A DNA stretch of 48,490 nt from Lachnospiraceae bacterium (GTDB lineage Bacteria > Bacillota > Clostridia > Lachnospirales > Lachnospiraceae), in contig JAGCVY010000004.1 in assembly GCA_017962105.1 (NCBI GenBank), forward strand, positions 1 through 48,490, read 5' to 3'. The first letter of the stretch is position 1. The number at the start of each line of letters is the position of its first letter. A program made the translations under genes and the position numbers. Below, one piece after another: positions 1-48,490 of the stretch. Under the pieces are notes generated by a model. That model saw nothing but the letters and a program-made list of their open reading frames with translations. It was not told where the DNA came from and ran no database searches.

Positions 1-288
1 GAGTATCGATCCGACGCGCAGCAGTTCCGGGGCTGTCAGGCAGCCGCCGTGCTGCAGTCTCACAAGGCTCTCGCCGATGTCGCTGATCCCGCCGAAGGAA
101 AGGCTTCCCTTCTTGTCGATCCGTCTCGTGGCGTCCTCCGCCTCGCGTTGCAGCAGATCCGCTTCTTCTATATTGTCGGCGGGCTGTATCTTCCCCGCCA
201 TCGCCCGGCCGAGCGTTGAGCCGGCGTAATGCAGTAACATTTCGCGTATCTTGTCAAACTCCAGTACGCGAACCGCCCTTTCGTTCAT
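1..288 (-). CDS. mutS2: MutS2 endonuclease/ribosome-rescue ATPase, N-terminal fragment
   Basis: Only the first 96 codons are in the window; the gene runs off the left edge. The translation starts MNERAVRVLEFDKIREML and continues with a helical MutS-core-like region containing GGISDIGESLVRL. This matches the amino end of MutS2, which in Firmicutes typically has an ALEFDKI opening and an FGGxxDI motif near residue 65. Known role of the family: a DNA-binding ATPase with a C-terminal Smr nuclease, acting in recombination control and, in Bacillus, in splitting collided ribosomes. The ATPase and Smr parts lie outside the window and could not be checked. The ATG at 288 follows AAAAGGAG with good spacing. 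The 300-nt region upstream carries three regular dyads and separates it from trmL. Confidence 0.85.
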   Translation of the reverse strand, partial: MNERAVRVLEFDKIREMLLHYAGSTLGRAMAGKIQPADNIEEADLLQREAEDATRRIDKKGSLSFGGISDIGESLVRLQHGGCLTAPELLRVGSIL

Positions 289-368
289 GATATCTCCTTT
301 TCAAAGGGGTTGATTGCCCGTAGTGCTGCCTTTGCGAGGCAGTCGCTGATTCGGAAATCTGTCAAAAA

Positions 369-551
369 GCAGACTTATAATCTCTCTGCCCATAATAGTC
401 TGCCTGCACTTCCCTTTGTGCGCAGAATTCTGACCCGAACCAGCAGACTTATTTGCTTTAACAGACATTTAGTCTGCATTTTATGCTTGTCGTGTTGCAA
501 TTTGATCGGACAGAGGCAGACATTTTTCGAAAAATAGTCTAAAAAGTCTGC
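369..551. repeat. Three evenly spaced GCAGACT/AGTCTGC dyads
   Basis: The mutS2 upstream region (289-587) has no convincing gene. It holds three inverted repeats of one design: GCAGACTT at 369-376 with AGTCTGC at 397-403, GCAGACTT at 443-450 with AGTCTGC at 471-477, and GCAGACA at 516-522 with AGTCTGC at 545-551. Half-site starts are 28, 28 and 29 bp apart, and units start 74 and 73 bp apart, close to seven helical turns. The sequences between arms differ. Unit 3 also contains the perfect palindrome ATTTTTCGAAAAAT (522-535). They could be operator sites for an unknown regulator or RNA hairpins; neither is proven. Confidence 0.6.
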
Positions 552-587
552 TTTTTGGACAAAACAGGTTTTCGCTTATCCATCCGT

Positions 588-1085
588 CTACCTGCTCCAG
601 GTCAGACGGTGCAGCTCCCCCTTCATTTTCATGCCTTCGAAATCGAGTTGCCGAAGTGCTTCGTAGGCCACGATCGCCACGGCGTTGCTGAGGTTCAGTG
701 AGCGCGTCTCGCCGATCATCGGGATCCGCACGCATGTGTCCTCGTGCTCCCGCAGGATCTCCTCGGGAATTCCTGCGCTCTCACGGCCGAACATGATGTA
801 GCAGCCCGGCTCGTAGCTTACCTGTGTATAGGCAAGATGGCCCTTCGTGGTCGCATAGTAGATCTTCGCACCTGGATTTCTCGCCAGAAAATCCTCGTAA
901 TCCTCGTACACCTTCACATCGAGGTTCGGCCAGTAATCGAGCCCTGCGCGCTTTAACTGCTTTTCATCGAGCGAAAACCCGAGAGGCTTGATCAGATGCA
1001 GCCGCATCCCCGTCGCCACGCAGGTGCGCCCGATGTTGCCGGTGTTCTGCGGGATCTCCGGCTGGTGTAAAACAATGTTGATCAT
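588..1085 (-). CDS. trmL: tRNA (cytidine/uridine(34)-2'-O)-methyltransferase TrmL
   Basis: A 165-aa SPOUT-class methyltransferase, the usual TrmL length of about 150-165 aa. It methylates the 2'-O of the wobble base of certain tRNA-Leu species using S-adenosylmethionine. Visible motifs are the N-terminal HQPEIPQNTGNIGRTC (residues 7-22), FGRESAGIP (99-107) and the C-terminal knot motif SLNLSNAVA (129-137), which together form the trefoil-knot SAM site. The ATG at 1085 lies 4 nt after the stop of the aminotransferase gene, whose last codons supply the GGAG of its ribosome-binding site. It is therefore the third gene of the alaR-like / aminotransferase / trmL operon. No strong terminator follows; the dyad array begins about 35 nt downstream. 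Confidence 0.93.
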   Translation of the reverse strand: MINIVLHQPEIPQNTGNIGRTCVATGMRLHLIKPLGFSLDEKQLKRAGLDYWPNLDVKVYEDYEDFLARNPGAKIYYATTKGHLAYTQVSYEPGCYIMFGRESAGIPEEILREHEDTCVRIPMIGETRSLNLSNAVAIVAYEALRQLDFEGMKMKGELHRLTWSR

Positions 1086-1089
1086 GTTG

Positions 1090-2259
1090 TTATTTCTCCG
1101 CGCGCAGCTTCGTGACGAACCGGCGCAGACGTCCCAGCGCCTCCTTGAGGTTCTCGAGCGAATACGCGTAGGAGATGCGCAGGAAGCCTTCGCCGCTGTC
1201 GCCGAACGCCGTGCCCGGTACGATCGCGACCTTCTCCTCCTGCAGCAGTTTCGTCGCGAACTCCTCGCTGCTCATACCGAACTCCGCGATGCACGGGAAC
1301 ACGTAAAATGCACCGAACGGCTCAAAGCAGGTAAGGCCCATGTCGCGCAGCTCGTGCAGCACGTAGCGTCTTCTTTTATCGTAAGCGTCGCGCATCATCG
1401 CGACGTCCTCATCACCGTTTTTGAGAGCATCCACAGCCGCGTACTGGCTCGCCGTCGGCGCGCACATGATGGCAAACTGGTGGATCTTCGTCATCTGGGA
1501 AATGATCTCCTTCGGTCCGCACGCATAGCCGAGTCTCCAGCCGGTCATGGCGTGGCCCTTGGAAAATCCGTTGATCAGGATCGTGCGCTCGCACATGCCG
1601 GGCAGAGATGCGACGGACACATGCTTCGTACCGTAGGTAAGTTCGCTGTAGATCTCATCCGAGACAACGACGATATCCTTCTCGATGCACACCTCCGCGA
1701 TGGCCTCGAGGTCTTCCTTCGTCATGATGGCGCCGGTCGGATTGTTCGGGAACGGGAGCACGAGAAGTTTCGTCTTCTCGGTGATCGCGTCGCGAAGTTC
1801 CTGCGCCGTCAGGCGGAATTCATTTTTCTCCTGAAGCGGGATTTTCACAGGCACGCCCTGTGTCAGGATGACGCACGGCTCGTAACTCACGTAACACGGC
1901 TCCGGGATGATGACCTCATCGCCCGGGCAGACCATGGCGCGGATTGCAAGATCGATCGCCTCGCTGCCGCCCACCGTCACGAGGATCTCTCCCTTCGGCT
2001 CATACAAAACGCCGTAGTGCCGGTTTACATACGCACTGATCTCGTTGCGCAACTCCACAAGACCCGCGTTCGACGTATAGTGCGTGCGCGCCTTCTCAAG
2101 GGAGTAGATGCCCTCCTCGCGGATGTGCCACGGCGTCGCAAAATCAGGTTCGCCGACACCCAGACTGATGGCACCCTTCATCTCCGTGACGATGTCGAAA
2201 AATTTGCGGATGCCCGAGGGTTTGATCCCCTCAACAGCAGGATTTAACGGATTTCTCAT
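1090..2259 (-). CDS. Class I/II PLP-dependent aminotransferase (AlaT/YugH-like)
   Basis: A 389-aa fold-type I aminotransferase. The PLP-binding signature is clear: NNPTG (172-176), DEIY (201-204) and SKGHAMTGWRLGY with the Schiff-base lysine at about K234, then R242 for the substrate carboxylate. A 2-oxoglutarate/pyruvate-type amino-acid transamination in the cytoplasm is expected. The start codon overlaps the stop of the Lrp/AsnC-family gene as ATGA, so the two are translationally coupled. The same pairing of an AsnC-type regulator with an aminotransferase is seen for Bacillus yugG/yugH (alaR/alaT), where the enzyme is an alanine transaminase. That specificity is inferred from context only; aspartate or aromatic substrates cannot be excluded. 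Confidence 0.9.
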   Translation of the reverse strand: MRNPLNPAVEGIKPSGIRKFFDIVTEMKGAISLGVGEPDFATPWHIREEGIYSLEKARTHYTSNAGLVELRNEISAYVNRHYGVLYEPKGEILVTVGGSEAIDLAIRAMVCPGDEVIIPEPCYVSYEPCVILTQGVPVKIPLQEKNEFRLTAQELRDAITEKTKLLVLPFPNNPTGAIMTKEDLEAIAEVCIEKDIVVVSDEIYSELTYGTKHVSVASLPGMCERTILINGFSKGHAMTGWRLGYACGPKEIISQMTKIHQFAIMCAPTASQYAAVDALKNGDEDVAMMRDAYDKRRRYVLHELRDMGLTCFEPFGAFYVFPCIAEFGMSSEEFATKLLQEEKVAIVPGTAFGDSGEGFLRISYAYSLENLKEALGRLRRFVTKLRAEK

Positions 2260-2744
2260 GGCGTGATCAGCATCCTTTCATCTTCAATCTTGTTCACGAG
2301 CGGAAGTCCGTGCTCCTTGTATTTCTTCAGCACAAAATGTGTCGACGTTGAGAGCACCGAATCCATCGGAGAGAGTTTGCTCGACACAAATTCCGCAACG
2401 CTCTGCAGCGTCTTGCCGTGGATCATCACGCACAGGTCAAATCCGCCGGACATAAGAAACACGGCATCAACCTCCTCGAACTGGTAGATCCGCTCTGCGA
2501 TCTTGTCGAAGCCCTGGCCTCTCTGGGGCGTCACCTTGACCTCGATCATCGCCGTGACGAGCTGGCGGTCGGTCTTATCCCAATCGATCAGCGTAGGATA
2601 ACCGCAGATCACACGGTCCTCCTCCATCTCCTTGATGGATGCCGCTACGGTCTCCTCGCTCTCGCCGAGCATGACGGCGAGCTCCTGCACCGTTAATTTT
2701 GCGTTTTGATCCAGACTCTCCAAGATTCTCATGTCCACTGCCAT
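2256..2744 (-). CDS. Lrp/AsnC-family transcriptional regulator (AlaR/YugG-like)
   Basis: A 162-aa regulator with an N-terminal winged helix (residues about 5-50, LDQNAKLTVQELAVMLG) and a C-terminal RAM ligand-binding/oligomerisation domain (about 65-145, containing MIEVKVTPQRG and SGGFDLCVMIHG). Lrp/AsnC proteins bind amino acids and usually control the gene next to them and their own gene. The ATG at 2744 follows a perfect AAAGGAGG. Its stop overlaps the aminotransferase start by 4 nt, which supports control of the alanine-transaminase-like operon. No clear sigma-A promoter was identified in the 75 nt upstream, which also separate it from the AIR-synthase-like gene. Confidence 0.9.
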   Translation of the reverse strand: MAVDMRILESLDQNAKLTVQELAVMLGESEETVAASIKEMEEDRVICGYPTLIDWDKTDRQLVTAMIEVKVTPQRGQGFDKIAERIYQFEEVDAVFLMSGGFDLCVMIHGKTLQSVAEFVSSKLSPMDSVLSTSTHFVLKKYKEHGLPLVNKIEDERMLITP

Positions 2745-2819
2745 GTTTATATCCTCCTTTAATCTATCCGATAGTATTCCTTCGACGCGTCTGTGATTTA
2801 CAACCTTTGTATCGCTGCT

Positions 2820-3875
2820 TTAGGCTCCCCCGCGATAGGGTTCCAGATACCGTTCTTCTCCCCGGTTTTCTATGATCCTGGCGGCTTCCTTCGTAAGATA
2901 TCCGATGACGGCCGTCTCTGCCTTCTGCAGCATCTCTGAATCATCCCCCTGTAGCGCCTTCATCAACCTCTCCGGCTCCGCTGTCACGAAGAGCACACTT
3001 CCTCCGGTCGGGATCTGGTAGGGATCGATGTCCGTCACTTCACAAACTTCTATGGTGATCTGGACGATCGGTATCGCCGGCAAATCCACCCGCATGCCGC
3101 ACTTCAGCTTTTCACCGAGCTTCCAAAGAGCTCCGTACACTCCTCCGTCACCGCCGGGAATTGCCGCTGCCGCGCCACAGGCAAGACCGGCGCAGATTGT
3201 CTCCACTGTCGCCGCCTGCTTCGGCAGTTCCTCCGCATCCTCCAGAAAATGCTTCGGGTACCGCGCTTCCATCGTTCCCCGGTTCGCCTCATACAACAGA
3301 AGTGTTCCTTCGATTCCCGCAGTTCCCGCCATCACGATGTACCATGTCGGTTCTGCCGTATTGACTGCGTCGGCGTCTGTAGCCGCTTGACCTGTCGCAT
3401 CGGAAACATCTGCCTTCGCGACATCTCCCGCCGTCTCGGTTTCCGTCGTCACGGCATTCCTCGCCGGTTCGCCGCTGGCGCTCACATGGGCAAGCACATC
3501 CCCGCGTCTCTCCCGGACAACAGTCACGTCCTCAAAAGCCGCTGCCTCGTACGCCGGCCGCAGGTACTCCCGGATGTCCGCCTCCGGCATCTCCTCGGGC
3601 ACGCTCAGAAGCAGTGTCATCGCCGCTGCCTGCCGTCCGATCGCGGCCAGAGCTGCTTCGGCTCTTCTCACCGCCATCGCGGCGATCCGGAAATCCGTGC
3701 CCGCCATCGTCCCGGTTGCGGTGCAAAGCTTCCTGTCGGCTTCCGCGGCGATCGCGATCCGTTCGGAAACATCCGTATCCTCGCCGAATCCCGCCGGACG
3801 CCGTCGCAGGTACCGCTCGCGGCCGAGCCGCGTCGTGAGACGCTCTTTTTCCGCTGTTCCGACCGGACCGATCAT
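2820..3875 (-). CDS. Degenerate AIR-synthase/HypE-related protein
   Basis: A 351-aa protein related to the clostridial AIR-synthase (PurM/HypE-like) family. The C-terminal half aligns by eye with the PurM C-terminal domain: YIVMAGTAGIEGTLLL, GGVYGALWKLGEKLKCGM and IPIVQITIEVCEVTDIDPY, ending in a GGSVLFV strand. Intact relatives have a DVTEGG-type loop here; this one has PGGDGG. The N-terminal nucleotide-binding half keeps only a GFGED remnant and carries an Ala/Thr/Asp-rich linker near the middle. It may therefore not bind ATP normally. The ATG at 3875 follows GGGAGGG; an upstream in-frame extension to 4091 overlaps the neighbouring terminator and is rejected. Function unknown; hydrogenase maturation should not be assumed. 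Confidence 0.6.
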   Translation of the reverse strand: MIGPVGTAEKERLTTRLGRERYLRRRPAGFGEDTDVSERIAIAAEADRKLCTATGTMAGTDFRIAAMAVRRAEAALAAIGRQAAAMTLLLSVPEEMPEADIREYLRPAYEAAAFEDVTVVRERRGDVLAHVSASGEPARNAVTTETETAGDVAKADVSDATGQAATDADAVNTAEPTWYIVMAGTAGIEGTLLLYEANRGTMEARYPKHFLEDAEELPKQAATVETICAGLACGAAAAIPGGDGGVYGALWKLGEKLKCGMRVDLPAIPIVQITIEVCEVTDIDPYQIPTGGSVLFVTAEPERLMKALQGDDSEMLQKAETAVIGYLTKEAARIIENRGEERYLEPYRGGA

Positions 3876-3980
3876 CTGCGGCACCCTCCCGTGATCACAT
3901 GCTCCGGCCTTAGTCCGCCGGGCGCAGGGAACAATATCCCATAATCGCTTTATTTTACCATAAACCCCATGCAAATGCAA

Positions 3981-4047
3981 AGAAAAAGAACCGGATTCCC
4001 CCGCCGGATGCGGTTGTCCCCACATCCCGGTCACGGAAAATCCGGTT
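3981..4047 (-). terminator. Intrinsic terminator of the diguanylate cyclase gene
   Basis: The inverted repeat AACCGGAT (3989-3996) / ATCCGGTT (4040-4047) is followed, reading the minus strand, by CTTTTTCTTT. It lies about 30 nt after the GGDEF gene stop codon at 4076. The loop is long (43 nt) and contains further GC-rich pairing. Confidence 0.6.
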
Positions 4048-4075
4048 CGTATTATTCGCTGTAATACACGCCGTT

Positions 4076-5167
4076 TCACTCGTACACGCACACGCTGCTC
4101 TCCGGGTCGTTTTTTGCCCGGTACAGCGCGGTGTCAGCCTTCTTGAACAATTCCGAGTAGCCTGTTTCTGCGCCGCTGTACAGCGCAATGCCGATGCTTG
4201 CTCCGACCCTCTGCCCGGTCTCCGGCAGCGCAACCCCTTCCGAGGCGCCCGCGAGGATGTCCGCCGCTATGCGGAAGGCGGTGTCGCGATCGTTGGTATC
4301 TTTTCGGAAAATGACGAACTCGTCACCGCCGAACCGACCTACGATCTCGCTATCGGTGAACATTTTCCGAAGAACGGCGCCGAGCTGCTCGATGACGCTG
4401 TCGCCGACATCGTGCCCGAAGGTGTCATTGATGGATTTGAAGCGGTCCACGTCCAGCACGAACAGGATGCCCTTCGACGTGGCGCTGTCCGCGAGAAACG
4501 CGTTGATCTCCCTGGTTAGAGCGCCCTTGTTCCTAAGGCCTGTCAGCTCATCGGTATCCTTTTGGATATTGATCTTTCTCGTCAGGACGAACTCCCGAAT
4601 GCGGACGGCGTTGGCTATGATGCTTAAGAAAATGCCTACGATAGTAAAGATGATCACGTTGATCACGTCAACCATCCAGATATCGTACGGCTTCACATAC
4701 CTCATCCAGGTGAGGAACACCACCGACGCCGCGCTCAGCTCGAGCGCCATGAAGAACGGCCGGTCGATGATGAACATCGGCGTGATCAGCAGCAGGGCGA
4801 TAAAGGTTGTCGCCGGTGCCACCGGGTTATTTTTCGAGATAAAGCAGCCGAACAGAAAGAGCAGGAAGATCGACAGATAGATGATCACCTGCGCGAAGGG
4901 CGAATCTTTACGCAAAACAAAGAAAAAGACGATCACCGAAGCGGAATACACAAAGGCGGCCAGATAGATGACGATGTTGGACCGGAGGAGGTCGTTGGCC
5001 AGCGCCGTGAGGCACAGCGCCGCGAAAACCGCAGCCATGAAGAAATGGAGGATCCGCCACACAACAAAATTCGAGACATACGTATCCTTCCGGATCTTGT
5101 TGTATTCATCCGGGCTGGTCCCGCAGTAGAACAAGTAATTGCGTATGGTTCGTAATAAAGCCTTCAT
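4076..5167 (-). CDS. Membrane-bound GGDEF diguanylate cyclase
   Basis: A 363-aa protein with about six predicted membrane helices (residues about 35-190) followed by a GGDEF domain. The core motif GRFGGDEF is intact (GGDEF at 280-284), as is the upstream FVLDVDRFKSINDTFGHDVGD metal/substrate region. It should make cyclic di-GMP from two GTP. The usual inhibitory RxxD site before GGDEF is replaced by TDSE, so product feedback at the canonical I-site is probably absent. The start at 5167 follows GAAGGAA; an earlier in-frame ATG at 5218 lacks a ribosome-binding site. It is followed by a terminator, so it is probably monocistronic or the last gene after the ABC operon. The membrane part may sense a signal but has no recognisable sensory domain. 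Confidence 0.88.
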   Translation of the reverse strand: MKALLRTIRNYLFYCGTSPDEYNKIRKDTYVSNFVVWRILHFFMAAVFAALCLTALANDLLRSNIVIYLAAFVYSASVIVFFFVLRKDSPFAQVIIYLSIFLLFLFGCFISKNNPVAPATTFIALLLITPMFIIDRPFFMALELSAASVVFLTWMRYVKPYDIWMVDVINVIIFTIVGIFLSIIANAVRIREFVLTRKINIQKDTDELTGLRNKGALTREINAFLADSATSKGILFVLDVDRFKSINDTFGHDVGDSVIEQLGAVLRKMFTDSEIVGRFGGDEFVIFRKDTNDRDTAFRIAADILAGASEGVALPETGQRVGASIGIALYSGAETGYSELFKKADTALYRAKNDPESSVCVYE

Positions 5168-5262
5168 GGTCGGTTCCTTCGTGTTGTTTTTTCCTCTATT
5201 CGCTGTTCCCCCAAACACAAATATAGTTTCTTACCCTTCCCCGACGGGATCCCAATACCGGA

Positions 5263-6525
5263 TCACCGGTTTCTCTCCGGAATGGACAGTAACGCCGACA
5301 CCCCCAAAAGAGCGGCGGTTGACGCAGCCAACACCCAGATGGTCCTGCCGTTGAAGATCCGCAGATAGTACTGCGGTGCAAGGACCGCACGGACAAAGCG
5401 GATCACGGGCATCGTCTGTCCGATATCCAGAAGGATCGGGCAGCACAGATAGCTGATCAGCACAAGGATCGGGATCATCGCGCAGACCGCGTGCACCGAC
5501 GGGATCAGGAACCGTAAAATGTTGCAAAGCCCGGTGATGAGAAGCACGTACAAAAGCATCGAGACAAGCTCCCGCCCCGTGACTGTCCACAGACCGCTGA
5601 TGCCAAGGCACACAAGGCCCACAATGCCGGCCATGGCCGTCGGCAGCAGGATCGATGCAAAGGAGATCAGAGGCCTGCGCTCCCTCGCCATGACGCGGAA
5701 CCGTCCCTCGGCGTCATCCTGATACCAGAACACCAGACCCGCAAGGCCGGCCAAAAGCACAAAGATGGCGATGGTGCCCCGGATCGGTTTCTTCAAAACG
5801 CTGATGGCATCGTGTTTCTTTTCCTCGATGAAGAGTTCCCCATCCTTCGTCGCGGTGGTGACGTAGTCCACAAGCTTGCTGTTGGCCATCTCGTCGCCGA
5901 ACTTCTTCCGAAGCTTCGCCTCCGCCGAGGCCCGGTCCGTCACGACGCCGCTGCGGGTCGTGAGATACTCTAAGATCAGGTCCTTGCCGAGGATCCGGAT
6001 CAGCTTGATGTACGCAATCTCGTTGACGAACTCACCGTACACGGTCTGGTCCGACACGACCGCCGTGATCAGCCCCTGCCACTCGTCGGTCAGCAGCTTT
6101 TCCGCCAGATCCTTGTCGAAGCAGTACCCGCACTCAGCGCGGCCTGACGCCACATCGCTGTACAGGTCCTCTTCCTCCGTGCACTCGTAGAAGACGAAGA
6201 GCTCGGGGACATTTTCCGAAATCTCCTTGAGATACGTCTTCGCAAACTCGTCTTTCTGCTCAAAATACACCGCCACGTGCAGCTTTCCGTCGTCCGCCGT
6301 GATCAGCGCGCGGTAGAGAAGAAGCACCGCAGGCAGCATAAGGAAGATAAGCACAAAGGACGGCTTCTTCAAAAACCGCTTCGCCGTCAAAAGGATCCAA
6401 GTAAAGAAGCGCTTCACCGCGCCCTTCGCCTTGTCCGCCCCCGTGATGGTGCTCACGGAGAGCTCCTCCGGCGTTGCAAATCCGTCCCGCGGCGATAGGT
6501 TCGATTGTCGATTCAAATCCGTCAC
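5263..6525 (-). CDS. ABC-2 type transporter permease (second permease of the operon)
   Basis: A 420-aa membrane protein. One helix follows a short cytoplasmic tail (about residues 55-75, FVLIFLMLPAVLLLY). A large extracytoplasmic domain of about 190 residues comes next, then a C-terminal block of five or six helices (about 255-415). This is the ABC-2/YhgE-like exporter architecture. A GTG start at 6525 is chosen because GTGA overlaps the stop of the first permease gene and GGAGGG sits 7 nt before it. The ATG 15 nt upstream has no ribosome-binding site. It is the last gene of the operon and probably forms a heterodimer with the first permease, driven by the ATPase at 9460-10152. Substrate unknown. 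Confidence 0.8.
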   Translation of the reverse strand: MTDLNRQSNLSPRDGFATPEELSVSTITGADKAKGAVKRFFTWILLTAKRFLKKPSFVLIFLMLPAVLLLYRALITADDGKLHVAVYFEQKDEFAKTYLKEISENVPELFVFYECTEEEDLYSDVASGRAECGYCFDKDLAEKLLTDEWQGLITAVVSDQTVYGEFVNEIAYIKLIRILGKDLILEYLTTRSGVVTDRASAEAKLRKKFGDEMANSKLVDYVTTATKDGELFIEEKKHDAISVLKKPIRGTIAIFVLLAGLAGLVFWYQDDAEGRFRVMARERRPLISFASILLPTAMAGIVGLVCLGISGLWTVTGRELVSMLLYVLLITGLCNILRFLIPSVHAVCAMIPILVLISYLCCPILLDIGQTMPVIRFVRAVLAPQYYLRIFNGRTIWVLAASTAALLGVSALLSIPERNR

Positions 6526-7775
6526 CGCTGTTCCCTCCATCGATTCAGGGACATGATCCCCACCGTCACAAGCCAGGCAACAAGCGCCTCCCCCAAAAGG
6601 AGAGCCGTGTTCACCCAATCAACCTTCTGCCGCAGTCCGCCCACCGAAACCTTAAGCATCGTAAAGGTCGGGAGGTATCTTCCGACGTGGCGCACGGCCT
6701 TGGGCAGGTACGCCGACGGCACGATGCAGCCCGAAGCGTATCCCATGAGAGCCGTGAGCAGGAACAACAGAAGGATACCGCCGATCTGATTGGCGGAAAA
6801 TGTGTACACCAACAGAACCAGAGCAGCCGCCACCGTAAGAAGCGGAAGACCCGCCAGATACCATTTGCGGAGCTCTGCGAATTTCGTGATCGCAAAATAC
6901 TTCTCCATCGTGTCGGGCTTTGCAAGCCATGTGACATACAGTCCGAGGAACACGGTGGTGTAGAAGATGAAGAACAAGAGCAATACGGCGAGATACCGGG
7001 CCAGCGCAAGCTGCGGGGACTTGATCCCGTGCATCGCAAGCTGGTCCTCCAGGGAGCGCGCATCGCCCTTTAAGAGCGTTCCGCACGCCACGCCGCCGAG
7101 CATCAGAAGCATCACGACGCCGGCACAGAAATAGTACTGGAACAGGGTCTGCCCGCCCGTGTCGGAGGCGTCCGCCTTGACAAAGGTGTCCTCGCGGTTG
7201 ATGACGCGGGCCGCCATATACAATTCCATCTCGTTCTGCAGATCGGTGAGCTGCTGGTTCGAAAGGCCGTAGTCCGCCGCCACCTCCAGACCGCCGAGAA
7301 CGTACGACGAGGAGACGGAGATCAGGCCGCATCCCACCTCGATCAGACCCTCCATCAGCCCCTGGTCCAGGCTGTTCATGGTCGGGGGCTCGTAAAATTT
7401 TGCGGGCTCCGGCGTTCCGGTGTCGAAGATTTTCGAGATGTAATCCGGCGGGAACACCATGGCGCCGTCGTATTTTCCGTCCTTGATGCCCTGAATGGCC
7501 TCCTCCTCGGTGGTCTCGGTGAACCGGTACACCGACGAGGCGCTGGCGGAGGACTGCAGAACGTCCATGCCGTAGTTCTTCAGATACGTATCCTGCATCA
7601 CGAGGGCAATCTCCACGCGGTCGTCCTTCTCCTCCTTCGAGAGGGCGGCGTTGCCGGCAAGCGCGACCACGACGAAGAGGGTCACCAGCAAAGCGGTGCC
7701 CAAATAGTACTGCGGCAGGATTTTCACTGCGCGTTTACCCTCGAGGCCGAGGAATTTCCGAAACAATCTTGACAT
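6522..7775 (-). CDS. ABC-2 type transporter permease (first permease)
   Basis: A 417-aa protein with the same plan as its downstream partner: one N-terminal helix (about residues 25-45), a large outside domain (about 50-215) and a cluster of about six helices from 215 to the end. It is preceded by AGGAG and starts 10 nt after the stop of the 545-aa membrane-anchored protein. Its last codon overlaps the next permease start. Two related but divergent permeases with large extracytoplasmic domains suggest an exporter of a bulky or amphipathic compound or a resistance/immunity pump. The family does not fix the substrate. Confidence 0.82.
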   Translation of the reverse strand: MSRLFRKFLGLEGKRAVKILPQYYLGTALLVTLFVVVALAGNAALSKEEKDDRVEIALVMQDTYLKNYGMDVLQSSASASSVYRFTETTEEEAIQGIKDGKYDGAMVFPPDYISKIFDTGTPEPAKFYEPPTMNSLDQGLMEGLIEVGCGLISVSSSYVLGGLEVAADYGLSNQQLTDLQNEMELYMAARVINREDTFVKADASDTGGQTLFQYYFCAGVVMLLMLGGVACGTLLKGDARSLEDQLAMHGIKSPQLALARYLAVLLLFFIFYTTVFLGLYVTWLAKPDTMEKYFAITKFAELRKWYLAGLPLLTVAAALVLLVYTFSANQIGGILLLFLLTALMGYASGCIVPSAYLPKAVRHVGRYLPTFTMLKVSVGGLRQKVDWVNTALLLGEALVAWLVTVGIMSLNRWREQR

Positions 7776-7785
7776 GTCCGGTCTC

Positions 7786-9423
7786 CTATCGGAAGAACTG
7801 CCTGATATACCAGTTGATCTGATCCGTAGCTTCCTGTACGATGGCCTTCGCCTGCTCCTCCGTCATCGTCAGCAGAGGAACGAGGTCGCCCGTCAGTTCC
7901 ATCACGCCGCTCTTGGACTGCGACACGGAGAACTGGCCGTACAGAGTAAGAAATTTATCGTTCGTGCGGTTCGTGATCGTGAGATCGTTGATCCGCATAT
8001 CCCAGCTGTTTTTATAACTGCATTCCGCCGACAGATCGAGAGCGGCAACCGTCTTGCCCATCACTGTGGCGTTCGCATAAACCTTCAGGATCCCGCCGCC
8101 GATGTTGTACGTCGCGCGGCCGTTTAAGCCCACCTGCTCCATCCCCGGAGCGCGGAGGGAGATATCGAAATCTGTGCTGACGCGGGAACGGTCCGCCGTG
8201 ACGGTTTTCTTTGCGCTCAGCTCATACACTTCCCCGCCCACGTCGCCGTTAAGGGTGAGGAACAGCTTGTCCTGCGGGTCGTCGGTGCCCATGCAGCGCA
8301 GCTTCGTCGAAAAATTAGCCTGCTTTTCGCCGACGGTTCCGTTAACCTCCGCGGTCAGCTGTGCCAGCTCGCCTTCCTTGGTCACATACGCAAGCACCTT
8401 CACGCCGTTGCCGCCGTCCGTGTCCGGCGTAAGACGGAACGCATTCCGCACCGCCTCCGCAGTGCCCTGTCCGCCGATGGCCGCACCGATCCGCTCGGCG
8501 ATATCGTAAAATGTCTTCTCATCAACCTTGAGATCAAACACGTAGCACGGAACCTTCTCCGAACCGACCACCACGCGCTCGGTGAGTTCCTTGCCGTTCT
8601 CATCCTTGAGCTGCTCATAGCTCACGGCGTCCACCATGCGGTCCCACGCGGAATCCCCGCCGGGGTAGGCGGACACGATAGCGTCACGAACATTTTTCGC
8701 AATGGCAAGCCCCTGTGCGCCGTAGGCAAACCCGGCTTCACCGAGATTCTGCGCGGCCTTGCGGGTATCCTCCGAAAGCAGCGCCCACACCGGCGCGTCC
8801 TTCCATTGGTCCTTCACATCCTTAAGCGGAACCGAGATCACCTCTTTGATGATCTTCGGGGAGGCGAACCGCAGCTCGCCGTCCGCATAGCGCAGCTGCG
8901 CTATGGAAAGGCTCAGGGCGCTCACCGCAAACCGCGTGTCGAGGGAAACCGCATCCCCGTCGTAGGTGGTAATAAACGCAAGTCCCATTCCGCGGTAATC
9001 CAAAAGCTTCGGCGAATTGTCCGGATCCTTGATGTTGCCCTCTTCGTCTCTCTCCCCGAACCCGAGATCCGCAAGGGTCAGGTTCGTATTCTGGATCTGC
9101 AGCGCCAGCCCCACGTCGGTGGGCGTCTTCTTAAGGTACTCCGCCAGATCCTCCGCATGCATGGCCTTCATCATCGGCTCGCGGTATCCCAGGGCCTCCT
9201 CGAAGGCGTCGCGAAGCGCATCCCGGCACAGCTCCTCCGGGGTCTTGCGGTTCGCGGAGCGGTACAGAAAAACACCCAGCACAATAACGCAAATAAGCCC
9301 CGCGGGGATGAGCCACACCCACCACTGCAGGGCTTTCTTTTTCATCGGTTTTTCTTCGGTTGTCCAGACCACGTTCCCGTCACTGTCGAACGGCGGCCGG
9401 ACGAGTTTTCTGTTCTCAGTCAT
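7786..9423 (-). CDS. Membrane-anchored extracytoplasmic protein of the ABC operon
   Basis: A 545-aa protein. A short N-terminal cytoplasmic segment contains a basic KKKALQWW run, then one membrane helix (about residues 33-53, WLIPAGLICVIVLGVFLY). The remaining 490 residues should lie outside the membrane. The outside region is rich in beta-type repeats late in the sequence (from about residue 330: KVLAYVTKEGELAQLTAEV and similar strands), which suggests an extended beta structure. I do not recognise a characterised family. It sits between the ATPase (36 nt upstream) and the two permeases (10 nt downstream), so it probably works as an accessory or substrate-handling part of that exporter. The ribosome-binding site is weak (GGGGAAAGTGA). 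Confidence 0.7.
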   Translation of the reverse strand: MTENRKLVRPPFDSDGNVVWTTEEKPMKKKALQWWVWLIPAGLICVIVLGVFLYRSANRKTPEELCRDALRDAFEEALGYREPMMKAMHAEDLAEYLKKTPTDVGLALQIQNTNLTLADLGFGERDEEGNIKDPDNSPKLLDYRGMGLAFITTYDGDAVSLDTRFAVSALSLSIAQLRYADGELRFASPKIIKEVISVPLKDVKDQWKDAPVWALLSEDTRKAAQNLGEAGFAYGAQGLAIAKNVRDAIVSAYPGGDSAWDRMVDAVSYEQLKDENGKELTERVVVGSEKVPCYVFDLKVDEKTFYDIAERIGAAIGGQGTAEAVRNAFRLTPDTDGGNGVKVLAYVTKEGELAQLTAEVNGTVGEKQANFSTKLRCMGTDDPQDKLFLTLNGDVGGEVYELSAKKTVTADRSRVSTDFDISLRAPGMEQVGLNGRATYNIGGGILKVYANATVMGKTVAALDLSAECSYKNSWDMRINDLTITNRTNDKFLTLYGQFSVSQSKSGVMELTGDLVPLLTMTEEQAKAIVQEATDQINWYIRQFFR

Positions 9424-9459
9424 GGATTGTTCTGATCACTTTCCCCGTAAGCTCCCGCG

Positions 9460-10152
9460 TCAGTCGACAGGAATACTCTTCTTAAGTTCCGCCAGAAGGC
9501 CGTTGCCCCGCAGATGGTTGTCCACCTCGCGAAGGTATCCTTCCTGCATGACCATCAGCTTGTCCACCAGCTCCAAAGCCTCCTCGTCATGCGTTGTCAA
9601 AAGCACGATACCGCCGCGCCGCTTATGCTCCGCAAGGTAGTCTCGGATCTCCTCCTTGCAGATCAGATCCAGCGCCGCATCCGGCTCGTCCAAAATCAGT
9701 ACCGGCGGGTCGTTGGCCACCGCGCACCCGATGCTCAGGCGCTTCTTCATACCGCCCGACATTGCATCCACGCGGACATGCAAAAACTCCGGTATCCCGA
9801 GCATCGCGAGGGTTCCCCGCTCCAGCTCCTGCTCGATGTCATACCGGCTGTTGCAGTACCAAAGCTTCAGGTTGTCAAGGGCCGTGAGCTCCCCGATCAG
9901 CGGATTCTCCTGCGGCACATACCCGATCAGGCGCTCTCGCTCCGCCGGCTCCTTGAGCATGTCGTGCCCGAACGCCGTGAAGCTGCCTCCGTTGGCCCGC
10001 AGAGTGCCCGCCAGGATCTTGAGAAGCGTCGATTTGCCGCTGCCGTTGGCGCCCGCGATGCAGACGCACTCTCCCTGTTTCGCGGAAAATGACGCATCCC
10101 GCAGCACAACCTTCTTGCCGTACTGTTTCGTAATGTTCTTAACTTCTATCAT
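9460..10152 (-). CDS. ABC transporter ATP-binding protein
   Basis: A 230-aa nucleotide-binding subunit. Walker A GANGSGKST (34-42), Q-loop in GYVPQENPLIGELT (about 77-90), signature MSGGMKKR (131-138) and Walker B VLILDEPD (151-158) are all intact, as is a switch histidine in LLTTHDEEAL. It hydrolyses ATP to drive the two ABC-2 permeases encoded downstream. The start at 10152 is set by GAGGAA; the stop of the 34-aa peptide gene lies inside that ribosome-binding site, so the two are coupled. An alternative ATG at 10179 would overlap the small gene and lacks a Shine-Dalgarno sequence. Confidence 0.92.
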   Translation of the reverse strand: MIEVKNITKQYGKKVVLRDASFSAKQGECVCIAGANGSGKSTLLKILAGTLRANGGSFTAFGHDMLKEPAERERLIGYVPQENPLIGELTALDNLKLWYCNSRYDIEQELERGTLAMLGIPEFLHVRVDAMSGGMKKRLSIGCAVANDPPVLILDEPDAALDLICKEEIRDYLAEHKRRGGIVLLTTHDEEALELVDKLMVMQEGYLREVDNHLRGNGLLAELKKSIPVD

Positions 10153-10159
10153 CGTTTCC

Positions 10160-10264
10160 TCAACGGAAAATCGCTGCAAGCAGGCAGACTACCATCGCTG
10201 CCACCAGAACGATAGCAATGACGGTGACGATTCTTTTCTGGTTCTTCTTGCTGAAAAAGTTCAT
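10160..10264 (-). CDS. 34-aa single-pass membrane peptide leading the ABC operon
   Basis: A 34-codon gene starting MNFFSKKNQKRIVTVIAIV, with a basic N-terminus followed by one hydrophobic helix (about residues 12-31). The ATG at 10264 has a strong GGGAGGACAC ribosome-binding site, and translation continues directly into the ATPase gene (stop TGA overlaps the next Shine-Dalgarno). Similar lysine-rich one-helix peptides occur in many clostridial genomes with no assigned role. The helix with positive cytoplasmic tail predicts an N-in orientation. Either a regulatory small subunit of the exporter or an unrelated housekeeping micro-protein is possible. Confidence 0.65.
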   Translation of the reverse strand: MNFFSKKNQKRIVTVIAIVLVAAMVVCLLAAIFR

Positions 10265-10322
10265 GTGTCCTCCCTTTCGGCCGCCCTTCTCCGGGCGCCT
10301 GCGCATAGCGCGTATTTCCTGT

Positions 10323-10351
10323 ATTTTACCCAAAATCACTGCAGAAATCAA
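10323..10351 (-). promoter_or_regulatory. Sigma-A promoter of the ABC export operon
   Basis: On the minus strand, -35 TTGATT (10346-10351) and -10 TAAAAT (10323-10328) are separated by 17 bp. Transcription should begin near 10315, about 50 nt before the 34-aa gene. Confidence 0.65.
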
Positions 10352-10361
10352 GTGTTTCTGC
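10341..10361 (-). terminator. Hairpin after the GH13 gene, overlapping the ABC operon promoter
   Basis: GCAGAAA (10341-10347) pairs with TTTCTGC (10355-10361). It is 12 nt past the GH13 stop and is followed on the minus strand by AGTGATTTT. It covers the -35 box of the ABC operon promoter, so it could be a weak terminator or an operator. Confidence 0.35.
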
Positions 10362-10372
10362 GGGTGCCGGTC

Positions 10373-12439
10373 TTATCTCATGTTTTTCAAAATAGTACCG
10401 CCCGTGGCGGCAACCGTAAGCTTCAATATGCCGTTCTGTGACAGCACAATCTGCGAATCCACGCCGTAGCCGTCCGCGTAGCTGTGGATCAGTCGAACGA
10501 GTCGGGTCTCGTCGGTTACGCCGACGCGCCACACGGGAACGCTGACCTCGCGGTCCTCGGGGTTGTTGTTGACTACGGTGATGACGACCTCCGTCTCGTT
10601 CATCCGGGCAAATGCCAGGATGCCGGGCTCCTCGGTCAGCATCAGAAGCGAGCCGGTGCGGAGCGCAGGATAGGAACGGTGGATGCGGATCATTTCCCGA
10701 TGGAAGGAAAGCATCTCCATGTCCTCGTGGCCCCACGGGTAGGTGCGGCGGTCATCGGGATCGGTCCAGCCACACACGCCTGCTTCGTCGCCGTAGTAGA
10801 CGCAGGGTGCGCCCGGCCACGTCATCTGAATCATGACGGCCTCGCGCATCACGGCGGGGTTTACGCCCTCGTCCGCTGCCGAGGGGCCCGCGGTTCCGGT
10901 CCGGCCGACCTGGCGGTTGGTCCTTGTCAGAAAGCGCGAGTGGTCGTGGTTCGAGAGCTCGTTCATCGCAACCTGCAGCGACGCCGTCTGGAACCGCGCC
11001 ATGTTGCATCGCATGGCAAAATCAAACGCATTCTCGTTGCCCAGCATGTCCTCGCGGTACTCGTCACTGTGCTTCTCCATGCCGGTCAAAAACCAGCTGA
11101 CGGGCTCCATGAACGCGTCGTAGTTCATCACGGAATCCCACTCGTCCCCCGCAAGCCATGCCGACGGATCACCATAGTGCTCGGCCAGAATGAGGGCGTC
11201 GGGGTTCGCGGCCTTCACGTCCTTGCGGAACTCCTTCCAGAACTCATGGTTGTACTCCTCGCTGTGCCCGAGATCGGCGGCGACATCGAGACGCCATCCG
11301 TCCGCGCTGAAAGGGGCGCTGAGCCATTTGCGGGCGATTCGCATGATGTAGTTGCGAAGCTTCGGCGAAGCCTCGTAGTTGAGCTTCGGAAGCGTGGGAT
11401 GGCCCCACCAGCCGTCGTAGGTCTCCCTTCCATGCTCATCCTCGGAAAATGCGAAGAAGCTCCGATAAGGGCTGTCCTTGGCGTAAAATGCACCGTCGTC
11501 GAAGCCTTCCGCGTTGCGGTAAATCTCGTGGCGGTCCAGCCATTTGTTGAAGGAGCCGCAGTGGTTGAACACGCCGTCGATGATGACGCGCATGCCGCGC
11601 TTGTGCGCCTCGGAAACAAGCTGGGAAAAGAGTTCGTTGCTGGCCTCGAGGTTTTCCCTCGAGGTCACGCGGGTCACATAGCGGTCGGAGTGGGCATTGG
11701 CCGTATCCCCCTCGCACAGGCCCGTGGCCGCGTCCTTTATGATGACGCCGAAATGCGGATCGACGTGGTCGTAATCCTGAATGTCGTACTTGTGGCTCGA
11801 CGGCGAGACGAAGATCGGGTTTAAATACAGGACCTCAACGCCGAGCTTGCGCAGATAGTCGAGTTTCTTGATCACGCCCGCAAGGTCTCCGCCGTAAAAT
11901 TCCTGCACATCCTTGCGCTCCGGCGGACGGTTCCAGTCCGTCACGCGCTGGGAATAACGGTCGATATAGTAATATTCGCCGGTCTGCACATCGTTGGTCG
12001 GATCGCCGTTGCAGAAGCGGTCGACGAAAATCTGGTACATGACCGCGCCCTTCGCCCAGTTCGGCGTGTGGAATCCCGGCGTAATCCGGAAACACACCGT
12101 CTCGCGGTCCGCGAGCATCACACCGAGCCGGTCGTAGCGGAACACGCCGTGCTGCGTGGCCACCTCGAAGAAGTAGTGAAGCGGCTTGTCGATGAGCTCC
12201 ACCTCGGCCCGGTACCAGTCAAACCTGTCATCGCTCTGATAGCGCGCCATATCGATGCAGCGAGAGCGCTCCTTGATCACAATCGAAACGCGCCCCGCCT
12301 GATTCTTCCCGACGCGCAGCTTTATGGTCACGGTGTCATAGGGCTCCGGCTCGCAGGGCGAGCGGAACATCTCCGTCCCGTCCGAGAAGACGGCCTCCGG
12401 CTGAAACGGTTCTTTCACTTGTGACTCTGTCAAATCCAT
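10373..12439 (-). CDS. GH13 neopullulanase/cyclomaltodextrinase-type alpha-glucanase
   Basis: A 688-aa alpha-amylase-family enzyme without a signal peptide, so cytoplasmic. The N-terminal about 120 residues form a beta domain like CBM34. The (beta/alpha)8 barrel carries DGVFNHCG (288-295), GWRLDVAA with nucleophile D385, LILAEHYGD with acid/base E420, and LSNHDHSR with transition-state D499. A C-terminal beta domain starts near 600. This layout is typical of GH13_20 enzymes that hydrolyse cyclodextrins, pullulan or imported maltodextrins. The ATG at 12439 has no good ribosome-binding site; GAAGGAG lies about 30 nt upstream. It follows the DUF4143 ATPase by 43 nt with no clear promoter between. 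Confidence 0.9.
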   Translation of the reverse strand: MDLTESQVKEPFQPEAVFSDGTEMFRSPCEPEPYDTVTIKLRVGKNQAGRVSIVIKERSRCIDMARYQSDDRFDWYRAEVELIDKPLHYFFEVATQHGVFRYDRLGVMLADRETVCFRITPGFHTPNWAKGAVMYQIFVDRFCNGDPTNDVQTGEYYYIDRYSQRVTDWNRPPERKDVQEFYGGDLAGVIKKLDYLRKLGVEVLYLNPIFVSPSSHKYDIQDYDHVDPHFGVIIKDAATGLCEGDTANAHSDRYVTRVTSRENLEASNELFSQLVSEAHKRGMRVIIDGVFNHCGSFNKWLDRHEIYRNAEGFDDGAFYAKDSPYRSFFAFSEDEHGRETYDGWWGHPTLPKLNYEASPKLRNYIMRIARKWLSAPFSADGWRLDVAADLGHSEEYNHEFWKEFRKDVKAANPDALILAEHYGDPSAWLAGDEWDSVMNYDAFMEPVSWFLTGMEKHSDEYREDMLGNENAFDFAMRCNMARFQTASLQVAMNELSNHDHSRFLTRTNRQVGRTGTAGPSAADEGVNPAVMREAVMIQMTWPGAPCVYYGDEAGVCGWTDPDDRRTYPWGHEDMEMLSFHREMIRIHRSYPALRTGSLLMLTEEPGILAFARMNETEVVITVVNNNPEDREVSVPVWRVGVTDETRLVRLIHSYADGYGVDSQIVLSQNGILKLTVAATGGTILKNMR

Positions 12440-12482
12440 AACAATATACGGGACCGAGTTTCCCTTTTCTCCTTCAAAACAA

Positions 12483-13718
12483 TTACATCAGATCTTTATT
12501 CAGCAGAAAGTCGATAACGTTGACAACGAGAATTCCATCCTCCGTCATCCACGGTTTACCGCCATCCCTGACTATGATTATTTTCTTGAAACTGTCGCGA
12601 ATATGATTCATCGGCCGGCTTTCCTGAACGGTTTTTTCGTGTGTATCAAGATTGAGTGCTGATTGAATGTATATTCTCTCATACCCTTTGTTGCAGACAA
12701 AATCTACTTCGGTTTGAATCCTTCTGTCGTTCTCGCGGATTTCTACAACTCCGACATCAACAGTATACCCTCTGTACAAAAGTTCATTGTAAATTGCATT
12801 TTCCATCAGATGGTTTTCTTCCAGTTGTCGAAAGTTTAATTTGGCGTTGCGCAACCCTAAATCCGTAAAATAATATTTCTGTGGCGTGCCGATATATTTT
12901 TTCCCTTTGACATCATAGCGAAGCGCTTTTCTGACGATAAATGCGTCCTCCAGGCAGGAAAGGTATGCATTCACGGTATTAAGTGACAATTCCTTCTCTC
13001 CATTACTTCGGAAGGTTTCGTATATCTTTTTCGGGTTAGTAAGCGAACCGACTGCTGATGCAAGAAATTTCACCATCGATTCCATGATGTCGCTGCGCTT
13101 AATATGGTACCTGTTTACAATATCAACAAAATAGGTTTGTTCGAACAAATCCTTCAAAAACGATGATTTTTCACTGTCAGTCGTCTGCGCCAAAATGAGC
13201 GGGATTCCTCCATACATATAATACTCTCTCCACGCGTCGAGTCGGTCTCCTCCAACTGCCGTATAATATTCCGAGAACGACAGCGGGTTAACACGAATCT
13301 GGTCTCCTCTCCCGCGGAATTCCGTGATAATATCCGATGAAAGGAATCTGGAATTACTACCTGTCACATAGACGTCGAGGTTTTTTTCATAAAGGAATCC
13401 ATTCAAGACAAACTCGAATCCCTCAACCAATTGAATCTCATCCAGAATCAGGTAATATTGGCCATCGTCTTTCACAAAGGACCTGACATACCGGTCAAAT
13501 GCTTCAGCGTCGTGATGGTACCTGATATTCGAAGGGCGATCCAGTTCGATTTTAATCACATGATCTTCCGGAACCCCCTGATTCAACAAGTACCTCTTAA
13601 AAATCGGATCCAACAGATAGGACTTCCCGCACCTTCGAATGCCGGTGACAATCTTGATTAAGCCGTTATTTCTCTTTCCGATTAATTTGTCAAGATATTC
13701 GTCTCTTTGAATTTCCAT
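12483..13718 (-). CDS. DUF4143-family AAA ATPase
   Basis: A 411-aa protein of the widespread AAA_14/DUF4143 family. Walker A GIRRCGKS (26-33) and Walker B YYLILDEIQ (88-96) are intact, followed by a VTGSNS sensor segment and an RG(R)GDQIRVNPLSFSEY stretch typical of the family. The C-terminal half resembles a degenerate PD-(D/E)xK-like domain (EVDFVCNKG and IYIQSA near 340-357). The biological role is unknown; these genes are common in anaerobes and often behave as lone, mobile or defence-like cargo. It has its own strong promoter (13769-13796). Local codon use is AT-richer than the flanking genes, which fits acquisition. The Shine-Dalgarno GTGAGG is very close to the ATG. Confidence 0.9.
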   Translation of the reverse strand: MEIQRDEYLDKLIGKRNNGLIKIVTGIRRCGKSYLLDPIFKRYLLNQGVPEDHVIKIELDRPSNIRYHHDAEAFDRYVRSFVKDDGQYYLILDEIQLVEGFEFVLNGFLYEKNLDVYVTGSNSRFLSSDIITEFRGRGDQIRVNPLSFSEYYTAVGGDRLDAWREYYMYGGIPLILAQTTDSEKSSFLKDLFEQTYFVDIVNRYHIKRSDIMESMVKFLASAVGSLTNPKKIYETFRSNGEKELSLNTVNAYLSCLEDAFIVRKALRYDVKGKKYIGTPQKYYFTDLGLRNAKLNFRQLEENHLMENAIYNELLYRGYTVDVGVVEIRENDRRIQTEVDFVCNKGYERIYIQSALNLDTHEKTVQESRPMNHIRDSFKKIIIVRDGGKPWMTEDGILVVNVIDFLLNKDLM

Positions 13719-13768
13719 GCCTCACCAACCACATTTTTCGATCAATTCCAGCTCATTCGCTCATGTGT

Positions 13769-13796
13769 ATTATAACCCTTATTCCTCTCCTGTCAA
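13769..13796 (-). promoter_or_regulatory. Sigma-A promoter of the DUF4143 ATPase
   Basis: Minus-strand TTGACA (13791-13796) and TATAAT (13769-13774) with a 16-bp spacer, about 50 bp before the ATG at 13718. Confidence 0.75.
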
Positions 13797-13866
13797 TGTT
13801 TTCATTGAATTTTTTTGCCGTTTTGGCATATTTCTTTCACCGCTTGTGTGGTTTCTCCGGCAAAAC

Positions 13867-13895
13867 AAATTCCCCCGGATTCTTCGGGGGAATTT
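13867..13895 (-). terminator. Terminator after the Wzz-like gene pair
   Basis: Ten-base stem AAATTCCCCC (13867-13876) / GGGGGAATTT (13886-13895), 50 nt past the stop at 13945. The minus-strand tail is GTTTTG, so the T tract is short; A/T pairs at the base could supply it in both directions. Confidence 0.7.
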
Positions 13896-13944
13896 GCAAA
13901 GATAGGCGCTTTATTTCATATACATTCAAATCTGCACTGAAACG

Positions 13945-15720
13945 TCAGTCACTCTCTCCGTCCGGGGAGGCATCAACACGTTCCCCTCTCGAAGCTGTCT
14001 TTTCGCTGCCGGTCTTCTCATCCTTTGCGTTCGCACGGATGATCATGATCAGGCTCACGATGACCGCGAGTGCCATGAACGGACCGGTGCGCTTCACGCC
14101 GTTGCGGATGAAGGCCATCGAGATCACGCCCTGACGGGTGTAATTATAACTGCCGACTTCCATCGTGAGGTCGTTGATCTTCTCAGCGTTCCAATCCTCA
14201 AGCATCACCTTGAAATCATTGGTCACAGCGTCGCAGCGCGACACAAGTGCGCTGATTTCCTTCTCAAGGGACTCTCTCTGACCCGAGGAATTCGCTGCTG
14301 CCTTCGCGAGAGCTGCAAGAATCTGCTCATCGGTCCAGTTGGAAGGATCAATCTCGCCGGTACCCTGATCATCGCCGTCGCCCTTGCCGTCGGCCGGGTT
14401 GGTGCCGCTGCCGGTTCCGTTGCCGTTGCCATTTCCGTTGTCAGCACCGTTGCCGCTGCCGTCTCCGGCGTTGTTGTCATCCGTGCCGTTACCGTCGGCT
14501 GCATTGGCGCCGCTGTCTGTTCCGTTGGCGTCTGCGGAGCCATTTTCCGAAGCGGTATCGCCCTGGTTTGCATCGGGATCCGCCGTCTCATCGCGATTGG
14601 CAATGCCGTACTCCGGATTGCGGACGACATCCTCGTCCACGCCGCCGAGCAGATCCTGCAGTTTCAGAAGGATGTCCTCCTTGCGGGTGGAAAGCTTCGT
14701 GTTGCTGTCCGCGATTTCCTTGCGGGCCTCGATGAGGCTGTCATAGGTCTCCGAGGAGTTGCCGTCAATCTTCGTGAGCGCGTCCGCCGAGCTGATGTAG
14801 AGGATCTCGGACTTCTCGTATGCGGTGATCATCTCATCGATGAGCTTCATAACCTTGGACTGCGCATCCAGCTGATTATTCAGATTCTTAAGCTCGTAGC
14901 GGTACTGCGAGAGCAGGCGCTCCGGGTTCTTTGTAAGCGCGTTCAGCGTAAGCTTCGCGCTGATACGGCTGATATCGTTGTTGACAAGATTGTTCAAACG
15001 CACCGCGATGTCATTGAAGCCGGTGCCGTTGCTGCGGAACGAAGGCTCCTTGGTGTACAGCTCGGTGGCGTATTCCATCAGGATCTCAATCCGGCGCTCG
15101 ATAATCTCAAGCTGCTGCGTATAATCATACTCCGCAAGGTCAAAGGGCTCGCTCTCGGCGGGGCGTCCCATGACGCTGACCGTCGCAAAATACTCCTTGT
15201 ACGCCGCCATGATGTTCTTGAGAAGCTTTTCCATCTGCGGCTTCGTCATCTCCGAGGACGAAGCGTTGCTCATGGTGATGGTGAACTGCGTCGGATGGAA
15301 TTTGTCGACCGTGAGTTCACGATTGGCCGTAAAATTCAAGAGCGAATCATAGCTCATGGTCTGGTTCACGATATCCTTCGGATACCGGCCGGAGAGCGTG
15401 ATGCATTTGCGGAGCTCCTCCGCCGTGTACTTCGAATCCATCGCCGACGCCTTCAGCGCCTTCTCAAGCACTTCATCGGAAAGCAGCTCCGTCACGTCGA
15501 AGCGGTACCCGTTCGGCGCAATGCCGTCCGCCGCACCGTCGAAGGACATCTGCAGCGACACGGAAATCGTGTCCGCCGACTGTGATTTGAAAAATGTGAC
15601 AAACGAAACGATAATTCCGATCACCAGTGCCGCGCACAGAATGCCGATGATCCTGCGCCACAGTACCGGGAGGGATTTCTTATTGTCCGTCTTGGAGGTC
15701 TTTACACTGTTCTTACTCAT
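13945..15720 (-). CDS. Wzz-like polysaccharide co-polymerase with low-complexity insert
   Basis: A 591-aa inner-membrane protein with one helix near residues 20-45 (WRRIIGILCAALVIGIIVSF), a long extracytoplasmic region with helical coiled stretches, and a second helix near 550-570 (GPFMALAVIVSLIMII). This is the Wzz/chain-length-determinant plan, in which the outside domain regulates polysaccharide length with Wzy. A Gly/Asn/Asp-rich tract (about residues 375-455, built from codons such as GGC and AAC in runs) is inserted before the last helical segment. There is no cytoplasmic tyrosine kinase. The start overlaps the upstream paralogue stop by 4 nt. It lies downstream of the large glycan operon and the Fn3 protein. 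Confidence 0.72.
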   Translation of the reverse strand: MSKNSVKTSKTDNKKSLPVLWRRIIGILCAALVIGIIVSFVTFFKSQSADTISVSLQMSFDGAADGIAPNGYRFDVTELLSDEVLEKALKASAMDSKYTAEELRKCITLSGRYPKDIVNQTMSYDSLLNFTANRELTVDKFHPTQFTITMSNASSSEMTKPQMEKLLKNIMAAYKEYFATVSVMGRPAESEPFDLAEYDYTQQLEIIERRIEILMEYATELYTKEPSFRSNGTGFNDIAVRLNNLVNNDISRISAKLTLNALTKNPERLLSQYRYELKNLNNQLDAQSKVMKLIDEMITAYEKSEILYISSADALTKIDGNSSETYDSLIEARKEIADSNTKLSTRKEDILLKLQDLLGGVDEDVVRNPEYGIANRDETADPDANQGDTASENGSADANGTDSGANAADGNGTDDNNAGDGSGNGADNGNGNGNGTGSGTNPADGKGDGDDQGTGEIDPSNWTDEQILAALAKAAANSSGQRESLEKEISALVSRCDAVTNDFKVMLEDWNAEKINDLTMEVGSYNYTRQGVISMAFIRNGVKRTGPFMALAVIVSLIMIIRANAKDEKTGSEKTASRGERVDASPDGESD

Positions 15721-17225
15721 CGTGCCGACACCTCCTTTCCGTCTTCCTTGCGGCTTCCGCGCTTCAGCTCAGCGGCAAATGCGCTCACAAACCACAAGCC
15801 GCACGCCAGGAAAGCACCGGCTAATGCGCCGATCAGCATCTTCTTCATGTTGCTCGCCACAAAGCCCTTGGTCTCGCCCTGGGCGGACGTGAAATCCATA
15901 TAAGAGGTGTAGAACGGCCGTCCGGTAATCTCCTCCATGTGGTCGTACACCTGCTTGAACGCTTCCTCGCAAACCTTGACCGTCTTCTTCAGTTCCTCCT
16001 TGACCTCCTGGGTGTCGCCCTGGGTCGCCTGTGCGTCAAGGGCCGACATCTTGTCCTCAAGGTCCGCAATCTTGATCTGCTTGGTCGCAGCCTTCTCATA
16101 CTCCTCGGCCAGCGCAAGCACCATCTCGTTGTAATAATCCGTAGTCACCTTCGTGGACTTGGAGGTATCGCTGTTCTGGTTGTCAACGTAAATCTGGTCC
16201 GGCTGATACGAATCGATGATGGATTTCATCGTCGAAATATTGCCGTTAATTTCAGCAAGTTCCTGTTTCGCCACACGAAGCTGATACTGATACTTGGAAA
16301 CCATGGAATCGCGGTCTTCCGCCAAACTGTTCGCATACACATACGAATACAGATAATCGATGTTAACGCTCTGTACCGTCTGGATGTACGTCTTCAGATC
16401 CTCAAGGGAGCGGCCGTCTCTCCAGGAGCGATACGCCTTGATATCATCAGGCTTATCATCGCAGTACTCGTTCAGGTTTTCCATCGCGTCCCGCAGAAGG
16501 TCCAGACTCTCCATGATGTCGAGGCTGTCAACATCGATGATCGACACCTCGTCCGCCGGAAGATACACTTCCGAGTAGGTCTTAGCGAGATACGAGTTGT
16601 AGGACTGAAGGACCTGATTGAGAAGATTGCGGAGGTCTGAATCCGACAGACCGAAGTCGTTGTCAAGCGACACAACAAACTGATTGATGTAGGTAAGTTT
16701 CACGCTCTGCAGTTGGGTATATGCCGCGCTGTTTTTATCTGCAAGCATCTTGGCCGCAACTTCCTGCTGACGGCGGCTGTCCTCCGTGAGGATACGGTCG
16801 ATGTGGATGCTGCTACGAAGCAGACTGATATCGACCTTGTCCGTAAGAGAAGTCTTTTCAATTGCATTTTGGAGAACGTATGCGGAAGTCACCTGTGAAA
16901 GGTCGAGATCCGATCCGTCCGGAGCCTGAAGTCGCTGGACAGGCTTGCCGTTCTGAAGGTAATAATTCAGAGTGACAACCGACGACACACGCGTAGTACC
17001 GACTCTGAGCTGATACAGCAACAGTGGCGCACACAAACCGATAACCATGCACAGGATTACCACCCAGGCATAGATGCGCGTCTTGATTTTCATGTTGTGA
17101 AACACATGCATCAGATCTATGGCATTGTCTGCTTCACCGGAACGGTTGACAACCACATTGATCTGGGAGTCTTTATCTATGGACAGGGTTTTCGATGTTC
17201 TGTCCATGTATTCTCTGTCAGACAC
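15717..17225 (-). CDS. Wzz-like polysaccharide co-polymerase (paralogue)
   Basis: A 502-aa protein with the same topology as its neighbour. An N-terminal cytoplasmic tail of about 50 residues precedes a helix (about 50-72, IYAWVVILCMVIGLCAPLLL). A largely alpha-helical outside domain of about 380 residues follows, then a final helix near 465-487. It lacks the Gly/Asn-rich insert and has no kinase domain. The two proteins probably form a hetero-oligomer controlling polymer length. A near-consensus promoter (17296-17324) drives the pair, and the leader begins with a perfect hairpin. The ribosome-binding site AAAGGAA lies about 20 nt before the ATG, somewhat distant. Confidence 0.72.
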   Translation of the reverse strand: MSDREYMDRTSKTLSIDKDSQINVVVNRSGEADNAIDLMHVFHNMKIKTRIYAWVVILCMVIGLCAPLLLYQLRVGTTRVSSVVTLNYYLQNGKPVQRLQAPDGSDLDLSQVTSAYVLQNAIEKTSLTDKVDISLLRSSIHIDRILTEDSRRQQEVAAKMLADKNSAAYTQLQSVKLTYINQFVVSLDNDFGLSDSDLRNLLNQVLQSYNSYLAKTYSEVYLPADEVSIIDVDSLDIMESLDLLRDAMENLNEYCDDKPDDIKAYRSWRDGRSLEDLKTYIQTVQSVNIDYLYSYVYANSLAEDRDSMVSKYQYQLRVAKQELAEINGNISTMKSIIDSYQPDQIYVDNQNSDTSKSTKVTTDYYNEMVLALAEEYEKAATKQIKIADLEDKMSALDAQATQGDTQEVKEELKKTVKVCEEAFKQVYDHMEEITGRPFYTSYMDFTSAQGETKGFVASNMKKMLIGALAGAFLACGLWFVSAFAAELKRGSRKEDGKEVSAR

Positions 17226-17269
17226 TATAATAATTCCTTTCCCAAGAAAAATCGTTCAACTTGCAACAA

Positions 17270-17289
17270 AGCACTGATTACTCAGTGCT
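17270..17289 (-). promoter_or_regulatory. 5'-terminal hairpin in the leader of the Wzz-like pair
   Basis: Perfect stem AGCACTGA (17270-17277) / TCAGTGCT (17282-17289) with a 4-nt loop, placed right at the predicted transcription start. It could stabilise the mRNA 5' end or act as an operator. Confidence 0.45.
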
Positions 17290-17295
17290 CTGTGA

Positions 17296-17324
17296 AGTAT
17301 ACACTATTTTGATATTTGTGTCAA
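17296..17324 (-). promoter_or_regulatory. Near-consensus sigma-A promoter of the Wzz-like pair
   Basis: Minus-strand TTGACA (17319-17324), 17-bp spacer, TATACT (17296-17301). Predicted start near 17289, giving a leader of about 64 nt. The dyad GGGACGGAA / TTCCGTCCC just upstream (17334-17358) is a candidate regulator site. Confidence 0.8.
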
Positions 17325-17329
17325 TCTGT

Positions 17330-17880
17330 ATGGGACGGAAGGGAGGCTTTCCGTCCCCAATTCAGATCTCCGTATCGATTTCCTGATACCTCATTATCAG
17401 AATTTAAAATCGCCGTTATTTCTTTACGGTCTATGTCGCGGCGTTCGAGATTGTCTGATTACCGTTGCCATCTCTAATGACACCGTGGAACAGATAGTCG
17501 TTGTGGTTGGCCTTCGCAACAAATGTTTATGCCGTCTTCAGAAAAGAAAATTACCATAGTCAGGGGCGAAATCATCACTTTGTTGTTTGCAATCCTGTAA
17601 TATGTGTTGTACAGTTGCGCATCGAGCACCTCCCCGACACAGCATCGATGTGCCATAATTTTTTGGCACACTTATGTTCTTTTGTTGACACAATTTCGCG
17701 CGTTAACATAATCGTTTATAAACTCCTTTGGGAAACAAGTGTTGACGGACAGTTTCTGGGCTTTGATAGGGCTTTGTTCCGAGTCGTTCCAAACTTATTA
17801 CAGCCTGTTACGGATTTGCCCCGACGCTGCTTATCTTCTATCAGGGACATGTCACCCATATGTTAGGTTTGAAACACAAG
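17330..17880. other. Non-coding gap with no intact gene
   Basis: About 550 nt between the Wzz promoter and the terminator of the Fn3-protein gene. Short open frames exist on both strands but none has a ribosome-binding site or a recognisable product. The region is AT-richer than its flanks and may be decayed coding sequence; I could not identify the ancestor. Confidence 0.4.
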
Positions 17881-17882
17881 AA

Positions 17883-17916
17883 TACCCTCCTTGCCGGTCG
17901 TCCGGCAAGGAGGGTA
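17883..17916 (-). terminator. Strong intrinsic terminator of the Fn3-protein gene
   Basis: Fifteen-base perfect stem TACCCTCCTTGCCGG (17883-17897) / its complement (17902-17916), TCGT loop, 67 nt past the stop at 17983. Minus-strand tail TTCTTGTGTTT. Confidence 0.8.
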
Positions 17917-17982
17917 CTAATTGAAAAGATATCATTTTTCGAAAGTGATCAACTTCTCTGCTCAAATTCTGCATTGTCACTT

Positions 17983-20900
17983 TTATCGAACTGTTGTATT
18001 GACAGAAGCAGATTTGCTGCCGGTGAAGGTCATACCGCCTTCTTCAGCCACCGCCTCAACCTTGAAGTAGTAGGTTGTTCCGGAGGTGAGACCGATTACA
18101 GTGTAGGAGGTACCGGTGGTGCTTCCGAGATAGATGTAGGTTTTATCGGAGCCACGATAGCGGTAAACATTGTATTTTGTAGCTGTCTTAACAGCCGACC
18201 ACTTGACCATCGCAGTGTTTTGAGAGTTCGAAACGGCGGTGACTCCGGTCGGTACCGCGGGTGTCCCGAGCACCTTAGCACTTGCGCTCGTTGATCTCGG
18301 TGCTTCCAGTCTGTAGTTCGCACCCTTGTTCACAGCAACCACCCGATAATAGTATGTCGTCCCAACCGAAAGGCTGTCGCTGTCTATGTAGGACCGATTC
18401 GATGTGGTCGCCTTATAGACATAGGTGTTCGTCGATCCCTGATACCGGTAAACATCATACTCAGTTGCTCCGGCGGAAGCGCTCCAGCGCAGGGTCAACT
18501 GACGGTTTCCTGTCGCTTCAACGGTAAGGCCGGTGACCTGAGCCGGATTGCCGATAACTTTTGCACTGACAGAAGCGGATTTACTGCCGATAAAGGTCTT
18601 TCCTCCGCCCTCGACCACTGCCGCAACCTTGAAATAGTAGGTCGTGCCGGCGGAGAGACCGGTCGCATCATAGGAAACACCGGTAGTGCTTCCAAGATAA
18701 ATGTAGGTCTTATCGGTGCCGCGATAGCGGTAAACATTGTACGAGGTTGCGTTTTTGACTTTCGTCCAGCTGATAGTCACGGTGTTCGCAGCGTTTGAAA
18801 CAGCTGTGACTCCGGCAGGCACAGCAGGCGCTCCGAGCACCTTGGCGCTGGCGCTTGCTGATCTCGGTGCCTCCAGTCGGTAGTTCGCACTCTTGTTTAC
18901 CGCAACTACCCGGTAATAATACGTTGTTCCGACTGCAAGACTGTCACTGTCAACATAGGACCGATTCGATGTTGTCGCCTTGTAAACATATGTGTTCGTC
19001 GACCCTTGATACCGGTAGACATCATACTCAGTCGCTCCGGCGGAAGCGTTCCAGCTCAAGGTCAGCTTCCTGTCTCCTGTCGCTTCAACTTTAAGGCCGG
19101 TAACCTGAACCGGGTTGCTGATAACTGTTGCATTAACCGAAGCTGATTTACTGCCGGTAAAAGTCATTCCTCCACCCTCAGCCACTGCCGCAACCTTGAA
19201 ATAATAGGTCGTTCCGGCGGAAAGACCGGTTGCATCATAGGATGTCCCGGTGGTATTTCCGATATAGATGTAAGTCTTATCGGTGCCGCGGTAGCGGTAC
19301 ACGTTGTACGAAATCGCGTTTGTTACTTTCGTCCAACTAATAGTGACAGTATTCGCTGCGGTTGAGACAGCGGCGACTCCGACAGGCACGTCGGGCGAAC
19401 CGTACACCTTGGCGCTTGCATATTCAGATCTTCCCGATTCAAGTCTGTAGCCCGTGCCCTCATCGACCGCGACTACCCTGTAATAGTATGTCTTTCCGAT
19501 TGTAAGGCCATCGCTGTCATCGTAGGATAAGATCGATGTACTCCCGATATAAGCGTAGGCATTCTCGGGATCCGGATACCGATAAACCTCGTATTTTGTT
19601 GCACCGTCAGATGCATTCCAGCTTACAGTCAGTTGTCTGTCCCCCGTGAGCTGAACCGCAATGTTATCAGGGGCAAAAATCTTCCGGCAGAGGGTATTCC
19701 CGTAAACAGGATTACTGCAACTTGTTCTGTCTTCATTCTCCGCAATCACGCGGAAGTAGTAAGTCACGCCTCCCGTCAGACCTGCGACCGAATATTCAGT
19801 GTTTGTCGTGACCCCGATCTCAGTATATCCATCTCCTATATACCGCTCCACATGATACCGGTCAGCGCCCTGAGATGCATCCCAAGATATCCGTACCGTA
19901 CCGTTACTGACAGTTGCGAACGTCAGGTTCTGCGGACTCGGAGGAATACTCTCACTCTGACAACTTACCGAAGATGAAAGATTACTCTCACGCCCGTCAA
20001 CCGAAACGCAACTCACCTTGAAATAATAGACATACCCGATTCCAAGGTCTTCGACCGACAGTGTCGTGTCAAGTGTCTCCCCACAGAGAACCAGTGTCTC
20101 AGAATCTACATAACGATAAACACGATAGAGAACAGCTCCGTTCACTGGTGTCCACGAAAGAGTAATGGTTCGAGTAGCGGATGCAACCGCCTGCATATTT
20201 TCGGGAGGATCCAGATAAGCACGGCACAACACCGAGGTAAATTCAGTAGCAGGGCCTTCATTTTCCTGACCGCCGATCAACATAATTGCCGTCGCGCAAA
20301 CACGGTAGGTTTGGCCAGGCGTCATGTCTTTGACAACGATTGTCGGATTTACGCTGCTTATGACCATAGGCTCTCCCTCATCACCCGCGTAGATGTAGAA
20401 CCTGTAAGAAGAGGCTCCGTTGCAGGCTGCGACACTCACAGTAATCTCCCCCGTACCGGTTGCATTGGCAGTAAGATTGCTGGGTGCGACAGGGGCATCG
20501 GGAATAAGAGCAGACAAATCGCTGACTCTCAGCGCAGGGCGAATACCGCACATCTCTGATGCAGCCTTCATATGAAATCTCAGTTTTCCCTTTGCGTTTA
20601 CAAAAATGATATCACTTGAGTGATCTCCTGCCGAGCGAAGGATCCATGTACACGGTGAATTCTGTGACGCCGTGTCGACACCCAGTCCCTGACAGCGGGC
20701 ATAGTCCGTTCCCTGCAACACTCTCGCATCATTGGACGCCCCTAGAAAATATGCCGCATTCTCCGCCTCGTTGCGTGAGAGCAAAAACACCTGATCGATA
20801 GTGTCCGCACAATCATAGTACCCGTGTACTCCGTAGTTATGTAGTGTACTGTTTGCAATCAAGGCCTTTTCCTCGTCGGAAAAAGCCGTATTCAGAAAAT

Positions 20901-22275
20901 CGTCGTTCAGCCATGCGCGGATATCACTCGTGCTCCAGTCATTGATCGGCTTTGTAAATGCCGCATCTTTAAAAACGTAGTACTCTTTTCCATCTATGAT
21001 CTTCGCTGTCTCCGAAGCATAAATCGCATAGTTGAAAGGTTGCGCATCCAAGGCAAGATCAGCGAGAAGCAAGGTTCCGTTGTCGAGGTCTCCGTCGACA
21101 AGTCTCCATTCTATCGGATCAAACCGGAACCAATATGTCTCATTTACAGAAAAGCCATAGTTATCCTGATACGACCTGACCTCCTCCGAAGGCATGTAGG
21201 AGTATGTCGGGCGATATGTCGAAAAACGTACGGCACGATATTTCACTCCCTCATATTCAACATCGGCATAACGCATATAGTCGCTTTGGGTCTGCGAACC
21301 GATCGTTCCGTCACCGGAAGAATATCCGTACGAACGCATATTGTTGACATCGAGAAGTCCGTTAAGCGCTGCGATCATCTCAGAGTCGACGACCTGGGTC
21401 TGCGGATATGAACCGAACATAAAATGGAACTCTCCTACAGTTGCACCTGGTATTTCTTCAACCGTCTCCGGCTCGCCACCAGTTATGGTCTCAAAACATC
21501 CGAAACTGTTTATCATCTCGTTCATATCGCAGTATTCTCGCAACGAATGATACTGCAGCGGAGCACAGAAATATACAGATGTTTCTACCTCTGAATTTCC
21601 AAGAAACACTCCCATAACCGGATCAAAAAGGTAGTATGTTCCATTGTCGCGAAAGACAGAGCACTCATGGGAACTTATAGCCGTGCCTGAGGTAGAGGTA
21701 CAGTCAACAACATATGTATCAAGACCGATAGCGCGAGTCATAATCACAAAAGCAGAGTTGTAATGCTGACATATGCCTTTATTGGTAATATGTTCGGGTT
21801 CCCTTGTCAGGAAGCCGTATGCCTCGCACACTCTGTTGCGGTCATAGTCACTCCGATAATTGATCACGTTATGAATATTGTAATACAGCCAGTCCACGTA
21901 AGGCATATCGCCGTCATAGACTCTGTCTTTCATAAGATAAGCATAGATTGCACATACCTTCTCATAGGTGCTCATATCGTTGGTCAGATTCTCGGAAAAG
22001 ATCTCCTGAACTACAGAATCAAGCGGCGCGTATCCCGTGGTCATTGGATTCAACTCTGCTCCGTTGAGAATCCTCTCCTTCTCCTGAATAGTGAGCTCAT
22101 CGGTCCCTGTAATTTCCCCGCCTTCATCCGGCGGAATATCCGACAAATCACAATTCTGCCCCCTGACCTTAACGATTTCCGTCGTGTCCCCGAACGCATA
22201 GGCGAAACGGTCGGGCACAAGGACGACAAAAACCGTCATACATATAGTTAACAAAACTGCTATATATCGCTTCAT
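17983..22275 (-). CDS. Secreted transglutaminase-like / DUF6273-like / nine-Fn3 surface protein
   Basis: A 1430-aa exported protein. It has a signal peptide (about residues 1-27, ending AYA) and a transglutaminase-like domain (about 95-235) with candidate triad C169 (NKGICQHY), H203 (SSHECSVF) and D218 (YLFDP). A DUF6273-like domain follows (about 300-590, with EWRLVDG, DIRAWLNDDFL and GIRPALRV), then nine fibronectin type III domains to the end. Domains 5-9 alternate two types, with RGTDKTYIYLGSTTG and QGSTNTYVYKATTSNRSY variants. No LPXTG or membrane anchor is present at the C-terminus, so it is secreted or held by binding. The ATG at 22275 follows AGGAGG at 8 nt. It lies between the glycan operon and the Wzz pair, suggesting a cell-surface role. 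Confidence 0.85.
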   Translation of the reverse strand: MKRYIAVLLTICMTVFVVLVPDRFAYAFGDTTEIVKVRGQNCDLSDIPPDEGGEITGTDELTIQEKERILNGAELNPMTTGYAPLDSVVQEIFSENLTNDMSTYEKVCAIYAYLMKDRVYDGDMPYVDWLYYNIHNVINYRSDYDRNRVCEAYGFLTREPEHITNKGICQHYNSAFVIMTRAIGLDTYVVDCTSTSGTAISSHECSVFRDNGTYYLFDPVMGVFLGNSEVETSVYFCAPLQYHSLREYCDMNEMINSFGCFETITGGEPETVEEIPGATVGEFHFMFGSYPQTQVVDSEMIAALNGLLDVNNMRSYGYSSGDGTIGSQTQSDYMRYADVEYEGVKYRAVRFSTYRPTYSYMPSEEVRSYQDNYGFSVNETYWFRFDPIEWRLVDGDLDNGTLLLADLALDAQPFNYAIYASETAKIIDGKEYYVFKDAAFTKPINDWSTSDIRAWLNDDFLNTAFSDEEKALIANSTLHNYGVHGYYDCADTIDQVFLLSRNEAENAAYFLGASNDARVLQGTDYARCQGLGVDTASQNSPCTWILRSAGDHSSDIIFVNAKGKLRFHMKAASEMCGIRPALRVSDLSALIPDAPVAPSNLTANATGTGEITVSVAACNGASSYRFYIYAGDEGEPMVISSVNPTIVVKDMTPGQTYRVCATAIMLIGGQENEGPATEFTSVLCRAYLDPPENMQAVASATRTITLSWTPVNGAVLYRVYRYVDSETLVLCGETLDTTLSVEDLGIGYVYYFKVSCVSVDGRESNLSSSVSCQSESIPPSPQNLTFATVSNGTVRISWDASQGADRYHVERYIGDGYTEIGVTTNTEYSVAGLTGGVTYYFRVIAENEDRTSCSNPVYGNTLCRKIFAPDNIAVQLTGDRQLTVSWNASDGATKYEVYRYPDPENAYAYIGSTSILSYDDSDGLTIGKTYYYRVVAVDEGTGYRLESGRSEYASAKVYGSPDVPVGVAAVSTAANTVTISWTKVTNAISYNVYRYRGTDKTYIYIGNTTGTSYDATGLSAGTTYYFKVAAVAEGGGMTFTGSKSASVNATVISNPVQVTGLKVEATGDRKLTLSWNASAGATEYDVYRYQGSTNTYVYKATTSNRSYVDSDSLAVGTTYYYRVVAVNKSANYRLEAPRSASASAKVLGAPAVPAGVTAVSNAANTVTISWTKVKNATSYNVYRYRGTDKTYIYLGSTTGVSYDATGLSAGTTYYFKVAAVVEGGGKTFIGSKSASVSAKVIGNPAQVTGLTVEATGNRQLTLRWSASAGATEYDVYRYQGSTNTYVYKATTSNRSYIDSDSLSVGTTYYYRVVAVNKGANYRLEAPRSTSASAKVLGTPAVPTGVTAVSNSQNTAMVKWSAVKTATKYNVYRYRGSDKTYIYLGSTTGTSYTVIGLTSGTTYYFKVEAVAEEGGMTFTGSKSASVNTTVR
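17995..19660 (-). repeat. Tandem 567-bp repeats encoding paired Fn3 domains
   Basis: Matching segments recur exactly 567 bp (189 codons) apart, for example the CTTGAA(G/A)TAGTAGG region at 18061, 18628 and 19195, and GATACCGGTA at 18441 and 19008. Each period holds two Fn3 domains. Similarity is high at DNA level near the 3' end of the gene and fades toward the 5' side, which suggests recent duplication or gene conversion. Confidence 0.85.
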
Positions 22276-22370
22276 CCGACTCACCTCCTGGGGCTTTATT
22301 CCGCAGGCTTTTTCGCAAACCTATATGTAAGCCAAAAATCCTGACCACCATACCTGCTTTTAGTAAACTA

Positions 22371-22400
22371 ATCTTACTTTACTTTCGTTATACCTGTCAA
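22371..22400 (-). promoter_or_regulatory. Putative promoter of the Fn3-protein gene
   Basis: Minus-strand TTGACA (22395-22400), 18-bp spacer, TAAGAT (22371-22376). The leader of about 90 nt contains GCAGG and CCTGC arms that could pair, but it matches no riboswitch I recognise. Confidence 0.5.
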
Positions 22401-22580
22401 GGAAGAGCTGAGTCCGACGAGACCACTTTCCGGATTCGAAATCAACAAAACTACGTTTGTGACTGATTACATTGCATTTTTGCATGCTTTTAACCGATTT
22501 AACATAAAGTAACCCGTTGAGTAGTGTTCTCCACGATTTATGACCTCACAAAGCTGCATCTCTCTGCTTCTCTTCCCCCC

Positions 22581-22612
22581 AAAAAAACAACGCCGCCAGT
22601 TCGGCGGCGTTG
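22581..22612 (-). terminator. Strong intrinsic terminator
   Basis: Ten-base GC-rich stem CAACGCCGCC (22588-22597) / GGCGGCGTTG (22603-22612), followed on the minus strand by seven T (22581-22587). It is 255 nt past the end of the pyruvyl transferase gene, so it may end a readthrough transcript or a separate small RNA. Confidence 0.85.
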
Positions 22613-22773
22613 GTATGCGATTCTTTTCATGGATAGCGGGTTTCCCCTGTCTTAAATAATTATCAGACACTTTATCGACTCCGCAGATTAAATACATGCT
22701 CTTTATGGTTGATCTGTCAAAGAAGCTGTACCCCTCTAAGAGTACAAGCATAGCAATCTTATACGAAGAACAC

Positions 22774-22800
22774 AAAAAACAAGGCCGAGAAGGCTTCCTT
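22774..22800 (-). terminator. Weak terminator-like hairpin after the glycan operon
   Basis: On the minus strand AAGG-(bulge)-CC / GG-CCTT with a TTCTC loop is followed by TTTTTT (22774-22779). It lies 68 nt past the operon stop at 22868. The stem is short and bulged. Confidence 0.4.
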
Positions 22801-22867
22801 TGATTCGGTAATTACGATTACTACCGGACTTTCGGTCCGTTATTTTACAACGGTAATCAACCTTAGT

Positions 22868-23944
22868 TTAGTAATCCGTTTTTTGAAAATATGCTTTTTC
22901 CAAATTGCCTCGAAGGAACTCCAGCGATTGCTCCCTCATCGTCTCAATCTTACGACTGATATCATCATATGCAATCTCCGAAAGGTCCAACTGCTTAGGA
23001 ATCACGGAGAATATCCTGTCCCCCAACCCGATTTCAGTTAGGAAATCATTCATCCGAACATTGATTCCCTTGTCCTTATCATTCTTTGTAACCGTGAAAA
23101 ACTTCCGCCGGAACAACACGGAAAACACCGTCGCATGAAACGAATTCGTCACAACATACTCCGCATCATGCAGCAACTGCAGCCATTTCTGAGGGGTTTG
23201 GACAAGAAGCATTCCCTGCGAGATAACCTGCTTTGGTCCATATGCAGAATAAATCACTTTTAACCCAGTGGTCTTCTTCAGCTTCACAATGAATTCCTTC
23301 ATAGTCTGGTTAAGATGCGTGATATAAACAAAAATATGCCCCTTCTTCTGTTTTGACCCCGGCAAAACAGACTCCCACTCGTCGCGCGTAAGCAACAGAA
23401 CAGGATCAGCAACAACCGATGCTGTTTTCCCAAAGAAACGCATAATCAGATCCGCCCCGGTCTTTTCGCGAACTGAAATTTCATTCAGTTCGGAAATCGG
23501 TTTCCTTACTACATTTATAGCTTCTTCATCAATTTCAGCCTTTCCGAAACTGGCTGCATAGGAAAACTTATATTTTCTAGCAAAATCCAAATAGTAAGCC
23601 AACTGATTTTTCGAAAAATCAGGATTCCATATTACATCACTTCCGCAAACAAACGCATCTGCTTTTTCATTCAGCGAGGGCAACTCCTCAAGGCTGTGTA
23701 AATCGGCAAATTTCAGATGTTTATTCTCAAATGACGCAAAACGTCTTCTGAATAATGCGATTATCGGCTGCAGGTATGTCCTATGTGCAATTTCCTTAAA
23801 CGTTCGTATCGGAATAAGTTGATACGAACACTGTTCTCCCGAAGACAATTCTATCCCGGTTATCGCTTTGTGAAGAGCATATGTCTGTAAGCAACTCCCA
23901 TAATTTATCGTATGATCGAGTGTAATTCCATATACATTAAGCAT
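22868..23944 (-). CDS. Polysaccharide pyruvyl transferase family protein
   Basis: A 358-aa soluble protein of the CsaB/PS_pyruv_trans family, GT-B-like. Typical features are the N-terminal NYGSCLQTYALHKAI, the FVCGSDVIWNPDF segment (about 98-110), a VADPVLLL motif after the first domain and VVTNSFHATVFSVLFRRKF (about 265-283) in the C-terminal domain. Known members transfer a pyruvate ketal from phosphoenolpyruvate to a sugar hydroxyl pair; many close relatives in anaerobes are uncharacterised. It is the last gene of the glycan operon and follows the FrhB-like Fe-S gene by 18 nt. The same two-gene pairing is common in clostridial glycan loci, so they probably act on the same glycan. Confidence 0.85.
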   Translation of the reverse strand: MLNVYGITLDHTINYGSCLQTYALHKAITGIELSSGEQCSYQLIPIRTFKEIAHRTYLQPIIALFRRRFASFENKHLKFADLHSLEELPSLNEKADAFVCGSDVIWNPDFSKNQLAYYLDFARKYKFSYAASFGKAEIDEEAINVVRKPISELNEISVREKTGADLIMRFFGKTASVVADPVLLLTRDEWESVLPGSKQKKGHIFVYITHLNQTMKEFIVKLKKTTGLKVIYSAYGPKQVISQGMLLVQTPQKWLQLLHDAEYVVTNSFHATVFSVLFRRKFFTVTKNDKDKGINVRMNDFLTEIGLGDRIFSVIPKQLDLSEIAYDDISRKIETMREQSLEFLRGNLEKAYFQKTDY

Positions 23945-23962
23945 CTCAACCCTTCCCCTTTT

Positions 23963-25153
23963 TTACTTTCGCAATCTTTTCATCACTGCCCACAAACGTT
24001 TTGGCGTTTTCGTTTTAATCCACAGTACAAAACGCTTCTTATTCCGTAAGTATTTCTTCGATGCTTTCGTCCATCCCCGTTCCCGCAATAGAGAAAAGAA
24101 GTCATCTCGAAAACCCGGAACCGCATACACTTTTCGTGTTTCCCCGAGCGTTAGATTATTAGCCGCAGCAATCTCCCGGCATTTCGCCTCGGAAACCATC
24201 AGTTGACTCTTTACGGCATCAAACAATTCGACACCTCTGTCGGTATTTACAAGCACTGCAGACACTCCGGCGGAAGCATCAAACTCTTTATGGTATTTTT
24301 CGACATCCCAGTAATCTCCGAACGTGATATCATCGACACGCTGTTCATATCGATACTGACAATCGAAGCAGGATCTTCGCACAATAACTTTCGAAAAGAA
24401 CGCAAAGTAATACGAATTGCTGACATACGACTGGTTTTTCCGCCTCCCAGACGTATTGTAAGTGATATGCACGCCCACACCGCCGGCATTCTTATCACGG
24501 AATTTCAAATCCAGCGCATCTAACGGAACATCCCTCGTTATCGTTTTTAAATACTCGCGAAACGCACGCGGGCTGGGTGAGCCCCCACAAAGAAATCCGA
24601 CGGTATACAGGTTATCATAACCCTTTCGCAGGTAGTTTTTCAATCCCGCAATCTGACACGACAGTCCGGAAAACAGAACAGTACGACCGGATTCCAGTTC
24701 TTCTTTGATTTCGGAAAATGTGTCACCTGCCCAGCTCCACACATACTTGGATCCGCGCATAGGCTCCGTTTCCGATTCATTTTCCGCTTTGCGAATTACA
24801 GCGTTATACTTCTCATCCCACACGCATCCGTAGACGATTCCGCCCCGCCTGAAGATTTCTCTTGCCAGCGCAGTAAAGAAACCGCCGGATGTGCTTTTCT
24901 TCAACACATCTGGGTCGGTTAACTGAATCGCATATGCTTTTTGTATGGTGTGCTTTTCCGGCAGGGTGATCGTGGGGCAAACCTGGCGGCACAGGCCGCA
25001 GTCAACGCATGTTTCTGCCGAAACTTTCGGAGTGGGAAATCCTTCCGCATCATCCCCAAAGACAATTGCGTTCCTGGGGCAGATTTTCATGCATGCTCCG
25101 CAGCCGGTGCAATTCTCGCGTTTTACCGAAGAAATATTGTTTGTTTCCGACAT
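23963..25153 (-). CDS. Fe-S protein of the coenzyme F420 hydrogenase beta-subunit (FrhB) family
   Basis: A 396-aa protein. Two 4Fe-4S motifs at the N-terminus, CTGCGACMKICP (15-26) and CVDCGLCRQVCP (48-59), are followed by an FrhB-type domain (KSTSGGFFTALA, FSGLSCQIAGLKNYL, FLCGGSPSPRAF) and a Cys-containing RRSCFDCQYRYE segment near 260. FrhB proteins bind FAD and move electrons between Fe-S centres and a flavin or F420. Clostridia lack F420 as a rule, so ferredoxin is the likelier partner here. The reaction in glycan clusters is not established. The start is fixed by GAGGAGG at 7 nt. No obvious redox substrate is encoded nearby unless the acyl or sugar product needs reduction. Confidence 0.85.
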   Translation of the reverse strand: MSETNNISSVKRENCTGCGACMKICPRNAIVFGDDAEGFPTPKVSAETCVDCGLCRQVCPTITLPEKHTIQKAYAIQLTDPDVLKKSTSGGFFTALAREIFRRGGIVYGCVWDEKYNAVIRKAENESETEPMRGSKYVWSWAGDTFSEIKEELESGRTVLFSGLSCQIAGLKNYLRKGYDNLYTVGFLCGGSPSPRAFREYLKTITRDVPLDALDLKFRDKNAGGVGVHITYNTSGRRKNQSYVSNSYYFAFFSKVIVRRSCFDCQYRYEQRVDDITFGDYWDVEKYHKEFDASAGVSAVLVNTDRGVELFDAVKSQLMVSEAKCREIAAANNLTLGETRKVYAVPGFRDDFFSLLRERGWTKASKKYLRNKKRFVLWIKTKTPKRLWAVMKRLRK

Positions 25154-25197
25154 AACGATACCTCCTCTTGACGAAGATGCCTTCCGTGTGCGCCCGA

Positions 25198-25950
25198 TTA
25201 CGACGACAGTCTTCCGGAATCCACCGCGACAGATGATCCGGTGATGAAAGCTGCCTCCTCAGACAAAAGGAATGCAACCGTCGCAGCAATATTGTCCGGC
25301 TCACAGATGCCCAAATACTGTCTCTGCAGAATTCCCTTCAGGTCTTCCGAATCCCCGCCGTTATCCATGATCTGGTCAAAAATTGCGGTCCTCGTGATGC
25401 CCGGCATCACCGAATTAACACGGATTTTCTTGGATCCGAGCTCTTTGGCCATGCAGCGGATTGCGCTGTCCATCGCGGCCTTCGAAGCACAGTAGCCGGT
25501 TTTGCTCTGATTGCCTTCCTGCGATGCCACGGAAGAGATTCCTACGATGCTCATTCCCTCGTTAAAATTCTTCTTCTTGGTGATGATCCTAACAATCTCA
25601 ACAAAAGAGAAGAAATTGATGTCCATCATCTGTTTCAAATAGTCGTATACACACAGTTTGAGAGGACGTACGGTTCCGATTCCCGCGCTGTGGACAAATC
25701 CGTCCAGAGGACCTCTTTCCTTGATAATCGTCTCTATCTGCTCTGCAATCGCAGGAACATCCGAGAGATCCATCGCATAATATGCGTTTGCCCCGACAGA
25801 CTCTGCCGCAGCAGCAAGCTTCTCCGGGTCTCTCGCAACCATGATCACTTCGGCTCCGGCAGCCGTCAGTGTTCGGCTGATTGCTTCCCCGATTCCGGAG
25901 GATGCGCCGGTAACTAAAATTCTTTTGCTCGAAAAATCAAATTTTACCAT
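25198..25950 (-). CDS. SDR-family 3-oxoacyl-ACP reductase-like protein (A)
   Basis: A 250-aa classical short-chain dehydrogenase. NAD(P)-binding TGASSGIG (14-21), active-site serine near 139-140 (VGISSVAS) and YCASK with Y153 and K157 are all present. A C-terminal TGSSVAVDSG matches FabG-like enzymes. In this context it should reduce a 3-ketoacyl group on ACP to 3-hydroxyacyl. It follows the KASIII gene by 11 nt with a strong AAGGAG. It is paralogous to the second SDR at 33545-34315; shared stretches such as F(V/I)EIVRI and IVGISS show the two diverged from one ancestor, as did the two KASIII genes. A sugar reductase cannot be excluded. Confidence 0.88.
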   Translation of the reverse strand: MVKFDFSSKRILVTGASSGIGEAISRTLTAAGAEVIMVARDPEKLAAAAESVGANAYYAMDLSDVPAIAEQIETIIKERGPLDGFVHSAGIGTVRPLKLCVYDYLKQMMDINFFSFVEIVRIITKKKNFNEGMSIVGISSVASQEGNQSKTGYCASKAAMDSAIRCMAKELGSKKIRVNSVMPGITRTAIFDQIMDNGGDSEDLKGILQRQYLGICEPDNIAATVAFLLSEEAAFITGSSVAVDSGRLSS

Positions 25951-25961
25951 TGTTTATCTCC

Positions 25962-27047
25962 TTAAAACGGTTCGTTGATGATTCCCTCAAGGAATACCTC
26001 ATCAGTTTCTGTCACCGGCAGAATGTCATCCGTATTGATGGTTGCGGATGCAACTCCCCAGGACAAACCGACTCCGAAGCAACAGAACATGGTTTTAATC
26101 TTCTCACCGCTCACATCCCCGTAACGATCGCAGAGAGCGATTGTAGCGGCGGGCGCCGAGGTGTTGCCGTAGCGGTCAATGCAAAGCGGCATCTTTTCCA
26201 TCGGGATTTTAAATTTCTTGGCTAACTGCTTGGAAATATACTGGTTTGCTTGGTGGAACGCAAAACAATCGTACTTCTCCGGTTCCTCGCCTGTTTTTTC
26301 AATGAAATCGCAGATTGCCGCCGGTACTTCGGAAATCGTAAAGCTGAAAACGTCCGTTCCGTTCATATACGTATTATAGAGATTCCGGATGTTTCCGTCC
26401 GGCCACAATACATCCTCACGAACAGCATTCATGTTCCGATAACCGCCCGCCGGCGCGATAATCGCGTTGTAACCGGTTCCGTCCGTACGGAGAAGCACCT
26501 TCAACGGTGAATTTTCCTTCTTCTCCAAAAGGACTGCAGAACCGCCGTCGCCGAACAACATCGCCACGGACTTGTCCTCAGGATTAACCATCTTCGTCAG
26601 TGTCTCTCCGGTTATCAAAAGTGCTTTCGTGATATCGGAATTGGCCATCATCGAGCCGAGCACCTGAAGCCCGTATACGGTTGCGGAGCAACCGAGCCCG
26701 ATATCAAACGCCGCACAATCCTTCGACAGGCCCAGGCGCTTGTGTAAAACACAGGCCGTAGCCGGTCTGCGGTAGTCAACACTGTGCGCAATGAAAACGA
26801 GAGCCCCGATCTCCTCCCGATTGATCCCCTTGTGGGTCAGCAACCGCTCCGCAGCAACAAAGCCCAGATCCGACGCGGTCTGATGTTCAAGCGTTTTCCG
26901 GAATTCCTTCACGCCTGTCATCTTGGAAAACTTCTCAACAGCCTCCTGTCCGAACCGGTCTATGAAACTCTCAATTTCAACTCGCGGCGTAGGTACTGCA
27001 GATGCTACTCCGGCAATACTGATGTTGTTGTATTGAAAGAACGCCAT
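25962..27047 (-). CDS. 3-oxoacyl-ACP synthase III-like condensing enzyme (A)
   Basis: A 361-aa thiolase-fold enzyme with the KASIII catalytic triad C120 (DIGLGCSATVYG), H265 (AFHQANQY) and N295 (RYGNTSAPA). It should decarboxylatively condense malonyl-ACP with an acyl-CoA or acyl-ACP primer. It is longer than housekeeping FabH (about 315-330 aa) and has a short acidic C-terminal tail. It lies between the biotin carboxyltransferase module (24 nt upstream) and SDR A (11 nt downstream). Active-site spacing is nearly identical to KASIII B at 32440-33525, so they are a duplicated pair within one operon. Substrate specificity is unknown; short primers are expected given the lack of dehydratase and enoyl reductase genes. 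Confidence 0.9.
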   Translation of the reverse strand: MAFFQYNNISIAGVASAVPTPRVEIESFIDRFGQEAVEKFSKMTGVKEFRKTLEHQTASDLGFVAAERLLTHKGINREEIGALVFIAHSVDYRRPATACVLHKRLGLSKDCAAFDIGLGCSATVYGLQVLGSMMANSDITKALLITGETLTKMVNPEDKSVAMLFGDGGSAVLLEKKENSPLKVLLRTDGTGYNAIIAPAGGYRNMNAVREDVLWPDGNIRNLYNTYMNGTDVFSFTISEVPAAICDFIEKTGEEPEKYDCFAFHQANQYISKQLAKKFKIPMEKMPLCIDRYGNTSAPAATIALCDRYGDVSGEKIKTMFCCFGVGLSWGVASATINTDDILPVTETDEVFLEGIINEPF

Positions 27048-27070
27048 CTTTATCTCCCTGTTAAATCAAT

Positions 27071-28465
27071 CTACCTGATCCAGTCTACGGTAATGTCACG
27101 GACGAGCAGGTCGTCGCGTCTCTTAATAAACTCCGGTGCAACCTGAGGAAACATTGCACAGCTCAGAACATCTTCCTCTGTTTTCGTGATGTCACTGTAC
27201 ATCGCCTGAATCTTACTCAACTCGGGTTCCAAATTATCCGCCGGTCGACAGGTGATCACTTCGTCATCACCGATTGCCTTTCTCAGAACCTCTTCGTTGA
27301 CAGTTCCGGGAAGCTCCCCGTATTCTCCTCGAAGCAGGCCCTTCGATTCTTTCGTAAAACTCTTGTATCGTCCCATCAGCACATTCAAAACCGCCTGGGT
27401 CCCGACAATCTGGCTGGTCGGTGTAACTAACGGAGGATACCCGAAATCTTCCCGTACACGCGGAACCTCCGCAAGCACGGCTTCCATTCTATCCTCTGCA
27501 TTTGCCTGTTTCAGCTGCGACAGAAGATTCGAGAGCATGCCGCCCGGCACCTGATAAAGCAGTGTGTTCGGATCGACACGGAGAACCTTCGAACTGATGG
27601 TACCATCTTTCTCCATTTTCGCGGCAACCGCCTTAAAATGAACCGCGGCTTCGTTCAGCCTCTTCAAATCCAGCCCTGTATCTCTCTCGGTTCCCTTCAG
27701 TGAGGCGACAAGAGATTCTGTCGCCGGCTGGGAAGTTCCGTTGGCAAACGGCGACAAAGCGCAATCGACAATGTCAACACCCGCCATCGCTGCCATGAGA
27801 TAAACCATGGAGCCCGTTCCGGTAGTATTGTGCGTGTGAAGGTGAATCGGAATAGATACCTTCTCCTTCAACTTTTTGACCAGATTATATGCATCCATGG
27901 GAAGCAGAAGGTTCGCCATATCCTTGATGCAAATCGTGTCTGCACCCATCTGCTCCAGAACAATTGCCTTTTTGACAAAATACTCTTCGCTGTGAACCGG
28001 GCTTGTCGTATAACTCATTGCCGCTTCAACCAGCCCGCCGTATTTCTTCACCGCCTTAATGGATGCTTCCATATTCCGAACATCGTTCAATGCATCAAAA
28101 ATGCGGACGACATCGATTCCGTTCTCAATGGATTTTCGGCAGAAAGCTTCAATCATATCATCCGCATAATGGCGGTATCCGAGAAGATTCTGCCCGCGAA
28201 GAAGCATCTGCAGTTTCGTCTTCGGCAACGCCTTACGTAATGATCTCAACCTCTCCCACGGATCCTCATTTAGAAAGCGCATACACGAGTCAAATGTTGC
28301 CCCGCCCCAGCACTCAATGGACCAGTAGCCGATACTGTCCAAAATCTCGCACGCCGGCAGCATATCTTCCAGTTTCATGCGCGTAGCCGCCTGGCTCTGG
28401 TGCGCATCCCGCAAAATGGTGTCCGTAATCAGCAAAGGCTTCCTGCTTTCAAACACTTCACTCAT
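27071..28465 (-). CDS. Biotin-dependent 2-oxoacid carboxyltransferase (5S/OadA/PycB type)
   Basis: A 464-aa TIM-barrel carboxyltransferase that moves a carboxyl group between oxaloacetate/pyruvate and carboxybiotin. The metal site DTILRDAHQS (15-24), HLHTH with H210 and H212, and the carbamylatable lysine in CIKDMA (K181) are present. The protein ends after the conserved PycA-like C-terminal domain and has no fused biotin domain; the biotin carrier is the next gene upstream. Family alternatives are oxaloacetate decarboxylase alpha and the transcarboxylase 5S subunit. No OadB sodium pump and no biotin carboxylase are encoded with it. With the acyl-CoA carboxyltransferase two genes upstream, a transcarboxylase (oxaloacetate + acyl-CoA) is favoured. 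Confidence 0.9.
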   Translation of the reverse strand: MSEVFESRKPLLITDTILRDAHQSQAATRMKLEDMLPACEILDSIGYWSIECWGGATFDSCMRFLNEDPWERLRSLRKALPKTKLQMLLRGQNLLGYRHYADDMIEAFCRKSIENGIDVVRIFDALNDVRNMEASIKAVKKYGGLVEAAMSYTTSPVHSEEYFVKKAIVLEQMGADTICIKDMANLLLPMDAYNLVKKLKEKVSIPIHLHTHNTTGTGSMVYLMAAMAGVDIVDCALSPFANGTSQPATESLVASLKGTERDTGLDLKRLNEAAVHFKAVAAKMEKDGTISSKVLRVDPNTLLYQVPGGMLSNLLSQLKQANAEDRMEAVLAEVPRVREDFGYPPLVTPTSQIVGTQAVLNVLMGRYKSFTKESKGLLRGEYGELPGTVNEEVLRKAIGDDEVITCRPADNLEPELSKIQAMYSDITKTEEDVLSCAMFPQVAPEFIKRRDDLLVRDITVDWIR

Positions 28466-28475
28466 CCGATAACCC

Positions 28476-28862
28476 TCACTTCACCTCAAACAATACATCG
28501 CCGCCAGCGACGGTCCCACCTGCCGTGCAGTTCATAGCTGTGATCGTGCCATCGGCAGGAGCAAGGATTTCATTTTCCATCTTCATCGCCTCCAAAATCA
28601 GCACCAACTCTCCCGCTTTCACTGCGGAGCCCTCGCCCTTTTCAATCCGGATTACCGTACCGGGCATAGGCGCAACCACCGCTCCCGCGCTGCCTACAAC
28701 AGCCGCACTTGTAGCAGGCGCGCTCTCTGCAGATACCTTGGGAGCACTCACGGTCTCCTTATTCTCTTTCCGAGGCGCCACCGGAGAAGCAGCACCCTCC
28801 CCCATCAGTTCGATCTCCATCTCATAGGTCTTGCCTTCCAGTGTAATACGGTACTTGCTCAT
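28476..28862 (-). CDS. Biotin carboxyl carrier protein
   Basis: A 128-aa carrier. A short N-terminal MSKYRITLEGKTYEMEIE strand is typical of OadA/MmdC-type carriers. It is followed by an Ala/Pro-rich linker (about 25-60) and a biotinyl domain with the biotinylation motif EAMKMEN (K94). The biotin arm should swing between the two carboxyltransferases encoded on either side. The start overlaps the stop of the 59-aa gene (ATGA), and the 5S-type gene begins 10 nt after it. Length and linker match decarboxylase gamma/BCCP subunits rather than fatty-acid AccB, which is usually longer and partnered by AccC. Confidence 0.93.
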   Translation of the reverse strand: MSKYRITLEGKTYEMEIELMGEGAASPVAPRKENKETVSAPKVSAESAPATSAAVVGSAGAVVAPMPGTVIRIEKGEGSAVKAGELVLILEAMKMENEILAPADGTITAMNCTAGGTVAGGDVLFEVK

Positions 28863-29038
28863 GCTTTCGAATCCTCCAGTTGATATTTGTGATACGTGAT
28901 ATTGTTCTTCTCGATGTATTCTTCCAGGTTGCTCTTATAAACCTCCCGGAAGGAACGGACAACAACTCGTTTTGTATCGGTTTTATTTTCTTCTGCTACA
29001 GCGGCCACCGCCATCGCCAGAACCTTTTCCAACTCCAT
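28859..29038 (-). CDS. 59-aa small subunit-like protein of the biotin carboxyltransferase module
   Basis: A 59-codon gene starting MELEKVLAMAVAAVAEENK with a middle RVVVRSFREVYKSN segment. It has a good AAAGGAGAA ribosome-binding site, starts 23 nt after the acyl-CoA carboxyltransferase stop and overlaps the biotin carrier start by 4 nt. By eye it resembles the soluble C-terminal helix pair of OadG/MmdD gamma-delta subunits (Ala-rich helix then VVRS(I/F)R), but it has no membrane helix. It may bridge the two carboxyltransferases in a soluble complex. Gamma/epsilon decarboxylase subunits are the nearest comparison; homology is inferred from pattern only. Confidence 0.7.
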   Translation of the reverse strand: MELEKVLAMAVAAVAEENKTDTKRVVVRSFREVYKSNLEEYIEKNNITYHKYQLEDSKA

Positions 29039-29061
29039 TGCGTATTTCTCCTTTCGGTCCT

Positions 29062-30612
29062 TTACAGCGGGATATTTCCGTGCTTCTTCGCTGGATGAAC
29101 GCGATCCTTCGACTTCAGCATCCGGAAGGCTGCCGCAATCTTCTCTCTGGTCTCCTCAGGAAGGATGACCTCATCAACATAGCCATGTTCGGCAGCAATA
29201 TAGGGATTCATAAACTTCTTATTGTATTCATCGAGAAGCTCTTCCTTCTTGGCCTTCGGATCCTCCGCCTGCTCTATCGCCTTCTTTCCGATGATGGACA
29301 CCGCTCCCGATGCTCCCATAACGGCAATCTCGGCAATCGGCCATGCATATACAACATCCGCGCCGGTTCCCTTACTGTTCATGGCAATATAGGCTCCACC
29401 GTATGCTTTGCGCATGATTAGACCTACCTTAGGAACTGTTGCCTCGGAATATGCAAACAACATCTTCGCTCCGTGTCGGATAATGCCCCCGTGCTCCTGC
29501 TGGCTTCCCGGAAGGAACGCCGGTACATCAACAAGCGTAAGTAGCGGAATATTGAAGCAGTCGCAGAAACGAATGAATCTGGCAGCCTTGTCTGATGCAT
29601 TAATCTCCAGCGAGCCAGCCATGCACTGGCTCTGATTTGCAATGATACCGATTGTGTCACCGTCGAGACGAGCAAAACCGACTACGATGTTTTTCGCGAA
29701 ATCCGCCTGAACCTCAAAGAAACTGTTCATGTCGACAAATGTATCAATCACCGCTCTGACATCGTACGGTTTTCTGGAGTCCACGGGCACAATATCACTG
29801 ATGCTCGCACAGTTGTCTCTTGTTGTTCCTTCAACATGCATCGGTCTGTCCTGGTTGTTCTGCGGCAGATATCCGAGAAGTTGACGCACACCGTTCAGAC
29901 AGGATAGATCGTTCGGATACACAAAATGTGCTACACCGGACGTCGAGCTGTGCACCGCAGCGCCTCCAAGGTCGGCGGAGGAGATTACCTCTCCGGTCAC
30001 CGATTTTACAACTGCAGGGCCGGTAATATACATTTGACTGTTTTTCTCCGCCATGAAAATATAGTCGGTAATCGCCGGGGAATAACAGGCTCCTCCTGCG
30101 CAGGGACCGAGAATTACCGAAATCTGCGGAATCACGCCGGATGCAATCGTATTGCGGTAGAAGATGTCCGCGTAACCGGAAAGACCGTCAATGCCCTCCT
30201 CAATTCTCGCTCCTCCGCTGTCGTTGATTGAAATAAACGGGGCTTTCATCTCCATCGCCTTGTCCATGGCGCGACAGATCTTCATGGCCTGAGCCTCTCC
30301 GAGCGATCCGCCTCCGACTGTAAAATCCTGGGATGCCGCAAAAGCGATCCGCCCGTGAATATAACCGTAACCGGTAACCACGCCGTCTCCGGGGCGTTTC
30401 TTCTTATCCATTCCGAAGTCAATCGCACGGGATGTAATCATATCATTGATCTCGACAAATGTCCCGTCATCAAAAAGCGCTTCCATGCGTTCGCGCGCTG
30501 TCAGTTTGCCGGAAGCATGCTGCTTGGCAATCCGCTCCGAACCGCCTGCCGCAGCAACATTTTCCCTGCGCTGATTGAGATCATCAATACTGTTTTTCCA
30601 CTGTTGTTCCAT
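29062..30612 (-). CDS. Acyl-CoA carboxyltransferase (PccB/MmdA/12S type)
   Basis: A 516-aa single-chain carboxyltransferase of the propionyl/methylmalonyl-CoA family, normal length. The crotonase-like halves carry SGGARIEEG (132-140) and CAGGACYSPA (171-180) in the N-terminal part and AYGGAYIAM in the C-terminal part. The N-terminal segment TARERMEALFDDGTFVE is typical. It exchanges CO2 between biotin and an acyl-CoA (acetyl-CoA/malonyl-CoA or propionyl-CoA/methylmalonyl-CoA). It is the first gene of the four-gene module and lies between the polymerase and the 59-aa gene. In this acyl-assembly context malonyl-CoA is the logical product, but the residue that sets acetyl versus propionyl preference cannot be read by eye. 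Confidence 0.93.
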   Translation of the reverse strand: MEQQWKNSIDDLNQRRENVAAAGGSERIAKQHASGKLTARERMEALFDDGTFVEINDMITSRAIDFGMDKKKRPGDGVVTGYGYIHGRIAFAASQDFTVGGGSLGEAQAMKICRAMDKAMEMKAPFISINDSGGARIEEGIDGLSGYADIFYRNTIASGVIPQISVILGPCAGGACYSPAITDYIFMAEKNSQMYITGPAVVKSVTGEVISSADLGGAAVHSSTSGVAHFVYPNDLSCLNGVRQLLGYLPQNNQDRPMHVEGTTRDNCASISDIVPVDSRKPYDVRAVIDTFVDMNSFFEVQADFAKNIVVGFARLDGDTIGIIANQSQCMAGSLEINASDKAARFIRFCDCFNIPLLTLVDVPAFLPGSQQEHGGIIRHGAKMLFAYSEATVPKVGLIMRKAYGGAYIAMNSKGTGADVVYAWPIAEIAVMGASGAVSIIGKKAIEQAEDPKAKKEELLDEYNKKFMNPYIAAEHGYVDEVILPEETREKIAAAFRMLKSKDRVHPAKKHGNIPL

Positions 30613-30645
30613 TCTTTCTGTGTACCTCTCTGGTTTATGTTATTA

Positions 30646-31998
30646 TCACAGCACGGATTCGGTTTTTCGCGAAAACAACCGTATATTCGGTTTAAATTTC
30701 TTGCCGACAAGAAACCACCGAATCAACAACAATTCCACCATGTATTTGATATAAAGATGCGAAAGGAAATCAAAGAAGGTGGAATAAAAGTACATGAGAA
30801 ATACATACGCAATATACGCATACATCAGCAACCGAAAATCAATCGGATTATCCCCACACGGTTTTCTGCTCTTACAATACAGCACGGTATAAAACGCACC
30901 AAACAAAGCCATGAGCACAAAAAAGCCCCAGAACCCGAACTCCACGTAAGCAGGACGAAATGCCGTGGGGGCGTTTCCAATAGATACCCCTGTCGGACTA
31001 TACATATAATCGTAATAAAAATTATAATTCCCGGGCCAACCAATCAGCACTGTCAGTGATTGGTTCAAATAGTAGAACGTTCTTTGTCCGAAAACTTCCG
31101 GCTTCACAATCGGACTGGTCCAAAGCTGGTCAAGAATTGCAATCGGGCTGCCTGCGTAAAAAGTAACATAGTAAAGCGGATCCTTATCCGAAGTTCGTCC
31201 GACAAATTCCCGAATCCCCGAAAACAATGCCGCCAAACCAACAAGCGAAATTGCCATCCGCCGAATCATTCTTCGCGTGGATTTGTTTTTTCTCCAACCG
31301 ACTGCACGTTTGTGAATTGTGTATGCGACAATCAATACAACCACCCAGAGGCGGATCATATTGGAGCGATCGCCTTGAATAAATGTTGTCAACGAGTAAA
31401 GAATAACCGGAACCCAAAACAACGAAATTTTCTTTTTTGAAGCAATCAGATTGTTGCCCACAATATAAGCATAGACAACACCAATCATCTTACTAGCCTG
31501 CGCAAGGTTCCTCGTTAAAATCGACATCTTCAGCGCAGGATCATTAACATCTCTCGACGAATCCGTAGATAACAGACGATACTTCCCGATGGAATCAAGC
31601 AATCCGGAAGCGCCGCTGACTTTCTGAACATGTCTGAAAACCAAAAAGAGCGCCAGCAGCTGAAACGCGATAATCAGATACGTCTTAAATGGATGGATTA
31701 TAATTTCTTTCGGCGCCACAACCTCGTGAGAAAACGAATATTTTCCGAGATTGGGGTATCGTGAAAGACAAACCCCGATAATCCCTCCAACCATCGTTGC
31801 TATGATTCCCGCTGCAATCAGCCCTGTTGATTTCGGCGAAAACTCCAATCCCCATCGTTCTTCGTTGTAATATGTGCAGAAACAGCCAAAAAGGAACACC
31901 AGCGCCACAGCGGTGGGCGGTGCAAGCAGATCGGTGTCAAAAATCACAAAAGATAACAAAAACAACAGGCTGAGCACAACCAGCGTCACTGGCAGCAT
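30646..31998 (-). CDS. wzy: Wzy-like polysaccharide polymerase
   Basis: A 450-aa membrane protein with about ten to twelve hydrophobic segments and a large extracytoplasmic loop (about residues 265-350, containing GIREFVGR, YYVTFYAGSP and NAPTAFRPAYVEFG). This fits the oligosaccharide repeat-unit polymerase (Wzy/O-antigen ligase-like) family, which joins undecaprenyl-linked repeat units outside the membrane. Sequence conservation in Wzy is low, so assignment rests on topology, the loop and the neighbouring flippase and Wzz-like genes. The ATG at 31998 is preferred because GGAGG sits 9 nt upstream; the earlier ATG at 32016 overlaps that site. A terminator-like hairpin lies between it and the upstream ACP gene. 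Confidence 0.8.
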   Translation of the reverse strand: MLPVTLVVLSLLFLLSFVIFDTDLLAPPTAVALVFLFGCFCTYYNEERWGLEFSPKSTGLIAAGIIATMVGGIIGVCLSRYPNLGKYSFSHEVVAPKEIIIHPFKTYLIIAFQLLALFLVFRHVQKVSGASGLLDSIGKYRLLSTDSSRDVNDPALKMSILTRNLAQASKMIGVVYAYIVGNNLIASKKKISLFWVPVILYSLTTFIQGDRSNMIRLWVVVLIVAYTIHKRAVGWRKNKSTRRMIRRMAISLVGLAALFSGIREFVGRTSDKDPLYYVTFYAGSPIAILDQLWTSPIVKPEVFGQRTFYYLNQSLTVLIGWPGNYNFYYDYMYSPTGVSIGNAPTAFRPAYVEFGFWGFFVLMALFGAFYTVLYCKSRKPCGDNPIDFRLLMYAYIAYVFLMYFYSTFFDFLSHLYIKYMVELLLIRWFLVGKKFKPNIRLFSRKTESVL

Positions 31999-32037
31999 TA
32001 TGCAAATCCTCCACAAGACAACAGTGCGAAATGCAAG

Positions 32038-32075
32038 TTAAAAAGGCATGTGCGCTATAACTCCCCATACATGCC
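32038..32075 (-). terminator. Terminator-like hairpin between ACP and polymerase genes
   Basis: GGCATGT (32045-32051) pairs with ACATGCC (32069-32075) and the minus strand continues TTTTTAAC. Its place inside the operon suggests partial termination, which would raise ACP relative to downstream products. Confidence 0.6.
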
Positions 32076-32104
32076 GTAAATCATCATTTTCTCAGGCATC
32101 ATAA

Positions 32105-32134
32105 TCGGGATAATATGATCACACATTATCCCGA
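32105..32134. promoter_or_regulatory. Perfect 10-bp inverted repeat after the ACP gene
   Basis: TCGGGATAAT (32105-32114) and ATTATCCCGA (32125-32134) around a 10-nt loop, 26 nt past the ACP stop. It has no T tract and may be an mRNA 3'-end stabiliser or processing site acting with the hairpin at 32045-32075. Confidence 0.5.
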
Positions 32135-32160
32135 AAACGATTTCCCTTTCGTTGACGTAA

Positions 32161-32382
32161 TTACTTGTTCATCAACGCAACAATGTCCCCAACGGTCTCA
32201 AAACCCTTGATTACATCACCGGTCAACTTAACGCCGAACTCATCCTCCATGAGAACGATCAAAGACAGTTTTGCCATGGAATCATACTCATCAATGTCGT
32301 CCAAAGCCTTGTCTACAGTAAGATCACCCTCATCTAACTCAAGCATATCCTCGAGCAGTGCAAGTTTTTCACGTTCAGTCAT
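32161..32382 (-). CDS. Acyl carrier protein
   Basis: A 73-aa acidic protein with the phosphopantetheine attachment serine S35 in EYDSMAKLSLI (DSM in place of the usual DSL). The four-helix ACP pattern is clear, and the length is normal. It should carry the growing acyl group between FabD, the two KASIII enzymes and the two reductases of this operon. The Shine-Dalgarno GGAGG is 8 nt before the ATG. A dedicated ACP separate from housekeeping acpP is typical of secondary acyl or polyketide pathways. No phosphopantetheinyl transferase is encoded here, so the cellular AcpS or Sfp must load it. A hairpin pair follows immediately. Confidence 0.93.
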   Translation of the reverse strand: MTEREKLALLEDMLELDEGDLTVDKALDDIDEYDSMAKLSLIVLMEDEFGVKLTGDVIKGFETVGDIVALMNK

Positions 32383-32439
32383 GTTTCATTCCTCCGTCAT
32401 AATAATTCTATATACATCAGCTGAAGCTGTTGTACTCAT

Positions 32440-33525
32440 TTACTCCGTCTTCTTAAGCTCACCTTCGTCATCGTACTCGTCGGAGTAGCCGTCCTCATAA
32501 ATATCATATCCGTCCGTAATCGGAAGGATGTCCTTGACATTGATCTTAAATCCGACGACCCCCCAGGAAAGACCGACTCCGAACGAACTCGTCAGAAGAT
32601 TGACTTCTCTGTCTTCCTCTACTGTTCCGTATCTGTCCACAATTGCAAGCGGAACCGAGCAACCGCTCGTATTGCCGTAGCGGTCAAGACATACCGGAAC
32701 ATTCTCCATCGGCATTCCGACTCGTTTTGCAATGTTCTTCAGGATCATCATATTGGCCTGATGAAGCACCAGATTGTCATAATCCTCAATCTTCGTGTCT
32801 GTCTGTGCCAGATACTCCTCGAGCAGCTTGGGCACCTCACTGATTGTGAAATTGAACACAGCAATATCATCACCGGGAACACTCTGCGGTCCCTCGGGAT
32901 GTCTCCACGCTCCATACGGGATTGACAACGCCTTATGTCTGGTACCGTCGCTCATCAAGGCAGAACTGAAGCCGCCCTCCCCACTCTTCTCAAGAAGAAT
33001 CGCCGCACTTGCATCTCCGAAGAGAAGGCCGGTATTGGAAGACATGACTTTCTTTCTGTGCCTTCTCCCTCTCGCAAGAGAATCGCCGACAGTTACAAGA
33101 GCCTTGGTCGCATTGGACGAGTTCAAAATACTCGCGGCAAGCGAAACACCATATACAAACCCGGAACAGCCGAGGTTCACGTCAAAAACTAGACAATCCA
33201 TGGAAAGGCCGAGTCTCTTCTGGATTGTAAGCGCAGTGGAAGGAGTCCGGTAATCCGGCGTCTGTGTGAGATTTATTAAAACACCGATCTCCTCCGGCTT
33301 ATAATACCCCGAATCCATAATCTGCTTTGCAGCAGTATAGGAAAAGTCCGCCGCAGTCTGGGTAAAATCGCTCTTTCTCTTCTCCAAAATTCCGGTATTT
33401 TTCATAAAGTTCTTGATGTACTTGGGATCCGGATTGTCCAACTCACTTGTTACATCAATTACTGTCGGAGGAACAGACGCTGCGATTGCTGAAATCTTCA
33501 CGCCGTCATATTTACTGAAAACCAT
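32440..33525 (-). CDS. 3-oxoacyl-ACP synthase III-like condensing enzyme (B)
   Basis: A 361-aa KASIII homologue with triad C120 (DVNLGCSGFVYG), H255 (VLHQANMM) and N285 (RYGNTSGCS). It has an acidic C-terminal tail (about residues 340-361, rich in Asp, Glu and Tyr) not seen in ordinary FabH. It should condense a second acyl primer with malonyl-ACP. Relative to KASIII A it differs in the loop before the phosphate-binding region (ARGRRHRKKV near 151-160) and in residues around the primer tunnel, so the two probably accept different primers. The start at 33525 follows AAAGGAG; an upstream in-frame ATG at 33567 would overlap the SDR B stop. Confidence 0.9.
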   Translation of the reverse strand: MVFSKYDGVKISAIAASVPPTVIDVTSELDNPDPKYIKNFMKNTGILEKRKSDFTQTAADFSYTAAKQIMDSGYYKPEEIGVLINLTQTPDYRTPSTALTIQKRLGLSMDCLVFDVNLGCSGFVYGVSLAASILNSSNATKALVTVGDSLARGRRHRKKVMSSNTGLLFGDASAAILLEKSGEGGFSSALMSDGTRHKALSIPYGAWRHPEGPQSVPGDDIAVFNFTISEVPKLLEEYLAQTDTKIEDYDNLVLHQANMMILKNIAKRVGMPMENVPVCLDRYGNTSGCSVPLAIVDRYGTVEEDREVNLLTSSFGVGLSWGVVGFKINVKDILPITDGYDIYEDGYSDEYDDEGELKKTE

Positions 33526-33544
33526 TCTTTCGTACTCCTTTCTA

Positions 33545-34315
33545 TTAGCAGCAGGCAAATCCGCCATCTACCGGAAGATGAACGCCGGTAATCGTATGGG
33601 ATACGGGCGAAAGTAGGAAAATGATCGCGTTGGCAACATCCGCAGGTGCATTCATACCGAGGAACTGGCGGGGATTCGCCTGAATCTTCATTTCCGTATC
33701 TTTCATCGTAGCTTTCAGTTCCATATACTCCGTATACATTGCGGTTGCTGTAGCTGCAGGCTGAATGGTGTTCACACGGATATTCTTCTCCCCGAGTTCT
33801 TTCGCCATACAGCGCATTGCTCCGTCCATTGCCGCCTTGGAGGCTCCGTATGCGGCCTGTGCTGTTGCTCCGTGAGTTGCCGCGATGGAAGAGATGCCGA
33901 CGATACTCAATCCTTCATTGTAACGCCCCTTCTTGCTAAGGATTCGAACAATTTCAAAAAAAGAGTAGAAGTTTACAAGCATGATCTTGTGAAGCCGCTC
34001 AAATTTATAATTTATGAGCGGAAGATTCTTTACAATGCCGGCACACTGAACATATCCGTCAAACGGACCCGTCTCCTTGATAATCCCGACAACAATATCT
34101 TCGAGTTCTTCAATCTTGGAAAGATCCACGGCATGAATGCTATGTCCTTCCCCTTTGAGCATGGACAGGGTTTCCTTAAGTCCCTCTTCCTGAAGATCCA
34201 TAATGGAAACTTTCGCCCCCATCTCGCTCAGAATAATTGCCGTCTGTCTTCCGATTCCGGAAGCGCCGCCGGTAATCAAAACATGCTTTCCCTCCATCCG
34301 AATATAATCGTACAT
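33545..34315 (-). CDS. SDR-family 3-oxoacyl-ACP reductase-like protein (B)
   Basis: A 256-aa short-chain dehydrogenase with TGGASGIG (15-22), serine near 142-143 (VGISSIAA), YGASK with Y156 and K160, and TGVHLPVDGGF near the end. It is paralogous to SDR A and is placed directly before KASIII B, as SDR A is placed directly after KASIII A. The expected reaction is reduction of a beta-ketoacyl-ACP to beta-hydroxyacyl-ACP with NADPH. The start at 34315 has GGGAGG at 6 nt. Two ketoreductases with no dehydratase in the operon imply that hydroxyl groups are kept in the product. Confidence 0.88.
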   Translation of the reverse strand: MYDYIRMEGKHVLITGGASGIGRQTAIILSEMGAKVSIMDLQEEGLKETLSMLKGEGHSIHAVDLSKIEELEDIVVGIIKETGPFDGYVQCAGIVKNLPLINYKFERLHKIMLVNFYSFFEIVRILSKKGRYNEGLSIVGISSIAATHGATAQAAYGASKAAMDGAMRCMAKELGEKNIRVNTIQPAATATAMYTEYMELKATMKDTEMKIQANPRQFLGMNAPADVANAIIFLLSPVSHTITGVHLPVDGGFACC

Positions 34316-34365
34316 AGTCTACCTCCCTGTTATTCCTTTTTTCAGCAAACAACTTTTTTTGCGAC

Positions 34366-35013
34366 CTATGGCCAATATAATAACTCATTCACATCATAAA
34401 TGAAACCCCCAAAATGACCGGGATATACACGAATTCCTTCGGAGATATGCCTAAGTCTCGGAACACTGATTGTTTCCCACTGTTTTCTACTTCCTCCGGG
34501 CGCTCCGAAATTGGCCTTAAAATTCTTGATCAGACTGTCTCCGGAGAAGAAATTTTCACCGTCCAGCAGAATCCCGATACTTCCGGGCGAATGCCCCGGG
34601 AGTTCAAAAAGCTGCCATTTATGCCCCAGCCAACCATACTCCTGTCGATCCGTAAACACATCATCCGCTTGGCAGCGATATTCGGGATCATATGGCGGAA
34701 CTTCGTCCGCGTTCGCCCATGTCTGCAATTCACAGAAAGTACGGAAATACTGAGCGAGGTTTTTCTTCGGGTTGCAAATGTTCGCCGCGCATGCGTTGCT
34801 GCAGATTACCGGAACGTTCGTCTCTTTCTTCCAGAGATTGACTCCGGATATGTGATCATAGTGTTCGTGCGTCAGAAGTATGCACTCTGTCTGCAGTCCT
34901 TTTACCGGTTCAATATTCTCGAACGGGTCAATTACAACCGCTCGGTCTCCCTCAACGACCACATACATGTTTGAAGACAATAGCTTTGATTCATATTTTC
35001 GGATCTCAATCAA
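34366..35013 (-). CDS. Metallo-beta-lactamase-fold hydrolase
   Basis: A 215-aa MBL-fold protein with the metal motif THEHYDH (H49, H51, D53, H54), PGHSPGS, FSGDSL and YPGHFG, so all expected zinc/iron ligands look present. A TTG start at 35013 is proposed: TTGA overlaps the fabD stop and the frame fits the family start. The longer in-frame ATG at 35127 would bury 115 nt in fabD and adds unrelated sequence. MBL-fold proteins beside ACP and KAS genes often act as thioesterases or lactonases, so release or proofreading of an acyl-ACP is likely. A glyoxalase-type or other hydrolysis is the alternative. Confidence 0.82.
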   Translation of the reverse strand: MIEIRKYESKLLSSNMYVVVEGDRAVVIDPFENIEPVKGLQTECILLTHEHYDHISGVNLWKKETNVPVICSNACAANICNPKKNLAQYFRTFCELQTWANADEVPPYDPEYRCQADDVFTDRQEYGWLGHKWQLFELPGHSPGSIGILLDGENFFSGDSLIKNFKANFGAPGGSRKQWETISVPRLRHISEGIRVYPGHFGGFIYDVNELLYWP

Positions 35014-35939
35014 GTGTTCAGAGCCTCCAGTGTCTCCTGCAGCGTTTTCACATTTTCCACACGGAAAATCCGAACATCCGTCAACGTCTTCTTCACAAGA
35101 CCGGACAACGTCTTGCCGGCGCCGCATTCGATGAACGTGTCAATTCCATCTTCCTGCATCTTCTTCAGGGTCTTAACCCACTGCACGGGACTCATCGCCT
35201 GCTTTACCAAAAGCCCCGCCGCCAGGGACCCGTCCATCAACGGTTCGCCGTCGACATTCATATATACCGGAACGGAAGGATTACTAAAGGAGATTTCGGT
35301 AAATTCCTTCTCAAGGCGCCTTGCAGCCGGTTCCATCATCGCGCAGTGGAACGGAGCGCTCACCGCCAGTTTCACATAGCGAAGACCTTCCGCCTCAGCA
35401 ATCGCACACGCCTCGTCAACTCCGGCCACAGAACCGGAAACAACGGTCTGAACAGGACTGTTATAATTTGCAGCTACCACATATCCCTTCATCACTCTCC
35501 CGCAGATATTTTCAACCTGTTCCGACGTAGCACCGATAAATGCTGCCATAGCTCCTTCACCCGGAGCAACCGCTTCCTGCATGGCATCCGCGCGGATCTG
35601 AATGAGACGGAAGACTTCCTCAAGAGAGATGGCCCCCGCATAGGCAAGCGCCGCATACTCTCCCAGGGAGAATCCTGCAACTGCATCCGCGTGAATTCCA
35701 TGCGCCTTCAGTGTCATTGCTGCGGCGATATCCCCGGTCAGCATGCATGGCTGTGTGTTATGGGTCAGATTCAATTCCTCTTGTGTTCCCTCGAAGCAGA
35801 GGCCGGATATGCTCCTGCCCAAAACCTCATCCGCCTTGTTGAAAACTTCCTTTGCCGCAGATTCCTCAGCATACAGATCCTTCATCATTCCGGGAAACTG
35901 CGCTCCCTGTCCGGAAAATAAGAAACCGATCTTTGCCAT
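35010..35939 (-). CDS. fabD: Malonyl-CoA:ACP transacylase
   Basis: A 309-aa transacylase with LFSGQGAQFPGM at the N-terminus, the active-site serine S91 in GFSLGE, R116 in IRADAMQ for malonyl binding and H198 in SAPFHCAMM. These four features define FabD-type malonyl transferases. It loads malonyl groups onto the operon's ACP. The ATG at 35939 follows GGGAGG; the stop overlaps the TTG of the MBL-fold gene. Its presence shows that the KASIII enzymes use malonyl-ACP and that the pathway carries its own full loading system, in line with the malonyl-CoA-forming carboxyltransferase module downstream. It may duplicate a housekeeping fabD elsewhere. Confidence 0.93.
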   Translation of the reverse strand: MAKIGFLFSGQGAQFPGMMKDLYAEESAAKEVFNKADEVLGRSISGLCFEGTQEELNLTHNTQPCMLTGDIAAAMTLKAHGIHADAVAGFSLGEYAALAYAGAISLEEVFRLIQIRADAMQEAVAPGEGAMAAFIGATSEQVENICGRVMKGYVVAANYNSPVQTVVSGSVAGVDEACAIAEAEGLRYVKLAVSAPFHCAMMEPAARRLEKEFTEISFSNPSVPVYMNVDGEPLMDGSLAAGLLVKQAMSPVQWVKTLKKMQEDGIDTFIECGAGKTLSGLVKKTLTDVRIFRVENVKTLQETLEALNT

Positions 35940-35953
35940 AAAATATCCTCCCT

Positions 35954-37387
35954 CTATTTCTTCTTTCGTACTTTTTTGATCAAATGTTTGATCTCTTCAC
36001 GCTTGTATATCGCTATCGCAACAACTACCAGAAAGCATACCGCAATCACCGAATACCGGACTACCGTGTTCTGATACAGCAGAAGCGCAGTCGGGATAAG
36101 CATGATTGCGGCAATCAGCACTGCTGCAAACGTTTTCGCCGACAAAATCTCTTTAATCTCCATCTTCAGCGTGACCCGGTAATGAAGCACACACAGAAGC
36201 AGAAGACACAGAACAGTGGCATAACAAACGGCCATATAGCCGAACAGATACACTCCCAGTATATCCAGCACAACATTCAACGCGGCAACTCCTCCTGTCA
36301 GAATTGCAGCATATCGCGGTTTTTTGTTATACGTTTCTATATTTACAAAAGTCGCTGTTAAAACAGTGAAAATTCCGCACAGAATATTCGGTGGCAGCAG
36401 ATAGATTGCATCCTTATACTTCTGCCCGCCTAATATATGAATAATCTCCGGTCCGATTGCCAGCGCCGCAAATGTAGCTAGGACGACTGCCCACAAATAC
36501 ACGCGGTAAAACTTCTTAACATCCTTGTGTCTGCGTGTTTTCAACATATCATACAGCCAAGGCGCCCACGCCATATTAATCGTCTGAACCAGAAGCAGAA
36601 TAATCTGGCTTGTGCTGTGTGTCACCGAAACATTACTGACATTTTCGGGGGTACACATATGCTTCAGAATAATGGTGTCGGCTGTCAAAAGCACGCGGCT
36701 TCCGATGTAACTGAAAACCAGAGGCAGTCCTAACCGTATTGCGTACTTCCAATACGAAACTCTGATCGTTCTGGAACAATGCAGAAAATATATGTAAAAT
36801 GCAACTCCTAGTGCAATATACAACACGTGTTGGCCGATAATCCGACCGAACAGCGGATCGCTGTCTTTCATCAGTAGGACCATCACAAGCGCGATAATCG
36901 GCGCAAGAATCGACGCTCCAAGCGATATTGTCGAGCTGACCTTGTACTTATATTCCACGCGTTGTTTTGTCTGAAACATATATATCGCCGGAACTGTGAA
37001 CAAATAGGCAAACATCACATACATATATTCCTTCTTCATCAGAAAGAGCTTGTCAAACATATGCGGGAAAGCAAGGTATAAACCGAACAACACTCCGGCA
37101 ATCAACGTACTCAGGCAGAGTGACGATGTAATATAACTCTTGTATTCTTCTTCGGAATAATCAAACCGTGCAAGGTTCAGCGTTCCGTGTATTTCCAAAC
37201 TACAGAAGATTATCAAAACCGATTGCCAGGAGCAGAAGACTGAAAAATCACCGTACTGTGCCTTAGTCATCAGTCTGGTGAAAATCGGCATCGTAATGAA
37301 CACCATTCCTTTAGTTAAGAACATCGAAGCGACATACCAAAAACCGGATTTCAAAAGCAAACGTTTTCCGACTACTTTATCTGCCAT
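35954..37387 (-). CDS. wzx: Wzx-like lipid-linked oligosaccharide flippase
   Basis: A 477-aa integral membrane protein with about 14 hydrophobic segments of the polysaccharide transporter/MOP family. Characteristic stretches are SGFWYVASMFLTKGMVFITMP at the N-terminus, PTIFTRL-like IFTRLMTKAQYGDFSVF and the mid-protein RLGLPLVFSYIGSRVL. It should flip the undecaprenyl-diphosphate-linked sugar unit to the outer face. It is placed between fabD (14 nt downstream) and the PglD-like protein gene (15 nt upstream). The basic C-terminal tail (KREEIKHLIKKVRKKK) is typical. One flippase plus one polymerase fits a Wzx/Wzy-dependent route. Confidence 0.88.
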   Translation of the reverse strand: MADKVVGKRLLLKSGFWYVASMFLTKGMVFITMPIFTRLMTKAQYGDFSVFCSWQSVLIIFCSLEIHGTLNLARFDYSEEEYKSYITSSLCLSTLIAGVLFGLYLAFPHMFDKLFLMKKEYMYVMFAYLFTVPAIYMFQTKQRVEYKYKVSSTISLGASILAPIIALVMVLLMKDSDPLFGRIIGQHVLYIALGVAFYIYFLHCSRTIRVSYWKYAIRLGLPLVFSYIGSRVLLTADTIILKHMCTPENVSNVSVTHSTSQIILLLVQTINMAWAPWLYDMLKTRRHKDVKKFYRVYLWAVVLATFAALAIGPEIIHILGGQKYKDAIYLLPPNILCGIFTVLTATFVNIETYNKKPRYAAILTGGVAALNVVLDILGVYLFGYMAVCYATVLCLLLLCVLHYRVTLKMEIKEILSAKTFAAVLIAAIMLIPTALLLYQNTVVRYSVIAVCFLVVVAIAIYKREEIKHLIKKVRKKK

Positions 37388-37402
37388 AATTCGAACTCCA
37401 AC

Positions 37403-38053
37403 TTACTTCTCCCTAACACTCTTCGCCGGAACTCCACCCGCATGGGTTCCAGGTTTCAGATTTTTCACTACAAGACTTCCCGGTTCAACAACACATCTGT
37501 CACCGATGCTCCTCCCTACAGCAAGGAACACGTGATCCCCCACAAAACAGTCATTTCCGATTGAATCTCCTGCAATATTGGCATACCGCATTACCGTGCT
37601 GTACTCTCCGATCTTATGCCCGGACAGCATGGAATGGATTACCGTTGCAAAATTTCCAATCTCAAGCCCCGGTTTCGCCGAATAAAGCGCGACAATACAT
37701 CCTTCGCCGACGTTCAACCACTTGTCAAACGCCAGCATCCAGGGCGCGATAACCGTCTCAAACCGGACATTCTTCTCTCGAAGAAACTGTACCGTCATCC
37801 GTTTTCTCGCTGGATCCTTCACTCCGAGAACAATGCTGACACCTTCCGTAGGAACCCAATCGTTCACCGTTCCCAGAACCGCTGCCGGAAACTTCGTTCC
37901 CGCCGCATCCGGTCCATCATTCAGGAAAACAAATCCGTCAATATGGTACCCCTGTTCACGATTCCTCTGTGCATACCATTTGTTGCTTTCCTCGAGGATA
38001 CTGAAAACCTCCAACCCAAACAAACCGTCAGTCACTATAACAACATTCTGCAT
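37403..38053 (-). CDS. PglD-like left-handed beta-helix protein (B)
   Basis: A 216-aa protein with an N-terminal Rossmann-like domain (MQNVVIVTDGLFGLEVFSI) and a C-terminal hexapeptide-repeat beta-helix, the sugar N-acyltransferase (PglD/NeuD) plan. In PglD the catalytic base is a histidine in an E-H-(D/E) segment; here the aligned positions read SMLSGHKIG, so the His is displaced by about two residues or absent. Nearly 40% of residues seem to align with its upstream neighbour, so they are paralogues. The start at 38053 is the second ATG after GAGGAG. It may transfer the acyl group to an amino sugar, or serve as a non-catalytic partner. Confidence 0.72.
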   Translation of the reverse strand: MQNVVIVTDGLFGLEVFSILEESNKWYAQRNREQGYHIDGFVFLNDGPDAAGTKFPAAVLGTVNDWVPTEGVSIVLGVKDPARKRMTVQFLREKNVRFETVIAPWMLAFDKWLNVGEGCIVALYSAKPGLEIGNFATVIHSMLSGHKIGEYSTVMRYANIAGDSIGNDCFVGDHVFLAVGRSIGDRCVVEPGSLVVKNLKPGTHAGGVPAKSVREK

Positions 38054-38066
38054 CGTCATCTCCTCA

Positions 38067-38708
38067 TTAACCAATCTGCGCAGCAGGGACACCGAAAACC
38101 GTTGCCCCCTTCTCCACATCACTCGTAACGATGCTGCCGACGCTGACCTGTGCATCATCGCCGACGGTTACCCCGGGAACAACCACCGCATGGCTCCCGA
38201 TAAACACCCTCTTACCGATAGTTGCATTATCAACCACAGTAAACCCGGTAGTTGTGCTATAATCTCCGATCACCGATCCGGCACAAATTGAGGAAGCATT
38301 GATGTTCACGAAATCGCCGAGCGTTACTCCCGCGCTGATGCTGTAGGCTGTGATAAAACACCCTTCCCCGAGCGTGCAGTAATCCGACACGATGCTCCAC
38401 GGGGCAATCAGCGTTTCAAACTTGCATCCTCGCTCTTTCAGCATTATCGACAGCTTTTCCTTCACCTTCGGAAAAGCGGCTCCGATCGCATAAACCTCAT
38501 TCCCCTTCGGCTGCCAGTCCGATATTTTGCCGATGATCGGAATCTTCACGTTTTTTCCGTCCAACGCATTCGGGTTGTCATCAAGAAAGCCCAAAACGTT
38601 GTACTTCTCTTCCTGCCCTTTCAGTCTCAGCTGAAGATTAATAGCATCAATCACGGAAAGAACTTCCATTCCGTAGGTGCCGGCGCAAACAATAATGATA
38701 TCCTTCAT
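38067..38708 (-). CDS. PglD-like left-handed beta-helix protein (A)
   Basis: A 213-aa protein of the PglD/NeuD sugar O/N-acyltransferase family, with a Rossmann-like N-terminus (IIIVCAGTYGMEVLSVI) and isoleucine-rich hexapeptide repeats (TLGEGCFITAYSISAGVTLGD and later turns). The expected catalytic His segment (PglD has E-H-E) reads ICAGSVIG here, so the canonical base is missing. It therefore may use another residue, use acyl-ACP, or be regulatory. It follows the ATP-grasp gene by 15 nt with a GGAG site. Together with protein B it is the best candidate for attaching an acyl group to the 4-amino sugar made by the dehydratase and aminotransferase upstream. Confidence 0.75.
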   Translation of the reverse strand: MKDIIIVCAGTYGMEVLSVIDAINLQLRLKGQEEKYNVLGFLDDNPNALDGKNVKIPIIGKISDWQPKGNEVYAIGAAFPKVKEKLSIMLKERGCKFETLIAPWSIVSDYCTLGEGCFITAYSISAGVTLGDFVNINASSICAGSVIGDYSTTTGFTVVDNATIGKRVFIGSHAVVVPGVTVGDDAQVSVGSIVTSDVEKGATVFGVPAAQIG

Positions 38709-38723
38709 TGTCTATCTCCATTC

Positions 38724-39695
38724 TCAGGCATTTTCCCGTATGATCTTAATCTCGTTATATTTCATCATGTAAACGCCCTCATCATATGCCCCGATGTTAC
38801 GAGCATTCGCGTTTCCTTTAAGGTTTTCCAGAACCAGCTTCATGTGATCGCAGCCGGACTCAAAGGCATGAGGGTATCCGCCTCCGAATCGGGGATTGAC
38901 TTCGCTGATATAATACTGACCGTCAATCTCAAAAATGTCGATGTCGATCTGTCCGCGGAAACCGGCCTCTTTGACAAACTTTTCAATCATGGCAAACAGC
39001 TCCGGGTCTTTAAAACTCACAGCCTTGTCAGTCTCTCCCGCGCGCATCAGGATTTTCTTCTTGGTGAAGATCGAGACGATCTCGCCGGAAATCAGATCGA
39101 TGTATACATCCACGCCGATCTCCTGTCCCCTCAGGAACTCCTGTATCATCAAATCCTCACTGTGATCATAGAGAAGATCGACTGTCTCTTTGTCATGCGC
39201 TTTCGAGATGCTGATGCTTGCAGATCCCCGGTAGGGTTTCACGAACACCGGGTATGTAATCTCCCCGCTGTCCACAGCCGCAAAGAACTCTTCCCTTTCT
39301 TTCCACGATCTCGCGCAGTTATACCCATGCTCCTTCAGCCAATGGTACATCTGCATCTTGTCGAGTGACCTCTCGCAGAGTTCATAGGAACTGCCGATAA
39401 CCGTCACGCCCAGTTCCCGGAAGCGCTGCTCATTCTTCGCAAGGAGACTCAGCTCCGGATCGATCAGGCTCAGCACTCCATTTATCTGCTCTCTCCTGCA
39501 GATGTCCAGAATAACATCGATATATCCGTTTGCGGTTATCGGGGGAACAATGTAGAATTTATCGGCATCGTAGATTGCCGGTCCGAGCTTGCTTGCGTCC
39601 GTAGCGACAACCTTTCCGATTCCGTCAAACGTTCTTTTGAAATACTGAACGATCTTGTTTCTTGTGCCTGCCGCCAGAATAAGAATATTAACCAT
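38724..39695 (-). CDS. ATP-grasp ligase of the carbamoyl-phosphate-synthase-like/PylC type
   Basis: A 323-aa protein with an N-terminal pre-ATP-grasp Rossmann domain (MVNILILAAGTRNKIV) and an ATP-grasp domain including FVKPYRGSASISI (near 151-163), IQEFLRGQEIGVDVYID (near 183-199) and the metal-binding end IDIDIFEIDGQYYISEVNPRFGGGYPH (split motif, near 254-280). These enzymes activate a carboxylate as an acyl phosphate and join it to an amine or thiol. In sugar loci they often couple amino acids or organic acids to amino sugars. It is 3 nt from the PGT gene, so tightly coupled. Substrates are unknown; a role in joining the new acyl acid or an amino acid to the 4-amino group is plausible. Confidence 0.8.
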   Translation of the reverse strand: MVNILILAAGTRNKIVQYFKRTFDGIGKVVATDASKLGPAIYDADKFYIVPPITANGYIDVILDICRREQINGVLSLIDPELSLLAKNEQRFRELGVTVIGSSYELCERSLDKMQMYHWLKEHGYNCARSWKEREEFFAAVDSGEITYPVFVKPYRGSASISISKAHDKETVDLLYDHSEDLMIQEFLRGQEIGVDVYIDLISGEIVSIFTKKKILMRAGETDKAVSFKDPELFAMIEKFVKEAGFRGQIDIDIFEIDGQYYISEVNPRFGGGYPHAFESGCDHMKLVLENLKGNANARNIGAYDEGVYMMKYNEIKIIRENA

Positions 39696-39698
39696 CGT

Positions 39699-40322
39699 TT
39701 ACCTCTTCTGATTCTTAAGGGCTTCCATAAGCGGAACCCTGTTTGATGCGAGCGCATCGGGCGATCCTTTTCGGAAAATGACCACACCGATCGTTTGGAA
39801 GAATATCTTCAGATCCAGCAGGAACGAGACATGCTCTGCATAGTAAGTGTCCTTCTTAAGACTTTCCTCCCACGGGATCACATTTCTTCCTTCTACCGAA
39901 GCGATACAGGTAAACCCGGGCTTGACATTATGCCGCTTGTGCTGTTCGTCATTGTAATAGGGCAGGTAATAGATCAGCAACGGCCTCGGTCCGATAAAAC
40001 TCATATCCCCTTTCAGGATATTGAACATCTCGGGGATTTCATCCAAACTAATCTTCCGAAGAAAATTCCCGAACTTTGTCTTTCTCTTTTCATTCGGAAG
40101 CAGTTCCCCGTTCTCATCCGTCTCATTCGTCATCGTACGGAACTTAATCAGCCGGAACACTTTCTCCTTGTAACCGACTCTGTCCTGTACGAAGAAAACC
40201 GGGGATCCGAGTTTGATTCTTACAAGAATCGCCGTGACCAGGTAAAACGGCAGTAAAAGAAAGATCATAACTGTCGACAGAACGATATCAAACAATCTCT
40301 TAATATATTTTTGGTATATCAT
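39699..40322 (-). CDS. PglC-like phosphoglycosyltransferase (initiating sugar transferase)
   Basis: A 207-aa monotopic phosphoglycosyltransferase. A single re-entrant hydrophobic helix (about 10-32) is followed by the catalytic core: SPVFFVQDRVG (40-50), FRLIKFRTM (56-64), LRKISLDEIPE with the catalytic dyad D94-E95, and FIGPRPLL (109-116). It moves a sugar-1-phosphate from a UDP-sugar to undecaprenyl phosphate, the first membrane step. Small PglC-type members prefer UDP-diNAc-bacillosamine or related N-acetyl sugars, matching the dehydratase and aminotransferase upstream. The Shine-Dalgarno GTGAGG lies 11 nt before the ATG. A 118-nt gap upstream contains a possible 32-aa gene. Confidence 0.92.
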   Translation of the reverse strand: MIYQKYIKRLFDIVLSTVMIFLLLPFYLVTAILVRIKLGSPVFFVQDRVGYKEKVFRLIKFRTMTNETDENGELLPNEKRKTKFGNFLRKISLDEIPEMFNILKGDMSFIGPRPLLIYYLPYYNDEQHKRHNVKPGFTCIASVEGRNVIPWEESLKKDTYYAEHVSFLLDLKIFFQTIGVVIFRKGSPDALASNRVPLMEALKNQKR

Positions 40323-40342
40323 GTATACGCTACCTCACATTG

Positions 40343-40441
40343 TCATTGCCGCTTCATCGTCTTTTTCAGCCGTGTTAAAAACCGCTCCCTGGACTCCGGA
40401 ACAATTTCCGGAATAGAGGCCGATTGCTCCTTCTCCCGCAT
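40343..40441 (-). CDS. Possible 32-aa peptide between aminotransferase and PGT genes
   Basis: An open frame of 32 codons (MREKEQSASIPEIVPESRER then FLTRLKKTMKRQ) starts as TAATG at the aminotransferase stop and fills the gap to the PGT gene. It is strongly charged and helical-looking. There is no independent Shine-Dalgarno sequence, so reinitiation would be needed. It could be a real micro-protein, a leader controlling PGT translation, or a decayed gene end. Confidence 0.35.
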   Translation of the reverse strand: MREKEQSASIPEIVPESRERFLTRLKKTMKRQ

Positions 40442-41760
40442 TACAGAAAAGATCTGTGGATAATCTCAATCACTCTGTCCTGCTGCTCCGCCGTCATCTT
40501 GTTGTCGCTGGGCAGGCACAGTCCTCTTCGGAAAATGTCCGCGCCGACGTCGATGCCGCTTCCCGCAATATATGCGTTGCTTCGTCCGCGGCCGTTGCCC
40601 TCCGTCGTAATAAACGCATGCGTGCGGTAGATCGGCTGCATATGCATCGGCTTCCAGATCGGACGTCCTTCCACGTTGAATGTGGCGAACGCGTCAAGGA
40701 TCTCGTGAGGCGAGCTCTTGCCGGGCTCACTCTTGTACAGGTAGTCCTGTTCGCCGCGCACCATCGGCGCCATGGCCTCCTCGTCGATGATCATGCAGGA
40801 AAGCCAATAGTTCGGCTCGCTCTTCGAGGCGTCGAAGGGGTTCATCTTCACGGGAAGATCTTTCAGACCTTCTTTATAGCGCTCATAAATCGCTTTCTTC
40901 TGCGCGATATGCTCATCAAGGAACGGCATCTGGCCGCGCACAACGCCGGCAACGATGTTGCTCATGCGGTAGTTGTACCCGACTTCCTCGTGCTGGTACC
41001 ACGGAGCCGCCTCGCGGGACTGGGTGGACCACTTGCGAACCTTATCGGCGTCTTCCTTCGAATCCGTCAGGAACATTCCGCCTGCGGAACCGGTGATTAT
41101 CTTGTTGCCGTTGAAAGAGATGCAATTGTAGTTGCCGAGCGCTCCTGTTTCTACCCACTTCCCATTCAGCAGGTATTTAGCGCCGAGACTTTCCGCGGCG
41201 TCTTCCACGATCAGCGCCCCGTGACGATCTGCAATCGCCTTTATTTCCTCCATCTTGCCGGGGGTGCCGTAGAGATGTGCCACAACAATCAGCTTAACCT
41301 CCGAATAAGTCTCAAAGGCCTTCTCAAGAGCCTTCGGACACATATTCCAAGTGTCATGTTCAGTATCTATAAATACGGCTTCGCCATCCTCATAGGCCAC
41401 CGGATTGATACTCGCGTCAAATGTTACATCACTGCAGAACACCCGGTGTCCGACAAGCGTTCCCTCATTGGGCTTTGCCTGTCCATAGAGTTTCTCACCT
41501 GCCAGCTTCGTCGCAAGGTGTAAAGCAGCTGTTCCTGCAGAGAGCGCTACGGCATATTTCACATCGACATACTCCGCAATCTGCTTCTCAACCTCGTTGA
41601 TATTCACTCCGACCGTGGATACCCAGTTGGTGCGGATTGCATCGTCGACCCATTTCTGCTCATCCCCATGCATCGTCGGGGAAGCCAGCCACAGTTTAGT
41701 TTTGAACGGCTCAATCCCCGCAAACCGAGGATCCTCCAAAATACTTCCCATGTCTGTCAT
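40441..41760 (-). CDS. DegT/DnrJ/EryC1-family sugar aminotransferase
   Basis: A 439-aa PLP enzyme of the nucleotide-sugar aminotransferase family. ALSAGTAALHLA (72-83) binds the cofactor phosphate, VEDAAESLGA (185-194) holds the PLP aspartate, and the Schiff-base lysine is about K220 in SFNGNKIITG. It should convert a UDP-4-keto-6-deoxy-HexNAc, from the dehydratase upstream, to the 4-amino sugar using glutamate. It is longer than PglE (about 385 aa), with a distinct C-terminal region (QPIYRTHAFITTEGNGRGRS) that could contact the substrate. The start at 41760 is downstream of the dehydratase stop (41777); the Shine-Dalgarno (GAAAGAAG) is weak. An ATG nine bases further in is the alternative start. 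Confidence 0.88.
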   Translation of the reverse strand: MTDMGSILEDPRFAGIEPFKTKLWLASPTMHGDEQKWVDDAIRTNWVSTVGVNINEVEKQIAEYVDVKYAVALSAGTAALHLATKLAGEKLYGQAKPNEGTLVGHRVFCSDVTFDASINPVAYEDGEAVFIDTEHDTWNMCPKALEKAFETYSEVKLIVVAHLYGTPGKMEEIKAIADRHGALIVEDAAESLGAKYLLNGKWVETGALGNYNCISFNGNKIITGSAGGMFLTDSKEDADKVRKWSTQSREAAPWYQHEEVGYNYRMSNIVAGVVRGQMPFLDEHIAQKKAIYERYKEGLKDLPVKMNPFDASKSEPNYWLSCMIIDEEAMAPMVRGEQDYLYKSEPGKSSPHEILDAFATFNVEGRPIWKPMHMQPIYRTHAFITTEGNGRGRSNAYIAGSGIDVGADIFRRGLCLPSDNKMTAEQQDRVIEIIHRSFL

Positions 41761-41776
41761 CTTCTTTCGTAATAAT

Positions 41777-43909
41777 TCAGTTATCGTCGTCCCGGCTTTC
41801 CCTTGCCGCACTGTCTCCAACCGTATCCTCTCCGGCTTCTTTCATAAGCATGCGGTAGGTTTCGCTTCGGATGGCATCAACACCCTCCTGATGGTAGGTG
41901 TTAACCATACTTGCAACCAGTCTCTTTATGTCGCGGCTGTTGGCGTATGCGGCATCCATCAGGTCATCAAGGTCGTCAAGGAACCGGTCAATGTCGAACT
42001 TGAGCGGACATCCGATGTGGATCTTTTCATTTTCCGTCTTGCGGATACCTTCCTCAGCCATGAGTTTCTCTTCGTAGAGTTTCTCGCCCGGACGAAGACC
42101 GGTGTATTCAATTTTGATATCGATGTCGGGCTTCAATCCGGAGAGCTTGATCAAATTGCGGGCAAGGGTATCAATCTTCACTGGGCTTCCCATGTCGAGC
42201 ACGAAGATTTCGCCACCCTTCGCATTGGTCCCCGCCAGGAGCACAAGACTTACAGCCTCGGGAATCGTCATAAAGTAGCGGATGATGTCAGGGTGCGTAA
42301 CCGTAACCGGGCCGCCCTTCTCAATCTGCTTCTTAAAGATCGGGATAACGCTTCCGTTGGAGCCGAGAACGTTGCCGAAACGCACCGCCACGAACTCGGT
42401 CTTGATGTTGCGGAAGAACTCAGCGTTACCAATCAGGTCGAGTTTTTCCTTACCGCCACGGGTTTTCGTGTAATGGGTGAAGAGCTGTGGAATCTCAGTT
42501 GCCTTGCCTTCCTTGATCTTCACGTCAAAACTCTGGACGATCATCTCGCACAGACGCTTGGAAGCGCCCATGATGTTAGTCGGGTTGACTGCCTTGTCGG
42601 TAGAGATCAGAACAAAGCGCTGGCATCCGTGAACCATCGCCGCATAAGCGGTCTTGTAGGTACCGATGGCGTTGTTCTTGATCGCCTCGCAAGGGCTGTC
42701 CTCCATGAGGGGCACGTGCTTGTGCGCGGCTGCATGGTAGACAACGTCAGGCTTGTACTGCTCAAAGACCTGGAACATTTTCCGAGAGTCACGAACCGAT
42801 CCGATCAGAGTAACAAGATCGAGTTCCGGGTGTTTCTCCTTAAGCTCCAACTGAATATTATAGGCGTTATTTTCGTAGATGTCAAAAATAATCAGACGCT
42901 TCGGGTGATGCGCCGCTACCTGCCGGCAGAGCTCGCTGCCGATGGATCCGCCTCCACCCGTGACAAGGACAGTCTTGCCGTGAAGGAACGAAAACACCTC
43001 GCCCATGTCCACACGGATCGGATCACGGCCGAGGAGGTCCTCAATAGATACTTTCTTGAGATTGGATACCGTCACGTCACCATTGACCAACTGATACATA
43101 CCCGGAAGGTTCTTGAGTTCGCAACCGGTCTCCTGACAGATCGCCAAAATATCCCTGCGCTCCGACATCTCGGCCGAAGGGATGGCGAGGAAAATTTTCT
43201 TTACATGGTAATGCTCCACCGCATCCATGATGGAATCGCGGCCACCCACGACAGGCACGCCGTCGATATAGCGCCCCTGCTTATTCTTGTTATCGTCGAT
43301 GATACAGACAACACGGTCTCCGACTTCCTTCGTGCTGTTGATATCACGGACAATCATCTGACCGGCAGCACCGGCACCGATGATCATAACATTGGCTCCG
43401 TCAACACCGTGATCGCGGTGGATTTCTGATTTCAAAAGGATGAAGAACCGATATACGAATCGGATTCCGAGAATCAGACAGAACTGAATGATCGCGCCGA
43501 TGATGTAATATGAAATCGGCATACGGGTATACCGCGTGAAAATTCCGTGCATTTTCCGCATCATAAACGTGATGCCGAAGGTGTGTACCACGGCTGTGAG
43601 CATGGACGCAACAATGGTGCGAAGCAGTTCGCTGTAACTCGCGAACCGCCAGATACTCTTGTAGAGTCGCAAGACGTAGAAGATGAAAATAGCCGTAACC
43701 ACATACGCCGGCGTAAAATACATCCACGCCTTCAGATGCTGTTCCGGTATCGTAGAAAAACGGCAATCAAATCGAAGCCACAACGCCAGAAAATAGCTCA
43801 TTGCGACCGCGATCATGTCATAAATTGCCAGGAACAGGGAAATGCCAATCCAGTGTTCCCGTCCGAAGAACCTGTGCATCGGTTTCACTTTTTTGTCGGT
43901 TTTACCCAT
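41777..43909 (-). CDS. Membrane UDP-N-acetyl-hexosamine 4,6-dehydratase (PglF/WbpM/CapD-like)
   Basis: A 710-aa protein of the long nucleotide-sugar dehydratase class. About four membrane helices (20-160) precede a CoA-binding-like Rossmann domain (VMIIGAGAAG, 174-183) and the SDR catalytic domain with TGGGGSIGSE (317-326). The catalytic region ISTDKAVNPTNIMGASKR (435-452) has the Met-containing version that replaces the usual Tyr in long WbpM-type enzymes. The product should be UDP-2-acetamido-4-keto-6-deoxy-hexose. It is the first gene of the glycan operon. Its ATG lacks a close Shine-Dalgarno sequence; AGGAGG lies 34 nt upstream behind a GC hairpin. A divergent HTH gene lies on the other side of the promoter region. 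Confidence 0.92.
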   Translation of the reverse strand: MGKTDKKVKPMHRFFGREHWIGISLFLAIYDMIAVAMSYFLALWLRFDCRFSTIPEQHLKAWMYFTPAYVVTAIFIFYVLRLYKSIWRFASYSELLRTIVASMLTAVVHTFGITFMMRKMHGIFTRYTRMPISYYIIGAIIQFCLILGIRFVYRFFILLKSEIHRDHGVDGANVMIIGAGAAGQMIVRDINSTKEVGDRVVCIIDDNKNKQGRYIDGVPVVGGRDSIMDAVEHYHVKKIFLAIPSAEMSERRDILAICQETGCELKNLPGMYQLVNGDVTVSNLKKVSIEDLLGRDPIRVDMGEVFSFLHGKTVLVTGGGGSIGSELCRQVAAHHPKRLIIFDIYENNAYNIQLELKEKHPELDLVTLIGSVRDSRKMFQVFEQYKPDVVYHAAAHKHVPLMEDSPCEAIKNNAIGTYKTAYAAMVHGCQRFVLISTDKAVNPTNIMGASKRLCEMIVQSFDVKIKEGKATEIPQLFTHYTKTRGGKEKLDLIGNAEFFRNIKTEFVAVRFGNVLGSNGSVIPIFKKQIEKGGPVTVTHPDIIRYFMTIPEAVSLVLLAGTNAKGGEIFVLDMGSPVKIDTLARNLIKLSGLKPDIDIKIEYTGLRPGEKLYEEKLMAEEGIRKTENEKIHIGCPLKFDIDRFLDDLDDLMDAAYANSRDIKRLVASMVNTYHQEGVDAIRSETYRMLMKEAGEDTVGDSAARESRDDDN

Positions 43910-43924
43910 CGCTTTACGCGTGCA

Positions 43925-43949
43925 TCCCGCCCCTGCGGGACAACCTCCT
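43925..43949 (-). promoter_or_regulatory. Leader hairpin between AGGAGG and the dehydratase start
   Basis: TCCCGC (43925-43930) and GCGGGA (43935-43940) form a stem just after AGGAGG (plus-strand CCTCCT at 43944-43949). The real start codon is at 43909, and a three-codon open frame (ATG at 43925) lies between. This arrangement could control translation of the whole operon. Confidence 0.4.
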
Positions 43950-44003
43950 GTTTATTCCCCAGCCCAGCCGTTAACCGGTTTTTGGGCGCACTTCTCCTAT
44001 CGG

Positions 44004-44016
44004 ATGACATAGTCAT
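44004..44016. promoter_or_regulatory. ATGAC-N3-GTCAT dyad at the glycan operon start site
   Basis: A 13-bp dyad located at the predicted transcription start (near 44018) of the minus-strand promoter. A candidate operator. Confidence 0.4.
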
Positions 44017-44024
44017 ACATCGTG

Positions 44025-44053
44025 ATTATACTCCTTGTTATCCGAAAAATCAA
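44025..44053 (-). promoter_or_regulatory. Sigma-A promoter of the glycan operon
   Basis: Minus-strand TTGATT (44048-44053), 17-bp spacer, TATAAT (44025-44030). The leader to the dehydratase ATG is about 110 nt. It faces away from the plus-strand promoter 20 bp upstream. Confidence 0.78.
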
Positions 44054-44073
44054 GTCATGGGGGTTTTTGAGTC

Positions 44074-44102
44074 TTGACATTGTCACGGTATACCGTTATA
44101 AT
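44074..44102 (+). promoter_or_regulatory. Perfect consensus sigma-A promoter of the HTH/nucleotidyltransferase pair
   Basis: TTGACA (44074-44079), 17-bp spacer, TATAAT (44097-44102). The start of transcription should be near 44109, giving a leader of about 28 nt. A promoter this strong normally needs repression. Confidence 0.88.
44085..44096. promoter_or_regulatory. 12-bp palindromic operator candidate
   Basis: ACGGTATACCGT is a perfect palindrome filling the spacer right up to the -10 box. GAC-ATT-GTC (44076-44084) is a second small dyad over the -35 box. Position and symmetry fit autorepression by the HTH protein encoded just downstream. Confidence 0.6.
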
Positions 44103-44136
44103 TTCAAAAACATGTTTCATGAAAGGAGTGGTGGGA

Positions 44137-44706
44137 ATGGATATCAACAAACTGATGCAGGCAAAACGTCTCTCAAAATACCGCCTGGCACTTCGCAGCG
44201 GTGTCCCGTATATGACTCTCAGTGACATTTGCAACGGCAAAACGAGTTTGGGGAAATGCAGCGCGGAAACCGTTTACAAGCTTTCAAAAGAACTTGACGT
44301 CACAATGGAAGAACTGGTGGAACCCGCCGTGCTGAAACGTCCTCCGTTTGATTTGTTCAAGAGCAATGTCTGTCACCGACTGAAAGAGTTAGGGGACATA
44401 GAGTTCCTTATTGAAACGATCGAAAGCGATGACATCCGCACATACTACCATCGAGAATGGTATCCGGAATGCCTGTATTTATTAGCGATGGCCGATTATC
44501 TCAGCAGAGAAAACAATGTTCCTGCCTGCAGTGAGTACGATGATCTCAGAACAATGAAACTCCCGGAACCGCTCTATCCGAGCGGCATCCTGTTGGAAGC
44601 GGAGCTGCTGCCTGACGATAACATCAAAGAACGGGCAATGGAAAATGCTATTCCCGAGTTTCTTCGTTTCAACATCGTAGAGAGTGAGGTGCGCAATGTC
44701 ATATGA
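44137..44706 (+). CDS. XRE/Cro-type HTH protein of a toxin-antitoxin-like pair
   Basis: A 189-aa protein. The N-terminal about 65 residues form a lambda-repressor-type helix-turn-helix (MDINKLMQAKRLSKYRLALR, then VPYMTLSDICNGKTS). The remaining 120 residues are a helical domain I do not recognise. It is the first gene on the plus strand, with AGGAG 8 nt before the ATG, and its 3' end overlaps the nucleotidyltransferase gene by 11 nt. This pairing (HTH first, MNT-fold second) resembles type II or AbiE-like toxin-antitoxin units in which the HTH protein is the antitoxin and autorepressor. The palindrome in the promoter supports self-regulation. It may also affect the divergent glycan promoter. 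Confidence 0.75.
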   Translation: MDINKLMQAKRLSKYRLALRSGVPYMTLSDICNGKTSLGKCSAETVYKLSKELDVTMEELVEPAVLKRPPFDLFKSNVCHRLKELGDIEFLIETIESDDIRTYYHREWYPECLYLLAMADYLSRENNVPACSEYDDLRTMKLPEPLYPSGILLEAELLPDDNIKERAMENAIPEFLRFNIVESEVRNVI

Positions 44707-45439
44707 GACCACGCTTCTATTCAACAAAAATAACCTCGATGAGTATCTTCACGCATTAGCGAAGGAATACAAACGTGTTGCCGGAAGAAATACTCCGGCG
44801 GAGATTGTTCTGGTCGGCGGGGCCGCTGTCCTCGCCGGGTACGGTTTTCGAGAGAGTACAACAGATATTGATGCATTTATCAGCGCCGCTTCCGCGATGA
44901 AGGATGCTATCAACAGAGTGCGTGACCGGTTTCAGCTTCCGGAAGGATGGATAAACACCGATTTTCGAAAGACAGAATCTTACAGCGATAAGCTTCTGTT
45001 ACACTCCAAGTATTATAAAACTTATTTGCAGGTACTGAATGTTCGAATTGTCACCGGGGAATATCTGATTGCCATGAAGATGCGGGCGTTCCGCGAATAT
45101 AAGAACGATATCTCTGACATCATCGGAATTATCGGGGAACATGCCGTCAGAGGCGAAAAGCTTTCATTTGATCAAATTGATCATGCCATTCGGGAACTGT
45201 ATGGTTCCAGGGAAGGCATTCTGCCGGAAGCAAAGGAATTGCTGAAAAAAGCCCTGACTTTCGAAAATTTTTCCGCGCAATACGAACTGGTTCGAAGGAA
45301 TGAACTCGCAGCGAAGAAAACCCTTCTGGATTTTCAGGAACACTATCCGGAAGCATTAAAGAAAGCAGGAGCAAGGGAAGTCTTGCGTACCCTTCGGGAG
45401 AAGCGCTCTCAGTCGAATTCGGAACCCACAAAAGAATAA
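44696..45439 (+). CDS. Nucleotidyltransferase-fold protein (DUF6036-like, toxin candidate)
   Basis: A 247-aa protein with an MNT-fold core: VLVGGAAVLAGYGFRESTTD with GG at 41-42 and D57/D59 as metal ligands, then a SDKLLLHSKYYK region and LVIAMKMRAFREY-like YLIAMKMRAFREYKNDISDI. It resembles minimal nucleotidyltransferases such as the DUF6036 or AbiEii-type groups. These can act as toxins by adding nucleotides to tRNA or other targets. The ATG at 44696 follows GTGAGG and overlaps the HTH gene, typical of toxin-antitoxin pairs. The C-terminal 90 residues are helical and charged. It is followed by a bidirectional terminator. Whether it is an active toxin cannot be read from sequence. Confidence 0.75.
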   Translation: MSYETTLLFNKNNLDEYLHALAKEYKRVAGRNTPAEIVLVGGAAVLAGYGFRESTTDIDAFISAASAMKDAINRVRDRFQLPEGWINTDFRKTESYSDKLLLHSKYYKTYLQVLNVRIVTGEYLIAMKMRAFREYKNDISDIIGIIGEHAVRGEKLSFDQIDHAIRELYGSREGILPEAKELLKKALTFENFSAQYELVRRNELAAKKTLLDFQEHYPEALKKAGAREVLRTLREKRSQSNSEPTKE

Positions 45440-45444
45440 CGAAA

Positions 45445-45480
45445 AAACACAGGGTCTCCTCTCGGAACAGCCCTGTGTTT
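45445..45480. terminator. Bidirectional terminator between convergent genes
   Basis: Ten-base stem AAACACAGGG (45445-45454) / CCCTGTGTTT (45471-45480), with A-rich and T-rich flanks. It serves the plus-strand nucleotidyltransferase gene and the minus-strand GH51 gene. Confidence 0.8.
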
Positions 45481-45507
45481 ATTATCGTCTTAATACTTCT
45501 TTATCTC

Positions 45508-47226
45508 TCACTCCACCACAAACACACTCAATGACAGCGGCTTCACGTGAGCACTTATCACTCCGTCAGCCATCTTCGCGCGCTTGTTGACCTTCGGGGT
45601 GAAGATCTCGTCGTTGCCGAACTCGCTCTGGGCCTCGGGATCGCCGGAGATCTCGTACATCGTGCAGGTTGAGAAATTCATCTTCGGTGCGGAAACCTTC
45701 TTGACCGCAGCGGGCTTGTCCTTCTTGTCCGCGCCGCCGAAGGGCCAGCCGGTGTCCACAACTTCAGCCACACTTGCCTCCACCGGGGCAGCGGCAACGC
45801 CGCCGAAGAAGCCGGTCACATCCAAGGACAATGCGTAGTCCTCAGCATCATTTCTGTTGATCACGAAGATTGCCAGACGGCCGGAAGCCTTGTCCCATGC
45901 GCAGGCGGCGTCAACGTAAGGAACGCCGTTCTTGCCGGTGTACTGCGAGGTGTCGTCGATGGCGTAGGCCGGGATGTCGTAGGTGTCGCTCTCAACCGCC
46001 ACGCGCATCGAAGTGCCCTTGGCGAAGGTGAGCATCTGCATGAACGCGTAGTGGGACGCTGAGCGCCATACGTGGTCATGGTTCGATGCGCACAGGGCGC
46101 CGAGGCCGCCGGTCATGCAGCCGATCTTCACGCGGTCAGCGTGGCGAAGGAGCGCCAGCTGGATGGAAGCCATCGAGAGCATCTGCGTCAGGTCGCCGCC
46201 CGGGAAACGACGCTCCGGCATCTTGTCCGGATCGTGCCACAGGTACGGGCGGTCGGGGTTGAAGCGGTAGTGGGAGCGCGCCATGTTGTAGCGGCCCCAG
46301 CCCGGATTCAGCTTCGCGTTCGGGCGGACCATTCCGCCGTATTCGTCGAAGGAGATCATCATTTTCTTCGGCGAGCGGTGCTTGGACTGGACGTAATCGC
46401 ACATCGCAGTCAGCGTGTTGATGAAGTCCTCGTAGTACAGCGCTCCGCCGAGCAAAGCCTTCGTGTCTCCGGGAGGCGCGCTGTGGTAGTGGTGCACGGA
46501 GAGGTAGTCCACCGTGTCGTAGCACACGTCGAGAGCAGCCTCATCCCAATCCGGAAAATGCTCCATAAACGGCGCGGAGGATCCGCACACGCCCGTCTTG
46601 ATGGAAGCGTCGATCCACTTCATCGCCTTCGAGGTCTCGTTGACCATCACGCCGTAGGCGCGGGGATCCTTGTCCCAGGAGCCCAGCTGCCACGGGCCGT
46701 CCATTTCGTTGCCGAGGTACCACGTCTTCACGCCGTAAGGCTTCTCGTGACCGTTCTTGATACGCAGGTCGGACCAGTAGGTTCCGCCCGGAAAATTCGT
46801 GTACTCCACGCAGTCCATGGCGTCCTGCGTGCGGCCGGTGCCCATATTGACCGTATAAAGAGAACGGGCGCCGATCTTCTCCGCCCACTGCAGATACTCA
46901 TCGTGGCCGACCTCGTTGGTGATCACCTGATACCACGCCGGATCCAGGTGCACCTTCCGCTCCGATTTCGGGCCGATGGAATCCTTCCACTGCCATGCCG
47001 AAACAAAGTTTCCGCCGGGCAGACGCACCGCCGGAAGCCCGGTCTTTTTGAGCGCGTTGATGACGTCGGTACGGAAGCCCTGCTCATCCGCCGTCGGATG
47101 CTTCGGGTTGAACATCGTGCCGTTCACCATGGTGCCGATGGGCTCGAGGAACGCGGAAAATAACTCGTCCGAAATCTCCCCGATCTCAAAGGACGGATGA
47201 ACCGTGATTTTTGCTTTCTTAGCCAT
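45508..47226 (-). CDS. GH51 alpha-L-arabinofuranosidase
   Basis: A 572-aa glycoside hydrolase of family 51 without a signal peptide, so cytoplasmic. The barrel carries the acid/base E174 in WYLGNEMDGPW and the nucleophile E295 in MISFDEYGG, plus the family stretch NFPGGTYWSDLR (144-155). It removes terminal L-arabinose from arabino-oligosaccharides after uptake. The C-terminal beta domain (from about 420) includes an unusual Ala/Lys/Asp-rich insert (GGADKKDKPAAVKKVSA). The ATG at 47226 follows AGGAGGGG. It starts 16 nt after the MATE transporter stop, so the two are probably co-transcribed, an unexpected pair. Sequences with GNE and DEYGG at these spacings are typical of active enzymes. Confidence 0.92.
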   Translation of the reverse strand: MAKKAKITVHPSFEIGEISDELFSAFLEPIGTMVNGTMFNPKHPTADEQGFRTDVINALKKTGLPAVRLPGGNFVSAWQWKDSIGPKSERKVHLDPAWYQVITNEVGHDEYLQWAEKIGARSLYTVNMGTGRTQDAMDCVEYTNFPGGTYWSDLRIKNGHEKPYGVKTWYLGNEMDGPWQLGSWDKDPRAYGVMVNETSKAMKWIDASIKTGVCGSSAPFMEHFPDWDEAALDVCYDTVDYLSVHHYHSAPPGDTKALLGGALYYEDFINTLTAMCDYVQSKHRSPKKMMISFDEYGGMVRPNAKLNPGWGRYNMARSHYRFNPDRPYLWHDPDKMPERRFPGGDLTQMLSMASIQLALLRHADRVKIGCMTGGLGALCASNHDHVWRSASHYAFMQMLTFAKGTSMRVAVESDTYDIPAYAIDDTSQYTGKNGVPYVDAACAWDKASGRLAIFVINRNDAEDYALSLDVTGFFGGVAAAPVEASVAEVVDTGWPFGGADKKDKPAAVKKVSAPKMNFSTCTMYEISGDPEAQSEFGNDEIFTPKVNKRAKMADGVISAHVKPLSLSVFVVE

Positions 47227-47242
47227 AAGTTGTAAACCCCTC

Positions 47243-48490
47243 CTATTCTTTAACCGGCTCGCCGGTAGAAATCTTCTTGATCCACTTCTCACTCTTCAGA
47301 CGGAAATAGCACCAGATTGCCTTGACGATCTGATCGGATTTGAGGCAGATATAGATCCAGAATGCGCTCAGGTGAAGCACGAAGCCTGCGATGATGCCGA
47401 GCGGCAGCGCGATCGCCCAAAGGAAGACGTTGTCCATGAGCATCAGCATTTTCGTGTCGCCGCCGCCTCGCAGCACGCCCTTGGTCATGATGCTGTTGGT
47501 GGCCTGGAAAATCAGGATGATACTGATGGCGCTCATGAGCTGATATGCAATGTCTTTTGTGGTGCCCGCCACGTCGTAGCTGTTCACTACCGGATACTGA
47601 ATCACAAGGATAATCAACGCCGCCACAAGGCCGAGGGCAAGGCCTAAGCCGAAGAACATCCAGCCCTGCTTCATGGTCTTCTCGCGCTCGCCGTGGCCGA
47701 GGGTCTGGCCGGTCACGATGGCGCCCGCCTGGCAAACGCCCTGGATGCCCACCGTGCTCATCTGCTGCGTCACGGCGGTGATTGCATTTGCCGAAGTGAA
47801 CTCGGAGCCGAGGCGGCCGATGACCATAGCCACCGCGTTGTTGCCAAATGCAAGAATTCCGTCACTGATAAGCACCGGTATACTGATGCGAATGTACTCG
47901 CGAAGAAGCGACCTCGTCCGCATGAACAAATCGCGCACGCGGAAGCGAATCCGCTGGTCCTTAACCAACAGATATCCGACAATCATCACCGCCTCGAAAA
48001 CGCGGGCAATCAGCGTACCGAGGGCGGCGCCCTTTACCTCCATGCGCGGCGCGCCGAAGTGGCCGAAGATGAAGGTGTAATTGGCCAGCAGGTTGACGAA
48101 CAATGCGCCGATGGACACAAACAGCGGGAACAGTGCCTGCCCCACGCTTCGCAGCACAATCGTCACGGTAAGCGACGTGCCTAAGAAGAAATAGGTGATC
48201 ACCGAGTAGCGCAGGTAATCGGCTCCGCGGCGGACGATCTCGCGGTTGTTGGCATTTTCCGCAATGGTCTTCTCGAGGTTCTCAACGGACACCGTGGAGA
48301 GGTCGACCTGCTTCTTTGCGTACATCTTCATGACCGTGTCCGGCATAAGAAGCGTCACAAGCGCAAACATGGTGGCGAGAATCAGCGTCAGGCGAAGCAT
48401 CAGGCAAACCGTCTGCTTCAGCGCCGTCGTCGCCTTGCCTCCCTCGTCATCGCCCTTCTGCTTCATGCCCCAGTAGCGCGAAACCAGCAC
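47243..48490 (-). CDS. MATE-family efflux transporter, 3' part
   Basis: At least 415 aa of a multidrug and toxin extrusion family protein; the 5' end lies beyond the right edge of the window. About ten membrane helices are visible. The segments MLVSRYWGMKQKGD and, in the second half, GVCQAGAIVTGQTLGHGEREKTMK are typical of MATE proteins, which export cationic compounds with Na+ or H+ exchange. The GVLRGGGDTK motif near the C-terminus is another family mark. Substrate unknown. It precedes the GH51 gene by 16 nt; a shared transcript is likely but a functional link is not obvious. No stop or frameshift occurs in the part seen. Confidence 0.88.
   Translation of the reverse strand: MLVSRYWGMKQKGDDEGGKATTALKQTVCLMLRLTLILATMFALVTLLMPDTVMKMYAKKQVDLSTVSVENLEKTIAENANNREIVRRGADYLRYSVITYFFLGTSLTVTIVLRSVGQALFPLFVSIGALFVNLLANYTFIFGHFGAPRMEVKGAALGTLIARVFEAVMIVGYLLVKDQRIRFRVRDLFMRTRSLLREYIRISIPVLISDGILAFGNNAVAMVIGRLGSEFTSANAITAVTQQMSTVGIQGVCQAGAIVTGQTLGHGEREKTMKQGWMFFGLGLALGLVAALIILVIQYPVVNSYDVAGTTKDIAYQLMSAISIILIFQATNSIMTKGVLRGGGDTKMLMLMDNVFLWAIALPLGIIAGFVLHLSAFWIYICLKSDQIVKAIWCYFRLKSEKWIKKISTGEPVKE

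Follow-up and report, generated by a model that had tools for sequence, protein, structure and literature searches.

Propionibacterium methylmalonyl-CoA carboxyltransferase (12S/1.3S/5S) is a three-subunit biotin transcarboxylase without a biotin carboxylase. The abbreviation mmc, for methylmalonyl-CoA carboxyltransferase, is among the gene abbreviations of engineered 3-hydroxypropionate strains (PMC9960984). Flavobacterium psychrophilum carries a 3,5-dihydroxyhexanoyl group on Qui2NAc4N, and two ketosynthases, one ketoreductase, an ACP and PglD-, PglE-, PglF- and PglC-like genes are described for it (PMC6519341). The original prediction for the locus studied here had cited this precedent, and the precedent is real.

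The window, the whole stretch of DNA analysed, is 48,490 nucleotides from the genome of a gut bacterium of the Lachnospiraceae (GCA_017962105.1, contig JAGCVY010000004.1). Twenty genes run from 43909 to 22868 with intergenic gaps of at most 199 bases throughout (Table 1). FabD, an ACP, two KASIII enzymes, two SDRs and an MBL-fold hydrolase had been predicted in one operon. Profile matches confirmed them, and the listed acyl-line genes formed one minus-strand run at 25198–35939. The predicted gene list for this run had overlooked a Wzy-type polymerase and a 12S/BCCP/5S trio. The ORF listed for the MBL protein was too long; a TTG start at 35013, with GGAGG upstream, fits better. PglE-, PglF- and PglC-type 4-amino-sugar genes were also present, assigned at family level (PF01041, PF02719 and PF02397).

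Table 1. Genes of the operon in the window, in order of transcription
Feature	Position	Strand	Evidence
CapD/PglF-like membrane UDP-GlcNAc 4,6-dehydratase	41777..43909	-	PF02719 388 bits, PF13727
DegT/PglE-like 4-aminotransferase	40441..41820	-	PF01041 238.9 bits; start may be 41760 or 41751
PglC-like phosphoglycosyltransferase	39699..40322	-	PF02397 201.4 bits
PylC-like ATP-grasp protein	38724..39695	-	NF009406 522.4 bits (cut-off 271 exceeded); PF21360
NeuD1, PglD/VioB-like	38067..38708	-	TIGR03570 126 bits (under cut-off 160.8); canonical catalytic His missing
NeuD2, second PglD-like, adjoins NeuD1	37403..38053	-	TIGR03570 71 bits (under cut-off)
Wzx flippase	35954..37387	-	PF01943 76.5 bits
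FabD, malonyl-CoA:ACP transacylase	35010..35939	-	TIGR00128 279.7 bits (cut-off 260.9 exceeded); GFSLGE and PFH motifs
MBL-fold (glyoxalase II-like) hydrolase	34366..35013	-	PF00753; HEHYDH, GHS, SGD, GHF
SDR_A, 3-ketoacyl-ACP reductase-like	33545..34315	-	PF13561; Asn-Ser-Tyr-Lys
KS_A, KASIII clade A	32440..33567	-	PF08541/PF08545; triad; tree
ACP, DSM phosphopantetheine site	32161..32382	-	PF00550 31.9 bits; alignment
Wzy-type oligosaccharide repeat polymerase	30646..32016	-	TIGR04370 114.5 bits (cut-off 40 exceeded)
12S-type carboxyltransferase (acyl-CoA half, biotin transcarboxylase)	29062..30612	-	PF01039 612.6 bits; PDB 1vrg, 1on3
BCCP (1.3S-type biotin carrier), AMKM biotin site	28476..28862	-	PF00364; motif
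5S/OadA-type carboxyltransferase (oxaloacetate half)	27071..28465	-	PF00682 and PF02436; PRK09282 709 bits (cut-off 402 exceeded)
KS_B, KASIII clade B	25962..27047	-	PF08545 and PF08541; triad; tree; Arg94 at probable acyl-gate position
SDR_B, second ketoreductase-like SDR, adjoins KS_B	25198..25950	-	PF13561; Asn-Ser-Tyr-Lys
FrhB-domain iron-sulphur protein	23963..25153	-	PF04432/PF04422
Polysaccharide pyruvyl transferase-like protein	22868..23944	-	PF04230 87.3 bits

Alignment confirmed the predicted Cys-His-Asn triads in both window ketosynthases, and the triad was intact in all 45 KS rows aligned. This conservation of the Asn ruled out a KASIII turned acyltransferase by Asn loss. The phosphopantetheine Ser was kept in 27 of 27 ACP rows and Ser-Tyr-Lys in 41 of 41 SDR rows; both window SDRs match PF13561/PF00106. 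In the tree, KS_A and KS_B formed separate clades, both apart from housekeeping FabH. A PF08541 match was absent from 16 of the 21 other genomes of the genus, 9 of these 16 being at least 90% complete. Together with the separate clades, this absence ruled out a housekeeping FabH role. One other genome of the genus, G010, has the operon, with a PF08541 score like that of the window genome. The fold was modelled for KS_B alone (pLDDT 81.9) and was a thiolase fold with 4efi as its best PDB match. A Phe of the Bacillus FabH-like protein is replaced by Arg in KS_B and in most cases by Thr in KS_A, which suggests that the two take different primers. BLAST with the genome's own FabZ, FabK and FabF as queries (E up to 1e-4) found no homologue in the window, in agreement with the predicted lack of a dehydratase and an enoyl reductase. 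The MBL-fold protein is a probable thioesterase or editing enzyme. We read HEHYDH, GHS, SGD and GHF as its metal ligands, GFSLGE and PFH as FabD motifs (PFH as malonyl-type), and further motifs in the 5S/OadA-type protein as its metal and Lys sites.

The nearest PDB entry to NeuD1 was VioB, and its model had a mean pLDDT of 69.5 with a poor second half. NeuD2 probably starts near 38053; in alignments its His lies one position away from the canonical site. The PylC-like ATP-grasp protein had a close homologue in only one of 21 related loci (L012). Beyond it there were only weak matches, in L026 and L029 (19% and 26%), so a general acyl ligase is unlikely.

The window 12S matches the P. shermanii 12S structure 1on3 over residues 7–515, and its best PDB match is 1vrg, a T. 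maritima protein. Profile and homology searches found no biotin carboxylase beside the trio in the window, which ruled out acetyl-CoA carboxylase (ACC). The only PF02785 match of the genome is on another contig (C35). OadB and OadG homologues were found neither in the window nor in the 21 related loci, and the missing OadB ruled out a sodium pump. The OadB matches and OadG-like protein of this genome accompany a different set (C63).

The comparison set comprised the 21 related loci (L012–L031 among them) and 19 KS-locus genomes. Both KS clades were present in 15 of the 21 loci. An ACP was found in 20, NeuD/PglD and PglC homologues in 15 each, the MBL protein in 14 and FabD in 13. None had FabK or FabF, and a FabZ-like protein occurred in L031 only (none in L012–L030). 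The window has two KS, and L023 and L028 have three. Exactly one KS per clade was found in 13 loci, 6 of which had a single SDR, as in F. psychrophilum. The number of reductases therefore does not tell how many rounds there are, and the earlier equation of two ketosynthases plus two reductases with two rounds claimed too much.

Of the 19 KS-locus genomes, 13 had a close 12S (at least 76% identity), which in every case neighboured KS, ACP or glycan genes; 10 copies lay within the fetched loci, and additional stretches showed the setting of the other 3. In nine of the 13 genomes the gene was followed by BCCP and 5S; in the other four the stretch stops at 12S. The close trio is not obligatory, because it is missing from the remaining 6 of the 19 genomes, and G331, which also has a KS/SDR/ACP/NeuD locus, lacks it too. 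Six KS-locus genomes were tested besides that of the window; five had no biotin carboxylase, and three of these also had no FabF.

Close 12S copies are not exclusive to KS loci, a possibility ruled out by genus g83 of the same class. Six g83 genomes had a 12S 75–86% identical and FabF but no biotin carboxylase, and acc genes were absent from all six of their FAS clusters. The four g83 genomes listed with a biotin carboxylase carried AccB, AccC and AccD in all four of their clusters, and a 12S search (E up to 1e-200) found none in these genomes. These ten genomes are not independent because all belong to one genus. Judged from gene content, the close trio copies seem to replace the standard ACC enzyme in g83. 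Across the class, any 12S (E up to 1e-200) and biotin carboxylase were anti-correlated (11/101 against 121/290); this carries little weight because kinship confounds it and pump-type enzymes may be included. Among 14 control genomes PF02785 was absent only from Thermotoga maritima, and the Thermotogales are reported to lack an ACC-type biotin carboxylase (PMC3199775). Separately, G298 had, besides its cluster, a FabF copy standing alone (L099).

We consider it reasonably probable that the operon encodes a self-supplied type II acyl line, which would make a short polyhydroxyacyl amide on the 4-amino sugar of a glycan with malonyl from the transcarboxylase. Soluble 5S, BCCP and 12S would carboxylate acetyl-CoA at the expense of oxaloacetate, so that malonyl-CoA forms with no need of an ATP-driven biotin carboxylase. 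FabD would load the malonyl group onto the dedicated ACP, and the two specialised KASIII enzymes, each beside an SDR here, would condense while the SDRs reduce. As there is no dehydratase, hydroxyls would be retained, and two rounds from acetyl-CoA would yield 3,5-dihydroxyhexanoyl-ACP. PglD-like protein(s) would pass the chain to UDP-QuiNAc4N from CapD/DegT. PglC would begin the lipid-linked unit, and Wzx and Wzy would export and polymerise it. The MBL hydrolase probably removes stalled or wrong acyl-ACP. The product would be a Wzx/Wzy-type surface glycan whose bacillosamine-type sugar bears an acyl amide built from central metabolites.

What the sequences show is the gene content, intact motifs (FabD, ACP, KS, SDR, MBL and trio), the linkage kept across loci and the g83 contrast between trio and ACC. 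That the product here is malonyl rather than methylmalonyl, that two rounds take place, which sugar accepts the chain, how the chain is transferred and what the MBL protein does are inferences. Counting against the acyl line are the genome's own AccABCD and FabD, SDR and KS numbers that are mismatched in many loci, and the departure of both NeuD1 and NeuD2 from the canonical acyltransferase site. A canonical NeuD/PglD enzyme was in the operon at 8 of the 15 NeuD-bearing loci. Profile searches of the window proteins scanned found no glycosyltransferase besides PglC; the glycan backbone is thus unaccounted for, which also counts against it. The best reading is still the predicted one, in which the 4-amino sugar made by this operon receives a hydroxyacyl group, but the exact C4 or C6 product named for it went past the evidence.

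Each KS might instead perform a single round and make its own 3-hydroxybutyryl-type group, with two NeuDs acylating two amino groups, so that the product would be C4 and not a C6 diol. KS_A overlaps SDR_A (23 bases), KS_B adjoins SDR_B, the window has two NeuD proteins, and known KASIII enzymes mostly use CoA primers, not acyl-ACP. We find this rather unlikely, because six loci with a single NeuD (L013, L014, L016, L018, L026 and L028) still carry both KS clades, and the Arg in KS_B against mostly Thr in KS_A suggests different primers. The two ketosynthases of F. psychrophilum also go with a C6 diol (PMC6519341). Another candidate product of the transcarboxylase is methylmalonyl-CoA from propionyl-CoA, which would make the acyl group branched. 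The best family model for the 12S was mmdA (under cut-off), and its top structure matches included propionyl-CoA carboxylase and the 12S of P. shermanii. A methylmalonyl product is improbable, since close trio relatives accompany FAS clusters that are complete except for ACC, and FAS needs malonyl-CoA. The PFH motif of FabD, of the malonyl type, also speaks against it. The residue after GGAY is Ile and not the Asp of propionyl-specific PccB, a weak argument because other propionyl enzymes have Leu or Val there.

FabD and the trio could also mainly supply membrane fatty acid synthesis and merely be carried in the glycan operon. G010, whose FabG is fused to FabK, fits this, having the operon, no biotin carboxylase match and a FAS cluster without FabD and acc genes; so does G049, with FabF, no biotin carboxylase and its sole close 12S in the glycan locus. 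However, the window genome retains its own FabD, AccABCD, FabZ, FabK and FabF, and three KS-locus genomes without a FabF match keep the close 12S (genome completeness not given). The near-absence of FabZ, and the absence of FabK and FabF, from the 21 loci point the same way, and we think such a role unlikely. A free small polyketide or signal, rather than a glycan decoration, is the product that we hold very improbable. Hydrolysis by the MBL protein could yield a free acid, KASIII enzymes serve other pathways too (PqsD and BioZ are among the KS_B fold matches), and the divergent 19.8-kb L031 has KS, SDR and ACP genes and none of the window's glycan genes. Against this, homologues of those glycan genes were found in 18 of the 21 loci, and two of the three without them (L021 and L024) are fragments of no more than about 4 kb. 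The frequency of NeuD and PglC, and a Wzy gene inside the KS run of the window, also argue for a glycan.

What surprises in this operon is its malonyl supply. A wider reading of the acyl line, possible but tentative, is an ACC-free polyketide line in gut Clostridia. The transcarboxylase would be its private malonyl source, and the sole malonyl-CoA route in hosts without FAS and biotin carboxylase; in genus g83 the trio would have taken over from ACC for membrane lipids. Chain length would depend on how many KS there are and of which kind, so that the surface chemistry would be modular. If true, polyketide-style amino-sugar acylation would extend to Gram-positive gut anaerobes, and bacteria without ACC would have a concrete route to malonyl-CoA. 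Oxaloacetate-driven malonyl supply would spare ATP and be of use in enzyme engineering. Among the papers listed by our literature searches we found no report of a Gram-positive case, nor one in which a trio of this kind supplies malonyl in nature, though this does not prove absence. To call the pathway a new glycan acylation, as the original prediction did, was too strong given the Gram-negative precedent and the KASIII, SDR and ACP genes of Parabacteroides; novelty seems to lie in the Gram-positive setting and in the operon's own malonyl source.

Compared by description, the F. psychrophilum O-PS R1-group wfpC–wfpG genes likewise combine two ketosynthases, an ACP, a ketoreductase and Pgl-like genes in one cluster for a Wzy-type polymer. 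Unlike the window, that system serves a Gram-negative LPS; the discussion in PMC6519341 names one reductase and refers to no genes for an MCAT, an MBL protein or a carboxylase in the cluster. Two Parabacteroides distasonis capsule loci (NZ_OY725812 and NZ_OY725780) also have KASIII, SDR and ACP genes and an acetyltransferase gene among capsule genes. They differ in having one annotated KASIII (36.1% and 32.5% identical to KS_B) and an AMP-binding protein, and neither FabD nor a transcarboxylase is annotated in the stretch. Type II FAS (FabH-FabK-FabD-FabG-FabF-FabZ) shares FabD, ACP, KASIII and FabG-like parts with the window, which is without FabF, FabZ and FabK and whose two KASIII enzymes form their own clades. 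Na+-pumping oxaloacetate and methylmalonyl-CoA decarboxylases have homologous mmdA, BCCP and OadA subunits, but the C63 set, one such example, has OadB and an OadG-like protein, and the window and the 21 loci have neither. The Propionibacterium 12S/1.3S/5S enzyme has the same subunit set, with the 12S match to 1on3; in contrast, the window trio lies in a glycan operon, and its proposed product is malonyl-CoA for ACP-bound chain growth.

We read the operon in the window as a self-supplied type II acyl line that probably places a short polyhydroxyacyl amide on a bacillosamine-type 4-amino sugar of a Wzx/Wzy glycan. It consists of 20 consecutive minus-strand genes with intergenic gaps of no more than 199 bases, and its host assembly (G000) comprises 2.59 Mb in 105 contigs with 95.9% completeness. 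The original prediction had named FabD, ACP, two KASIII enzymes (KS_A and KS_B), two ketoreductase-like SDRs (SDR_A and SDR_B) and an MBL protein; all were found, with intact motifs. It had also claimed that a dehydratase and an enoyl reductase were lacking, and no FabZ, FabK or FabF homologue was detected within the window. What its list omitted was a set of transcarboxylase-type subunits, namely a 12S-type carboxyltransferase, a biotin carrier (BCCP) and a 5S/OadA-type subunit, hereafter the trio. The best solved-structure match of the 12S was 1vrg, and P. shermanii 12S (1on3) aligned over residues 7–515. G000 carries its own pump-type set (mmdA, OadG-like, BCCP, OadB and OadA) on a separate contig (C63). 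Its ACC genes sit within the FAS cluster on C35; this cluster (L010) lacks FabH, and no KASIII was found in G000 apart from the two of the operon.

Coordinates and content of the operon, its flanks and features of related loci
Feature	Location	Strand	Content
Operon	window 43909 -> 22868	-	20 genes
Operon genes 1–10, transcription order		-	CapD, DegT, PglC, ATP-grasp, NeuD1, NeuD2, Wzx, FabD, MBL, SDR_A
Operon genes 11–20, transcription order		-	KS_A, ACP, Wzy, 12S, BCCP, 5S, KS_B, SDR_B, FrhB, pyruvyl transferase
Trio	window 27071–30612		5S/OadA-type subunit, biotin carrier, 12S-type carboxyltransferase
Paired PglD-like proteins	window 37403–38708		NeuD1, NeuD2
Stretch with a single glycosyltransferase found	window 22868–43909		PglC
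Upstream genes	window 44074–45439	+	HTH protein, then DUF6036 nucleotidyltransferase
Gene adjoining operon end	window 17983–22284	-	1433-aa protein
Ligase of sister locus	L012:746–2362		AMP-binding ligase
Third SDR of sister locus	L012:12939–13709		SDR
Tandem ACP genes	L018, from 11120		near-identical ACP genes
FabZ-like protein	L031:16834–17310		FabZ-like protein
FAS cluster of G010	L100:1421–6852		FabZ, FabF, FabK-FabG fusion, ACP
Fusion within this cluster	L100:4831–6570		FabK-FabG

The G+C content of the operon run was 0.488, against 0.58 at 1–12400 and 0.59 at 45508–48490, and was mixed between 12 and 23 kb. The scores of the KS pair were matched in only one of 21 other same-genus genomes (G010). 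Because of the lower G+C and this narrow distribution, the operon looks acquired. Terminator-like sites numbered 25, against 18.1 ± 5.1 in shuffled sequences, and promoter-like sites were as numerous as in shuffles. Upstream of the operon, in opposite orientation, lie an HTH protein and a nucleotidyltransferase. In the protein adjoining the operon end, a weak match to a transglutaminase-like domain is combined with DUF6273 and seven fn3 repeats. Besides PglC, no glycosyltransferase was seen among the window proteins scanned, although Wzx and Wzy are present.

In a 62-row tree, the KS_A clade contained 25 rows (93/88) and the KS_B clade 16 plus two further fetched rows (100/98). The two clades grouped together (99/98) and were separate from a Bacillus protein and from the FabH-type housekeeping rows that ten fetched genomes contributed. 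Four rows labelled KS_B by BLAST, from loci L031, L032 and L033, fell outside the KS_B clade. At the position of the Bacillus protein's Phe, which we take to be the gate of the FabH acyl pocket, all 16 KS_B clade rows examined had Arg, and the 25 KS_A rows had Thr (16), Ile (4), Ser (2), Leu (2) or Lys (1). Since the residues differ at this gate, KS_A and KS_B probably use different primers, judging from sequence. A structure model of KS_B (pLDDT 81.9) matched 4efi and many FabH. KS_A and KS_B were the sole PF08541 matches in G000, and 16 of the 21 other same-genus genomes, of which 9 were at least 90% complete, lacked any. Therefore, the pair is no relic of fatty acid synthesis.

A single scan of genome contigs with KS_A, a query that finds close relatives only, gave 22 loci: L012–L032 (n = 21) and the Bacillus locus L033. 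Several stop at contig ends. By record title, L012–L032 come mostly from ruminant gut MAGs, and L027 is titled Chloroflexi. Both KS clades were present in 15 of the 21. As for the others, the genome of L017 carries KS_B on a different contig (L083), L021, L022 and L024 are cut loci, and the BLAST-called KS_B rows of L031 and L032 lie outside the clade. ACP genes occurred in 20 loci, NeuD and PglC in 15 each, MBL in 14 and FabD in 13, and 18 loci had a homologue of at least one glycan gene of the window. ACP was in tandem in five loci, with two or three near-identical copies (L014, L016, L018, L026 and L030). Two genes of the sister locus L012, whose KS_A is 98% identical, have no counterpart in the window: one for an AMP-binding ligase and one for a third SDR.

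KS and SDR numbers differ in many related loci. Among the 13 loci with exactly one KS per clade, six had one SDR, six had two and one had three; an additional, FabG-like SDR in L013 and L029 is left out of these numbers. Three KS were found in L023, L028 and the divergent L031. Within the overall reading, we give a C6 dihydroxy product slightly less than an even chance. FabK and FabF were found in none of the 21 loci, and a FabZ-like protein only in L031, inside its KS/SDR/ACP locus; therefore, a dehydrating variant of the acyl line may exist.

For the transfer step, related loci carry either paired PglD-like proteins departing from the canonical His or one canonical enzyme. The canonical His (PerB H141) was located via the H141A and H141N structures in alignments and via structure titles. 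It was present in eight loci (L013, L014, L016–L018, L022, L026 and L028), with a second such enzyme on the other strand in L022. The NeuD1–NeuD2 pair without it was found in the window, L012, L015, L019, L023, L027 and L030, and L029 has a lone NeuD1-like protein. In NeuD2 of the window and of L012, a His lies one position away from the canonical site. NeuD1 and NeuD2 may form one hetero-oligomeric acyltransferase with an altered site.

The search for 12S covered 19 of the 21 genomes with a KS locus, setting aside those of L021 and L024, and 13 had a copy of 76–97% identity. Ten of these lie inside the fetched loci (L012, L015, L016, L019, L023, L025–L028 and L030). In G049 the 12S lies 2.2 kb beyond the end of L020, with the overlap of both stretches confirmed; in G046 it adjoins KS_B and SDR_B; in G050, close to where the contig stops, its neighbours are an ACP gene and glycan genes. 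BCCP and 5S followed in 9 of the 13, and the stretch stops at 12S in L019, L023, L026 and L027. No close 12S was found in the other six genomes (G042, G043, G047, G056, G058 and G059); L029, of G056, contains a 12S of 49% identity. For a further genome, G331, which carries a KS/SDR/ACP/NeuD locus (L089), neither this stretch nor the class-wide listing showed a 12S. In a 391-genome sample of the class, a 12S of at least 75% identity occurred only in G000 and six genomes of g83, a genus in another family. The three g83 stretches read (L086–L088) contained the trio without OadB or OadG.

The six g83 genomes with a close 12S (97–100% complete) had no biotin carboxylase (PF02785) match, whereas each of the four other sampled g83 genomes had one and, with E values up to 1e-200 allowed, lacked a 12S match. 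All ten FAS clusters were examined; the g83 loci covered, trio stretches included, are L086–L088, L098, L101, L102 and L104–L110. FabF was present in all six genomes with a close 12S, and their clusters (FabH-FabK-FabD-FabG-FabF-FabZ) contained no acc genes, whereas AccB, AccC and AccD lay within the cluster in all four of the others. The split over the ten genomes gave p = 0.0048, but all are of one genus, and any g83 genome with neither gene would have escaped the listing. A PF02785 match was lacking in 259 of the 391 sampled genomes, so absence by itself is common; the informative point is a missing biotin carboxylase beside an otherwise complete FAS cluster and a close 12S. Read in the simplest way, this gene content would mean that the trio supplies malonyl-CoA instead of ACC, and a transcarboxylase looks to have replaced ACC for membrane lipid synthesis in g83.

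Six of the 19 genomes with a KS locus were also tested for biotin carboxylase and FabF, namely G045, G049, G051, G055, G057 and G010, to which L012 belongs. A biotin carboxylase match was absent from five of the six, completeness being given for G010 only (97), and a FabF match also from three (G045, G051 and G057). If these absences are real, the 12S or trio of the glycan locus would be the sole malonyl source found in those three genomes, and their acyl line has no FAS to draw on. The FAS cluster of G010 contained neither FabD (searched in the cluster only) nor acc genes, and the genome had no biotin carboxylase match. The G010 operon may serve the glycan line and FAS alike.

In Azospirillum brasilense p3 (L046), a KASIII, an SDR and a GNAT acetyltransferase lie between pseI and pseG, suggesting that this set acylates pseudaminic acid. 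For the 3,5-dihydroxyhexanoyl group on Qui2NAc4N in Flavobacterium psychrophilum, the discussion of PMC6519341 names two ketosynthases along with a reductase, an ACP and an acyltransferase resembling PglD; that glycan structure is measured, and the gene roles there are likewise predictions. The core idea already has published precedent, and the decoration proposed here is a Gram-positive version, which is new. The part that specialists would not expect is the proposed oxaloacetate-driven malonyl supply, which is linked to the acyl line and occurs where ACC is missing.
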